Below, piece by piece: positions 1 to 64,000 of a stretch of 64,000 bases of DNA. A model generated the notes under the pieces. That model was not told where the DNA came from. It searched no databases and worked only from the letters and a program-made list of their open reading frames with translations. Source of the stretch: Isoetes taiwanensis (taxonomy: Eukaryota; Streptophyta; Lycopodiopsida; Isoetales; Isoetaceae); the NCBI GenBank assembly GCA_021234155.1, contig JAJEKV010000010.1, positions 7,476,871 through 7,540,870 on the forward strand, read 5' to 3'. Position 1 is the stretch's first letter. The number at the start of each line of letters is the position of its first letter. The position numbers were made by a program, and so were the translations under genes.

Positions 1-122
1 TGATAGATTGACTTGTTCTTCTTTGGTCATATTTAGTATCTTTTCTCTATAAGAAGGTTCAATTCTCAGCAATGTGAGCAGATCTACACTTACTTTTGCA
101 TTACAGAATCAAATTCATCAGG

Positions 123-1441
123 CTAATTATCTTTCTTAACATATTTTTGATGGGGAGAGATAGGCACAACCTGATTGTCTTTTTTTGCCTTTTCACAAGG
201 AATCTTTGTTTCAAACTTGTCATGGATATTTTCTTCACATCTGGCACCTTGCATGGCTCTAGTATGCACAGCCATGATCTCTTCTTGCTCCTTTAATTCC
301 TGCATAAACCTGATTGACACAACTGGGTCAGTAGCAAATCTAACTGAGGCAGAAGGACTTGGCTCAGGGGCAAATCGATTGGCAGCACTTGCAGTAGCTT
401 TGCCTGCTTCCTGTCTAGCAAAATACTCTTTGACACTACACCTTAATGTCCAATTGCCTTACAAAAGGCACAGATTGGGAACTCCTTACAAAATGATCCC
501 TTTTTCCACATTTTGTGCATGGTCTGTACCAACAATAATCAGAAGAGTGACTCTCTCTTTGGCAATGTGTACAAGGTGGATAAGTCTTCCTCTCAGGCCT
601 CGAAGTTTTCATTTCTTGAAGTTGTTTTGTGACCTCCAACAATGCCTCAGATACTTCAACTACAGGACTGGTTGAATCCTCCACTTTTGGCTTCTTTTTT
701 TTCTTTTGGATAGCATACACTGGCATTGGACCAGGTCCCATGTATTTTGGCTCATAATCTGGAAAGAAAGGATCATTAATCATGTGCATATCATCAGAAA
801 GATAAGAAGGAACATTGGCAATCTCAATAGCTTTAGTGAAAGCCTTGTGTATGGTGTCAAAGCCTTCCTGCTTCTGGAGCTTATACATTTTTCTTTAGAC
901 TCTAGTCCTGCTGCTGAGATCTCTTATAAAACATGCCATCAAGTGAAGAGTGTGAGTTGGTACATGGTTGTTTTGGCACTTAATTAAATACATATGGAAT
1001 CTCTCAACATAGTGATGAATAGTTTCTCCCAGCTTTATGCTGAAAGATTGCAATTCAAAGACCAAATCATGAGGTTCAATAAGCTTACCAAACCTCTCCA
1101 AGAATTGTTTCTCAATTTCTTCCCAAGTGTTCACAACTGTGCTGATCACATATTCAAGTCAAGCCCTTACTTCATCATTCTTGAAGCACCTTTTGAACTC
1201 TTAGAACTTGCTTCCCTTTTTGTAACCATAATCTAAGTAGTATTCCTCAAAGGTCTTTAAGAAATTGTTAGCATTGACGCTCGGGTCAAAGATAGGAGGA
1301 GGAATAGGCATATTAAGCTCAAAATATTGCATACCTACAGTGCCTTGACTGGTTCATCCAAACTGTGCCACATGCACCTGTATTTTCTTGAGGTTCAGTG
1401 TGTGCTTTCTCAGCAGCCTCATTACTTCTCCTAGGAGCCAT
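123..1441 (-). pseudogene. Decayed Ty3/gypsy gag (element truncated at window edge)
   Basis: Seen: a minus-strand reading path starts at an ATG at 1441 and is broken by several frameshifts and stops. The piece at 895-1149 has the W-x-F...RFG...Y-x-RF pattern of the retrotransposon gag core, which forms the particle shell. The piece at 436-888 carries one complete CCHC knuckle (CTHCQRESHSSDYC) and a second whose last Cys is Ser. The piece at 123-320 has the A-V-H-T-R-A-M linker often found between gag and protease. Family knowledge: this order is gag, nucleocapsid, then protease. Inference: an old gypsy element whose pol would lie left of base 1. No LTR or primer-binding site is visible. It is unlike elements A and B further right. 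Confidence 0.75.
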
Positions 1442-2879
1442 GAGTTCCACAAGATCCAGGTGAGATCTCGGTAGAACCTCCAAAATGTTGAAGGTATATT
1501 TGGCAAAATCTTCAACCTCAATGGTTTATAACCTCTGGCACTTTGTGAGAAAAAATCTGAAGGAGAATGCCTGAATACAAGTTTGAAAATGCTTTCCCAA
1601 ATCAAGAAAAAGACTGACTCAGCAAGAATGATGCTATTTACAAACAAAGAGAGATCTGATGATGATTCCAATTGCTACAACCACTTGAAACTTGCAGGAT
1701 GCTAGGCCAAAAGTCAGATGCAAAAAGAATAGCACAGATCATTCAAAAATGCATTCTTGACTGGGTCAAAATAAAGTCAATATTCCTGGATTTTTTGCAG
1801 ATCAAAAGATATGAGCTCTTTTGGTGTTTTGATGCTTGATTTTCATTCTTATATGTTTGCATACAAGGATCAAATCTTCTTTTTGCAGAGGGAAATACAA
1901 AGTAGCCTCGAATATCAAGATTTGGTAAAACAGACTGTTACAGTCAGAAAACAACAAGCAGAACTTGGCAAATCGATTTCATGTTGATCTTTTTTTGGGT
2001 TCTCTTGTATAAAAATGTATTTTGTGAGAGCCAAAATATCAGCTTTTAAATATACTAATGTATACGATCACATTGGGCTAAAAGAAAATACATATGCACT
2101 AGTAAAATTTCCTACTACTACAAGTGCGAGAAAGACATTGGTTTGATCAAGCTTTTCTCCTTTCTCATGCAACATTGATAAAGGCAACTCTTTTTTGCAC
2201 TAGCAACTTTATTGTTGTTGTTTTCCCTAAGTGTTGCCATTAGCTTTATGTAAAGCTAGTTAACATATATACTTAGTGGACCTATTACCAGTGGAAATTT
2301 ATAATATTACAAATTTTGGGTGCCTCACTGCAAACATTTGTTATTATTGATGGTTTATTTAGTTTCTTAATGATACTAAAATCTTCTATATTCATCTACC
2401 CTTCCATTTCTTCACTCTATCTTCCCACTCCAATCCATCCCTTGCCCCAAGCTGCCCTGCTGCTAGTCGATAGATTTTGATAAGTTACAAAGAGATTTGG
2501 ATCAAATTCAAATTTTTGGCAAGCTTTATAAATAACAATAACCTAGCCTAAATATTGATAGATAGGCATAAGTAATTCCTGTGATTTATTTATATCCTCA
2601 CACATATGGACTAGAATAACACTTGTAACATCTGAATAGACTTGTTATTATATTTCAAAGGCTAAAGGCATAACATAAAACAAATGGCTCAAGAGGAGCT
2701 GAATTTCCTTCTACTTACCTAGACTGAATGTGTGCCTCCAACAACATAGGTATCACAAGGGAGATGTTTCAATGCAGAAACAATCGATCGGCACTTAATT
2801 GTTCTTATTGTAATAGCCTGCTAGTGTAGGGGTGGTGATAGCATGGCTTTCGTCATTGCCACCTTTTCATTGAGGCTGA
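1442..2879. other. No gene seen
   Basis: AT-rich sequence upstream of the decayed gag. It may include the old element's leader, but I find no primer-binding site, LTR terminus or convincing reading frame. Confidence 0.5.
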
Positions 2880-3371
2880 TTGTTTTGGTCACTGGACCAT
2901 GATTGTGTGGTAGGACTTCATCAGAATGGACTCCATCAAAGAGCTTCATCGTAGACTTCTTTGTGGAGCAAGGTGCTCATCTTGGGCCAGGACATCCCTG
3001 GCTTCTTGTTGGGATTTCAACATGTGGAAATGGAGACTGATTGGTTGGGAACTACCTTTTCCTCCCAGGGGTTCATGATCGAATTATTCTGACACAGATT
3101 CAAGCTTTTGAAGAGGATAAAATCAATAAGCAAAGACTACGGCAGGCTGCAGTGGTTTCATGAATGTAGACATTATACATGCTTTTCCTTTCGAGTAGCT
3201 AAGCAGCATCGCATGACATCAGCCATGTCTTCATTGCGCATATCGAATGGTTCAGTACTTTTGGAAGCAACAAAACTCAAACAACATCTGCACAATCACT
3301 TTCAAACATTGTTTATTGAGAGATATTTGCCCTTCCGGGCAAAAATGCGAGGGGCGATGTTGAAGGGATGA
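2880..3371 (+). pseudogene. LINE endonuclease/reverse-transcriptase fragment
   Basis: Seen: in the plus strand, 2930-3060 gives a path with R-R-L-L-C-G followed by W-D-F-N-M, which resembles the conserved GDFNM core of LINE endonucleases. The open frame 3108-3371 gives W-F-H...R-M-T-S...S-N-G-S-V-L-L-E...H-N-H-F-Q-T-L-F. This is the pattern that lies between the endonuclease and the reverse transcriptase in plant L1 elements. The two parts are in different frames with stops between. Inference: a short, old, internally truncated L1-type copy, unrelated in sequence to the two LINEs at the right end. Its 3' end may be the TTCTA-tailed sequence near 3900, but the link is not shown. Confidence 0.6.
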
Positions 3372-3899
3372 CTTAAAATTGACAAAATGAATGATGAAAA
3401 CAAGGTGCTACTAGGCACTACTAATTGCCCCAATGCCATGGGCAATGGTGTATTTTTAGCACAAGCTTTTGGAAAACATGATGTTCATACTAAAGAGATA
3501 TTTTCTTTAAACAGAGAATGCAACCATACATGTAGCAAAAATATAATGATTTTAAAGCATCTATAGCATATTATTCTCTTATTTTGCTTCTTTTATCCGC
3601 ATTCTTAAGCATCCTATTGAGCGCTTGGCCCTAGTGTGTAGAAATTTAGGATCTTTCCATTGCTTCTTTCAACATCCGCACCATCAAATTCTATGTTATC
3701 AGCTTAAACATTGGTATTAGAATTAGAAGCAATACCATATGAAGCAGCTTCTCATGAGGCAACTACTCTTTGCTTTCTTTTTGACAATATAGCATCCAAT
3801 TATCTTGCTAGCACTTGCAATTCATCTCGCTTCCAATAAATTCAATCATTCTTTCTCTCTCTCTGCCAATAAATGTCCCCTTACTCTGATTTTTTTTTC

Positions 3900-3950
3900 C
3901 CCTGATTTTTGTCTCCGTGGACGTTAAAAAAACTATTCTATTCTATTCTA
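3900..3950 (+). repeat. Retroposon 3' end with TTCTA-repeat tail
   Basis: A GTCTCCGTGGACGTTAAAAAA block is followed by three copies of TTCTA. The same block and tail recur at 12811-12864 (minus) and 52548-52605 (plus). This copy has a degraded upstream hairpin. It is read as the 3' terminus of a LINE or SINE family. Confidence 0.65.
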
Positions 3951-6900
3951 TGCACGGCTGATGTGCGGCTCTCATTGCAATATGGACAAATCCTCGACTT
4001 GTTGCTTCATGTGTTCTTCTCTCCAGGGTAATAAAGAGTGGCTAAAATTCGCCAAATGGCGATTTTTTAGACCTTTTGTCAAATTTCATGGCTAAAGTTT
4101 ATAAAGGCAAATTTTTTAGAAAAGATATAATTTAGCCACTCCAAAAGGGGGTAAATTCTGAATGCTTAGAGTTTAGCCGGGATTGTTTACTGCATGATGT
4201 ACTGAATCGCCTTCTCTAAAGTTGATTAGGAGAACCCTGATCAATTTAAATAGCCATGCCAATTCTATTCACGGACCTCTTTCATTTAGGAATTGTCATT
4301 AGCTACCTCAATCATATTTTGAATTTGTATCTATAAGTTGTTTAGGTTAAATGCTATGAAGAATGTTATATGATGCGCATTTTAAGCTTTAAATAGTAGT
4401 GATCTCTTCTTGCAATTGTTGATCCTAAAGTGCTTCATCATCAGATTCACCATTTGGATGCATTTGACCCCAACTTAAACATGCATGTTCCTTCAAACAA
4501 TATTGTTTGTTCCTTATGAATTGTACTTTCAACAACCTTGTTATCATTTTGTAAAAGAAGCATATTGAACCAATGTCATTCATGTACTAATCAGTGCTCA
4601 AAGTTTGAAGTTAAATAATTGCACTTTAGCTGGGGACCAAGAAAAATTCGCCAACATCATAATTTCATGTCATATAAATTTTACATTTTAGCAAAGTGGG
4701 AAGATAAGTAAAGGGCTTTATTTTATCAAATTTCGCCAAGAAAAAAATCTAAGAACTTTTGTTTTTCATAGGTTTAGCCAATCTTTATTTGAATGGAAAA
4801 ACATTTAGGGCCGTTAAAATTTACCCTGCTTCTCTCTCAACCACACGCACTTCTTTCCACCAATCTGTTGGCCTTGGCCCCTTTGCAACTTCTCCTATCT
4901 TCCTCTTCTTTGTCATCACAAGAGCAATGCCTTTTAAAAGTAAACAAACTTGCATATATTTCAGTTAATAGAAAAATTTTCAATCAAAAGAAGCATGATG
5001 GTGTAAGCCTGATACATCACAAAAATCCTAAATATAATAACATATAGAATTAAAATTCAGCTTGATTGAATGTTTTATGTTGCGCATTTTGCACATTATG
5101 CATTTGACATGATTTCTCTATATATATTGTTGATTGCAAATGTTGGGTTGTCAATAATCCTATCAGATTTCATGTATATCAATAAGCAAGCATTTTACCA
5201 CAGAATCAGATGTGGCTCAACTACAGCTCTGAACAAGAACACACCACTTATGCTACAATGATGCCTTTAGAAACATGTGGCTATTTCCTTGTCATCCTAG
5301 CAATCCGTTCTCCCACCAAAAGCAAAGCTTGTCTTTTGCCTTGTAACTAAAAATAGTCCCACTGGCTAAAGAATTCAGATTGATTTGTTGGGGAACATAT
5401 TTTAATACTTTGCCAATTCTCTTTCTGTTCTTTGGAGCTATGCCAATGGCCCTACTCCTAGTGGTAACCGTTGTGTGGATGTTCAATCAGTTGAAGTTCC
5501 AATTTGGCAAATGGAATGAAAAGATATTGTTTTTCCTCTTGTTTGGTGACTTTGCTACAGCTCGAAGTTTTGTAGTTCCGTCTCTGTAGTTCTATAGTTC
5601 GGTCTCTGTAGTCTTTATATCGGTGCCTCCCTTCTGTAACTTCGATCTAAAATCTTCATCCGACTAGGTCAAGTAGTTTTGTTGGAAAAAAAAAACGTAT
5701 TAAAATACGGCGCCTACAGTGTATTTCTTAAAAAAAGAATATAGCATTTTTGTTAGCTTATCTTTATCTCACCCGTATTTCGTTTTTTAAATGGACGTTT
5801 TGAAAATCCATATTTTCCATATTATATGATAAATACGGTCGTATTTGGTAACTATGAATATACCACAAATCAAATTTTCTATATTGCAGACAAAGCAACA
5901 CAGTTAACTCCATAGCAAATGAGGCAAATGGGATTGGTTGCCCAATATTAGAGAATGTTTCAAAAATGGAAGGGCATACGGATGAATATGCTGGCGCAAG
6001 CGAAATATGAAATTGTTATGCTAGATACAGATCCTCGAGGAGGAGAACCAGCCGCTTCTGGATGCGTCTACATAAAAATTCTGGAGGCCCCTTCTGCAAA
6101 AACACTAAGTTTAAGGCCCTCGAGCCTTGCATGAGGAGTATGAAATATATGTGTTAGAACTACATAAATGTAGAAGCAAAATATCTTTGATTTGTGATAT
6201 ATCGAAAATTCATGCGTGTAACGATTAAAAAGTGCCACCAAAATAAAAAGTGCTACCAAAGTCAATGTGAACGTACACGCACTCTAGCCCAGAAGATACA
6301 AGATACGGCCACCAAAATCATATAAAAATTAGGGAATATTATAAAATTTCGATTATTCGTCTAAATAACTCGATATTTTTTATATTTCTAATCTTACTCT
6401 ATTCTGTTTTCTGTCATAGCACAGCTTACGTTTCTCATCATCAAGCTCAAATTTTATATATCTTTTGTCCCTTTCGATCTCAACATATTTTTCAAACCAA
6501 CTATTCAAGCTTTCAGTGAGATCGGTCTTGCTTTTCCATCACAATTTCTCTTTAGCAGCACCAGCCTCTGCATAGAGATGCTGAACAAAACAGGATATTG
6601 TTGATTGGTAAGGATTGTGTTTTGGGTCGTATTGCAGGATTTTTGCATCAATTCCGATGGCTTTTGCATAGAGGCGTAACAACCCATCAATAGTTACAAT
6701 CCTTTTGTGGCTTTACAGTCCTAGTGAGCTCTAGTCAACTAGACAACCCAAGACCTATATTGTATCTGCGAGATCAAGCAATTCTCATTCGGGAAGAGCT
6801 CAATGCTTCTTTGTAGAGCAAAGTGTAGTCTAAAATAGGATTATTCAATGTCTGAGATGAGCAGAAAAATTCGAATTGATCTTGTGCTAAGCATAGAGAG

Positions 6901-8092
6901 AAATGCAGTGGAAGCCAAGCAGAGAATGACTGGAAGGGCAAATCTCGTGTTAAAGAGCTTGGCTACGGCAACAGAGAAAGATTGGAAGGTCAAACCTGGT
7001 GTGAAGTTTGGCTATGGCAGCACGGTGGCTATCCATTGTCGCCCTACTTGCCCATTTGTGTTTTCCATATCTAGCCTAGTTTGTATACAAGGCCATAACT
7101 CTGTCGTAAGAAAGGAGCTACAGAGGTATAAAAAATAAGGGCATTTTAACAAAAACTAGAAATACAGGGGTATTTTTAAAAGTTTTCCTAAAAATTATAG
7201 GAAAAAAGATGAATTTATATACTTTTTTTTTGGAATTTTATACTTTTTTGGAATTATAAAATTTTCGAAATATGTATAAAATTCCAAAAATTTGCTAGAT
7301 ATTTGATTGTAGAGGCAAGCATTTGCAAATATGTTGCTTTATGATCCTCTAATAAAATGCACGGTGTTTCAAAGCGATGCTCGGTGTTTCAAAGTGACGG
7401 TGATAGAGTGTTTATATCTTGCAAATTGTAGAGGCAAGCATTTGCAAAGTGGGTTCGTTTTCTTTGGAGTATAATCTAACCTGTTAGCCCGATGGTGTGG
7501 TATTTTCGGAATTTTATACATATTTCATGTCACAAAAAGAGCATTTTTTTTTACCTTTTTATACATGACTATGATATTCAACCTTCATTTGACATCTTCG
7601 GGAAGAATATGGTGGGATCAATGCAACTTTCGTGTACAATGAAAAATATCATACAACTCATTTCTAGACGATTGCATGAGGTAATGGACAATGAGCATAA
7701 ACAATTTATTGCAGTAACTACATTGAAGTCCAGGGAGTTATAGACTGACTTCTTTGTCAAATTTTACAGAGACATAGCCTATGAATAGTGCTAGCAAAGG
7801 AGCACCCAGGCCATGAAAAGAAATTCCAAGAGCACCTGAAAAGAGCATTGCTCATATTGCAAAAATATATGTTCATTATTCCCTCTGATATAATAAGACA
7901 AGTCCGTTCAAAGTGCTGCCTCTCACCTTTATAAATTACTCATTACAAAAGCCGCTTCCATGCTCTTAATACACATAGCAATCCGGCAGCAGCTTGAGAG
8001 CAAAAATGTCAATAACAAGAAGCCCCCTCTCCTCTACCACCCTCCCCAAAGAAGTTGTAAGAGCTTAGATCCCTTTAACAATGCCTGCTTGT
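3951..8092. other. Long AT-rich intergenic stretch, no gene identified
   Basis: Several open frames of 60-96 codons occur (for example 6848-7138 plus) but none shows a family motif. Two near-copies of ATTGTAGAGGCAAGCATTTG lie at 7306 and 7425 around a doubled GGTGTTTCAAAG. The motif AAATTCGCCAA recurs near 4045, 4642 and 4729. Probably old transposon debris and the 3' flank of HSP70. Confidence 0.45.
4036..4141. repeat. Small inverted-repeat (MITE-like) unit
   Basis: GAGTGGCTAAA at 4036-4046 is matched by its exact reverse complement at 4131-4141, spanning 106 bp of AT-rich DNA. No clear target duplication is visible. Confidence 0.4.
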
Positions 8093-11005
<2,913 letters not shown>

Positions 11006-11094
11006 GGCCGATGTTTGGGAAGGGAGTGGCTTATCTTCTCCGGCGAAAATAACCTAAAAGAAGAAGAACAAGTTCCTGTGGTTTTAACAGGGGG

Positions 11095-11101
11095 TTTATA
11101 T
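11095..11101 (-). promoter_or_regulatory. TATA box of HSP70
   Basis: ATATAAA on the minus strand, about 90 nt upstream of the ATG at 11005. This is a normal distance for a plant promoter with a short leader. Confidence 0.55.
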
Positions 11102-11210
11102 TTTATGTAGGCCTATTCGTTTTGGTATTTTCTAAGGAAAGGAAAAAGAGTCCATTAATGGCGTGGCACAATCTCCTTCACCGCTTTTGTAGATAACGTG
11201 AGCCCCTACT

Positions 11211-11229
11211 GTTCTCGAGAACCTTCTAG
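11211..11229 (-). promoter_or_regulatory. Heat-shock-element-like site upstream of HSP70
   Basis: GTTCTCGAGAACCTTCTAG contains inverted GAA/TTC units (TTC-TCGA-GAA, then GAA-CC-TTC), the arrangement bound by heat-shock factors. It lies about 110 bp upstream of the TATA box. Heat induction is inferred from this site and the gene's identity. Confidence 0.5.
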
Positions 11230-11587
11230 TCCCCACATCCCCACGTTGCTCCTTCTTGACCGTCTGTTAGGTGTTTCTTATTTCATTTTTTAAACTTTGG
11301 CTCGACAATCTTTTTAACCACAATCTGCACATTTTTTTGCTTGATCTAGCCTAGGCTAAGTAATCTCTATTTTTAGCAGCAATTTTTTTTTTGCTATTTA
11401 TAAACCATAGTGTGAATTTTCAAATTCACACAATAGAATAGGTTACGAAGGTTTGGGAAGGTCCTAAACAATAAGAATATAATAGATTTTTTATGGTAAA
11501 AAAAGAGAGCAATCTTTTGTTTTTTGGTAAACAAAACAAAACAAAAAGGCTCTATTATTGCGTGCATATGGAGATCGTCTGTATATA

Positions 11588-11686
11588 GGAATGTTTTTCT
11601 TGCAAACATTCCTGGTGTGGAAAATGTCGATGTGCGGAGCGTGCAGGCATTTGACACACCAGGAATGTTTGCAAAAAAAACATTCC
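11588..11686. repeat. Fold-back repeat with 33-bp arms
   Basis: The arms 11588-11620 and 11654-11686 are reverse complements with one mismatch, around a loop of about 33 nt. Each arm itself contains AGGAATGTTT twice in opposite directions. Likely a small fold-back transposon. Confidence 0.6.
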
Positions 11687-11689
11687 TGC

Positions 11690-11914
11690 AACGTAAAAAC
11701 AGGTTAGGTTCAATTCTGCTTTGTTCTCCAATCTGCGACTGCCACGTGGCGAACATTCAAACCCTGAATGTGGCGGCTGCGTTTCTTAGCGGCAGCAAAC
11801 AGCATCGAAGAAGATTTACCCTGCATTCCAGCAATTTACCCTGCATTCCGATCAATTTATCCAGCATTCTGCACAAATTTACTGCCACAGAATTGAACCT
11901 AACCTATTTTTACG
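11690..11914. repeat. Second fold-back unit with internal tandem repeat
   Basis: The arm at 11690-11718 (containing AGGTTAGGTTCAATTCTG) pairs with 11887-11914 with about two mismatches. Inside, near 11817-11880, three copies of a 20-21-bp unit (TTACCCTGCATTCC-type) lie in tandem. Confidence 0.55.
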
Positions 11915-11968
11915 CGTCGGCATTGCTTCCATGCCGGAATGCAAGGTAGATGGCCGTTCTTGTATACG

Positions 11969-12164
11969 AACTTGAGATGCATTCTGTAGGCTAGAATGTC
12001 AAGTAAGCGACGGTGAATGGTAGGTGAAAAAAATAAAATGTGAGGTAAACAAATTGAACGAGACAGAACAGAAATCAACAAAACTGCTCTTATTGTTCCT
12101 GGAGATGAATTTGTGCCACGTGAAAAGGCGGCATTGGCGGAGAGGGCATAATGCATCTCAAGTT
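11969..12164. repeat. Third inverted repeat, 15-bp perfect arms
   Basis: AACTTGAGATGCATT at 11969-11983 and its exact reverse complement at 12150-12164 bound about 195 bp. Together with the two preceding units this makes a cluster of fold-backs in the region upstream of HSP70. Confidence 0.5.
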
Positions 12165-12470
12165 ATTTTTACGTAGCATGAATTGTGGGTGATTATGGGT
12201 CATTTTGGACCGTTGGATCTAAGAATATTATTGTGGATATCCAAAATCAGGGAATGAGGAATTTACACCTTAGACCCCTATATAGGGGAGCGCTCCTCAC
12301 CGTACATATGTATGTAAACATATACGAGTGAAGCTAGTCAATACGGTATTTAACCATTGGAAATCAATTAAAATTATACCTCTGGAACCGATTGAAACCA
12401 CGAAGAACTAAAATACGTCAAGAGCATTGATAGACACAAAGAACAACCGATTTCTCATAGTCAGATGTCA

Positions 12471-12650
12471 CTGGGGACAAAACTCTTACATGCAAAGGAA
12501 ACAAAATTCTTGAAGAAGCCATTCAACAAACAAAGCCCTTTCCACAGAAGGAAGCCAACGTATTAAAAAACATCATTGGGGGCAAAGCCTCTACATGCAA
12601 ATGGAAGAAACTTCTTGAAGAAACCTTCCACCAAAGAAAGCCCTTGAGGA
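12471..12650. repeat. Diverged tandem duplication
   Basis: Two units of roughly 85 bp, starting near 12471 and 12575, share the order GGG(G)(A/C)AAA, ACATGCAAA, TTCTTGAAGAA, CAAAGAAAGCCC-like. No gene is seen from here to 13450 apart from the retroposon tail listed next. Confidence 0.45.
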
Positions 12651-12810
12651 GGCCATATGTACAAAAAGATAAATAATTGCAAATGCTGCCTAACTCTTAA
12701 GGAGGGCAATACCAACTCCCGTCTTCGCCCACGACCAACTGAACGTCGCATTCTCAAGGTGTACCACACAATAAGAGTGAAGGCATACATTGAAGACACC
12801 TCAAGACAAG

Positions 12811-12864
12811 GAATAGAATAGAATAGACTAGTTTTTTTTAAGTCCACGGAGACCAATAGGTCAT
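12811..12864 (-). repeat. Retroposon 3' end with TTCTA tail (minus copy)
   Basis: Read on the minus strand: GACC-TATT-GGTC hairpin, CTCCGTGGAC, a run of A, then TTCTA repeats. This is the best-preserved of the three family members in the window. The element body would extend to higher coordinates but has no recognisable coding. Confidence 0.7.
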
Positions 12865-13449
12865 GGGACCCATACAATTGGCTAGTACAATCATTACTAC
12901 TAGGATTAAAAAACCCCTGCCTCGAAAGATTTTCAAGGGAAAAACCTTTGCAGTAATGATGATACTAGACAAGCGGAGATAATGACTACTGAGGGCTCAG
13001 TAATTGCAGTCGTTTATCTAGAACCTCAAGTATGTATAATGCCAAGTCATGCACAGATGGTGCTCTGAGAACATTACAAGAACATTGCAAGAACAGTAGG
13101 AGCATTGCTCAAGAACAGTAGGAGGTTCACTCCAAATGTTGTCTACAAAGAGATCCTATGGAATGAAATAGCCCATTAGTTTTATAGATCTCTTATATTG
13201 TACTATGCCCTAGCTCTGCAATTTGTACTTTTGTAGATGTACCCATGCTACCAATATAGTATATTACATGCATTATAGTTGTACATCATGCTCAACATGG
13301 TTCTACTATTGATATGATTTTTTTCATACATTCAAAACCCCAAAAGTATATCTTCTACCTTATCTGATCCTTGTGGATCTCCACTGCGTATTTTAGCCAA
13401 CATCGTGTTTTGTTTAGCCTTATCTTTTTTCTCTAGCTTGCAGATAATC

Positions 13450-14220
13450 CTTCTGCAGAAACATTGGCACATCAATTGCGATGAATTACCACACGAACTT
13501 CGATGTTGCGTGACCTAAAAGAATCATTCTTAGCTTGTTTATGTGACTTCTCCATTCCTTGCATATTCCATATTCCTAATTTCTCGTACTCTTTGGCAAA
13601 CCACAGGGCATGAAGTATGTGAATGAAATTTGTAACATTGCATTCTCTCCATGCTTGTATAAACAACTTCGTGAATTTAGTTACTACTGTTTTGAATTCC
13701 CATTTCCTTCTCTGCCATCAAAGTCATCAAAATGCCCACATTCTGCCATGCTTTAATATTCTTCCATTTTGCCCTCCCATATGTGAAGTACGTCCATCTT
13801 CTGCTACCAGCAAGTACTTGTACCCCTCCCACTTTCCAGTTGGCAAGAATCCATTCTTACATAAATTTGTACAAGAAGGCAGAAAATATTTCGCTTTCAC
13901 CCCACACAGAGATGGCTTACAAGGAACCTTGCCACCCTTCCTAGGATCTTGCAAGATTTTATACTCACTACCATGAAGACCAAGATCAGAAAGTATGTTC
14001 TCAGCATCTTTCATACACTTTTCTCTAGCTGATTGCAGAGACTTATTTCAAGCAAAGTGATGCTCATGTACACCATCTTACCCACTATCCTAAAAAGGCA
14101 TGGAGAACGCGTACATATACTCTTTTTACAAGAATTGAAAGGACAAGAATCAAAGTCTTGTCTTCCTTTTCACGCATTGGTTCAGCATCTTGATCACATT
14201 CGAGAGTATTCATTCCCTTC
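13450..14220 (-). pseudogene. Unknown repeated gene, copy 1, 3' part (split by element A)
   Basis: Seen: minus-strand frames at 13727-14050 and 13472-13666, broken by stops and shifts. They match copy 2 at 51.0-51.8 kb in order: a helical stretch (I-V-G-K-M-V-Y), then L-S-D-L-G-L-H-G, a Pro/Lys segment with K-P-S-L-C-G, and the signature IHILH...IWNMQGMEKSHKQAK. The upstream part of this same copy lies at 50370-50830, on the other side of the 36-kb insertion. The insertion's target duplication (14216-14220) is inside this pseudogene. I do not recognise the family. The EKSHKQAK helical block recalls uncharacterised, possibly transposon-derived proteins, but I cannot name a function. Confidence 0.55.
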
Positions 14221-15809
14221 TGTGACGTCCCCTACTCATATACGGTGCACTCACCATATACGAACATGAGTTCATCCCCCATACCAGCTCCATGCTGATA
14301 CAGGGCCCTCCATATAACACTGCAACCGTAATGAGTTCTAGTGGGAAGAGTGAAGGGGTCATTTACCCCGTCTCCCTCAGGGCCTACCTAGCTGCGGAAG
14401 CGTAAACATACATGTCAGTATACAATAACATCACATATCCACCTCGAAGGGTGGTACATCAACGTCTGCATAGACAAAGATCAGCACAATACATATGGGA
14501 AGACCTACCCAAGGCTCAGACTCGAAGGGGTGACTGACGGGTTGGGTCTCCAGAGTTCATTGCAGACAGAATTCATGGCAATGGATTTGGCTGGCATAAG
14601 AGCATGGCTTAGGGTTGTCCACTCCATCGGCCCCTCCTGTGCACACTTTGCAGAGTAGGCTGAAAAGTGTTGGGACCTGACTGTAGCCTGCCGGATGCAT
14701 AGCCAAAGGGGCTATTCCTGGGTTGCATCTCCCCAGTTCCGATGGGGCAGGTAGGGATCTCTCCCTCCAGAGATTTACGTGCTGACTCAAGGTGACTAGA
14801 GGGCCACTGCCCTTGTTCGACTTGAACCCACTGGAGAGTGACGCATCACCCCACTGGTGTCGAGCCCATGCCTTGCCCTCACGCAGTGGCAAGCTATTAG
14901 GCCTAGTCTACAATGATCCTTGGCAGACTTTACACACCAGAGGGATCGTTCAAGAGTCAGAATACGAACCTCTTTATAAGCCAGTCTGGCCCCCTTCACC
15001 CACGACCAGGTGTGGCTCTTGTGCATAGGCCGCATCTACAGTGTGCTAGAGAGGCTAATCTAGCAGCATCTACTACCAAGCTTGAGGTCTCTACTCCCCT
15101 TCCCAATACAATGAGTTCACAGAGATACATCATCCATATACATCACAGAAGAACTAAAGAACTAGATCTAATCTATATTATAGAGTTAGGTTCTTTAGTT
15201 AGAGTCTGGTATCTGGGGATCTAAGTGGCTGCTATGGGCAATTTAATAGGCTAAACCTACTGATACAATGACTGGAAGACGGTTTAGGCTATTAGATTGA
15301 CCAAATACCTGGTCCTTGGCTCGCTCCTCGTGCCCTGAGTTCGACCATCCTGCTGAGCTGCTTGAAGATGGAACCAACAAGGAAAACTAATGGTGCAATT
15401 CGCTTAGACAGAGTCTGGGAGGCGGTTTTGGCTCCTGGGGCAGGCAAAACCGAGCTCTAAAATCCTATGGACGAAAATGGCAAGTTAGGGTTTCTTCCTA
15501 CCTAAATAGACAAGGGGTTAGGGCTAGGGTTTCCAATTATCCCTTTAAGCATGTGGGATAGTTGGGAATGGCCCACTTGCCTTTAATGGCTAGGTGGCAT
15601 AAAGGTATCCACATGGAAAGGTGTGCACCTTAATAAATGTGCACATTGGTAAATGTGCACATTAATAAATGCACATACCTTGCAAGTTGCCCCCTAGGGG
15701 CTACCCGCCTGGCTACACGTCGGCGTACACGTCAGTCGAGGTGTCGTGTACGCGTGACAAGGCAGTACAGTGTATGTCCTGGGACCGTATACTGTGTTGG
15801 AACGTCACA
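14221..15809 (-). repeat. Element A 3' LTR
   Basis: 1589 bp, TG...CA termini, uninterrupted. On the minus strand CTTATAAAG at 14972-14980 is the likely TATA box, about 830 nt into the LTR, which leaves roughly 720 nt for R-U5. A block around 14600-14650 (the complement of GTGTGCACAGGAGGGG) is also present in the LTR of element B. The two families are therefore related. Confidence 0.93.
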
Positions 15810-15863
15810 TTCTCCCCACCTTGAAATGATGCTGTCTGCAGCATCATGGGTCTCCCCACCTTG
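15810..15863 (-). promoter_or_regulatory. Polypurine tract of A, duplicated around a hairpin
   Basis: On the minus strand AAGGTGGGGAGAA directly precedes the LTR (plus-strand DNA primer). A second copy, CAAGGTGGGGAGA, lies 40 bp upstream. Between them ATGATGCTG and CAGCATCAT form a perfect 9-bp stem with a 4-nt loop (15826-15847). Element B has an equivalent hairpin with a GAGGACA loop side at 33157-33174. Confidence 0.75.
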
Positions 15864-16702
15864 GAATCTTCCTAACCTGCAATCAACCTGATGCATACAA
15901 TATACTACTATAATACTTACACATTTATTAAGATTACCTTAAGGTAATATTTTTAAATCATTATTACGCCATTATCTTATGAATTAACTTATCAATTCAT
16001 AACATCATTAAAACAAGTTACTCAATAATTTACTTATCACGACAATTTAGTTTATCAAAATTTTAATATTTCATATATATAATTAACGTTCGAGGTACTC
16101 TTCATTCCTTGCAACACATTCCAACAAAATTTGTGTTGCAAGTCTTCGTAGCTCGACCTCCTTGCCCTCCGGAGCGCTCTATTGGCCTGCAGGTCGACAC
16201 TATGTTAGTATCATTTTAATTATTATTAAAAAATTTGGTTATATGGTGACCACCCCACCTATCTACATGAATGCATGGCTAATCTCCCGGCGTAGGAAGA
16301 GGATGCTTCTTCCATCGTGGCCGTGGAGACAGCGCCCTATCATGCCTATATGCCGCTCATGCCTACACCTTTAGTTGCCCAGCGTGGAGGATAGGGTCCT
16401 TCTCGTATATGGGGCGTGAAGGACAGATTCCTCCTATCAATGCATATATGGGACTAGAGGTGCCTTTCCTATCAATGCATTCCTCAATGACCTCCTTTCT
16501 CTCGAGGTCGTCTACTTCCGTGGGACAGAAGTAGACTTTCTAATCTACCTTCCACTCGTCCAAGCGGAAACGCGGTCATGCCTACATTGACATTACACCA
16601 TGCTCTAGAGATCACCGTAGTGGTCCCATCATCGGTAACAACACATGCAACCCATACCTAGCATAGGTTGCATGCACAGATTAATCTTAACTACACATAG
16701 AA
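15864..16702. other. 3' untranslated region of element A
   Basis: AT-rich stretch between the end of the chromodomain frame and the polypurine tract. No coding signature is seen. Confidence 0.6.
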
Positions 16703-17722
16703 TTAATCTACACAAATCGACATGCCTGAGCCAATTTCTTCGGAGATAACCTTGCCGTCCCATTGCTCCATAAACTGTGGGTACTGCTTTAATAGATCCT
16801 TCTTGAGTACCCACGTCGCGTCTTCCACCGGCAAGTGTTTCCACTTAACCAAATATTAGAGAAACTCTGATCTCCTTGTTTTCTTGAAGGCTTTATCAAG
16901 AATCAATTCTGGAACTATTTTCAGCTGCTCCTCCGTCATTTCCAACAACGTTGGAGTGTCCAAGACTTCGTCTGAATTTGGAGTATGCTTCTTCATTAAG
17001 CTCACGTGGAAGACTTTATGAATCTTTAGGTGTGCTGGCAAGTCTAACTTGTAGGATTGATTACCTACTCTCTGGACTATCTTGAAAGGTCCAGCCCACC
17101 TTGGAGCAAGCTTCTTACAATTTCTGATGCGGAGCTTCGCCTGCTTCACCTTGATCTTGAGCCAGACATCATCGCCAACTTGGAACTCTCTGACTGTTTG
17201 ATGCTTGTCGGCGATGCTCTTTTGTCGACTCCTTGCTGCCAGAAGATATCCTCGAACTTCTTCCACCAGCTGCTGCATGTCGGCCAACATCTGATGCGAA
17301 ACCTCTACTTTTGACACGGGATTGTGCCAAGTGTCTGGAGTTAGGCATTGGTAGCCGTAGTTGATCATAAACGGCGACATTTGGGATGATTCCTGCTTGG
17401 TGCTATTATATGCAAACTCCACCAAGTGAATAAATTCTTCCCACATACCTTGCTCGTTCGAGACATAGTTTCGTAGCATATCCTCCAAAATTCTGTTGGT
17501 CCGCTCCGTTTGCCCATCCGTCTGAGGATGATAGGCCGTGCTCATGGATAGCTTCGTCTGAATTGTCGCAAAGAGGTCCTGCCAAAAGGCACTCATGAAC
17601 TTCGGGTCTCTGTCGGAGATGATCTCCCTCGGCATGCCATGGAGCCTGCTACCATCAAGGCATCCTTCCCTCATACTGTCCTTGGGAGCCCTGTTATGAA
17701 GTCCATGCTGATGACCTCCCAC
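16703..17722 (-). pseudogene. Element A integrase C-terminal half and chromodomain
   Basis: Integrase joins element DNA to the chromosome. Seen in order: the second catalytic Asp region (SDRDPKF), the glutamate region (HPQTDGQTERTNR), the GPY/F module (APRWAGPFKIV) and a chromodomain (YLVKWKHLPVEDATWV) ending at 16703. A TAA lies exactly where element B has CAA, cutting the chromodomain off. Family knowledge: chromovirus chromodomains steer integration to marked chromatin. The frame joins the upstream half only after a deletion and a shift near 17690-17722 that removes sequence between the first and second catalytic Asp. Confidence 0.85.
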
Positions 17723-18138
17723 TTAGCGTTCGGCACCGCTAATGGTTCCAAAGCTCCTGGGATTCGAAGCTGCTCTGCTTTCGTCTGCTGACATAGCTGA
17801 CACTCTTTGATGTAGCGAGCCACCTGCTTCTTCATTCCTGGCCAATAGTAGCTGCTGCGCACTTTGAAATATGTCTTCATAAATCCTGCATGGCCAGCTA
17901 TTGGACTGTTGTGGGTGTCGTGGAGAATCAACTTCCTTACACCTGATGATTCCGGCATGCACATTGTTCTTATGGTACAAGAGATTGCCTTCCTTCTTAA
18001 AATTTTTGAAGGTTTCTCTCTCCTTATCTGTTCTTGCTTCTCTGCATAAGCTTGCCCATACTTCCTTGAAGTCCACATCCGTTGGCAAGGATTCTTCAAT
18101 CTTCTTCCCGAAGTCGCTGGAGAGCGTCGAAATTGCAT
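17671..18138 (-). pseudogene. Element A integrase N-terminal zinc domain and first catalytic Asp
   Basis: Seen: the HHCC zinc-binding domain (H-D-T-H-N-S...G-H...C-Q-L-C-Q-Q-T-K), followed by MDFITGLP, which holds the first Asp of the DDE triad. It is reached from the RT/RNase H frame by a frameshift near 18050. The 3' side runs into a deletion, so integrase of this copy is dead. Confidence 0.85.
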
Positions 18139-19924
18139 TGCAATGCACTCTAGTTGTCAGGGGATGCCTTGAAAGCGCATCCGCTACCACGTTGAGCTTC
18201 CCCGGCTTGTAGACTATATCAAAGTCATACTCTTCGAGGAACTCCATCCACCTTCTCTGCCTCAGGTTGAGGTGTGGTTGCGTGAATACATACTGGAGGC
18301 TCTGATGGTCTGTATCCAATTGGAACTTCCTTCCTAAAAGATATTGCCTCCAGATTCTTAATGCCCTGACAACTGCAAGCAATTCTTGATCGTGCGTCGG
18401 GTAGCGCGTTTCGGCATCGTTCATCTTCCTGGAATCATACGCTACCACACGCTCTTCCTGCATGAGCACTGCACCTGTGGCTATCTTATTTGCGTCTGTC
18501 GCCACCAACTTGTCTTTCTCTGGGTCTGGCAGGGTTAAGACGGGGGCGGTTGTCAAAGCTTCCTTCAACAATTCAAACCCTGCTTGGGCTTTCTTGTGCC
18601 AATGGTCTGCCCAATCTTTCACCTTTTCCGCCCTCGTCAAGTTTGTTAGCGGGGCCGCTATCTTAGCAAAGTTCTTCACAAACTTCCTGTAGTACCCTGC
18701 TAGGCCGAGGAAACTTCTGACCTCATGCACATTCTTCGGTGCCGGCCACTGAATGACGGCTTCAATCTTGGCAAGATCCGTTGAAATCCCTTCCGCTGAG
18801 ATCACATGACCCAGGTACTCCACCCTCTCCGTTGCGAAGTGGCACTTCGACAACTTAGCGTACAACTGGTGCCTCCTTAATTTCTCAGGCACTCTCCTTA
18901 GGTGTTGCACGTGTTCCTCCAGGGATCTGCTATACACCAAAATGTCATCAAAGAATACTATCACAAAGGTGTCCAAGAACTCCCTGAAGATGTCGTTCAT
19001 GAGCCTCATGAATGTTGCTAGGGCGTTCGATAAGCCGAAAGGCATTACCGTGAACTCATAGTGCCCATACCTGGTCCTGAAAGCCGTTTTATGGACGTCT
19101 TCTTCCTTTATTCTGATCTGATGATAGCCCGACCTTAGGTCGATTTTGGAGAAGACCTTTGCCCCTTGGAGCTGATCCATCAAGTCGTCCGATCTGGGGA
19201 GCGCATGCTTATTCTTGATGGTGTGCTTGTTCAACTGCCTGTAATCTATGCACAATCTCAAGCTGCCATCCTTCTTCTTTACAAAAAGAATGGGTGCTCC
19301 AAACGACGAGACGCTAGGTCTAATGAAGCCTAGGTCGAGCAACTCCTGCAATTGCTTCTTTAGCTCCGTCAGCTCCTGCGTGGTCATTCTGTATGGGGCT
19401 TTGCTTGTCGGCTTCATTCCTGGTTCGAGTGCTATTTCACACTCGACTCCCCTATAAGGAGGGAGCTGCTTGATCTCACCTGGAAAGAGATCGTAGAACT
19501 CCGTGATCAACTTAGCTACTTGCTTGGGCAACTTGCTGGGCCCCTTATCTTCCTTACCTTCTTCTGATTCGGGCTCTTGGATCTCAAGCTTGAAGATATA
19601 TGCTACCTGCTCACTCGTTATGCACCTGAACATCTGCTTACTAGACATGCACTGCATAATGGGAACAACTTCTTTACCTGTGATCTCTATGATCTTGCCA
19701 TTGGGTGCTGTGAGGGTCACCTTCCGCTTTCCACAATCAATGAGGGCTCCTGCTGGACCAAGATACTCCATTCCAACGATTAAGTCATACTTTCCAATAT
19801 TCATTACCTCTGCCCCCATCTGAATGTTGATTCCCGGCAAATCAATGTCGAAGTTTATCCTTTTGCCTGCTGTATGCCTTACTCCCCCGTTTGCTAACAC
19901 CACGGGTCTTGGCTTGGACTTCAA
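17723..19924 (-). CDS. Element A protease end, reverse transcriptase and RNase H
   Basis: Copies the element's RNA into DNA. Seen: the C-terminal part of the aspartic protease ([14 protein letters not shown]), then the RT core with [29 protein letters not shown], the [11 protein letters not shown] block and the catalytic [10 protein letters not shown]. RNase H follows with the TDAN (usually TDAS), ELLAVV and TDHQSL motifs, ending in the ADALSRHP linker. 733 codons are open without a stop, the longest intact part of A. The last roughly 100 codons are a shifted, meaningless reading of the integrase region. One substitution stands out: LSNALATF where B and most relatives have NAPATF. Confidence 0.9.
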
Positions 19925-20330
19925 TGGCTTTCAACATCTCGACCATTCTTGGGGATGCAAAGTTATGGCTACTTCCCGAGTCTATCAGGACTATGAAAGA
20001 CTTGGCCTTGGCCTTCTCTACTGTGGAAATTACCTTATACTGGTTCTCTGCTTGTTCTGTATCTATTGCGGCAAAGATATGACACTCACCCTGAATATAG
20101 TCGCGGGCTGCCTCGCCGTCGTTGTCAGACGGAGTGTCCCATCCTCCCAACTCCGCTAGTGCTGCGCTCATGACGTAGGGGCGGTTCGTTGTCCTATGGC
20201 CTGGCTGGAAACACCTGAAGCAAAGCTGCTTTTCTATGCACTCCTGCCTCTTTTCCTTGGGCATTGCCTGCAAAAAGGACCACACTGCTTTGGAGTAGTT
20301 TGACCCCTCCTGCTTGTCCTTGAAGGACAC
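19842..20330 (-). pseudogene. Element A nucleocapsid zinc knuckle and protease
   Basis: Seen: a zinc knuckle CFRCFQPGHRTTNR in which the last Cys of CCHC is Arg (element B keeps Cys), so zinc binding is probably lost. An acidic linker follows, then the protease active site [15 protein letters not shown] (D-S-G). The frame then shifts into the pol frame near 19900. Family knowledge: the protease cuts gag-pol and acts as a dimer. Confidence 0.8.
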
Positions 20331-20400
20331 CTGCTTCTTCTCCTGCTGCTTCCCCTGATTGCTACCATATGGGGCTCTAGCTGGACCTGGGCTTGCCGCT

Positions 20401-21390
20401 CTAGTTCCCTGCTGCCTTGCCTTTGTCTTGGTAATACTGCTGCCTCTGCCCGCTATTCTGAGGCCCCGTCCCTTGCAAGCTTATTGCCTTGGACTCTGCT
20501 TCTGATACTATCTTAGGGTTTGTTGCTCTTACAAGCTTGCAGATCTCATCATTCAGCCCCTCAATATAGCTCTCCACTGCATGTTTTTCACTCAACTTTG
20601 GCACATAAAACCTTAGTCTCATGAATTCCTCTGTATATTTTTGGACTGATTTGTTGCCTTGCTGCAACCTGTAGAACTGCTGCATCATGTTGGACTTGTG
20701 CTCTCTTGGGACGTAATGGCGCTTAAAAGCTTTAGCAAACTTTCTGAACCTGCAAGCATCCCTGCTTAACCCATGGGCCTTGGCATAATCCTTCCACCAA
20801 ATGCGTGCTGCTCCTTTCAGGTTGGCTGTTGCCACCCTGCCTTTGTCCTTGTCCTTCATACCATAGGCGTTACCATACTCACTCATCTCATCGAGCCAAG
20901 CCTCTGCCTCCATGCCTGACCTGTTCTCGCCTGAGAATTACTCGAGCTTCCTGGCCTTCCAAACGTTTCCCAATGCAGAGTCTACCTTCTTCTGGTAGTC
21001 GGAGGTTTTCGTCTCCTTGTGTCTGTCGTCCCTTCGGTCCTGCACTGGTTCAGCCTCTTCCTCGGAGTCAGAGTTTGAGTCCGAGCTTGAGTCGGAGGAT
21101 TCCGTGCTGGGGGACCTCCTTCTCTTGCTCCTCCTCTTGTCCTTTCCTGCTTTCCGAGCTGATGCTTGTGGCAACTGAGCGTTGCCCTCCAAATCAACTC
21201 CTGCTTGTGCGGCCAGGAAAGCCTTTATCTGCTCAAGGTCCGTCCACATCTGTGACATTTCCGCCTCTGGGGTCATGGGTCCAAATGCCTCATACAGGTT
21301 CCTTGCCGGGGGTGGCCTGGGCGGGGTCTGTTCTTCCCTATGGTCTCGGCGTTGTCGTTCCCTTGAGCCTGTGCCTCTAGCTGCAGACAC
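20401..21390 (-). pseudogene. Element A gag
   Basis: Forms the virus-like particle. Seen: an N-terminal part rich in Arg/Pro with M-T-P-E-A-E-M, a Ser/Asp/Glu repeat tract, then a TAA at about 20936 where B has CAA. The gag core continues with AWLDEM, ARIWWKDYAK, F-A-K-A-F-K-R-H-Y-V-P-R and Y-T-E-E-F-M-R-L. No ATG opens the N-terminal frame. Just upstream the minus strand reads TTGTGTCTGCAG, a good 3' splice site, so gag may be translated from a spliced RNA or from an internal Met. A frameshift near 20400 separates it from the zinc knuckle. Confidence 0.85.
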
Positions 21391-21556
21391 AAGTAGGTCA
21401 TGGCTGCACGGTTAGTTTCATTTGTTCTCTTGCATTATATGTGTTGTTGGTATAGTTGCGGAACAAAATACATCAACAAAACATTTAAAGTGCAAAAGAA
21501 ATTATATTTATATTATATAACATCCTAATACAAAGCCTCCGGGATCAAGAGTCTAA

Positions 21557-21806
21557 TTATTCTTGAAATCGCCGGTAGGATGGGTTATCCTCAAGGAACT
21601 TCTTAACTTGGGCCGTTCCTACCGAGCGTCCCAAGTTCCTGAGGACGTTGGTTGATGACCCGCCCTGCAAAGCTGTCACCAATTCCTCTACCCTGCGGTC
21701 GGAGGTGTAGGCCGTCGTTACTGCCAATCTTCCCTGCGTCGGTAGGGCACGACGAAGTCGAAGAGGTCGAGTGCCATCGCTCTCTTGACTAAGACAACAT
21801 AGTCGA
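21557..21806 (-). pseudogene. Element A ORF3, C-terminal remnant
   Basis: Seen: a minus-strand path starting at the element B junction with D-Y-V-V-L-V-K-R-A-M-A-L-D-L, which resembles Y-V-L-V-R-R-D-L-A-L-T-A-L in B's ORF3. A frameshift follows, then E-E-L-V-T-A-L-Q-G-G...F-L-E-D-N-P-S-Y-R-R-F and a stop at 21557. The upstream part is missing: it was lost between 21806 and 36182 when B inserted and a deletion followed. Function unknown. The 170 bp from here to gag have no coding. Confidence 0.5.
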
Positions 21807-23349
21807 TGTGACGTTCCAAGTATTTATACGGTCTACGTATAAATATATTGACACGTCACCAGTATAGACACGCCACCCTGGGGTATGATAACCTAGGGGG
21901 TTGGCCACGAGGGATTTAATTAGCTATGTTAAATTAATTATAAAGGATAATTATCTAAATACTTGCTATTAAGTCACCTAATGGTGGGAAAGCGCCACTT
22001 GGCATAACCTGAGTGATCAGCATGGGGGTTGCTAAACTGAGCCACCAAAGGCAGCGCCACCCCATCCTGCCCCCATTATCGACCCAGCCAGCACCAGGGA
22101 GCAGCTAAGCGCTCAAGGAACAGTTGCTGAACATTCCCCAATCGCCAAGACACCCTCTAGTGTCGCTGCCACCCCAGTACAGCACTATGGAAGCACCCCT
22201 TGACAACGGGTCCAGCCGAAACACTGGTTAGTGGTAGCTTAACTTGCAAATTGTAGAATAATACTTTGGTGTTCTTCTCTGACTAGTTGGTTGAGATTAA
22301 CCCTTCTTTGGTAACTAGGAATACTTTTCAATTATGAATGATGCTCTGTTATGGAATGGTCGATGTCTCTATGAGTTAGTTCAGTAGTTCCAGTAAACAA
22401 GGGTTAAGAGGGGGGTAGAGGCCTCTGAACTTGAGTATAGAATGCTCCTAGTAGTTCCTTTAACACCCTACTAATTGCGGCCTGTGTACAAGAGCCCACC
22501 GGGTCATAGACGCTATGGTCCGGCTTAGAACCGGACAAGGGACACACAAGGTGGAAGTAGGGGTGGGGTCTTGCACGAGCATAAAAGGCTCCCGAGACTC
22601 CTACATGGGCTAGGCCTGATGGCCTGTCCACGTGGGGCGGGTATGGGTCCGACACTCCACAGGTGCGCTGGTGTGACCCGTATGGGGCACCATGCACTTT
22701 GAGTAGATTTAGGGTGAGTAAGTTGGGTGCGGATCTGGGAATACGACGCGGCACGTGTTCTCTAGCTCATCCATGGAACCATTGTGATCCTGGAAGGGGA
22801 CGCTTCCCCGACCTGCCTCATCGGACCAGGTGTCATGATCCTGGAGTAGGCTCAAAGGGTGATACCTTGAGTCTGCGTCTCCGGAAGGCTATAGCGAAGC
22901 CATAGCGTGAATCGAGGGGCGGATGGAGTGGACAATGTTCTATGCCAGCCAACGCCATGCCAAGACTCGGTCTGCTGATCTCCTGAGACCCCGCCGTCAG
23001 TCGCTCCTCACTAGAGTCTGAGCTGGGGTAGAACCTGGGTTTTTTGGGTGTTTTCCTAGTTTAGATGCATATTCTTTGCCGTTGGTACTTGGATGGATGT
23101 GCCACCCCTCGTGGTGGTTATTTATATGTGATTTATGTTGTATGCTAACCTTGTATTCATGCTTCCGCGACGTAGGAGCCCCATTGAAGGCGTGGGCCGA
23201 ATGACCCCTTCGTGTCCTTCTTTTGGGCATCATTTCATAGATGGCCCGGAACAGACAGAGGGCCCTGCTCATGGCACGTTGGTTGCCATGGGAGGGGAAA
23301 GTCCCCGTATGTGTACGGCCGGTGTCATATATATTCAGGGAGCGTCACA
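21807..23349 (+). repeat. Element B 5' LTR
   Basis: 1543 bp, TGTGACGTTCC...CGTCACA. A TATA-like CATAAAAGGC lies near 22580, about 770 nt in, similar in place to that of A. The second LTR starts TATGACG (G to A at base 2). It lacks about 20 bp near its start and has an extra block near 34285, so the copies have diverged. Confidence 0.9.
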
Positions 23350-23350
23350 G

Positions 23351-23362
23351 TGGTATCAGAGC
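23351..23362 (+). promoter_or_regulatory. Primer-binding site of B (initiator tRNA-Met)
   Basis: TGGTATCAGAGC, one base after the LTR. It is the usual complement of the 3' end of plant initiator tRNA-Met. A second copy is at 34753-34764 after the next LTR. Confidence 0.9.
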
Positions 23363-23670
23363 CGTGATTTCGGTTGCTCGAAATCATAGCACTGGCCAAA
23401 CACTAACTCGTAGTACGGTAGTTAGGAGGAGGCTAAGTTAATGTGTTGTTAGTCCTCTTTGATGTTTGGTTCGGTGTTAGGTTAAATTAAGAAATTGTAG
23501 CTTTAAAGAAGATAGGGCGACTGGAGGGCCCAAGGTTGGAAGAGTTGTAAATGTCAGTGGGTAGCTCAAATGACGGAGAAAGTGGTTCCATTGGATCGGG
23601 CGTACTCAAATTACCCTAGGACAGTCGTCTCCGGCAGGAAAATGGTCAAGGGCAAGCCCAAAAAACTAAC

Positions 23671-23875
23671 TCGGTCGCCGCTTCCATCGTCTTGCAGTCA
23701 CGGTGGGAGAGCCGAAAATGCAGCCGGCGCCCGACCGTACAGATGGGAGTCAACGCGGCCCCGAAAAGTCAACTCGGGCGCCGCTTGCTTTTCGACGACT
23801 CCTAGTCGAGGCGGGAGCGCGTATAATGCAGCCGGCGCCCGACCGTAGGTGTCGCGTATTTCCGCCGTATAAAGT
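23671..23875 (+). promoter_or_regulatory. GC-rich palindrome pair and TATA box ahead of B ORF1
   Basis: Two tandem units of about 100 bp. Each opens with TCGGGCGCCG (the first copy has one change) at 23671 and 23774, and closes with the complement CGGCGCCCGA at 23725 and 23833. CGTATAAAGTATTTTATG follows at about 23866. The units could fold into long RNA hairpins ending in GGCGCC, or act as DNA sites upstream of a TATA box. The arrangement of paired palindromes, TATA box and ORF1 parallels element A, although the sequences differ. Confidence 0.5.
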
Positions 23876-24134
23876 ATTTTATGATAATAAAATTTAGAAG
23901 TTAAAAAGAAAAATTTTAAAATTTCAAAAGTTAACTGGCCGTTAAAATTTCTTTTTGTCGTTTTGTTTGCCTAGCCTTCAGCGCCTTCGACCGCCGGAAC
24001 CGACGCCCGCCATCGCCGCCCGATCTGACCTTGCTTTTCCGCCTTAGTGCTCCGCTAACCTTAGCGCCCCCATTGTCGTCTCCCTTGCCGCCAGCGCCTC
24101 ACTGCCTGTCGTCTTATACCTTCGCTCCACAGCT

Positions 24135-25394
24135 ATGGCCAACACCAAGAGTGCTCCGGATCCTACCAACCTTACCATCGTCCAGATTTATGCCTTGATT
24201 GCTCGGAATATGGCTACCGACCCTGCTTTGATCGACATACTCCTGGACGAACTAGTAAACAGGTTTGAGAACAATGATAGGATTCCCTATCCTATTTACC
24301 ACTTCTCGGAGCCATTTTTGATCCGGTTGAACCTTCGCCAGCTCCCTTACACTATGGCCGAGCAACCTGACTTGGTCATGATGCTGATTAAGTTCTACCC
24401 TCCCGAATGTGAAGGGCACACAGAGTAGGAGGACATAAGGGGGGAGGCCGATCGCATCCGAAACTTGGCCAGAGAGGATGACCGCCAAGAGATAGAACGA
24501 GCCGATACGGCGGCTCGGGGCAGGGAGTACAGGTACCTCGGGGATGGGGTCGCCGTCATAGATGGCCGGGCCATCGAGATTCCCCCATACCGATGGGATG
24601 AGGACTCTTGCAACTTCATATGGGGGGAAATCCCAGATATTAGCATAGATTATTTAATAACCATCCAGATTGACATGGCCCAGAGACCCGACCGGTACCA
24701 TGCTGAACTTCTTCGCCGGAGTGCCGCACAACACTTTGCTCAGGTTGAAGAAGATCTTAGAAGAGCCCGGGAATTCCGGGAAGAGCAGGATAGGATAGAA
24801 CGGGAGAGAGCGGAGAAGGCCCGACAGGAGCAGCCGGACCAGCAGGGTGCAAGAGCATCTGGGAGTGGGCAGAACCCAATCCCGACAGAGCATATAACTG
24901 TGAAGCACCGGAGGAAAGCCGTAGCCCGGAAGTCCGGCAGTCAATACAAGGAAAAATTAAAGACTGTCGGGGCTTTTGGGAAGAACGCAAGTTCCAGCCA
25001 GAGGCAGCAGCGGGTGGACGCGTCCCGACCAGCTGGTGGGGCCAAGACCGTGCCTGCCTCAAGGGGGCCGCCTCCAAACCCTGCTCCACAAAGGAAGCCT
25101 CACCAATTTAGACCCGGTACCGTGGCCTTGCGGGAGATCCGCAAGTTTCAGAAGTCAACCCAACTTCTGATACGGAAGCTCCCCTTCCAGAGGTTGGTCC
25201 AGGAGATTGCCCAGGAGTTTAAGACCGACCTCCGCTTCTAGACCTTTGCCATTTTGGCACTTCAAGAGGCTGCGAAGGCTTACCTGGTGGCACTTTTTGG
25301 TGACGCCAATCTTTGCGCGATCCACGCAAAGAGGGTAACCATAATGCCTAAGGATTTAGCCCTCGCCCGCAGGATTCGGGGGGAGCATCCTTAG
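24135..25394 (+). pseudogene. Element B ORF1: histone H3-fold fusion protein (two nonsense codons)
   Basis: One frame of 419 codons, ATG directly after a splice-acceptor-like CTCCACAG. Seen: it starts M-A-N-T-K-S-A, possibly a decayed H3 tail. A helical domain of unknown kind spans about residues 10-95, then a charged coiled coil ([18 protein letters not shown]) at about 220-245, a Ser/Pro/basic linker, and from about 323 to 419 a near-canonical histone H3 fold. Key blocks are [56 protein letters not shown] and LARRIRGE. The H3 Cys110, His113, Lys115, Lys122 and Asp123 equivalents are present. Stops: TAG at codon 98 (the second B copy has GAG) and TAG at codon 369, where H3 has Gln68. Apart from these, the frame is intact. 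It is not an ordinary histone gene: it is three times too long and lies inside an LTR element. Confidence 0.92.
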
Positions 25395-25590
25395 CATATT
25401 TTGCTGGGCTCCGCATTGTAAATATTTTTTTTTGGTATTTAATAAAAACTTTTTACTTTGTATTAAAAACCTATTTACCTTGTATTAAATATGAAAAAAT
25501 TGCTGACGTCAGCATAAATAAAAGGAGTTAAAAGAACTTTTAAAGTTCATTTCAATTTGTTTCTCTTCCTCTCTCCTCCCTTCTAGCGCC
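25395..25590 (+). promoter_or_regulatory. Intergenic control region: possible terminator, promoter and splice acceptor for ORF2
   Basis: T- and A-rich polyadenylation-like DNA is followed by GCTGACGTCAGC (a palindromic bZIP-type TGACGTCA) near 25502. Next comes ATAAATAAAAGG (TATA-like), then a pyrimidine tract CTTCCTCTCTCCTCCCTTCTAG ending four bases before the ORF2 ATG. It could be an internal promoter, a 3' splice site, or both. Confidence 0.45.
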
Positions 25591-26439
25591 ATGGCAGCCG
25601 CTGACCTTCTCGCATGGTATCAAGACGGAGAACACTGGGATCCGCAAGTCCATTTTGACCTGTTGCGGCCCCTGCTATGCCAGCGCTTAGACCTCATCAC
25701 CAACATGCACCGGCACCCGGATTATGCCGGATTCCTAGACTTCTATATCGAGGAGATGCTTCCTTTGTGTATCCCTCTTGGGGATCCTCCCCAACTGTAT
25801 CTCGAGAGGGAGGTAGTCCGGGAGATGTTAGGGGGCGACACCCATGCCTATGATGTACTCAAGGGAAAGCTCAGATGGGGCAAACACCTGCCCGTTGTGC
25901 AGCACCAGGGGCGGCAATATCTTGAGGTTGCCTTCGCCCTAGCCATCCTCATGGACCAATACGTTGAGGATGAAACCTTGCCTGTAGAGAAAGGCAAACT
26001 CCCTGAATCTTCTGAGGAGGGAGATGATGAGCATATAGGTATGGGCGATTTCACCCGTTGGAAGCAATTGGCCGAGGAGATGCCACCACACCGCGAGCAA
26101 GCTACATGCTTGTCAGGGCTAGATGCCCTTCCAGTTATTTATCACCAAGGGCAAGAATATCTTCTCTTGGATGATATTATCTGGACTTATCACATGGTGG
26201 CTGGATTTAGGTGCAAGCGTAAAGACCATGTGCTTTATGAGCTTGCGGAGTATTGTATGGATGATTTCATCGACTTCACTTCTATTGAGCTACCTCCGGA
26301 GGTGCAGCAGCTGCTCCAGTTCCGCCAAGAGACCATAGAGCCGGCTGAAACTCTACTACGTCTTCGGGAGCTGGTGATGCAGGAGCCTGCCTCTCAGCCC
26401 TCACAGGACGCCTCATGTCCCAAATATCAATATGGTTGA
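25591..26439 (+). CDS. Element B ORF2, unknown accessory protein
   Basis: 282 codons opening GCCATGGCAGCC, a good plant start context. I do not recognise the family. Seen: no signal peptide or membrane segment; acidic overall. A module occurs twice: L-P-V-V-Q-H-Q-G-R-Q-Y-L-E-V (about residue 107) and L-P-V-I-Y-H-Q-G-Q-E-Y-L-L-L-D-D-I (about 180). Each is followed by helical sequence. An acidic Ser/Glu/Asp stretch lies between. The second module is clearly shared with A's ORF2 (EEYLLLSDI...DDFI), so the gene is a conserved part of this element family. It overlaps ORF3 by 8 bases (ATGGTTGA); ORF2 and ORF3 may be one gene split by a shift or a translation-coupled pair. Confidence 0.75.
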   Translation: MAAADLLAWYQDGEHWDPQVHFDLLRPLLCQRLDLITNMHRHPDYAGFLDFYIEEMLPLCIPLGDPPQLYLEREVVREMLGGDTHAYDVLKGKLRWGKHLPVVQHQGRQYLEVAFALAILMDQYVEDETLPVEKGKLPESSEEGDDEHIGMGDFTRWKQLAEEMPPHREQATCLSGLDALPVIYHQGQEYLLLDDIIWTYHMVAGFRCKRKDHVLYELAEYCMDDFIDFTSIELPPEVQQLLQFRQETIEPAETLLRLRELVMQEPASQPSQDASCPKYQYG

Positions 26440-26974
26440 GATTCCCTCCGGTTCAGATGATGAGGGAGAGGATTTGTACCACAATCCTGCTCATTTGAAG
26501 GAAGAGCAGCAGGAACTTAAGGAAGAAGAGGTCCCTATGGATTTAGATAAGGAGGTGGCCACATCAGAGACCCCGCAAGGGAAGGTATTGGGCAACCACC
26601 TTACCCGCTTCTTTCTATCAGCCATTCGACAGGGGCAAGTTCTTTTTATAGCCCGAGATTTAGGGCCGGAGGCTGAAGCTTCATGGTGGACTCTTCGTGC
26701 TCTCTCCACATTGGCCGGGCACAAGAAGCTCCCCTATCGTACGTTTACTTATGTACTCGTGCGACGGGATCTTGCCCTGACGGCCTTGGGCCAAGATATT
26801 GCACCCTGGATGAGCATGAAGCTCCTTACGGCAGCCCCATTGGCTGTTGCCTATCCACCAGAGGTTGCATCTATTGCGGCTGCCACAGTAGACCCCAGGG
26901 TGACTCTGCTGCGACACCGACCGCCACCACCACCTCCTAGGTCTACAAATGAAGAGGGAGGACCTAATTCTTAA
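26432..26974 (+). CDS. Element B ORF3, unknown accessory protein
   Basis: 180 codons, overlapping the end of ORF2. Seen: an acidic N-terminus (S-D-D-E-G-E-D), then a predicted helical core with F-F-L-S-A-I-R-Q-G-Q-V-L-F-I-A and Y-V-L-V-R-R-D-L-A-L-T-A-L. The C-terminus is rich in Pro (six in a row) and polar residues. The core may be a third, weaker copy of the ORF2 module. A remnant of a related protein remains in A at 21557-21806. No known family; function not assignable. It could be the C-terminal half of ORF2 rather than a separate gene. Confidence 0.6.
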   Translation: MVEIPSGSDDEGEDLYHNPAHLKEEQQELKEEEVPMDLDKEVATSETPQGKVLGNHLTRFFLSAIRQGQVLFIARDLGPEAEASWWTLRALSTLAGHKKLPYRTFTYVLVRRDLALTALGQDIAPWMSMKLLTAAPLAVAYPPEVASIAAATVDPRVTLLRHRPPPPPPRSTNEEGGPNS

Positions 26975-27191
26975 ATAATTGTACTATGCATTTTTGTATT
27001 GCGTATGATTGTAAAATTTTGGTTTGGCAAATTCTTTAGCCATTCTATAATATGATATACCCTTTTTCTGATCGACTGTGATTACGGTATCGAGGAATAC
27101 AATTCTTTTCCATGATGAGTTCTTCTAGTTATTGGAGTTAGAGTAAAATAAAATTATGCAACACTCTATATTCATTGCCATTGTCTTGCAG
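26975..27191 (+). other. Intron-like gap before ORF4
   Basis: AT-rich, non-coding, ending CATTGCCATTGTCTTGCAG, a strong 3' splice site. Any matching 5' splice site lies upstream and was not identified. Confidence 0.4.
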
Positions 27192-27532
27192 AAGAGACAC
27201 TTCTGGAATATGAAGAGAGGATTACAGATCTGATCAGGAGGGAGGATCCAGGGCCGCCCGAACAGGACTATGGCCAAAGATATGGAGAATATCTAGAATG
27301 GGATGAAGGTTACGAGATAGAACCCCCGCCACCAGGAGAACCCTATGATCCAGCAAAAGGGATGGAGATAGTCAATATCCTCAGGGACAGAGCTTTTGAG
27401 GACCTGAAGAAAACTCTGTGCCGCACATGGGACTACTGGAGCATGACCAGGCACGAAGCCTTCGAGGACGCTAACGACCACCTGTGGCAACTCTTATGCT
27501 TTAAGGAGGCTTTTCAACCTCCTCATTGTTAG
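27192..27532 (+). CDS. Element B ORF4, exon-like frame without a start codon
   Basis: Open for about 113 codons from the AG at 27190-27191 to a TAG at 27530. The first in-frame Met is in the middle (K-G-M-E-I-V). Seen: acidic and aromatic-rich, with E-E-T-L-L-E-Y-E-E-R-I, a run of four Pro, then R-A-F-E-D-L-K-K-T-L-C-R-T-W-D-Y-W. The absence of a start, together with the splice acceptor at the exact frame edge, argues that it is an exon joined to an upstream leader or to ORF1-3. Family unknown. A matching segment in A was not found; it may lie in A's deletion. Confidence 0.5.
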
Positions 27533-27844
27533 CCCCACGTGGGAATACCAACCAGTCATTGTCCAGGCCTGGGCACGCTACAAGCTCATTAGGGCTGTGC
27601 GTGAGAGTGTTCGCTACTCGATACTCTATCCCTTTGCGAACCCCTAGGTCGGGTCTCTCCAGTTATGTCTCTTTTTGTTATGATGTGTGCGAGTGGAACT
27701 TTAAAATTTCCAGTGTATAATGTTTGTTTATGTATTAACTTATGTGGCTATCAACTTCTTTTGTACCCAGCTTAAATAAAATGGCATGACAGTTTCTCTT
27801 ACCTGTAATAAATATTTCTTGTCACTATCGGAAATGATATCCTA
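27533..27844. other. Non-coding gap between ORF4 and gag of B
   Basis: AT-rich with AATAAA-like sequences near 27775 and 27808. No frame is seen. Confidence 0.4.
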
Positions 27845-28619
27845 ATGAGATTTTATGTTACTGCAATTCTGCTTACAATTTTTATACTCGGTAGAGACGG
27901 CGGCTGCAATACTGCCTGGCAGACGCCTTCAAATGCTAGTAGACTAACACCCGAACAAGAACTGATGTTAATGAAAAGGCAGCTAGGCGAGTTACAGGCC
28001 TATGTATTGCATGCCAACCCACTGCAGCAAACCCAGGAAGATGGACCGGAGTTACCTCCGCTACCACCGAGTCCACCTGCACAACAGCCATCTCCCCTGG
28101 AGCCAGTCCTGTACCTGCACCGAGGAGGCTCCATAGCGTCATCGAAGTTCCTCTAAGGATAGTGCCACTTCCTCACGCTCAACCACTTCGGTGTCTTCTG
28201 GTTCATCGGTATCAGCTGGTGACCATGCAAAGCGCCGGGATAAGGAATACCGTAAGACGGTTGATACAACCATAACTAGTATATGGAAGAATAGGAAATT
28301 GGCCCAGTTTGATGGGAAATCCAGAGGCGGACTGAATGCAGAGTCCTGGTTGGACGAAATGAAGGAGTTTGGGAAGTCCTATGGCATGACGGAGAAGGAT
28401 ACAGGAAAGGTTGCCACCACCAACCTTACAGGGGCTGCCCGTATTTGGTGGAAGGGCTATGCCAGGGCCAAGCATCTAGACAGGAGCAGATGCAACTTCA
28501 GAAAGTTTGCCAAAGCATTCAAGTCGCATTATGTGCCCCGTGTGCACAAATGCCAGCAAATTCAAACCTTTTACAGGTTAGAGCAGAAGGGTATGTCGGT
28601 TCAGGCTTTATACGGATGA
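27845..28619 (+). pseudogene. Element B gag (frameshifted)
   Basis: Seen: L-T-P-E-Q-E-L-M-L-M matches M-T-P-E-A-E-M in A's gag. A shift near 28130 leads into the frame with a Ser/Thr tract and Q-F-D-G-K-S, W-L-D-E-M-K-E-F-G, ARIWWKGYARAK and F-A-K-A-F-K-S-H-Y-V-P-R, the capsid core. A one-base change near 28605 throws it out of frame before Y-T-D-E-F-M-R-L. The hydrophobic first 15 residues look like a signal peptide but are probably translated from an intron end (ATACTCGGTAG at 27884-27894), as A's gag also starts after a splice acceptor. Confidence 0.8.
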
Positions 28620-28623
28620 GTTT

Positions 28624-29676
28624 ATGCGCTTGAGACTGTATGTACCAGGTATGAATGAAAAGAGGGCAGTGTCAATCAAACGAATGGTTAAGGCCATAGA
28701 CCCAAAATCAGTGGCAGAGGCGGAGGCTAAAGCATTGAGCCTCGAGGAGGACACACCAAGAAACCAGTATCAGCGTCCTGCTCCTTATTCGCAGCTACGG
28801 CCGTCCACACCGTACAAACCCCGGTCGCCAAGTCTGGGCCCCTCTCAGCAGAATTCCTATGGCCGCCAGGAAAAGAAAGTTACCTTCACCACGGCGGATA
28901 AACAGAGCAATGTCGGTAAGGAAGTACGGAACCTCTTACAGTCTATTCCTAAGGAGGCCCGAGAACAGCTCCACCGGGATAAGGCATGCTACAGGTGTAT
29001 GCGGCCCGGGCACTTTATGCACAATTGTCCTTATGTTACGCAGACTGCCCAGCTGGCCATGGCCGACCTCGATTGGGACGATCTAGAGTCGACCTTACCT
29101 GTCGAAGAGGAGGCTCCCGAGTACATTCACGGTGCGTCTCATATCCTTGCAGCTATAGAAACCGGCAATGCGGAAAGTCAGCCTACTGTCATTTCCACCA
29201 TAGGTCAAGTAGACAGTAAGCCTTTCATAATTCTTATGGATACGGGAAGTACACATAATTTCGCTTCTCCTAGGATGGCCCAGGTCTTACAGCTTGAAAC
29301 ATTAAGGTCCCGACTGAGGCCTGTCACTCTAGCCAGTGGTAAGGTCAGGCATACTCATGGCCGTCGCATCAACCTTAAGATGCAGTTTCCAGGCGCACCA
29401 GTTGCTTTGGGTGCCGAGTTGATGGATATTGGCAAATACGACCTCATTGTTGGTATGGAATTCTTGGCATCTGCAAAAGCCAACATAGAATGCGAGAAGA
29501 GGGAAGTTACCTTCAACGCAGCTAATGGAGCCCGCGTCACTATCAAAGGTGAACCATTCAACCCTATCATGCAGTCTATCTCCATCAGGCAGTTAGATAA
29601 AGCTATACGCAAGGAGAAGCTCCTTTGCATCATTAGCCTTGCGTCCATAGAGTCAGATGCTAAACAGAGCAAGTAA
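28624..29676 (+). CDS. Element B gag end, zinc knuckle and protease
   Basis: 350 codons. Seen: the end of capsid ([15 protein letters not shown]), shortened by about 10 residues relative to A. Then a Pro/Tyr-rich linker, a complete CCHC knuckle [14 protein letters not shown], an acidic linker, the protease active site [15 protein letters not shown] (D-T-G) and the flap/hydrophobic region [13 protein letters not shown]. The frame ends at a TAA just before RT, where a one-base shift separates it from the next frame. The protease itself looks intact. Confidence 0.85.
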
Positions 29677-29684
29677 TCGATACC

Positions 29685-31691
29685 TTGCCAGAGGGGATTG
29701 CTCATCTTCTCCGGGAATTTGGTGACCTTTTCCCAGATGAGATTCAGAAGCTCCCTCCTTTTAGAGGGGTGGAATGTGAAATAGCTTTAGAGCCGGGTAC
29801 CAAGCCTCCCAGCAAGGCCCCGTACCGTATGAGTCCTCCAGAATTGGCAGAACTTAAGAAGCAACTTCAGGAGTTACTAAACCTAGGGTTCATCCGACCT
29901 AGTGTTTCGCCTTTTGGCGCTCCTATTCTCTTCGTTAAGAAAAAGGACGGCTCGCTGAGGATGTGTATTGACTATCGGCAACTCAACAAGCATACCATCA
30001 AGAATCGCTATGCTTTGCCTAGAGCAGATGACCTAATGGATCAGTTGCAAGGGGCTAAGTATTTCTCAAAGATTGATCTACGCTCCGGATACCATCAGAT
30101 AAGGATTAAAGAGGAGGACATCCATAAATCCGCTTTCCGCACTAGGTATGGGCATTATGAGTTTACAGTTATGCCTTTTGGATTAACTAATGCCCCAGCA
30201 ACTTTCATGCGACTAATGAATGATGTCTTTCGACAATACTTGGATGACTTTGTTGTTATTTTCTTTGATGACATTCTCATCTATAGTAAGACCCTGGAGG
30301 AGCATGAGAAACATCTTAGATTGACCCTACAAAAGCTAAGGCGTCATCAGCTCTATGCCAAGTTCTCTAAGTGCAAGTTTGCCACTCCAAAGGTCGATTA
30401 TTTGGGCCATATCATTTCGGCAGAGGGAATTGCTACAGACCCGGCAAAGATAGAAGCCGTAAGAGAATGGCCTATTCCAGGGAATGTTTCCGAAGTCCGC
30501 AGTTTCTTGGGATTAGCAGGATATTATCGGAAATTTGTAAAGGATTTTGCGAAGATTGCAGCTCCTCTTACAAATCTCACAAAGCACGAGAAGGTGAAAG
30601 ATTGGATGGAGCACTGGAAGACAAAAGTTCAGGGGAGTTTCCACCAGCTCAAGGATGCCTTAACATCAGCACCAGTTCTCACATTGCCCGATCCTGAGCA
30701 GGACAAGCTAGTGGCGACGGATGCCAGTAAAATTGCCACCGGTGGAGTCCTCATGCAGGAGGGGAGAGTTATTGCCTATGACTCAAAGAAAATGAACGAA
30801 ACAGAGCAGCGGTATCCTACCCATGATCAAGAATTGTTAGCCGTTGTTCGTGCCTTGCGAATATGGAGACACTACCTCCTTGGTAGAAGATTCCAGTTGG
30901 ATACGGATCACCAAAGTCTCCGTTATTTATCCACCCAGCCAAATCTCAACCTCCATCAAAGAAGATGGATGGAATTTCTGGAGGAATATGATTTTGAGAT
31001 TATGTATAAGCCTGGCAAGCACAATGTGGTTGCAGATGCATTGTCACGCCATCCCTTGGTGACCCGAACCCATTGTAATGCCATTTCTACACTCACCAGT
31101 GAGTTTGGGAAACAGATAGAGCAGACCTTGGTCACAGATCCGGAGTTCCGTGACATTTGGGATAGTTTGGCTAAGGAAGCTCGCACGGATAGGGAGCGCG
31201 AAGCCTTTCGTGTATATAAGAAAGAGGGCAACTTATTATATTACAAGGATAAGTTGTGTGTACCTGAGACTTCAGGAGTACGTAAGCTCATTCTTCATGA
31301 CACACACAATAGCCCTATAGCTGGACACGCAGGTTTTATGAAAACCTACTTTAAGATTCGCTCCAGCTATTTCTGGCCTTCTATGAAAAAGGACATTGCC
31401 AGATACATTAGGCAGTGTCAGGTATGCCAGCAAACTAAAGCTGAACAGTTAAGGATCCCAGGTGAGTTACAACCTCTAGATGTGCCCAACGCCAAATGGG
31501 AAGTGATAATCATGGATTTCATTGTGGGCCTTCCAAGAACCCTCCGAGGATATGATGCCTTGATGGAATTGTGGTCGACAAATTGTCGAAAATGGCTCAT
31601 TTCTTGCCATGTCGTACCACGGATACAACCTTTGATACTGCCTTGCTATTTGCCAAGGAAATCTTCAGATTACACGGAATGCCACGAGTAA
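29685..31691 (+). CDS. Element B reverse transcriptase, RNase H and integrase N-terminal half
   Basis: 668 codons. Seen: RT with [34 protein letters not shown] and the catalytic [10 protein letters not shown]; RNase H with TDAS, ELLAVV and TDHQSL; linker ADALSRHP. Integrase HHCC follows (HDTHNS...GHAGF...CQVCQQTK), with the first catalytic Asp in MDFIVGLP. After about 31560 the frame is wrong. A further deletion at about 31692 removes the region holding the second catalytic Asp (present in A), so the integrase is dead. RT and RNase H appear complete. Compared with A, residues are very similar across the whole RT. Confidence 0.9.
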
Positions 31692-31740
31692 TTGTGCATT
31701 CTGGAAAGATTTCTTTGCCACCATTCAGACCAAGCTTGCT

Positions 31741-32616
31741 ATGAGTACAGCATATCATCCTCAAACAGATGGTCAGACAGAACGTACCAATCGCATTATC
31801 GAGGATATGCTAAGAAGTTATGTGTGGAGTAAGCAATCACAATGGGCTGACTATATTTATCTAGTCGAGTTTGCCTATAACAGCATGAAATGGGAGTCTT
31901 CCAGAATGTCTCCCTTCATGATAAACTATGGTTACCAATGTCTTACTCCAGACACATGGCATAACCCCGTTTCTAAGGTGGAGGTTTCCCAAAAACTCCT
32001 CCTGGAGATGCAAGCTCTAGTCAAAGAAGTTCGTGGCTACTTATTAGCTGCGCGCAGTCGTCAGAAGAGTGTAGCCGATAAGCACAAAACCCCACGCGTC
32101 TTTCAGGTGGGCGAATCAGTTTGGCTTAAGATTAAAGTGAAGCAAGCCAAGCTTAAGATTGGCAACTGCAAAAAGTTGGCCCCCAGATGGGCTGGACCGT
32201 TCAACATTATTGAGCGCGTTGGAGAGCAGGCATATCGCTTGGAATTGCCGCCCCGCTTGAAGATCCACACGGTCTTTCACGTGAGTCTTCTGAAACAACA
32301 CACTCCTGATCCAGAGGAGGTTTTGGATACCCCAATCCTCCTAGAAATGACAGAAGAGCAACTCGAAATAGTGCCTGAAACTCTTCTTGATCGAGCTTAC
32401 AAACAAACCAGAAGGACTCAAATGTTGCAATACTTGGTTAAGTGGAAACACTTACCAGTTGAGGATGCTACGTGGGTGATGAAGATAGACCTTGACAAGC
32501 ATTATCCGGACTTCATGCGCGAATCTGAAGGCCGCAACATCAACGATGCTATCAACCCCGCAGCCGGCGGTAAGCTTAGAAGCTTGATTGCCGGGAGTAG
32601 CGCCTTAGAGGGGTAG
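31741..32616 (+). CDS. Element B integrase C-terminal half with chromodomain
   Basis: 291 codons. Seen: HPQTDGQTERTNR with the catalytic Glu, a helical region, the GPY/F module (APRWAGPFNIIERVG), F-H-V-S-L-L-K, then a complete chromodomain at about residues 205-255: E-T-L-L-D-R-A-Y-K, YLVKWKHLPVEDATWV and D-K-H-Y-P-D-F-M. This marks the element as a chromovirus. Family knowledge: such chromodomains bind histone tails or heterochromatin factors and guide integration. The element therefore encodes both a histone-fold protein (ORF1) and a chromatin reader. Confidence 0.9.
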   Translation: MSTAYHPQTDGQTERTNRIIEDMLRSYVWSKQSQWADYIYLVEFAYNSMKWESSRMSPFMINYGYQCLTPDTWHNPVSKVEVSQKLLLEMQALVKEVRGYLLAARSRQKSVADKHKTPRVFQVGESVWLKIKVKQAKLKIGNCKKLAPRWAGPFNIIERVGEQAYRLELPPRLKIHTVFHVSLLKQHTPDPEEVLDTPILLEMTEEQLEIVPETLLDRAYKQTRRTQMLQYLVKWKHLPVEDATWVMKIDLDKHYPDFMRESEGRNINDAINPAAGGKLRSLIAGSSALEG

Positions 32617-33193
32617 ATGCATCGTAAATAATAACAAGTTACCGATGATGAGATCACCTTGTATTCTCTAGAACGTGGTGTACTGTCAATGTTGACCTGA
32701 CCACAACTTGTTGCAGGCCATATAGTTGATAGGCTGCGTTCCTTTCGGCTACAATGGGAAATTGACCATTTCCTATGCTGCAAGGAACTGCAAACCCTAG
32801 ACATGATAGCTTCCCTGATAGATAGGATTTTCTTGTAATTATTATAAGGGGGTAGTCCCTTCAACCACAATTTCATCATATGTACTGATATTCTGACATG
32901 TGCAGGCCAGTAAGCAGTGCATGCCCTGCCCATGCTAGAGGGTTACTGATGACCCGAACTCTTCAGTTTTATTTTGTCTACATGTTTTGTTTGTTCTCCA
33001 CTGATGTGGTATTGGACTTCGGTCCTTGAACTTTTTGGATTATGATAATCATGTGAAATGCACCTCGGTGCTTGAACTGTTTTTCAAACTTTAAAGTTTT
33101 GCATATATATATATATATTTCATAATCTATTTCTTCCATATTTGTAACTAACCCCAAATGCTGAGGACAGCATTAATTCTAAGGAGGGGAGAA
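32617..33193 (+). promoter_or_regulatory. B 3' untranslated region, hairpin and polypurine tract
   Basis: About 580 bp without coding. AATGCTG-AGGA-CAGCATT (33157-33174) forms a hairpin. AAGGAGGGGAGAA (33181-33193) is the polypurine tract directly before the LTR. Confidence 0.7.
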
Positions 33194-34751
33194 TATGACG
33201 TTCCAAGTATTTATACGGTCTACGTATAAATATATTGACACATCACCAGTATAGACACGCCAGGGGGTTGGCCACGAGGGATTTAATTAGCTATGTTAAA
33301 TTAATTATAAAGGATAATTATCTAAATACTTGCTATTAAGTCACCTAATGGTGGGAAAGCGCCACTTGGCATAACCTGAGTGGTCAGCATGGGGGTTGCT
33401 AAACTGAGCCACCAAAGGCAGCGCCACCCCCATCCTGCCCCCATTATCGACCCAGCCAGCACCAGGGAGCAGCTAAGCGCTCAAGGAACAGTTGCTGAAC
33501 ATTCCCCAATCGCCAAGACACCCTCTAGTGTCGCTGCCACCCCAGTACAGCACTATGGAAGCACCCCTTGACAACGGGTCCAGCCGAAACACTGGTTAGT
33601 GGTAGCTTAACTTGCAAATTGTAGAATAATACTTTGGTGTTCTTCTCTGACTAGTTGGTTGAGATTAACCCTTCTTTGGTAACTAGGAATACTTTTCAAT
33701 TATGAATGATGCTCTGTTATGGAATGGTCGATGTCTCTATGAGTTAGTTCAGTAGTTCCAGTAAACAGGGGTTAAGAGGGGGATAGAGGCCTCTGAACTT
33801 GAGTATAGAATGCTCCTAGTAGTTCCTTTAACACCCTACTAATTGCGGCCTGTGTACAAGAGCCCACCGGGTCATAGACGCTATGGTCTGGCTTAGAACC
33901 AGACAAGGGACACAGTGGTGAAGTAGGGGGTGGGGTCTTGCACGAGCATAAAAGGCTCCTGAGACTCCTACAGTGGGTTAGGCCTGATAGCCGGTCACGT
34001 AGAGGGCCGGGTATGGGTCTGACACTCCCTGGGTGCAGTGGTGTGACCCGTATGGGGCACCATGCACTTTGAGTAGATTTAGGGTGAGTAAGTTGGGTAC
34101 GGATGCGGGGGTCGCTGACGCGGCACGTGTTCTCTAGCTCACCCATGGAACCACTGTGATCCTGGAAGGGGACGCTTCCCCGACCTGCCTCATCGGACCA
34201 GGTGTCATGATCCTGGAGTAGGCCCAAAGGGTGATACCTTGAGTCTGCGTCTCTGGAAGGCTATAGCGAAGCCATAGCGTGAATCGACCCATCTGCAAAG
34301 TGTGCACAGGAGGGGCGGATGGAGTGGACAACCCTAGCCGATGTTCTATGCCAGCCAACGCCATGCCAAGACTCGGTCTGCTGATCTCCTGAGACCCAGC
34401 CGTCAGTCGCTCCTCACTAGAGTCTGAGCCGGGGTAGAACCTGGGTTTTTTGGGTGTTTTCCTAAATTAGATGCATATTCTTTGCCGTTGGTACTTGGAT
34501 GTGCCACCCCTCGTGGTGGTTATTTATATGTGATTTATGTTGTATGCTAACCTTGTATTCATGCTTCCGCGACGTAGGAGCCCCATTGAAGGCGTGGGCC
34601 GAATGACCCCTTCGTGTCCTTCTTTCGGGCATCATTTCATAGATGGCCCGGAACAGACGGAGGGCCCTGCTCATGGCACGTTGGTTGCCATGGGAGGGGA
34701 AAGTCCCCATATGTGTACGGCCGGTGTCGTATATATTCAGGGAGCGTCACA
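33194..34751 (+). repeat. Element B second LTR
   Basis: 1558 bp, same ends as 21807-23349 with TA for TG at the start. It serves as the 3' LTR of B and, at the same time, as the 5' LTR of the truncated second copy, because a primer site follows at 34753. Confidence 0.9.
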
Positions 34752-34752
34752 G

Positions 34753-36181
34753 TGGTATCAGAGCCGTGATTTCGGTTGCTCGAAATCATAGCACTGGCCA
34801 AACACTAACTCGTAGTACGGTAGTTAGGAGGAGGCTATGTTAATGTGTTGTTAGTCCTCTTTGATGTTTGGTTCGGTGTTAGGTTAAATTAAGAAATTGT
34901 AGCTTTAAAGAAGATAGGGCGACTGGAGGGCCCAAGGTTGGAAGAGTTGTAAATGTCAGTGGGTAACTCAAATGATGGAGAAAGTGGTTCCATTGGATCG
35001 ATCGTACTCAAATTACCCTAGGACAGTCGTCTCCGGCAGGAAAATGGTCAAGGGCAAGCCCAAAAAACTAACTCGGGCGCCGCTTGCTTTCCATCGTCTT
35101 GCAGTCACGGTGGGAGAGCCGAAAATGCAGCCGGCGCCCGACCGTACAGATGGGAGTCAACGCGGCCCCGAAAAGTCAACTCCGGCATCGCTTGCTTTTC
35201 GACGACTCCTAGTCGAGGCGGGAGCGCGTATAATGCAGCCGGCGCCCGACCGTAGGTGTCGCGTATTTTCCCCGTATAAAGTATTTTATGATAATAAAAT
35301 TTAGAAGTTAAAAAGAAAAATTTTAAAATTTCAAAAGTTAACTGACCGTTAAAATTTCTTTTTGTCGTTTTGTTCGCCTAGCCTTCAGCGCCTTCGACCG
35401 CCGGAACCGACGCCCGCCATCGCCGCCTGATCTGACCTTGCTTTTCCGCCTTAGTGCTCCGCTAACCTTAGCGCCCCCATTGCCGTCTCCCTTGCCGCCA
35501 GCGCCTCACTGCCTGCCATCTTATACCTTCGCGCCACAGCTATGGCCAACACCAAGAGTGCTTCGGATCCTACCAACGTTACCATCGCCCAGATTTATGC
35601 CTTGATTGCTCGGAATATGGCTACCGACCCTGCTTTGATCGACATACTCCTGGACGAACTAGTAAACAGGTTTGAGAACAATGATAGGATTCCCTATCCT
35701 ATTTACCACTTCTCGGAGCCATTTTTGATCCGGTTGAACCTTCGCCAGCTCCCTTACACCATGGCCGAGCAACCTGACTTGGTCATGATGCTGATTAAGT
35801 TCTACCCTCCCGAATGTGAAGGGCACACAGAGGAGGAGGACATAAGGGGGGAGGCCGATCGCATCCGAAACTTGGCCAGAGAGGATGACCGCCAAGAGAT
35901 AGAACGAGCCGATACGGCGGCTCGGGGCAGGGAGTACAGGTACCTCGGGGTGGGGTCGCCGTCATAGATGGCCGGGCCATCGAGATTCCCCCATACCGAT
36001 GGGATGAGGACTCCCGCAACTTCATATGGGGGGAAATCCCAGATATTAGCATAGATTATTTAATAACCATCCAGATTGACATGGCCCAGAGACCCGACCG
36101 GTACCATGCTGAACTTCTTCGCCGGAGCGCCGCACAACACTTTGCTCAGGTTGAAGAAGATCTTAGAAGAGCCCGAGAATT
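34753..36181 (+). mobile_element. Truncated second copy of element B (leader and part of ORF1)
   Basis: Primer site, leader with the GGCGCC palindromes (35073-35252), TATA region and ORF1 from 35542. The ORF1 copy keeps GAG where the first copy has a stop, but has a one-base loss near 35948. It ends abruptly at GAATTC (36181), before the H3 fold. The next base belongs to A. An LTR-internal-LTR-internal order is the expected product of recombination between LTRs, followed here by a deletion into A. Confidence 0.85.
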
Positions 36182-36942
36182 CTGAGGCTCGGGAAGTCTG
36201 AGGCTCCCCGGACGATGAAGTCGTCCAAATCTGGTTGCTGCCGTAGTTGGTGCAGCAACTCATCAAGCCGGAGCTCCCTGTCCCTGCATTCGGGGAGATT
36301 CTGAATGTCGCTGAGGAGCAGATACTCCTCACTGTCGATGATGATGGGGGCTAGGCTTGTGATGCCTAGCCCAAGTGGGGGAGCGACTCTGAGGGTCTGC
36401 CGGCTCCGCTCGAAGTTGGTTAGCTCCTCTTCTGCTTGCCGCCATTCTTCCTCTGGGTCGAGCTCCGTGTACTCTTCCTCGTCCGATTCCTCTTCTTCTG
36501 ACCTTCCTTCCTGCTCTTGCTGGTACTGCAAAAGCATCTGTTCTGCTGCTGAGGCTGCTATGGGGTCTACCTCCATGGGAGGAATAGAGGTTCCCCCCAT
36601 TGGGTTTTCAGCACGGTGGGAAAGGAGAAATACTTGGTCCTGCCAACTGTCAGGACCATGTAATCTGGCAGCCTCTGTGCCTTGTTGGTCAAGTACTTGG
36701 CGATGTTCGGGACATCACCCAAGGCTGCTTGAAGAGATGGGCGGGGAACAAAATAGCCTGTGCAAGGGGGTAGCTGCACTAGGGAGGGTCCTACCCTAGC
36801 TTGGAACTCGGCTAAGACTTGCCTATATGCCGGGGTTGCGTGCAGAGTGGCTTGGACATCTATCTCTTTCGATGTCGTTGACATCCGCCTCGGCAGCATG
36901 GGCACTGGCGTTGTACCATCGCCTAAAGTCAGCAGTTGCCAT
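36182..36942 (-). pseudogene. Element A ORF2 (frameshifted, 3' end lost)
   Basis: Starts CCATGGCAACTGCTGAC, matching B's GCCATGGCAGCCGCTGAC. As in B, a pyrimidine-rich 3' splice site (CATCTTCCTTAG) ends four bases before the ATG. Seen: M-A-T-A-D-F-R-R-W-Y, an early shift, then D-V-P-N-I-A-K-Y-L and M-V-L-T-V-G-R-T-K-Y-F-S-F (module 1). Another shift follows in a run of G at about 36590, then an acidic stretch (SEEEESDEEEY) and module 2, E-E-Y-L-L-L-S-D-I...L-D-D-F-I. It runs into the element B junction at 36182. Function unknown; homology to B's ORF2 is clear in module 2 and at the start. Confidence 0.7.
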
Positions 36943-37055
36943 GGATCTAAGGAAGATGAGACTAACAAACGGATGCAAAAGCGCCTCAGGGAGCTGGAAA
37001 TTCGCCTAAACGGTCAAGAGCAAACTTGTAGGATGCTAGGTGAGAAATGGGGGCC

Positions 37056-37521
37056 TATTTATAGAAAAGTGAAAAACCCTAATTTTTGGATGACTTAGAA
37101 ATGTATTGGGTTTGGGAAATTCTGACCTATTAGGAGGTCCAAATGAGAATTTGAAGACTACTTTTGGGGTTTGAGCATGTTAAGATCAGCTAATGAACCT
37201 ATTGCAACAAACTGGAGGTCATTTGGATATGGCATAGTGGAGAAAATGCTGAGAGGTCTCACACGTTGTGCCCAGACCGATAATGAACTTTTCATTTTCT
37301 GTCCTGGCGCGACGTGTGAGACATTGACTCTAATTGGGTTAAACTTGTCCAATTTGGGTGATGTAAGGGTCTAATTCCACTGGAATCGTCGAGTTAGGCA
37401 GAATTGACCCTTATTTGGTCAATTTGGAGCAGTTTTGGGCATTTTTGGGGCATGGTCTCACACGTTACGCCCAGCCCGAAAATGAAAAGTTCATTTTCTG
37501 TCCTGGCGCGACGTGTGAGAC
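37056..37521 (-). promoter_or_regulatory. Control module upstream of A ORF2
   Basis: Two 67-bp palindromes (37455-37521 and 37256-37322) of the form GTCTCACACGT...GCGCCCAG / CTGGCGCGACGTGTGAGAC with an inner GAAAATGAA/TTCATTTTC stem. Then TATAAATA at 37056-37063, CCCCCATTTC, and ATG about 115 nt further. The same module precedes ORF1. Confidence 0.7.
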
Positions 37522-37665
37522 ATCGTCTCAAATTTGCTCAAAGTGTCCATTTTAACTAAAACAAAAGCTAAAACTTACTAACTCAACTCAATTAAACAAG
37601 ATCTGACATGTTACTTTGTCAAAAAGTTTTTATATTAACAAAAATTTTCTATTATTTATAAAATT

Positions 37666-38940
37666 TTAAGGGCGCTCTCCCTTGATGTGGCTAGCAAGAT
37701 GCATGTCTTGCCTCATGAGTGTCACCCTCTTCGCCTGAACTGTGCAGGCTGTCGAATCCTCAAAATGCTGCACCAGTTTTTGCTCCGTTGCCTCTTGCAG
37801 GGCCAGCAACATCTCGTCGGTCACCCTCATATCCGTGTTGTACTCGTGGATGACCTCTCGGACTAGGCGGACGAACGGTGCACGGGGGATCAAAAACCCG
37901 TAGCTACGCTGAAAATGCCTGATCTCCTTGAGGGCTCTCCTCTCAGTCTCCTTCCTACCGGTCCTCTTCTTCCCTGGTGGTCTAGGAGGCTTGGGCTTCT
38001 GTGGTGGCGGCTTCAGAGTTTGGCTCTTCGTCAGGTGTCCGCCTTCGATAGTTCTCACTCTGTGCTCCTGATAATACACGTTGTACGCCTCCCACTTCAC
38101 CATAAAGGCGTTGTGCTCCCTCAGCTTCTTTTGATAGACCTTGACGGGGTCTATCACGTACGCCTCTTGCTGTGGCCGCGGTGCTTTGGCCTTATCCCAC
38201 GTCGGGTATGGTGGGGCCTTCTGCGCCTGCTCGGGCTGCTCCTGATCGGGTACTACCTGCTCAACAGTTGGGGGTTTTGAAGAGCTTGCACCCTCGGTGT
38301 TGGGGACGTAGTCTTCGTCGGAATCATCGGAGGAGGGCGGGGGCTGGTCAGCTGATGGTTCGTTGATGACGAAACCCTTTACCCGCTTAACATTCACGAG
38401 TTTCCTTTTGCCCACCTTCACGACCTTCGCCTTCCTCTTCTTCAGCTCCTCAGCTGCGTTCGGCTCCTCCTCTTCCTTCTTTCTCTTCTTTTCTTGATGG
38501 CGCTCTTTGGCTTCATGCTTCTTTATCCACGGCGCCAGTTCTTCCTCCTCAGCTGGCTCGAGTCTCGGCTCCCTCTGTTCCTCTCGCTCCTCGGCCCGAT
38601 CTTGTTCTTCCTTCTTCTTCCTTTCCTTCTCGGCCCGATCTTGTTCTTCCTTCTTCTTCCTTTCCTCCTCCTCCACTTCTTCAAGGATCTTCTGCATGAC
38701 GTCCGGCTGCTCTTCGTCTAGGACCTCTGTTCCCGCGTCGGAGTGTGCATCCTCTTCCACTTCTGTCTCGCCCTCTTCTTGGTCATTGTTGTTGCTGGGG
38801 TGCTCCTCGGACAACTCTCCCTCGCTTGTTGAAGATTGGCCTCTTTGCTGAGCGACGTGCTGTCGAAGCATCTCTTGAAGTAGGGCGCTGGGAGGAGTAA
38901 CACCTGGAGGGACTCTAGCGGTCTGTTTCGTCCGGGCCAT
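37666..38940 (-). CDS. Element A ORF1: histone H3-like protein with H3 tail and H3 fold
   Basis: 424 codons, open throughout, ATG at 38940. Seen: residues 2-9 are ARTKQTAR, identical to H3 residues 1-8; then V-P-P in place of K9-S10-T11. An acidic Ser/Glu region (to about 95) follows, then a highly charged coiled coil with a repeated KKEEQDRAE unit, a basic stretch (KVVKVGKRKLVNVKRVK) that could be a nuclear signal, an acidic D-S-D-E-D patch and a Pro/Lys linker. From about 325 to the end is an H3 fold: ERRALKEIRHFQRS, FLIPRAPFVRLVREV, LALQEATEQKLVQHFED, AKRVTLMRQD, H-I-K-G-E-R. Loop 1 has canonical H3 length, so it is not CENH3-like. The H3 His113 position is Gln and Lys122 is Gln; Cys110 and Asp123 positions are kept. 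It is much more divergent from canonical H3 than B's copy. Likely nuclear; role unknown. Confidence 0.95.
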   Translation of the reverse strand: MARTKQTARVPPGVTPPSALLQEMLRQHVAQQRGQSSTSEGELSEEHPSNNNDQEEGETEVEEDAHSDAGTEVLDEEQPDVMQKILEEVEEEERKKKEEQDRAEKERKKKEEQDRAEEREEQREPRLEPAEEEELAPWIKKHEAKERHQEKKRKKEEEEPNAAEELKKRKAKVVKVGKRKLVNVKRVKGFVINEPSADQPPPSSDDSDEDYVPNTEGASSSKPPTVEQVVPDQEQPEQAQKAPPYPTWDKAKAPRPQQEAYVIDPVKVYQKKLREHNAFMVKWEAYNVYYQEHRVRTIEGGHLTKSQTLKPPPQKPKPPRPPGKKRTGRKETERRALKEIRHFQRSYGFLIPRAPFVRLVREVIHEYNTDMRVTDEMLLALQEATEQKLVQHFEDSTACTVQAKRVTLMRQDMHLASHIKGERP

Positions 38941-39038
38941 ATTTGACGGTTCGTCGATCCGATGTCGGCGCCGAAAAATCGCCTTGGCAAGGGGGAGCGA
39001 TTTTCTAAGGAAGAACGTGGAAATGGGGGTCCTAGGTC

Positions 39039-39427
39039 TATTTATAGACGGGCCATTTTAGGTCAATTTTCAAACTACTCTTTTGGGTCACCTAAAACAC
39101 CTAAAACACCTAAAACACCTAAATTTAAGGATTTCTAACCTCATGGTCTTACACATTGCGCCCAGACTGAAAATGAAAGTTTCATTTTTGGTCCTGGCGC
39201 GACGTGCGAGACATGGTGGATTCTGATGCTAAATTTTATACTTTCTAAGCATGTTTTTAGGAATGTAACATACTAATTCTAGCTAATTCCTAGCTTAAAA
39301 TTCGAATTACCAAGTTATTTTTCTGAAATTCATGACTTTTTAAGGTGTTTTGGGCTCAATGTCTCACACGTTGCACCCAGCCCGAAAACGAGATTTTCAT
39401 TATCTGTCCTGGCGCGACGTATGAGAC
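39039..39427 (-). promoter_or_regulatory. Control module upstream of A ORF1
   Basis: 67-bp palindromes at 39361-39427 and 39146-39212, then four CACCTAAAA repeats (39089-39124) and TATAAATA at 39039-39046. ATG lies about 100 nt further. Palindrome length, order and the bases around the TATA box match the ORF2 module. Confidence 0.7.
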
Positions 39428-39584
39428 CATCCTACTTTTGAAGGTTTTGGCTCACTAATTTTAGTCTTTTTATGTTCTCATTCACTTAACTTGTTACTAG
39501 CTTAGCATATACTACAAAAATGAGAAAACAAATTTCCCTACTGGGAGCATGGTCAGTGCTTTGCTCTTGGTCTCCAAGAACATT

Positions 39585-39596
39585 GCTCTGATACCA
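39585..39596 (-). promoter_or_regulatory. Primer-binding site of A (initiator tRNA-Met)
   Basis: TGGTATCAGAGC on the minus strand, one base from the LTR end at 39598. Same tRNA and spacing as element B. Confidence 0.92.
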
Positions 39597-39597
39597 T

Positions 39598-40525
39598 TGT
39601 GACGTCCCCTACTCATATACGGTGCACTCACCGTATACGAACAGGAGTTCATCCCCCATACCAGCTCCATGCTGATACAGGGCCCTCCACATAACACTGC
39701 AACCGTAATGAGTTCCAGTGGGAAGAGTGAAGGGGTCATTTACCCCGTCTCCCTCAGGGCCTACCTAGCTGCGGAAGCGTAAACATACATGTCAGTATAC
39801 AATAACATCACATATCCACCTCGAAGGGTGGTACATCAACGTCTGCATAGACAAAGATCAGCACAATACATATGGGAAAACTTACCCAAGGCTCAGACTC
39901 GAAGGGGTGACTGACGGCTTGGGTCTCCAGAGTTCATTGCAGACAGAATTCATGGCAATGGATTTGGCTGGCATAAGAGCATGGCTTAGGGTTGTCCACT
40001 CCATCCGCCCCTCCTGTGCACACTTTGCAGAGTAGGCTGAAAAGTGTTGGGACCTGACTGTAGCCCGCCGGATGCATAGCCAAAGGGGCTATTCCTGGGT
40101 TGCATCTCCCCAGTTCCGATGGGGCAGGTAGGGATCTCTCCCTCCAGAGATTTACGTGTTGACTCAAGGTGACTAGAGGGCCACTGCCCTTGTTCGACTT
40201 GAACCCACTGGAGAGTGACGCATCACCCCACGGGTGTTGAGCCCATGCCTTGCCCTCACGCAGTGGCAAGCCATTAGGCCTAGTCTACAATGATCCTTGG
40301 CAAACTTTACACACCAGAGGGATCGTTCAAGAGTCAGAACACGAACCTCTTTATAATCCAGTCTGGCCCCCTTCACCCACGACCAGGTATGGCTCTTGTG
40401 CATAGGCCGCATCTACAGTGTGCTAGAGAGGCTAATCTAGGAGCATCTACTACCAAGCTTGAGGTCTCTACCCCCCTTCCCAATACAATGAGTTCACAGA
40501 GATACATCATCCATATACATCACAT
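39598..40525 (-). repeat. Element A 5' LTR, inner part
   Basis: 928 bp, near-identical to 14221-15148. The LTR is cut by the CACTA-like element and continues at 49701. CAT at 40523-40525 is the left target duplication. The TATA position reads TTATAAAG-like near 40350. Confidence 0.92.
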
Positions 40526-42161
40526 CACACTGACCCCGAATTTTGGTCCACAGTTGTTTTTTTTTCTTGTACGGAAGTGTTGTTTTATGCCAAAAACAAC
40601 ACCAAAATGGCCCCAAAAGTCCACGTGGCCCGTTTATCCGGATTTGCACAAAGAGACAGTGGTTTTTTGGCCAAAAAATTCCACTGTGGTTTTTCTGGCA
40701 CTTTTTTGTTTTTTTTTGTCAACGTGTCCTTTTTTTCAGTGTTGTTTTTACCGAACTTTTTCGACGTGTGGTTTTTTCCTTGACTGTTGTTTTTTAAGGA
40801 GTGACGTGTTGTTTGTCTTCCAAATAACACGTGTAGGTTTAAATATTAGTACTCGTGGAAAAGTGTTAAAAGACCCTTTTTTATGTGTGTGTTTTTTTTA
40901 TCTACTTGTACGAATTGTTTTGCTTCAGGTTTAGATATTACTACATGTGAAAAATAAAATTACAACATCAAAGTAAGATGGTTTTATAAGAATGTACATG
41001 TTATTTAACGAAATACCACATGTGTTACTTAAATCCAGCTATTGCTTTTAATGCTCCTAACTATTGTTTTTCTAAAGTAAGGACATATAGAAAAGCATGA
41101 TTATAACACATAGAAAAATCTAAGTGTTGTTTCTAATGCGTATTTTGACCAATTAAATATCGACATGTGGCATATTTTTAAAATAAAAAAACTATTATTT
41201 TAACCAATCATATACTGACACGTGGCATACATTTAAACAAAAAAAACATGCCTTCCAAATTTAATTTAAAATAAGAAAGCCTTTGGGAATCGAACCCAAA
41301 CAAGTCCATACGGCAATCCAAATACCAACATTAGATTAAAACATTTAATATTGAATGATTACATTCAAAACATTAAAGTAATCGTTAAGACTCAAACAAT
41401 TAAATTTCTTGTATAAGGTTCAAAGCATGAAGTAAAACAAGTAAACTTAATGTTTAAGGTTCAACACATTAAATTAATGTGATTTCAATGGTTAAAGTTG
41501 AAAACAATGTAGCCACCGTATTCGCGAGGTTACTGTAGCACAGTTGTGGTAATGGGCTTAGGGTAATGCAACCACCGGCTTCTTTGTTTTTTGGGTTCCA
41601 AGAGCCCTGAAAATCCAATTTAAAAAGGAAGAATGAGAAATGCACGTGATAAAGAAAAGGGAAAAAAATAGATTTCGTTGCTTACTTAATTTCACAGCTT
41701 CAATTGTCCCTGTAAATAATTTGAAACACAAAATGAGAAGTAAAACTATAATCCGAAATTTAGAGAGGGTATTTTACCTCATCCATCAGTGTTTGCTTAG
41801 AAATATCTGGAAGAATCACATCAATATGAGGTCAATATTGAGGCCAGAACAGGAGTTTCAGGAATCTGGCATAGCAGATGCATAGATAAAATAGATAAGG
41901 ATTTATCAGGAGCTGAGGGGCAATGGCCATCTCCTACTGCTCCAGGTTGAAATTGATAGTGATGAGAAAGGCACAACATGCAAAAGGCAAAGGCGAATCA
42001 CGAAATCTGAAAAAAAAGCTTACCTGATAATGACGAACAGAAGGAGGTTAGAGTAGTGATGGTTAGTGATATGAAATAACAAATTTTGAAGCGGCATCTG
42101 GAGATGCCAAACAAATGTGATTTTGAGCTGGATACCTGGGCTATGTAGACTGTGACTTGAG

Positions 42162-42231
42162 CTGTCTATGATTTCCAAGCAGCCATCAGAATCGAACTGT
42201 CTATGATTTCCAAGCAGCCATCAGAATCGAA
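42162..42231. repeat. Exact 35-bp tandem duplication
   Basis: CTGTCTATGATTTCC...ATCAGAATCGAA occurs twice in a row without change. A short AAGAAGC run follows at about 42270. Both lie inside the CACTA-like element. Confidence 0.85.
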
Positions 42232-44139
42232 CTGTCCAATATCGCCCATATAAAACCAGTGCATGAAAAAGCAAGAAGCAAGAAGCAAGAAGTAAGAAGT
42301 GAGCCTGCGATCAAAAAGCCAGTAAGCACTACGACAAAGCTCAAAAATAATATAAAGCAATCTTATATTTACCTGGATGCCATGCTCGAGACAATAAAGC
42401 TCCTAGCAAGCTTTGCCGACCACCCATTTCTGCCTTTTGGCGAAGCTTCGTCTTCTGCAGTGACAGATTTCAGAGCAAATAGATGCAAGGTCGGGCTGAG
42501 CTGCTTCATTTTTGACAAATTGATAGGTTTTTTCTGTGCAGGGTCAGAAGGAATCGATCGATCAGATCTAAAGGAGGAGATGAGGAAAAGTACAAACACC
42601 AAGGGAGCTTTGGTTTGGGGAATCAAGGAATGCTGCCGGATTCGCCGCTGAGCTTTATCGTCGCCATAGCTAAAGAAAGAATAACATGGGAAACGCATAG
42701 CTGCCGATCGCCATAGCCGTAGCACAAAGAAAGGGGCCAGGCGGGAAAGAAACACAAGCTGGCCCCAACCAATAGGATGATACGACCTGGATCAAAATCC
42801 AGGCCATTCATCTCGGCCCATCTCGGCCATTGAATGGTTTTCACATTTATCAAATTATTAATTTGTTATATGGGTCCTAAATGTACACATAATTTTTTTG
42901 AGGAGGGCCATTGCAGGGGATAATGGTGAGGCGGTGCTTCCAGTTGAGGCAGAGGACCGTGAGCCCTTTGTGGTGGCACCATCGGAGCATTTTGCCATGC
43001 AATGGCCTGAGGCATATAAATTATGTGTTTTTTTTTTGACAAACATAAAAAGGGATAGGTGAGGTAACTTCAGTTGACCACTATGTTTTCGGTGGCAGTC
43101 GCTTGCTCCCATTGGCTCACTAATATTCCACAAAATTTTGTAAATATAGGTATAATGATCTATATAACCCGCCAAATTTCTAGCACTTGGTATGCCGAAA
43201 ACTTTATTGGGATCCATCACTCCACAAGGGTTCACTATTTTATAGTCAAATCTGGGATCTCGGATAGTAAGCATCCCACAATCTGCAAATGTTGGCATGG
43301 AATATGATGATGTGGCACTTCAACCGTTGACATGTCATGTCGAGAGTAAGCAAGACCAACTAGGCTCAAAAATGCCACGCGGACTCCAACCCTGCACGGC
43401 AAGTAACACAAGCGCATGCCAAGGACCAGCAGAAACCAGCTTTGCAAGTTCCATTAATAATGTAACCTTCCAGTCACCACTACAGCCATTCTTCAGTCAT
43501 ACTCTACAACGTTTCTGGGGTCTATACAAGTGATTTTCCTAGAAATCCTTTAACTACATATGACTACACTGGTTTATAGCTTGACATCTCTAGTTTGGCA
43601 TATGTAAATCGTACCAAGGTCACAAAAATCCCTTATGGATCTAATGTTCATATTGCAATCTTAGAAACCATCAATTTCCAAGCTGAAGTCCACCCCTTTC
43701 GCTTGCATAGTCATGACTTTTATGGGGTGATATGACAACGTTTGGGCAACATGTCAAGATATGAGGCATTTTTGCAAGAAATGGACAACATAAGAAATAG
43801 GACAACTTTTTAGGATTTTTGTATAGGGATTTGGCAAGGACAAAACAAAGGAAAGTTTAAGAACTTAGAACAATTTTTTGTTACCTTTTGTTGACATGCG
43901 CATGATCATTGGTGACATGTCATGCAAAGTAAGCAATGCCAACTTTTGACTAGGCCAAAAATAAAATAAAAATGTGCAACTCTGGTTTTCCATGGGTTGA
44001 TGTGGCTGGTGACATGGCAAGATATGGGTGATGTGGACATGATGATGACCCTATGCACACTCTCGGGCACGTTTGTCTCCACGTTGGCATGCACGTCGAC
44101 CTTCAACATGCCACGTGGGCTCTACATCGACCTTCAACA

Positions 44140-45055
44140 TGCCACCTTGGAATGTTTGAGCCAACTAGCTTGGCATGTTGGAACCCATGTGGCATGTTTG
44201 GGCCACCTTGGCACGTTGGAGCCTAGGTGGCATGTTGGAGCCAACGTGGCATGTTTGAGACACCTTGGCATATTTGGGCCTAGGCGGCACGTTGGAGACT
44301 ATGTGGCATGTTGGAGCCTAGGTGGCATGTTCGAGACTGTGTGGCATGTTCAGACTAGGTGGCATGTTTCAGCCACCTTGGCATGTTTTAGCCTAGGTGG
44401 CATGTTGGAGCCCACATGCATGTTTGAGCATGTTGGAACCTAGGTGGCATATTTGAGCCACCTTGGCATGTTTTAGCCTAGGTGGCATGTTGGAGCCTAC
44501 GTGGCATGTTTGAGCCACCTTGGCATGTCTGAGCCTAGGTGGCATGTTGGAGCCTAGGTGGCGTGTTTGAGCAATCTTGGGATGTTTGAGCCACCTTGAC
44601 ATGTTGGAGCCTAGGTGGCATGTTGGAGTCCACGTGGCATGTTTGAGCCACCTTAGCATGTTTGGGCCTAGGTGGCATGTTGGAGCCTAGGTGGCACGTT
44701 GGAGACTATGTGGCATGTTGGAGCCTAGGTGGCTTGGGATGTTTGAGCCTAGGTGGAGTGTTGGGGCCCGCGTGGCATGTTTGAGCCACCTTGGCATGTT
44801 CGATGGCATGTTGGAACCCAGGTGGCATATTGGAGCCATCTTGGCATGTTTGAGCCACCTTGGCATGCTGGAGCCTAGGTGGCATGTTGGAGCCCACGTG
44901 GCATGTTTGAGCCACCTTGGAATGTTTAAGGCTAGGTGGCATATTGGAGACTATGTGGCATGTTGGAGACTAGGTGGCATGTGTGAGCCCAGGTGGCATG
45001 TTGGAGCTCACGTGGCATGTTGGAGCCCAGGTGGCATGTTATAGCCTAGGTGGCC
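44140..45055 (+). repeat. Minisatellite, GGTGGCATGTTGGAGCCTA-type units
   Basis: Some 45 imperfect units of about 19-20 bp, varying between TTGGAGCC and TTTGAGCC forms. Open frames here (repeats of M-L-E-P-R-W-H-V-G) are by-products of the repeat. It is the left arm of a large palindrome. Confidence 0.9.
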
Positions 45056-47835
45056 AGACAGGCTTTCCTACCAGTGCTCATCCGGGAGGGCAAATGCCAA
45101 TGCCTCCCTTCCCGGAACCTGGTTTCCCTATCAAACCGCAAAGTGTCCTGCAGTCGACCGTGTAGAAACCCAAGTGTTTTGTCGTTCGGGCAGTACAAAG
45201 GCTCCGGAATGGAGATTTGACTTCACCATATCGTCCGAAACAGCAAAATTACCCTAGGGACCAAGTTACGCGGTCATTTTTTGCAGCAAAAGAAACACGA
45301 ACCCTCTACATGGCAGTATTTTGCACCCTCCGCTAAGGCCAATTCACTACGAACGTGTTGGACATGAGCTACTTTGGTGCTTCCGGGAGCAGGGGTGGTC
45401 TTCTGCCCACGAAACTTGGTCTCCATGGTAATGTCGATGTTTCGAGTCCGTTGGCAGAGTCAGATCACAGTTCCGGGGTGGGAGAGTTGCCCGTCCGTGG
45501 CCAAGGACCCTCCAGAGAGGACCTTTGGGACAAACTTCTTCTGGAAGGTTTTAGGGCTCCGTCTTCTGGCGTCAACGCCCTCCCACTACCTCATGACGTT
45601 GTGCAAGATCCTGGTCCAATCTGGCTAGGGTATGGCCTCCAAAACGCAAACCCTGTGCCTTGCCAGGTTATTGTAGGGTTTACGTTATGGAGGTCGAGTT
45701 TTATTCAGTTGCACTTGAGACATGGTCGAGAAGCTGCAGTTGAAAACAAGAAGCAATAGAAACTGACAAAATGGGGTTTGGATTCAATCTCCTCCTAGTT
45801 TTGCAATTAAAAGTCTAGAGCGCCTTATGCAGTAGCAAAATTGTTTGGGATCACTCGGGTTGGCCAATAGATCGAAACTCTATTATTTCAGTTCTCATGG
45901 CTCCCCATGCATGTTTAGAAATGGTCCACCACGTTATCAAAGAAGTCGACCACGTTTTGGCCTCCAAAACGTGAACCCTATGCGTTGCTAGGTTACTGTA
46001 GGGTTTACGTTATGGAGGTCGAGTTTTATTCAGTTGCACTTGAGACATGGTCGAGAAGCTGCAGTTGAAAATAAGAAGCAATAGAAACTGACGAAATGGG
46101 GTTTGGATTTATCCTCCTCCCAGTGTCGCAATTAGAAGTCAAGAACACATTTTGTAGTAGCAAATTTTTTTTAAATGATTCGGGATCGCCAATAGATCCA
46201 AAGTCTGTTATTTCAGTTGCCATGGCTCCGCATGCATCTTTGAAAAAGGTACACCAGGTCCCAAGTGCAACTGACCACGTTTTGGCCTCCATAACGTAAA
46301 CCCTACAATAACCCTCGACAAGGCCGCGGGTTTGCGTTTTGGAGGCCATACCCCAGCCGATTGGACCGTGGATCTTGCACAATGTCATGAGGTAGTGGGA
46401 GGGCATTGGCGCTTGGAAGGCGAGCCCTAAAACCTTCCAGAAGAAGTTCGTCCCAAAGGTCCTCTCTGGAGGGTCCTTGGCCACGGAGGGCAACTCTCCC
46501 ACCCCGGAACTGTGATCTGACTCTGCCAACGGACTCGAAACATCGACATTACCATGGAGACCAAGTTTCGTGGGCAGAAGAGCACCCCTGCTCCCGAAAC
46601 CGCCAAAGTAGCTCATGTCCAACACGTTCGTAGTGAATTGGCCTTAGCGGAGGGTGCAGAATACTGCCATGTAGAGGGTTCGTGTTTCTTTTGCTGCAAA
46701 AAATGACCGTGTAACTTGGTCCCTAGGGTAATTTCGTTGTTTCGAATGACATGGCGAAGTCAAATCTCTATTCCGGAGCCTTTGTACTGCCCGAACGACA
46801 AAACACTTGGGTTTCTACATGGTCGACTACAGGACACTTTGCGGAGGGATATGTTCTCCCGGACAGATCTTGAATTTTCTTGACCCTGCTCGAAGCAAGT
46901 TACTTGAACGGAGAATTCAACGGTCGGATAGGGAAACCGGGTTCCGGGAAGGGAGGCATTGGCATTTGCCCTCCCGGAGGAGCACTGGTAGGAAAGCCTG
47001 CCTCGGTAAATCCAAACCCCATTTTGACAGTTTCTATTGCTTCTTGTTTTCAACTGCAGCTTATCGACCATGTCTCAAGTGCAACTGAATAAAACTCGAC
47101 CTCCATAACGTAAACCCTACAATAACCTAGCAACGCACAGGGTTTACGTTTTGGAGCCATACCCTAGCCAGATTGGACCAGGATCTTGCACAATGTCATG
47201 AGGTAGTGGGAGGGCGTTGGCCTTGAAGAAGAGAGAACCCTAAAATCTTCGAAAGAAGTTCGTCCCAAAGGTCCTCTCTGGGAGGGTCCTTGGCCCGCGG
47301 ACGGGCAACTCTCCCACCGGGCGTGATATGACTACGCCAACGGACTCGAAACATCGACATTACCACGGAGACCAAGTTTAGGTGGGCGTAGACCACCCCT
47401 CGCCCCTAGCGCCAAAGTAGCTCATGTCCAATCGTTCGTAGTGAATTGGCCTTAGCGGAGGGTGCAAAATACAACCATGTGGAGGGTTAGTGTTTCTTTT
47501 CTTTGCAAAAAATGACCACGTAACTTGGTCCCTAGGGTAATTTCCCCCCATTTGGACGATATGGCGAAGTCGGATCTCCATTCCGAGCCTTTGTACTTGC
47601 CCGAACGACAAAACACTTGGGTTTCTACCGCGGTCGATTGTAGGACACTTTAAGGGTTTGATATGTTCTCCGGGGCAGATCTTGAATTTTTGAGCCCGCC
47701 GAAGCAAGTTACCCGAATGGAGAATTCAACGATCCGGATAGGGAAATCGGGTTCCCGGAAGGGAGGCATTGGCATTTGCCCTCCCGATGAGCACTGGCGG
47801 AAAGCCCGCCTCGGTAACCTTTGTGATGTCTCACT
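45056..47835. repeat. Core of large imperfect palindrome
   Basis: A block of roughly 600-700 bp occurs three times: forward at 45056-45640, reversed at 46300-47010 and reversed at 47150-47835. A block of about 330 bp lies twice forward (about 45627-45958 and 45959-46285) and in part reversed near 47010-47150. The symmetry centre is near 46290. The blocks share CTTGGTCCCTAGGGTAATTT, AACCCTACAATAACC and similar text. No coding is recognised; they may be captured gene pieces. Confidence 0.8.
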
Positions 47836-47849
47836 CCTGGGTCCGCCAC

Positions 47850-48775
47850 CTAGGCTATAACATGCCACCACAGGCTCCAACATGCCACGTGAGCTCCAAC
47901 TTGCCCGCGTGAGCTCCAACATGCCAAGTTGGCTCCAACGTGCCACCTAGGCTCAAGCATGCCAAGGTGGCTCAAATATGCCACCTAGGCTCCAACATGC
48001 CACACGGGCTTCAACATGCCACGTGAGGCTCCAACATGCCAACTAGGCTCCAACATGCTTCGTGAGCTCTAGCATGCCACCTAGGCTCCAACGTGCCACC
48101 TAGGCTCCAACATGCCACCTAGTCTCCAACATGCCACCTAGGCTCAAAGCGTGCCAAGGTGGGTGAAACATGCCACCTAGGCTCCAACATGCCACCTAGG
48201 CTCCAACATGCCACCTAGGCTCCAACATGCCACGTGAGCTCCAACATGCCACCTAGCATGCCACCTAGGCTCCAACATGCCACCTAGGCTCCAACATGCT
48301 AAGTTGGCTCCAACGTGTCACCTACGCTCAAGCACGCCAAGGTGGCTCAAATATGCCACCTAGGCTACCAAGGCTTCAACATGCCACGTAGGCTCCAACA
48401 TGCCAACTAGGCTCCAACATGCCTCGTGAGCTCTAGCATGCCACCTAGGCTCCAACGTGCCACCTACGCTCCAACATGCCACGTGGGCTCCAACATGCCA
48501 CCTAGCATGCCACCCAGGCTCCAACATGCCACCGGCTCCAACATGCCACATAGGCTCCAACATGCCAAGTTGGCTCCAACGTGCTACCTAGGCTCAAGCA
48601 TGCCAACGTGGCTCAAATATGCCACCATCAGCTCCAACATGCCACGTAGGCTGCAACATGCCACCTAGGCTCCAACATGCCACGTGAGCTCTAACATGAC
48701 ACCTAGGCTCCAACATGCCACCTACGCTCCAACATGCCACCAAGGCTTCAACATGCCACGTAGGCTCCAACGCAT
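47850..48775 (-). repeat. Minisatellite, inverted arm
   Basis: The reverse complement of the 44.1-45.1 kb array (CATGCCACCTAGGCTCCAA units). The two arrays and the blocks between them could form a hairpin of several kb. Confidence 0.9.
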
Positions 48776-49035
48776 GAATGACCAAGGCAAGATATGAATG
48801 ACATGGACATGGACTTGATGACGTTAGGATATTGTTAGGATTTTGCGTGGTCCTATGACATTAATGCATCGGGATTTGTTGCAGCGGTCCTGCACCCCGT
48901 CAAGGAATACAAATCAAATTCTTGATGGTTTTGTTATGCAAAAATAGGCGTTAAGTAATTGAAGTAGTTGAAGTAACTTGTCTTGCATGGAATACTAGTA
49001 TAAGGACATGTGATCGTGCACATGCATCACATGTA

Positions 49036-49510
49036 GCAAATCAAGTACTCTGTCCTACCACTATAAAGACCCGTGATATGGAAGGATAGGACATGTAGAG
49101 AATCAAGTATTCTTTCCTACTTCTATAAAGACATGTGACAATAGAAGTATTACACATGTCGTAATTCATGTATTCTTTCCTACAATGCCTTAGCAAATAA
49201 AGTACTCTGTCCTACTACTATAAAGACATGTGACATGGAAGCATACGACATGTAGAGAATCAAGTATTCTTTCCTACTTCTATAAAGACATGTGACAATA
49301 GAAGTATTACACATGTCGTAATTTATGTATTCTTTCCTACAATGCCTTAGCAAATAAAGTACCATGTCCTACTACTATAAAGACATGTGAATGGAAGTAT
49401 AGGACATGTAGAGAATCAAATATTCTTTCCTACATCTATAAAGACATGTGACAATAGAATTATTAGACATGTAAAAATTCAAGTATTCTTTCCTACAGTG
49501 GATTGTATTA
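49036..49510. repeat. Subterminal tandem repeat, about 164-bp units
   Basis: Three units (about 49036, 49199 and 49363), each with two TATAAAGACATGTGA copies and TTCTTTCCTAC. Placed 190-660 bp from the right end of the CACTA-like element, as transposase-binding repeats often are. Confidence 0.8.
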
Positions 49511-49700
49511 TAAAATGACATGTGACAATAGAAGAAACTACAAAACAACAGTGGATGTTTTAGTCCACTGAAAAAAGAACACCATTATCAAACAAAACCA
49601 TACCTCCACAAATCCACATGTAGGATTCTTTGAAAACAGGACATGTAGACCTACCAAAACTGATGTTTTCAACAGTGGACCAAAAACCGGGGTGAGTGTG

Positions 49701-50364
49701 CATAAGAACTAAAGAACTAGATCTAATCTATATCATGGAGTTAGGTTCTTTAGTTAGAGTCTGGTATCTGGGGATCTAAGTGGCTGCTATGGGCAATTTA
49801 ATAGGCTAAACCTACTGATACAATGACTGGAAGACGGTTTAGGCTATTAGATTGACCAAATACCTGATCCTTGGCTCGCTCCTCCTGCCCTGAGTTCGAT
49901 CATCCTGCTGAGCTGCTTGAAGATGGAACCAACAAGGAAAACTAATGGTGCAATTCGCTTAGACAGAGTCTGGGAGGCGGTTTTGACTCCTGGGGCAGGC
50001 AAAACCGAGCTCTAAAACCCTATGGATGAAAATGGCAAGTTAGGGTTTCTTCCTACCTAAATAGATAAGGGGTTAGGGCTAGGGTTTCCAATTATCCCTT
50101 TAAGCATGTGGGATAATTGGGAATGGCCCACTTGCCTTTAATGGCTAGGTGGCATAAAGGTATCCACATGGAAAGGTGTGCACCTTAATAAATGTGCACA
50201 TTGGTAAATGTGCACATTAATAAATGCACATACCTTGCAAGTTGCCCCCTAGGGGCTACCCGCCTGGCTACACGTCGGCGTACACGTCAGTCGAGGTGGC
50301 GTGTACGAGTGACGAGGCAGTACAGTATACGTCCTGGGACCGTATACTGTGCTGGAACGTCACA
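49701..50364 (-). repeat. Element A 5' LTR, outer part
   Basis: Continues the LTR after the CACTA-like element and ends CGTCACA at 50364, next to target duplication CCTTC (50365-50369). With the inner part the LTR is 1589 bp, the same as the 3' LTR. Confidence 0.92.
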
Positions 50365-50369
50365 CCTTC

Positions 50370-50830
50370 CCCTTATCATCTACCCTAGCATACAAACAGT
50401 AAGGGCACGCATGGGTAGTTTTATGAGAACCATGTTTTATGTTATACATGCACTTAATGGTCTTCAGATCAGCAGACAAATGCCATTCAACCTTGTAATC
50501 TCCATAGCCAGGAACATCAAGCTTCTCTTAAACTCCATTTGCAGCAATGATAGTAGGAATAGGTGTCTTTTGGAAGACCCACTGAAGAACACCATGATTT
50601 TCTTCAGGCACTTGAAAGATCCGTATCCACCAAATATGGTCCTCTGACTAAACAGAGAACTTGCATTCCTCATTATGAAAATTTGACAATGCCTTGTTCA
50701 TTAATGTCAAAGAGACCCTCTTATACTTTTCACCTTTGATCAGTTCCATCTCATCCAATATAGCAATGTTAGGTCGTTTCTGTTAGGAAGAAGCATTTTA
50801 GAGGGATCCATCCAACAATTATTTTTTTCA
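50370..50830 (-). pseudogene. Unknown repeated gene, copy 1, 5' part
   Basis: Seen on the minus strand, with two internal stops: D-E-M-E-L-I-K-G-E-K-Y-K-R-V-S, then V-L-Q-W-V-F-Q, Y-G-D-Y-K-V-E-W-H-L-S-A-D-L-K, K-C-M-Y-N-I and C-P-Y-C-L-Y. It aligns with copy 2 at 51909-52265 (M-E-L-T-S-K-T-K-Y-E-R-V-S...F-Q-L-A-S-D-L-K...M-Y-N-I). The C-P-Y-C pair may bind zinc. It continues past the element A insertion at 14220. Function unknown. Confidence 0.6.
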
Positions 50831-50952
50831 TTAAGAACAAATATATTATTTTCTGAGCCACCCTTCTTAAGTCTTACTTTTCTTAGTGAATAGTGATCCC
50901 AAGTGCACAAACTTGCATGTATACGATGGCTCTTTGATCTCCGTTTTTTTTT

Positions 50953-53826
50953 TTATGTTGTGGCAGCCATAGATCTCATCCATGCCTCCTTCTTCCTCTT
51001 TTTGGATAATTCTTTTAAAGCTTTATCTACAGTTGGATTTGCCCGTCGTCTCATGTTTCTTTCATCTCTAGCAATCAACCTTCTATAGAACCATTGGATC
51101 ATTTGGCATAAGGGGCTAGATAAAGACATGCTCCCACCTCTTTGAGTCCCACGGTGAAAGGCCATTTTAGCTTGTTTGTGAGATTTCTCCATAGCCTGAG
51201 TATTCCAGATAGCAAGGCTGCCATTTGTCTTAGCGAACCGCAGACCACGCACATGCAATATATGTATATAATAGGTGACCTTAGTTTCTCCCCGTGCTGC
51301 TATGTATGCAGTTGTAAATCTTGTAACCAGATCTTTGAAAGACTCCACATCCTTTAAAGTAAGAAAGTGTTTCTGTAATAGGACATTGAGATCAGAAAAC
51401 GCATTCCATGCTTCAAACTTCTTGATAGTGGAATGCATTCTATCAGTTCTATCTTTTTCTTCCTGCACCTTCTTCTTTCCAAACTCAAATACCCCTTTTT
51501 GCTTTGGATCTTTCCTTTGCAAGAAATGCCTCCTTTGTCACCACTCAATGACACTTTGGCAGGCACAGAGCTCTTTATGGACTTCTTTAAATCTTTTTTT
51601 ACATAACCACCATGCAATCTAGCCTCTGACAATACCTTCTCCATTTTTTCTATTCTTTCCTTTCTTTGCTTGACACCTTTTTTATTCCAAACAAAGATAC
51701 AACTATGATGAATCATCTTTTCTATGATTCGGACCATTGCATGTAAGTTGCAAACGTGAACTCTCTCTAGTGGAATTGGCATGCATCAAATGTTAGATCC
51801 TTTTCATTTCTATTGGGAGGTAACTCTTGATCATGTTAAAGCACTACAACTTCTACCTCTCTGCTTTTCCTTCAAAACGGACATACAATAAAGGCAATTG
51901 ATGTGGGTCTAATCTACTGTGGATGCAATATTGTACATAGCCTTCTCAGTTTTCAGATCTGATGCCAATTGGAATTTGACTCTACATGAGCCATGGCCAT
52001 TCACATATAATAGTTCTCCTGCTTCATATAGATCAATCAATCGTGGTAATTCTGTTTGATCAAACACCCATTTTAGAACCTTATAATCCTCCTGTACTTG
52101 AACCATACACAGACACCATGTGTGGTCTTCATACTGCACCGAGAACCATTCCGGATCTCGCTTTTGTTTAGGAAGACATCCAGTTGTTACATGATTTGGA
52201 CAAAAAGCATAATTCATTAGTACCATTGACACCCTTTCATATTTGGTCTTGCTGGTGAGTTCCATTCATCAATCTTAATGCATACTTCTAACACGCCATG
52301 CACATCATCCTCATAAACCTGATACACAAAAGATTGCCTTTGACTAAGAAATATAAAGAAAACGTTAGATGTAAATGCTAGTTGGGCAGAGGCAAGTTTG
52401 TGATTGAAACGATACTAAATGCTAATATTGCGGGTCATTTGTTCATTGTTGTAGCCAATTTCTAAGTGGTTGGACGAGGAAATTCTAAGTTTATAGCGAG
52501 TGCAACTCATAAAATTTACAACACATACATCTCTTCTTGGATTTCATGGGCCGCATGACCTATTGGTCTTTGTGGACGTTAAAAAATCTATTCTATTCTA
52601 TTCTCAAATCAATTATTTGTTAACTTTGCGGTAATGAGCAGATGAATTATCATTATAGAATAGAGCAAATGACTTATCATAGAGCTGAGATTATAATAGC
52701 TTCTATTGTATATTTTGTACATCTACAAAGGTAAGGCTCTATGACTTCGATATATTGAAGTAATAGTAATATCAATTTAATACAAGTTACCATGATATAT
52801 TACTGTAGGAAGGGATTGGCTAAGAGAACAGAAATGAGATATAAGAATCCCCCACATAAGTTTAAGTAGCTCACATAGACTGGAAAGAAAAGTGGTCTGT
52901 TTCTTCTTTTTCTTAACTGTCATACAACGAGGACTTTGATTCAAATAAAAACTACTATGGCAGAAATTGCAACAGTTTTAACTCCACATCACTGAAAAAG
53001 TATTGACATCATTGGTAGAAGATAACCATAATTTTTTAACAGAAGCTCCATATCCAACCAAATGTTATTCATCGATTCAAGCCCACGACTTCACAAGCAT
53101 TACTCCTTTTTCCCTTTCCAATAAGCAGGCAACCTGATTCGATAGAATGCATTCCACCTTGAATGTCTTCAATTGTCATGTTTCATCTTCTTCTGATGCA
53201 CTCCACAATATGGGGACGCAAAATTGCTTTCCAAGGATCTAAGGCCATCATGAACAACTTTGAACAAAGATCTATAACCTTGTTTGCTGGTTCCTAATGT
53301 GTCACAACTACCTTGTATCTCATCTACATTCAGTTTATGAATTTCTTTCACAACCATTTCCATGACACCCTTCTGCAAAGAAATGTTAGTTGCTTTTCAC
53401 AAGATTACCTATGTTGCCTCTAATATTTTTCTCCTTTTTTGTCTTGAGTACTCTCTTTGCAGCATAGATCCTTCTTCTTGCTGCACGTGTAGGATTAAGT
53501 GCCTCAATTGGCTTTCTCTTTCTCTCTCAAAAACCCAGAGATGTGCTCTTAAGTTGCTGCAACCGTTTCTCCAATACTTTTACTTTGCACTAAGCTACCT
53601 TGTATTTGCTCATTCAATCTTTTAATTCTCGATTAGTTTGATTGACTATGAAATTTTTTAAAGTTCCATCTTGGTGCAAATCCAATAATTTCTTTTCAAG
53701 TTTCACTACGTTAGATACCAAATGATACTTCTCTTCTTCCAATGTGCTCAGTTTTTGCTCCTTGCCCCTGGTAATTTTGTTGACTTCATGCAATGTATTA
53801 TATAGCCGATTAATATATCTTGTCAT
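50953..53826 (-). pseudogene. Unknown repeated gene, copy 2
   Basis: A fuller but broken copy, read from 53826 down. A coiled coil (K-L-S-T-L-E-E-E-K, K-L-E-K-K-L-L-D-L) is followed by a basic stretch (R-A-A-R-R-R-I-Y-A-A-K), then G-Y-R-S-L-F-K-V-V-H. Next come the M-E-L...S-D-L-K-T-E-K-A-M-Y-N-I block (51909-52265), V-C-N-L-H-A-M-V-R-I-I-E-K-M, L-S-E-A-R-L-H-G-G-Y, and a last frame (50953-51522) with Y-I-H-I-L-H...IWNTQAMEKSHKQAK and a Lys/Arg-rich end. Several frames alternate, by indels or introns. The block order matches copy 1, so this is one protein family in tandem. A mobile or transposase-like origin is possible but unproven; no catalytic motif is recognised. Confidence 0.6.
52548..52605 (+). 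repeat. Retroposon 3' end with TTCTA tail (plus copy)
   Basis: GACC-TATT-GGTC hairpin, TTTGTGGACGTTAAAAAA, then three TTCTA repeats. It lies within the pseudogene copy 2 region, in the opposite orientation. The body upstream is not recognisable. Confidence 0.7.
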
Positions 53827-53829
53827 GCT

Positions 53830-54969
53830 CTCATCTTATCTTATCTTATCTCATAGTATCCTAAAAGATCCAATTTCCCTTTACATGCAAATTTTACTAG
53901 ACCACAGAATAAAAAATCAAAAAACTGACCAGTAATTGGATCTCTTGGATATATGCTTCCTCTAGCCCATATATCTGCATGCTTTGCATCCATCAGCCTT
54001 AACATGGTTTCAGTCCACCTCCTTTTCTACACCAAAATTGTGCATTGTCCTTTGATAGTAGATACACAAGAATCTTAGTCATGGTGAAATGAGAAAAAGC
54101 ATTAAGGTTAAAAATTATGAAATCCAAAATATTGATTTCTATTGAAATTGCAAATGCAAAAAAGAATGAAACAAAAACGAATTTGTTGGTGCCATCTTCA
54201 ATTCTAAGAATTAGGTAATTCAAAGCATGGCTCTCTTTCGGATTTTCAAATTTGTTAAGAAAGAAAACTCAAATTCTTTGGCGCCATCTTGAAATTCGAA
54301 GGTAAAATTGTGTTTAAGCCAGAGAAAATATAAGACGAACTGGCACGAGAATATTCAATTTTTGGGCATGTAGGTCAAAAATGAAGTGGATATTATGCAT
54401 GGATATAAATTAGGAAGTTGATATATGCATCTACAACATATTTTAAATTGTAAGGTAGATGCATTTATTGCATATATATAATTTAATGGTTGTTATGGTT
54501 ATTGAGGTGTGGTGGTTAGAATAAATGAGGCATGCTTGATAAGGATATAGTAGCTCAGGGGAGTGGTCTTGGATGTTAGTCTTGGCGGACTAGCATGTGT
54601 GTTTAAGTTTGGCAGATTATTGGCAAGGCAATGCAATAAAGGCAACCTATGGTCTATATTTATTTATGATGCTAAAAAGGCTTGCTATATAAACAAGGTG
54701 CTGCGCACGGAGAATTGCCCTCCATGGCTAGAGGGTGAATGGCTTAAATCCTAGTTCAAAGTCATGTTTTGACAATCAATTCAAATTGCTACTTCTAGGC
54801 AATAGAATACTTGATACCATGACTTTATGGGAAATGGGCTGAAGAAATCTTTGGTGTTCGACATGGTGCAAGTATTGCAGAAGCATACGGACAAGTCTAA
54901 TAGAGCAAAGAATGGAAATACATGTTTTATCAACATAGAAATGAGAGAACTCGCTGAAGATCTCTTATT

Positions 54970-54971
<2 letters not shown>
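53830..54971. other. No gene seen
   Basis: AT-rich DNA between the unknown pseudogene and the first LINE. A 63-codon frame at 54563-54754 has no recognisable motif. Confidence 0.5.

Positions 54972-55056
<85 letters not shown>
54972..55056 (+). repeat. (CT)n tract directly before LINE 1
   Basis: About 42 CT units ending at the ATG of ORF1 (55057). Long Arg/Glu or Leu/Ser frames across it are artefacts. Confidence 0.95.
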
Positions 55057-55058
<2 letters not shown>

Positions 55059-56418
55059 GGCGCACAAAACTAGGGCAAGGAAAAATGGCAGCGATGGATC
55101 TTCTTCCCCGATCGGAGGGTCCAGTGCCGCGAATCATCATGCGTGAAAAGGGACCACCAAGGTTGGGGCTTCAAATGATTGCGACAAGAAATTATTAAAA
55201 AAATCAGATGGGGTTGATTCGGTGCTACAGGGTATGGATGGGTCTCTCCCGGGATCTCACCTGCTGACTGGTTCTGACCCAAAGCTCGGGTCTGAGGAAT
55301 CGGGACCTCACCTGCTTTCCATGCTGGCCGGTTCTGATCCAAAGCCCGGGTCAGAGGAATCAGACATAACAAATGATGGGATTAAGGAGGCAGGGAAAAG
55401 AAAGGGCAGATTAGTTCTGGGTCAGGCTCAGAGTGGAAGCGTGAATGGACAGGATGCTGAAATGGAAGGGTCTCGGGCCCTGAAACAGGCTGCTGCAGCG
55501 GAATTTGATGGGGGAGCAGTCACCGCAAACATGAATGCAGGGTTGCTTCCTGTCACAGGTCTACAAGAAGGGAAGGGGATGGGTCCATCGATGGGCAGTT
55601 CCATAGCCACATATCAAGCAATGATGATGTGCAATCTGAAGCAGGAGCTACTAGATGCTATGCAAGAGACAATACAGGATGCACTAAAATTTGCGGTGGA
55701 TTCCATTGTGCGTGATCTTAAGCAGTCGTTCCTAAACCAAATGAAGATGGAGCTGGAGGCATTTAAACAACAAATGAGAGCAGAGCTTGTTGATTTCAAG
55801 GGGCAACTCCGGGCTGAATTCACACAGGGAAACAATGATGAATCCGATGTTGAAGGAGCAGCAAATAAGGTGAGTGATATATCAGTTTCTGAAATTAAAC
55901 AGATCAAGAAGGACATGGAAGTAGAAATTGAGATGTTTAAACAGGAGTTATTTGGTCAAACTGAACGGAGTAGTGGAGTAGATAACAACTGTGACATAGC
56001 AGAAATACAAAATCAGCTTGCATCATACATGGAAGAGCAGGAAAGAAAAGAAAAAGCCTTGAATCTTAGATTTGTGGGGATGCCCGAAGAAGCCGGAGAG
56101 AATACAAAGGAAATGATAGTGTCCTTCTGCAGGGAAGAACTTCAAATTTTAGATGCGGGGATTGTGGAGGCATTCCGGGTTGGAAAACCCATGGGCAAAG
56201 ACAGGCACATCATTGTAAAGTTCCGCTCCAGGGATGAAAAGATTACTGTTCTAAAGAAAAAGTCTTCATTGAAGGGGAAAAAAATATGGGTAAACGATGA
56301 TTTAACCAAGATTCAACTGCGAGAACACAAGGAGCAGATGCAATTATTCAAGGAAGCTAAGCAAAGCGGGCAAAAAGCATTTTGGCGCCGTGGGAAGGTT
56401 GTAGTCGAACAGGCATAG
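55057..56418 (+). CDS. LINE 1 ORF1 protein (coiled coil plus RRM-like RNA-binding region)
   Basis: 453 codons from the ATG at 55057, with one in-frame TGA at codon 30 (CGA to TGA is the simplest change). Downstream of that the frame is open to 56418. Seen: a low-complexity N-terminus, a repeated T-G-S-D-P-K-L/P-G-S-E-E-S unit, then a long helical region with heptads (about residues 200-320). From about 340 comes a conserved block: NLRFVGMPEEAGENTK, V-E-A-F-R-V-G-K, H-I-I-V-K-F, L-K-G-K-K-I-W-V-N-D-D-L-T. This layout resembles the coiled coil/RRM/C-terminal domain ORF1 proteins of animal L1 and CR1-type LINEs. There is no zinc knuckle. It binds the element's RNA in such families. LINE 2's ORF1 is a clear relative. 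Confidence 0.8.
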
Positions 56419-59400
56419 GGATGCGACACCACCAGGATTCTATGTTGGAACATCAATAGCTTAAATTCGACAAAGATAAACATGATGGGAGACATTCTAG
56501 AACAGGTAGATTTGGTGTTTTTCTTAGAGACATGTGAGAATGAAGAGCGCGGAGAAGTACACATTGCAGGGTTTGAACTATTACATTCAGTGTGGAATTA
56601 TAAGCATTGGAGACTAAAGGGGCACGGGGGCATTGCGTGTTATATAAGGCCTGAAATAAGAAATTTGGTAAAGCTAGTAGAGGGACTTGGGTCTAAGCAG
56701 CATATATGGGTTGAGATGGAGGGTCAGACAGGGAAGGTCTTTATAGCAGGCTGCTATTTTCCACCACGTGAATCTCCAATGTATAATGGCGAGATGCTGG
56801 ACCGAGATGATCCCTTTTTCCACCTAGAACAAGATGTTCTTAAACTGCTACCTCAAGGAGAGACACTTCTGTTGGGAGATTTTAATGGTCGTATTGGAAG
56901 CAAACAAGCAGCAGTAGCTAGTGCAGAAGGGGAACCAGTGTGGTTAGATATGATTGATGCTCAGGAGCTTGTGCAATGTGGGTGGAATAGAGTGTCAGAA
57001 GATAAAATAAGATGGCCTACTCCTCAAGGTAACCATCTTCTGAGTATGTGTACAGGTTTTGACCTGATAGTGTACAATGGCGTGGACAAATATCCCAATT
57101 CAGGAAAGGTCACATGTAGAGGGGCAAGTGTGGTAGATCTGGTGATAGCAAGACCGCAGTTTATGGAACAGATGGTGAGTTTTGATGTTGGGGATGAAAG
57201 ACCAGAATCTGACCACGTGCCAATTTTTGTTACATTAAACGTTGACAGATTTAAACCCTACAAAGCAGTTGTTAATGACAGTCCAAGGCTCGTTATGAGT
57301 TACCATAAGGCTGAAAAATTTGCTTCCATGTGTGAGCGGCAGGCATCCAAGGTGATCTGGCCAGATCGAGCAGAGGATATCAGTACAGTGCTTAGTACAT
57401 TGGTACTTGAAACTGCAATGAAGTGCTATTTATCCCATAGAAAATTGAAGGGGCTACCATGCAACACATGGTTTGATGCGGAATGCAAGCTGAAAAGACA
57501 TGAGTTTAAAACTGCCAAAGGGGATAAAAGGAGAGCGATCAAGGCAGAATACATGAGGTTGGTGAAATCAAAAAAGAAGAAATTTTTATATAATAAGCAT
57601 TTGAAAATGATGGAGGAATTGCTTAAAGAGCCCAAGAAGTTCTGGAATAGGATCAAACCAAATCTAAAACACTTTGTTGTGTTGGGAAAGGAAGATCTAT
57701 TGGAATACATTGGTAATCTATATCATGTCCCAGGCATAGAAGATAATGTACCAGTGCAATACCTGAGTGGGGGCGAATGGGAGTTCACATTCGATGATAT
57801 ACAAGAGGGGCTACAAGCTTTGTCGAATGGGAAAGCCGCAGATAATATGGGGTTAGTGGCAGAAATGTTTAAATGGGCAGGGATGACAACACAGGAAGCA
57901 CTATGGAAATTGATGAATGCAGTTTTGAGAGAGGGGTTCCCCCATATGTGGCAGATGAATAGGGTTATTCCCCTCCATAAAGCGGGAGCTGAAAACGACC
58001 CAAACAATTATAGAATGATAATGGTTAGTAATCTCTTTGCGAAGCTTTTTGCCACTATGGTTAATAGTAAAATTAGTGGATGGGCCGAAAAGAACAATGT
58101 CAGGGCAAAGGGGCAAGCAGGTTTTAGGCCCAAGAAATCTACAACAGATCATTTAGTCACGTTACGGGCATTGATCGATTTGGTAACAGGAACACGTAAA
58201 CCATTGTATGCGCTTTTCGTAGATTTTACAAAAGCATTTGATACAATACACAGGGGCAATCTTTGGGAGAGGTTGGAGATGCTTGGGGTGCCATTGGAAC
58301 TGAGAAATGCTGTTAAATTACTTTATGAAAAAGTTTTGGTTCAGTTATCATTTCCCTACTCCCAGACCAGTCCAGATGAGGTGATTAGTAACATGGGGGT
58401 TAAACAGGGATGCCCTATGTCCCCCACTTTGTTTGGTCTTTTCGTAGACCAGTTGGAGGAATGGATGACTCATTCGGGAGGGGATGGTATGGTCATGAAT
58501 GGGTATGTGTTACTTATGCTACTTTATGCAGATGACATTGTTATATTATCCAGATCGGTGGCAGGTATGCAAAAACATTTGATTTCTCTATCTCTTTTTT
58601 GTGATCACAAAGGTATGAAGGTGAATCTGGCTAAGACTAAGCTGATTGTTTTCGGAGCACTTAAGGTAGAACATCTTGAGTTTTTATACAAAGGGGAACG
58701 CGTAGACATAGTAGACTCATATAAGTATTTGGGAGTCCAAGTTGATAAAAGTCCCAGTTGGAATCAGGCAGTAGAGCAGAGGGTGAATGGTGGGCTAAAG
58801 GCTCTATATAGTATGCAACGCAGGAGTGCGAATGCTGACATCTGGAATTTCGAGTTAAAACGAATGTTGTTCAAAGTACTTGTGCAATCAGTAGTGTTGT
58901 ATGGCTGTGAGGTATGGGCACCAGGATTGGCAGAAGATACTTGGAAAAAGGTCGAAAAGGTTCAAAAAAAGTTCTTCAGGTCAGAATTAGGGGTTAAGGC
59001 ACAAACCCCTTATGATATGATGTTGGTGGAATGTGGTATGATGCCGCTCGAGGCAGAAGCCTTGTGCAAGACCCTTGAATATATAGGCAAGGTGCATCTG
59101 GATATGCCTGAAGAGTGCTTGCCTAGGGTTGCTATGGAGGCAACTAGAGACAAAGGGTGGTATGCTGATATAAAGATTTGGATGAGGAAATGGGGATTGG
59201 ATAGCAATGACCTGCCTGCTCGACGTGGTGACATTAGAGCTTGGGTACACGATCATGTGGTTGTACGATCTTGGTGTGTCCCCGAGGTGAAGAAAGCATA
59301 TTATAAGCAGTCCATCAATCCCTTACTGCAGCAGCCAAGATATCTAGGTGAAGGGTTGTCATTGAAGTACAGACATGTCATTAGTCGATTGAGGCTCAGT

Positions 59401-59767
59401 TCACACAGACTAGGTGTGGAAGTGGGTAGATGGAGTAATATCCCTTATGAGCTCAGGTTATGTAAAGTGTGTGACACAGGGGAGATTGAAGATGAGGCGC
59501 ATGCGCTTTTGCACTGCCCACGGTATGAGGATCTTCGTAGTAAACACCGGATTAGCTGTAGTGATCTGGTAACTTTCTTTGATATGTCAGGAAATATTGT
59601 AGGAAAATTTATAACTGAGATGTTGGAGCAAAGGGAATCTGTGCTCAAGGATATTGGTAGTAAAGAGAAAGAGGAAGAGAAGTGGGAGACATCTAATGCA
59701 TTTCTCTCAGAGGATGCATTGGAGGATATTTTTTATAATGTTGATTGTACGATTTTGAACGTCTCAT

Positions 59768-59769
<2 letters not shown>
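56419..59769 (+). CDS. LINE 1 ORF2: endonuclease and reverse transcriptase
   Basis: Open from the codon after ORF1's TAG. The first in-frame ATG (56479) comes after the first endonuclease motif (I-L-C-W-N-I-N-S-L-N), so that motif can only be made from an upstream start. Seen: apurinic-type endonuclease with F-L-E-T-C, GHGGIACYIR, LLGDFNGRIGS and SDHVPI; RT with A-G-F-R-P-K-K-S-T-T-D-H, LFVDFTKAFDTI, GVKQGCPMSPTLFGLF and the catalytic LLYADDIVIL; C-terminal zinc motif CKVCDTGEIEDEAHALLHC. About 1116 codons without a lesion. Family role: nicks target DNA and copies the RNA on the spot. It ends at 59769, only about 47 nt before the element's end. Confidence 0.92.
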
Positions 59770-59957
<188 letters not shown>

Positions 59958-59964
59958 TAACTCC

Positions 59965-60904
59965 ATGGCAACTCGTGTAACTCGTCTGAAAGCAAAAGGG
60001 AATGACAGCAGCCCTGGCAAGGCAGTAAATGCTCAAGGAGATGTAAACGGAAGCCCCAAATCCGGCAGCAAGGTGGACGTATCTGGTGAAAACAACAAGA
60101 ACAAAAATAAAAACACTGACTTCGAGGCAGATTCTGCAGAAATAGTGGCTGTAGCAGAACCCAATGCATCATTCGTGGCTGTAACAGAACTGGCCGACCT
60201 ATCAGAAGCAGATCTGAAAAACAGGAAGGAGGGAAAATCGGAGGATGAATCTGAGGTGAAACTGTCTCTTTATGCTATTATGAATGAATTGATTTCTTTC
60301 AGGCAGGAATCAGCCCTTAGGGAAACGAAACTGTTGGAAGAAATCAAGTACTTGCGAAGTGAAAATGAAGCCCTTCGCTCAAATTTTATGCAACTGCAGT
60401 GCGAATTGAATGAGGTAAAAGGAGAAATTCTGGTTTTGAAGGAAAACAGTTCTGAAAATGCATTGGACTCAGCAATGGAGGAGGTTGGGAATTTGAGAGC
60501 CTTGTTTGATGAGTATGTGGAATCCCAGGAACGGAAGCAAAGAGCACTAAAATCTGAGAATAGTAGGATTGCCGGAGCATGCCAATGAAAATACGAAAGA
60601 AACAGTTGAGAAATTTCTGCAAGAAGACATGCTCGTACCCAAGTTTGAGATTTTAGATGCTTTTAGGTTGGGGAAGAGAGATGCAGGCACTCGTAATATC
60701 TTACTCCGGCTGCCTAATAGAGAGGCAAAATTCCAAATTCTGAAACAAAGGCATACTCTTAAAGGGAAATTCATTTGGGTAAACGAGGACTTGACAAAAG
60801 AACAGATGCAGGAAAAGAAACAAGAGCTCATAAAATTCAAGGAGGCAAAGCAGAAAAATCAGACCGTTAAATGGTTGAAAGGGAAGGCGATTGTTACAGA
60901 ATAG
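59965..60904 (+). pseudogene. LINE 2 ORF1 (one frameshift)
   Basis: First frame 59965-60588: basic/Asn-rich N-terminus, acidic middle, then a coiled coil (L-L-E-E-I-K-Y-L-R-S-E-N-E-A-L-R). A one-base change near 60550-60575 moves the conserved RNA-binding block into the frame ending at 60904: N-L-R-I-V-G, N-E-N-T-K-E, F-E-I-L-D-A-F-R-L-G-K, L-K-G-K-F-I-W-V-N-E-D-L-T-K. It aligns along its length with LINE 1 ORF1, mainly in the last 110 residues. It ends GAA TAG GGA TGC. Confidence 0.8.
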
Positions 60905-63900
60905 GGATGCACGGGAGGTATTAAAATTGTTATTTGGAATATTAATAGGTTAACGATTTATAAAGTTGCAGCAATTCAAGAAATTCTTCATGGGATTGAT
61001 GTAATCTGTTTTGTTGAGACCAAAGAACATGATTTATATGCTTTACCAGATTTACCAGGTTTTGAATTGATTTATTCTGTCAAAAATAAGAGATTTAAAG
61101 ACAGTGATATTGGTAATGGCGGTTTGGCCTGTTATGCACGTACGCAATATAGGGATCGTGTCAAAGGAGTTAAATCTGATAAAAGCGGGCAGTTTATGTG
61201 GATTGAGGTATGTGGATCATCTTGTTTCTATTATCTTGCTATTTGCTACTATGCTCCAAGGCATAAGAAAGCCTACAAGGAAACTGATGCATCACAGGAG
61301 GATCTTTTCTTTGCGCTAGAACAGGATATAATGGAGTTTCAAAGCAAAGGTGAGGTAATTTTAGCTGGTGATTTTAATTGTAGAACAGGTGACAAACAAG
61401 CTGCAGTCTATAAAGATATAGAAGATCCTCTTTGGTTAGAACAAATGAATAGAGAGGAGCTGGCGAAAGAAGGTTGGGATAGATATTCTGCTGATAAAAT
61501 AATCACAAAATCCGGAAGGCAATTGCTAACTTTATGCTGTAGTACCAATATGCTTATATGTAATGGTCTGACCAGATTCCCAGAGACTAGAAGCAATACT
61601 TGCCGGTCAAGGAGTACAGTGGATTACATCATTATGACAGACCAAACTTTGCATAAGATAGCTAATTTTCAAATCCTTGGCGAACAGTTGGAATCGGATC
61701 ATTGCCCTTTGGTGCTCACACTGCATGACACAAAAGAAGACCCGCAGCTGGACAAGGGAACTTGTCTGGAATACCGCATGCGAGAAAGCTTGCGCATGGG
61801 ATATCAATCAGAGATTGAGTCTTCTATCCAGTCAATGAGGTGGGATGCAGATACCGCCATAGCTTGCCAACAGTTTAGTGATTTGCTTTCCAATGCAGCT
61901 AGGAAGGTTTTTATTTCAAACAGAGCTCGCAAAGGACTTCCCTGCAAGTCTTGGTATGATCAGGATTGTCGAAATGCTAAGGCTTTATGGAAAAGAAGTT
62001 GTGGACCGGTTAAGGAGCAATACAGAAGGGATTATAAAAAAATAACAAGGCAAAAGAAAAGACATTTTATACAGACTAGACAAGAGGATTTGTGCCAGAA
62101 ATATATTTCGGATCCGAAAAGTTTTTGGATCACGCTAAAAAAAGCCCGTCGAAACGATCTACCACTTTCCGCTGACTCTTTATGGAAGTATGTCAATGAT
62201 TTATATCACCATCCCACTATACGAGACACGGGATTTGGCATAAGATCGGGCCTTGTGGTTACAGCAGAAGAGGTATCAGATGGAATTAATCAATTGGCAA
62301 ATGGAAAAGCAAAGGATACTCAAGGGCTTTGTGCCGAGCACCTAAAGTGGGCTGGTCCGATGATTTGGCCTATTTTGGCTGATCTTTTTACAAAGGTGAT
62401 GGAACATGGATTTCCTTTAGAATGGCAAGTTAACAGAGTCGTACCAGTTCACAAAGGAGGATCTCTCAATGATGTTAGCAATTATAGAACCATTTTGGTT
62501 AGTAGTCTCATGCCAAAGCTCCTTGCATCTATTTTGGAAACTAAAATCAGCACATGGGCCGAGTTTAATGGTAAGAGGGCGGAATCACAGGCTGGTTTTC
62601 GGGCAGCAAGGTCTACCTTAGACCACCTGTTAGTTCTGAAAACAATATTTGATATAGTGAAAGGCACGAAGAAACCGGCATATGTGGCTTTTGTGGATTT
62701 TAAAAAGGCCTTTGACAAAGTGCCAAGATCACAACTATGGGAGAGAATGGATCAGATCAAGGTGCCGATTCAACTCAAAGAAGCGGTTCAGGTTCTATAT
62801 GAAAAGGTGCTGATACAATTGTCTTTTCCGCTATCTCTACAAACACCGGATTTTATATCTAGTAACATTGGTGTGAAACAAGGGTGTCCCATGTCTCCCA
62901 CCTTGTTCGGATTATTTATTGATGGGTTGGAGAGCCCTGGTGGTATTTTGCTACATGACTTTGTGGTGCAGTTGCTTATATATGCAGATGATGTGGTCAT
63001 CTTTGCGCGCTCCTCGGAGTGTATGCAAAGCCATTTAGATGGGCTGGCTCATTTTTGTGACTCTACCGAAATGCAAGTGAACTTGGAGAAAACTAGCATT
63101 ATGGCAGTGGGGGCACTCAAGCAGGAAAGCACATTTAGATATAAAAATCATTTGGTAAGCACTTGCGATTCTTAAGTATTTGGGGCTGATTTTTCATAGA
63201 AATCACAGGTGGAATACTTGCATTGCGCATAGAGTGGATAGGAGCCATAAGGCTCTTTATGCCATGCAAAGTCTATGTAGGAGGGCACATTTATGGTCAT
63301 GGACACTTAAGAAGAGATTGTTTGAATCTTTGGTGCTAAGTATTGCATTGTATGGTAGTGAGATCTGGGGGCCCAGTATCACACAAGGTTTATGGGATGA
63401 TCTTGAGCAGATTTTGAAAAAGTTTATCAGGCTCGAGTTGGGAGTTAAGGCTCAAACGTCATATCCAGTGATGCTAGCGGAGTGCGGTCTCTTACCATTG
63501 GAGGGAGAAGCCATGGTAAGGTGCATCCGCTTTCTGAATAAAGTGATACATATGGATGATACTAGGCTTCCACATAAGGCTTTTTTGGCCAGCAAAGACA
63601 AAGGGTGGTTTCGGGATGTTACTAGTTGGCTAGGAAGATGGGATATTCATTGGGAAGAGGCAATCTCAAAGGGTAAGAATCTGAGGCAGTGGGTTTTTGA
63701 TAAGTTTCAAAGAAAGATGTGGGCACAACCAAAGACGAAGATGATTCTTTATAGACAAAATATGAATCCTAGGCTGGAAGTGGCTCAGTATTTGGCAGAT
63801 AACATCTCTATAAAGAAGAGGCATGCAATTGGTAGGATTCGCCTTAGTTCTCATCATTTGGGTGTGGAAACGGGTAGATGGGGGCATATAATTCCTCGGT

Positions 63901-64000
63901 CGGAAAGATATTGTAAGGTGTGTGGTGAAGATCAAGTAGAAGATGAAGAACACACGCTACTTAGGTGTGAAGCTTACTACTCACTTCGGGTTCAACATGA
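60905..64000 (+). pseudogene. LINE 2 ORF2: endonuclease and reverse transcriptase (partial)
   Basis: The frame runs on from ORF1's TAG without an ATG before I-V-I-W-N-I-N-R-L (motif 1) and F-V-E-T-K. Seen: GNGGLACYAR, LAGDFNCRTGD and SDHCPLVL of the endonuclease; RT with AGFRAARSTLDHL, FVDFKKAFDKV, GVKQGCPMSPTLFGLF and LLIYADDVVIF. A two-base loss near 63170 stops the frame. The matching protein continues to the window edge in another frame, with L-Y-G-S-E-I-W-G-P and the zinc motif C-K-V-C-G-E-D...E-E-H-T-L-L-R-C. The 3' end is outside the window. Confidence 0.88.

What the first reader, a model, noticed from the sequence alone, without database searches (positions are those of the whole stretch)
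37666..38940. Retrotransposon gene encodes a histone H3 with authentic tail and fold (element A ORF1)
Seen: residues 2-9 are ARTKQTAR, exactly H3 residues 1-8 after Met removal. The last roughly 95 residues align with the whole H3 fold without loop changes. In between lie about 310 residues of acidic, coiled-coil and Pro/Lys sequence. It sits between the 5' LTR and gag of a chromovirus. Tail and fold together rule out chance. I know of no described LTR retrotransposon that carries a histone H3.
Basis: partly seen in the sequence, partly recalled or inferred. Interest (0 to 1): 0.96.

Follow-up and report, generated by a model that had tools for sequence, protein, structure and literature searches.

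The report
Retrotransposon gene for a histone H3
Two related jumping elements nested in what looks like plant DNA each carry a gene for an enlarged version of histone H3, a protein that packages chromosomes, which suggests that the elements supply their own histone to influence how chromatin treats them.

Summary
Window 38940-37666 (minus strand) is an intact 424-codon ORF. It begins MARTKQTAR, the H3 N-terminus, and ends in a complete, gap-free H3 fold (Pfam Histone 1.1e-23; 50% identical to canonical H3 over 88 residues; predicted alphaN-alpha1-alpha2-alpha3). About 310 residues of mostly coiled-coil and disordered sequence lie between. The ORF sits inside a Ty3/Gypsy element with two LTRs, PBS and 5-bp TSDs.

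It is not a one-copy accident. A second element nested in the first (RT 78% identical) has a decayed ORF in the same PBS-to-gag slot, with a fold 79% identical to H3. Of 132 related database proteins listed, 97 begin MA.TKQT, and 74 of these also carry an H3-fold motif (352-453 aa). Their genomic context could not be seen.

Best reading: a retroelement-encoded H3 variant with its own promoter that pairs with H4, enters nucleosomes and shows an altered H3 tail to readers, silencers or the element's own chromodomain. Identity is shown; function is inferred. Ten searches of open-licence papers listed no retrotransposon-encoded H3.

The parts
37666..38940 (-). Element A ORF1: H3-like protein, 424 aa, intact
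   Evidence: ORF; Pfam Histone 1.1e-23; PDB H3 1.9e-23
38914..38940 (-). H3 N-terminus MARTKQTAR
   Evidence: Exact match; 0.01 expected with up to 3 mismatches
37669..37956 (-). H3 fold (alphaN, alpha1, alpha2, alpha3) of element A ORF1
   Evidence: Pfam residues 310-419; AlphaFold2 helices, mean pLDDT 82.8
39040..39046 (-). TATA box 106 bp before the ORF1 start codon (consensus match only)
   Evidence: TATAAAT
39145..39427 (-). Module upstream of ORF1, duplicated upstream of ORF2 (37255-37521)
   Evidence: 68.6% identical; alignment
39585..39596 (-). Primer binding site of element A (TGGTATCAGAGC)
39598..40524 (-). 5' LTR of element A, inner part
   Evidence: 98.0% identical to 14221-15147; end set
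49701..50364 (-). 5' LTR of element A, outer part; preceded by TSD GAAGG
   Evidence: 97.0% identical to 15146-15817; start set
14221..15809 (-). 3' LTR of element A; followed by TSD GAAGG
36183..36942 (-). Element A ORF2, broken, no Pfam match sought in this copy
   Evidence: translation
20401..21390 (-). Element A gag region (two ORFs)
   Evidence: PF03732 and PF19259 in 20401-20913
16724..20330 (-). Element A protease, RT, RNase H, integrase and interrupted chromodomain region, over several ORFs
21807..23349 (+). 5' LTR of nested element B
   Evidence: repeat 21806-24776/33193-36182, 95.3%; ends set
23351..23362 (+). Primer binding site of element B
24135..25394 (+). Element B ORF1: H3-fold protein, decayed (two in-frame stops)
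   Evidence: fold 78.6% identical to canonical H3 over 98 residues
25591..26974 (+). Element B further ORFs before gag (25591-26439 and 26432-26974), no Pfam match
28624..31691 (+). Element B protease, RT, RNase H, start of integrase
31741..32616 (+). Element B integrase C-terminal part with chromodomain
   Evidence: PF00385 4.4e-8
33194..34751 (+). 3' LTR of element B
34753..36182 (+). Second PBS, leader and partial ORF1 of a truncated tandem copy of element B (ORF1 part from 35542)

Best explanation
ORF1 is a histone H3 variant encoded by a chromovirus-type LTR retrotransposon. Shown by sequence: the first 8 residues of H3, a long insert replacing most of the H3 tail, a complete H3 fold, and a place between PBS and gag in two related elements. 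Inferred mechanism: the protein is made from its own short transcript (a TATA box lies 106 bp before the start codon), pairs with host H4 through the histone fold, and is deposited in nucleosomes on or near element DNA. There its altered tail keeps A1, T3 and K4, but in copy A has no K9 or K27 equivalent. It shows the H3 N-terminus to readers while denying or redirecting silencing marks, and may give the element's own integrase chromodomain a tether.
For: Tail and fold. Element anatomy (LTRs 97-98% identical, PBS, TSD GAAGG on both sides, gag-PR-RT-RH-IN). Second element with a homologous ORF1 in the same slot. A and B inserts share no convincing alignment, yet the folds align without gaps at 45-49% identity. 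Duplicated upstream modules, and TATA boxes 106 and 121 bp before the start codons of ORF1 and ORF2. In all five pairs of database relatives compared, tail and fold are better kept than the insert (for P0045/P0007 12 of 15, 76 of 95 and 144 of 263 residues). Intact chromodomain in B. Group II chromodomains lack cage residues and have no identified partner (passages of PMC3350952 and PMC6317226). An integrase end of a wheat centromeric element has been modelled to bind the H3 variant CENH3 (passage of PMC12786077).
Against: No transcript, protein or nucleosome data. Copy A has changed several positions held to contact DNA or the H3-H3' interface (R63 to P, H113 to Q, R128 to S, R129 to H; read from the gap-free alignment, numbering and roles recalled), so A itself may be a poor nucleosome former. 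First codon positions in the A-B fold comparison also differ often (0.48, against 0.22 in RT), which points to relaxed constraint on at least one copy. dS was not computable (saturated), so no dN/dS. B's tail is only MANTKSA and its ORF is broken. The fold tree puts B next to ordinary H3 (with P0111, 96/75), leaves A unresolved on a long branch, and holds the database family apart (88/81); one origin of A and B is neither shown nor rejected (p-AU 0.209), so separate captures are possible.
Confidence: 0.5

Rival explanations
1. Captured passenger: a host H3 gene was picked up and is carried without a function in the life cycle.
For: LTR elements capture host genes (passage of PMC7264820). A's fold is far more diverged from H3 (50%) than B's (79%) and A-B folds far more than A-B RT (49% vs 78%). 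B's ORF has two in-frame stops. Separate captures are not excluded.
Against: Present in two elements whose RT third codon positions differ at 0.60 of codons, with the fold gap-free while the inserts diverged beyond alignment. ORF1 of A is intact although A's pol is split over several ORFs. B's two copies of the ORF1 start do not share the first stop. Tail and fold motifs occur together in 74 of 132 listed relatives.
Confidence: 0.17
2. Tail decoy: the protein does not enter nucleosomes but ties up writers, erasers or readers of the H3 tail through its ARTKQTAR end; the fold serves H4 or chaperone binding.
For: The N-terminus MA.TK is nearly invariant in the alignment; A has lost several positions thought to matter in nucleosomes; predicted long helices in the insert could multimerise it.
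Against: The complete fold, including alphaN and the RIRGER-type C-terminus, is kept in B and in the database relatives aligned, more than a decoy needs.
Confidence: 0.15
3. Packaging or targeting partner: ORF1 coats the cDNA or joins the pre-integration complex and guides the integrase, perhaps through the chromodomain binding ORF1's own tail.
For: B has an intact chromodomain that appears to lack the first and third cage residues (positions recalled), a class without known partner.
Against: No direct evidence. K9 is missing in A and B, so binding would not be the classical K9-methyl mode. A separate promoter argues against tight coupling with gag.
Confidence: 0.12
4. Centromeric H3 (CENH3-like) variant used to reach centromeres.
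For: Long divergent N-terminal part; sub-threshold CENP-T_C and CENP-S matches in B.
Against: No loop-1 insertion in A or B. The best PDB sequence matches are H3.1/H3.2/H3.3, and a CENP-A nucleosome entry is only rank 18 in the fold search of the whole protein. A and B do not group with Arabidopsis CENH3 (weak support).
Confidence: 0.05

Closest known systems
Canonical histone H3 (PF00125; nucleosomal H3.1/H3.2/H3.3)
   Same: N-terminal ARTKQTAR; complete gap-free fold.
   Different: 424 aa instead of 136; about 310 residues in place of tail residues from 9 on; fold only 50% identical; equivalents of K9, K14, K27 and K56 absent in A (read from the sequence); carried by a retrotransposon.
Plant LTR retrotransposons with additional ORFs (PMC7264820, passages) and orchid Gypsy elements with an m6A demethylase (PMC9289625, passages and one section)
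   Same: Ty3/Gypsy element with an extra ORF, in the orchid case of host origin and able to act on a host regulatory system.
   Different: [quoted passage not shown] The section on 121 angiosperm genomes names no histone fold among extra domains; its Figure 1 and supplements were not seen.
Chromoviruses with group II chromodomains (PMC3350952, PMC6317226; passages)
   Same: PR-RT-RH-IN-chromodomain order; the chromodomain of B appears to lack the first and third cage residues (positions recalled).
   Different: No H3 ORF is mentioned in the passages seen; here an H3 ORF and further ORFs stand before gag.
Virus-encoded histones (Marseillevirus nucleosome 7lv8, seen only as a weak fold hit, E 0.86)
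   Same: A mobile genome supplies its own core histone.
   Different: Recalled: fused histone doublets of large DNA viruses, not an LTR element with an H3 N-terminus.

Membership tests
Histone H3 | Core-histone fold closest to H3 | tested here: met
   PF00125 1.1e-23; the PDB rows shown with a histone name are H3; listed fold hits from nucleosome or chromatin complexes
Histone H3 | N-terminal ARTKQTAR | tested here: met
   Residues 2-9 exact
Histone H3 | About 135 aa with a tail carrying K9, K14 and K27 | tested here: not met
   424 aa, V at position 9, insert instead of tail: an H3 variant, not a canonical H3
Histone H3 | Pairs with H4 in nucleosomes | not testable with these tools
   No complex prediction or experiment on hand
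CENH3/CENP-A | Loop-1 insertion relative to H3 (recalled criterion) | tested here: not met
   Gap-free through loop 1 in A and B
Ty3/Gypsy chromovirus (element A/B) | LTRs, PBS, purine tract, TSD | tested here: met
   A: LTRs, PBS at 39596, TSD GAAGG; B: LTRs and PBS, but no TSD could be set because its right end is a truncated tandem
Ty3/Gypsy chromovirus (element A/B) | PR-RT-RH-IN order | tested here: met
   Pfam domains in order
Ty3/Gypsy chromovirus (element A/B) | Chromodomain at the integrase C-terminus | tested here: met
   B: PF00385 4.4e-8. A: homologous region with an in-frame stop
Conserved retrotransposon accessory gene | Present in most copies of the family in the genome | not tested
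   The genome search did not complete; only the two elements of the window were seen

The most novel reading that the evidence does not exclude
Mobile elements carry a whole class of their own H3 variants, in which the tip of the H3 tail and the H3 fold are kept and the middle of the tail is replaced by element-specific modules. These write element-encoded nucleosomes into the host genome, either to keep off silencing marks or as the missing ligand of group II integrase chromodomains.
Probability: 0.35. Interest if true: 0.95.

Novelty: new variant of a known kind. Interest (0 to 1): 0.87.

Why it matters
LTR retrotransposons are silenced in part through marks on the H3 tail, and some read chromatin through integrase chromodomains, but I found no description of one that supplies the histone itself. 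If the protein enters nucleosomes, a selfish element would be editing the very substrate of the system that silences it. It would also make the open question of what group II chromodomains bind directly testable.

Tried and rejected
Host gene inserted in one copy only: rejected, because element B has it in the same slot. Chance tail: rejected. Chance fold: rejected. CENH3: considered, not supported.

Relatives with DNA context: none found. Scans of viral contigs and genome contigs gave no relative. The H3-tail pattern in genome contigs gave 10 loci: 3 encode a full 136-aa canonical H3 (L006, L007, L010), 3 are cut or exon-like H3 pieces (L003, L008, L009), 1 starts as H3 and departs (L004), 3 are short tail-only matches that look like chance (L001, L002, L005); none is of the long form. 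So the database relatives are not shown to be retroelement genes. I looked by eye for contig lengths shared between the listed H3 proteins and the listed pol proteins and saw none, but both lists are capped at 120 rows.

Single origin of A's and B's H3: undecided. A middle block shared by the database family matches P0113 (E 2.5e-9, single comparison), weakly P0114 (0.0034) and P0001 (0.015), and is not found in A or B; the match of P0118 there is inflated because P0118 was in the profile. Fold hits of the short model have rmsd of about 5-12 A in the listed rows, so fold identity rests on sequence and helix layout. VIA-align was not available.

ORF2 of A and B: both start MA(T/A)AD, but tblastn of B's ORF2 finds no other significant place in the window, so no homology is claimed. 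NCBIfam gave nothing for ORF1 of A and B. dN/dS: dS not computable in A-B comparisons.

Full report
Observation. The ORF at 38940-37666 (minus strand) has 424 codons, is intact, and starts MARTKQTAR. A degenerate DNA pattern for the H3 N-terminus with up to three mismatches hits the window once, exactly here; 0.01 hits are expected. Residues 310-419 match Pfam Histone at 1.1e-23, and the best PDB chains are H3 (E 1.9e-23). Against a canonical H3 the fold aligns without gaps at 50% identity over 88 residues. AlphaFold2 on the last 107 residues gives helices 12-29, 36-49, 58-85 and 93-102 (mean pLDDT 82.8), the alphaN-alpha1-alpha2-alpha3 layout of H3; the 50 Foldseek rows listed come from nucleosome or chromatin complexes. 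The whole-protein model is weak (59.3), with long helices and disorder in the insert.

Element A. On the minus strand the element runs from 50364 to 14221. The 3' LTR is 15809-14221. The 5' LTR is split into 50364-49701 and 40524-39598 by an insertion of about 9.2 kb. The LTR pieces are 97-98% identical. GAAGG flanks both ends as a 5-bp target site duplication, the PBS TGGTATCAGAGC starts at 39596, and a purine-rich tract precedes the 3' LTR. Gag, protease, RT, RNase H and integrase regions follow in order over several ORFs, and the chromodomain region carries a stop. ORF1 starts about 650 bp after the PBS. TATA boxes lie 106 bp before the ATG of ORF1 and 121 bp before that of the broken ORF2. 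The two upstream regions are diverged duplicates, each with two copies of a GTCTCACACGTCGCGCCAGGAC-type module. I infer separate expression of ORF1 and ORF2; no transcript was seen.

Element B. Nested in A on the plus strand: 5' LTR 21807-23349, PBS 23351, 3' LTR 33194-34751, then a second PBS, leader and partial ORF1 up to 36182, a truncated tandem. Its ORF1 (24135-25394) has two in-frame stops. Read through for search only, it gives MANTKSA, a long insert and an H3 fold 78.6% identical to canonical H3 over 98 residues (Pfam 4.4e-39). The partial second copy does not share the first stop but has a frameshift of its own. RT of A and B is 78% identical, the folds 45-49%. So the H3 ORF occupies the same slot in two distinct elements, and the fold of A has drifted much further than its pol. 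B's integrase has a chromodomain (PF00385 4.4e-8). Aligned to solved chromodomains it has W at the second cage position and L at the third, and I place no aromatic residue at the first (positions recalled from HP1). That is the pattern of group II as defined in passages of PMC3350952 and PMC6317226.

Host. The host is probably a plant. The listed best matches of B's RT are mostly from land plants and the green alga Closterium, none above 64% identity (7396 of 8000 candidates passed, 120 listed). An HSP70 first exon with a transit-like N-terminus lies at 10394-11005. The species was not identified.

Relatives. The fold of A finds 24 proteins at E up to 0.001. The alignment search gives 149, of which 120 were listed. 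Of the 132 distinct proteins of these two lists, 97 begin MA.TKQT, 77 exactly MARTKQTAR, 94 match MA.TKQTA.K (so K at position 9), and 74 carry tail and fold motifs together, 352-453 aa long. The rows that begin MA.TKQT carry the source ENA and no name. Many rows, mostly on different contigs, and forms cut before the fold are what a repeat family would give. In five pairs compared, tail and fold were better kept than the insert: P0045/P0007 12 of 15, 76 of 95, 144 of 263; P0045/P0002 14, 81, 129 of 264; P0007/P0002 12, 83, 222 of 309; P0113/P0007 10, 71, 71 of 244; P0113/P0045 11, 64, 64 of 253. P0001 keeps H3-tail-like sequence from about residue 13 on next to the fold, with a block inserted nearer the N-terminus, a hint at how such genes arose. 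No contig could be fetched, so that these are retroelement genes is likely but not shown.

Phylogeny. On 47 folds the database family is one cluster (88/81) that excludes A and B; B sits with ordinary-looking H3s (with P0111, 96/75); A is unresolved on a long branch. Holding A and B together is not rejected (p-AU 0.209). Whether H3 was captured once or more often is therefore open, and this speaks neither for nor against a shared function.

Residues. With H3 numbering and roles recalled, the gap-free alignments show that A keeps R69, R72, R83, C110, K115, R116, T118, D123 and L126, and changes K56 to R, R63 to P, K64 to R, H113 to Q, K122 to Q, R128 to S and R129 to H. B keeps R63, C110, H113 and D123 and changes R72 to Q. 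The aligned database relatives keep these in nearly all rows. Copy A may thus be a poor nucleosome former while the family looks competent. A has V at position 9 and no ARKS motif; B has an ARKS motif in its insert.

Mechanism. The tail tip (A1, T3, K4) and the H3 fold are what A, B and most aligned relatives have in common. That joint retention argues for a protein that enters chromatin as H3 and shows the H3 N-terminus. Plant LTR elements are silenced with the help of H3K9me2 and other marks (passage of PMC12786077), and group II chromodomains have no identified partner. I therefore favour a replacement H3 that changes the chromatin of the element or of its target, with decoy, tether and passenger readings as rivals. 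Shown: sequence, fold class and position. Inferred: promoter use, H4 pairing, deposition and purpose.

Literature. Ten searches of open-licence papers (listings seen) showed no paper whose title or abstract start describes a retrotransposon-encoded H3; searches returned no paper. Passages were seen of PMC7264820 (no occurrence of 'histone'), PMC9289625 (section 12 read), PMC12786077, PMC2864245, PMC3350952 and PMC6317226. Subscription papers and preprints were not searchable.

Verdict. This is a retrotransposon-encoded H3 variant: a new variant of the known kind 'LTR element with a captured host gene', with the unusual point that the gene is a core histone with the tip of its signalling tail.

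Noticed in passing
window 40525-49700: Insertion of about 9.2 kb in the 5' LTR of element A, with two arrays of 19-bp tandem repeats (44076-45130, 47816-48785) that are inverted relative to each other, and inverted arms 45129-45492/46488-46851; perhaps a foldback-type or Mutator-like DNA element.
   Followed up: no
window 55222-63175: Two non-LTR retrotransposons in a row with endonuclease and RT matches; the ORF before each has no Pfam match.
   Followed up: partly
window 10394-11005 (-): First exon of an HSP70 gene (PF00012 7e-44) with a transit-peptide-like N-terminus, perhaps a plastid HSP70; a clue to the host.
   Followed up: partly
window 25591-26974 (+) and 36183-36942 (-): Further ORFs between ORF1 and gag in both elements; those of B have no Pfam match and overlap by 8 bases. 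Function unknown.
   Followed up: partly
window 21807-36182: Element B is a truncated tandem: LTR, internal part, LTR, PBS and partial ORF1, ending inside element A.
   Followed up: partly
window 37253-37524 and 39145-39427: Repeated modules upstream of ORF1 and ORF2 of element A, the first also similar to its own reverse complement; possible shared regulatory sequence.
   Followed up: partly
P0118: 197-aa H3-like protein with 80 member sequences, start MARTKSVARK, a helical-looking block and a lengthened loop 1: possibly a separate family of H3 variants in high copy.
   Followed up: no
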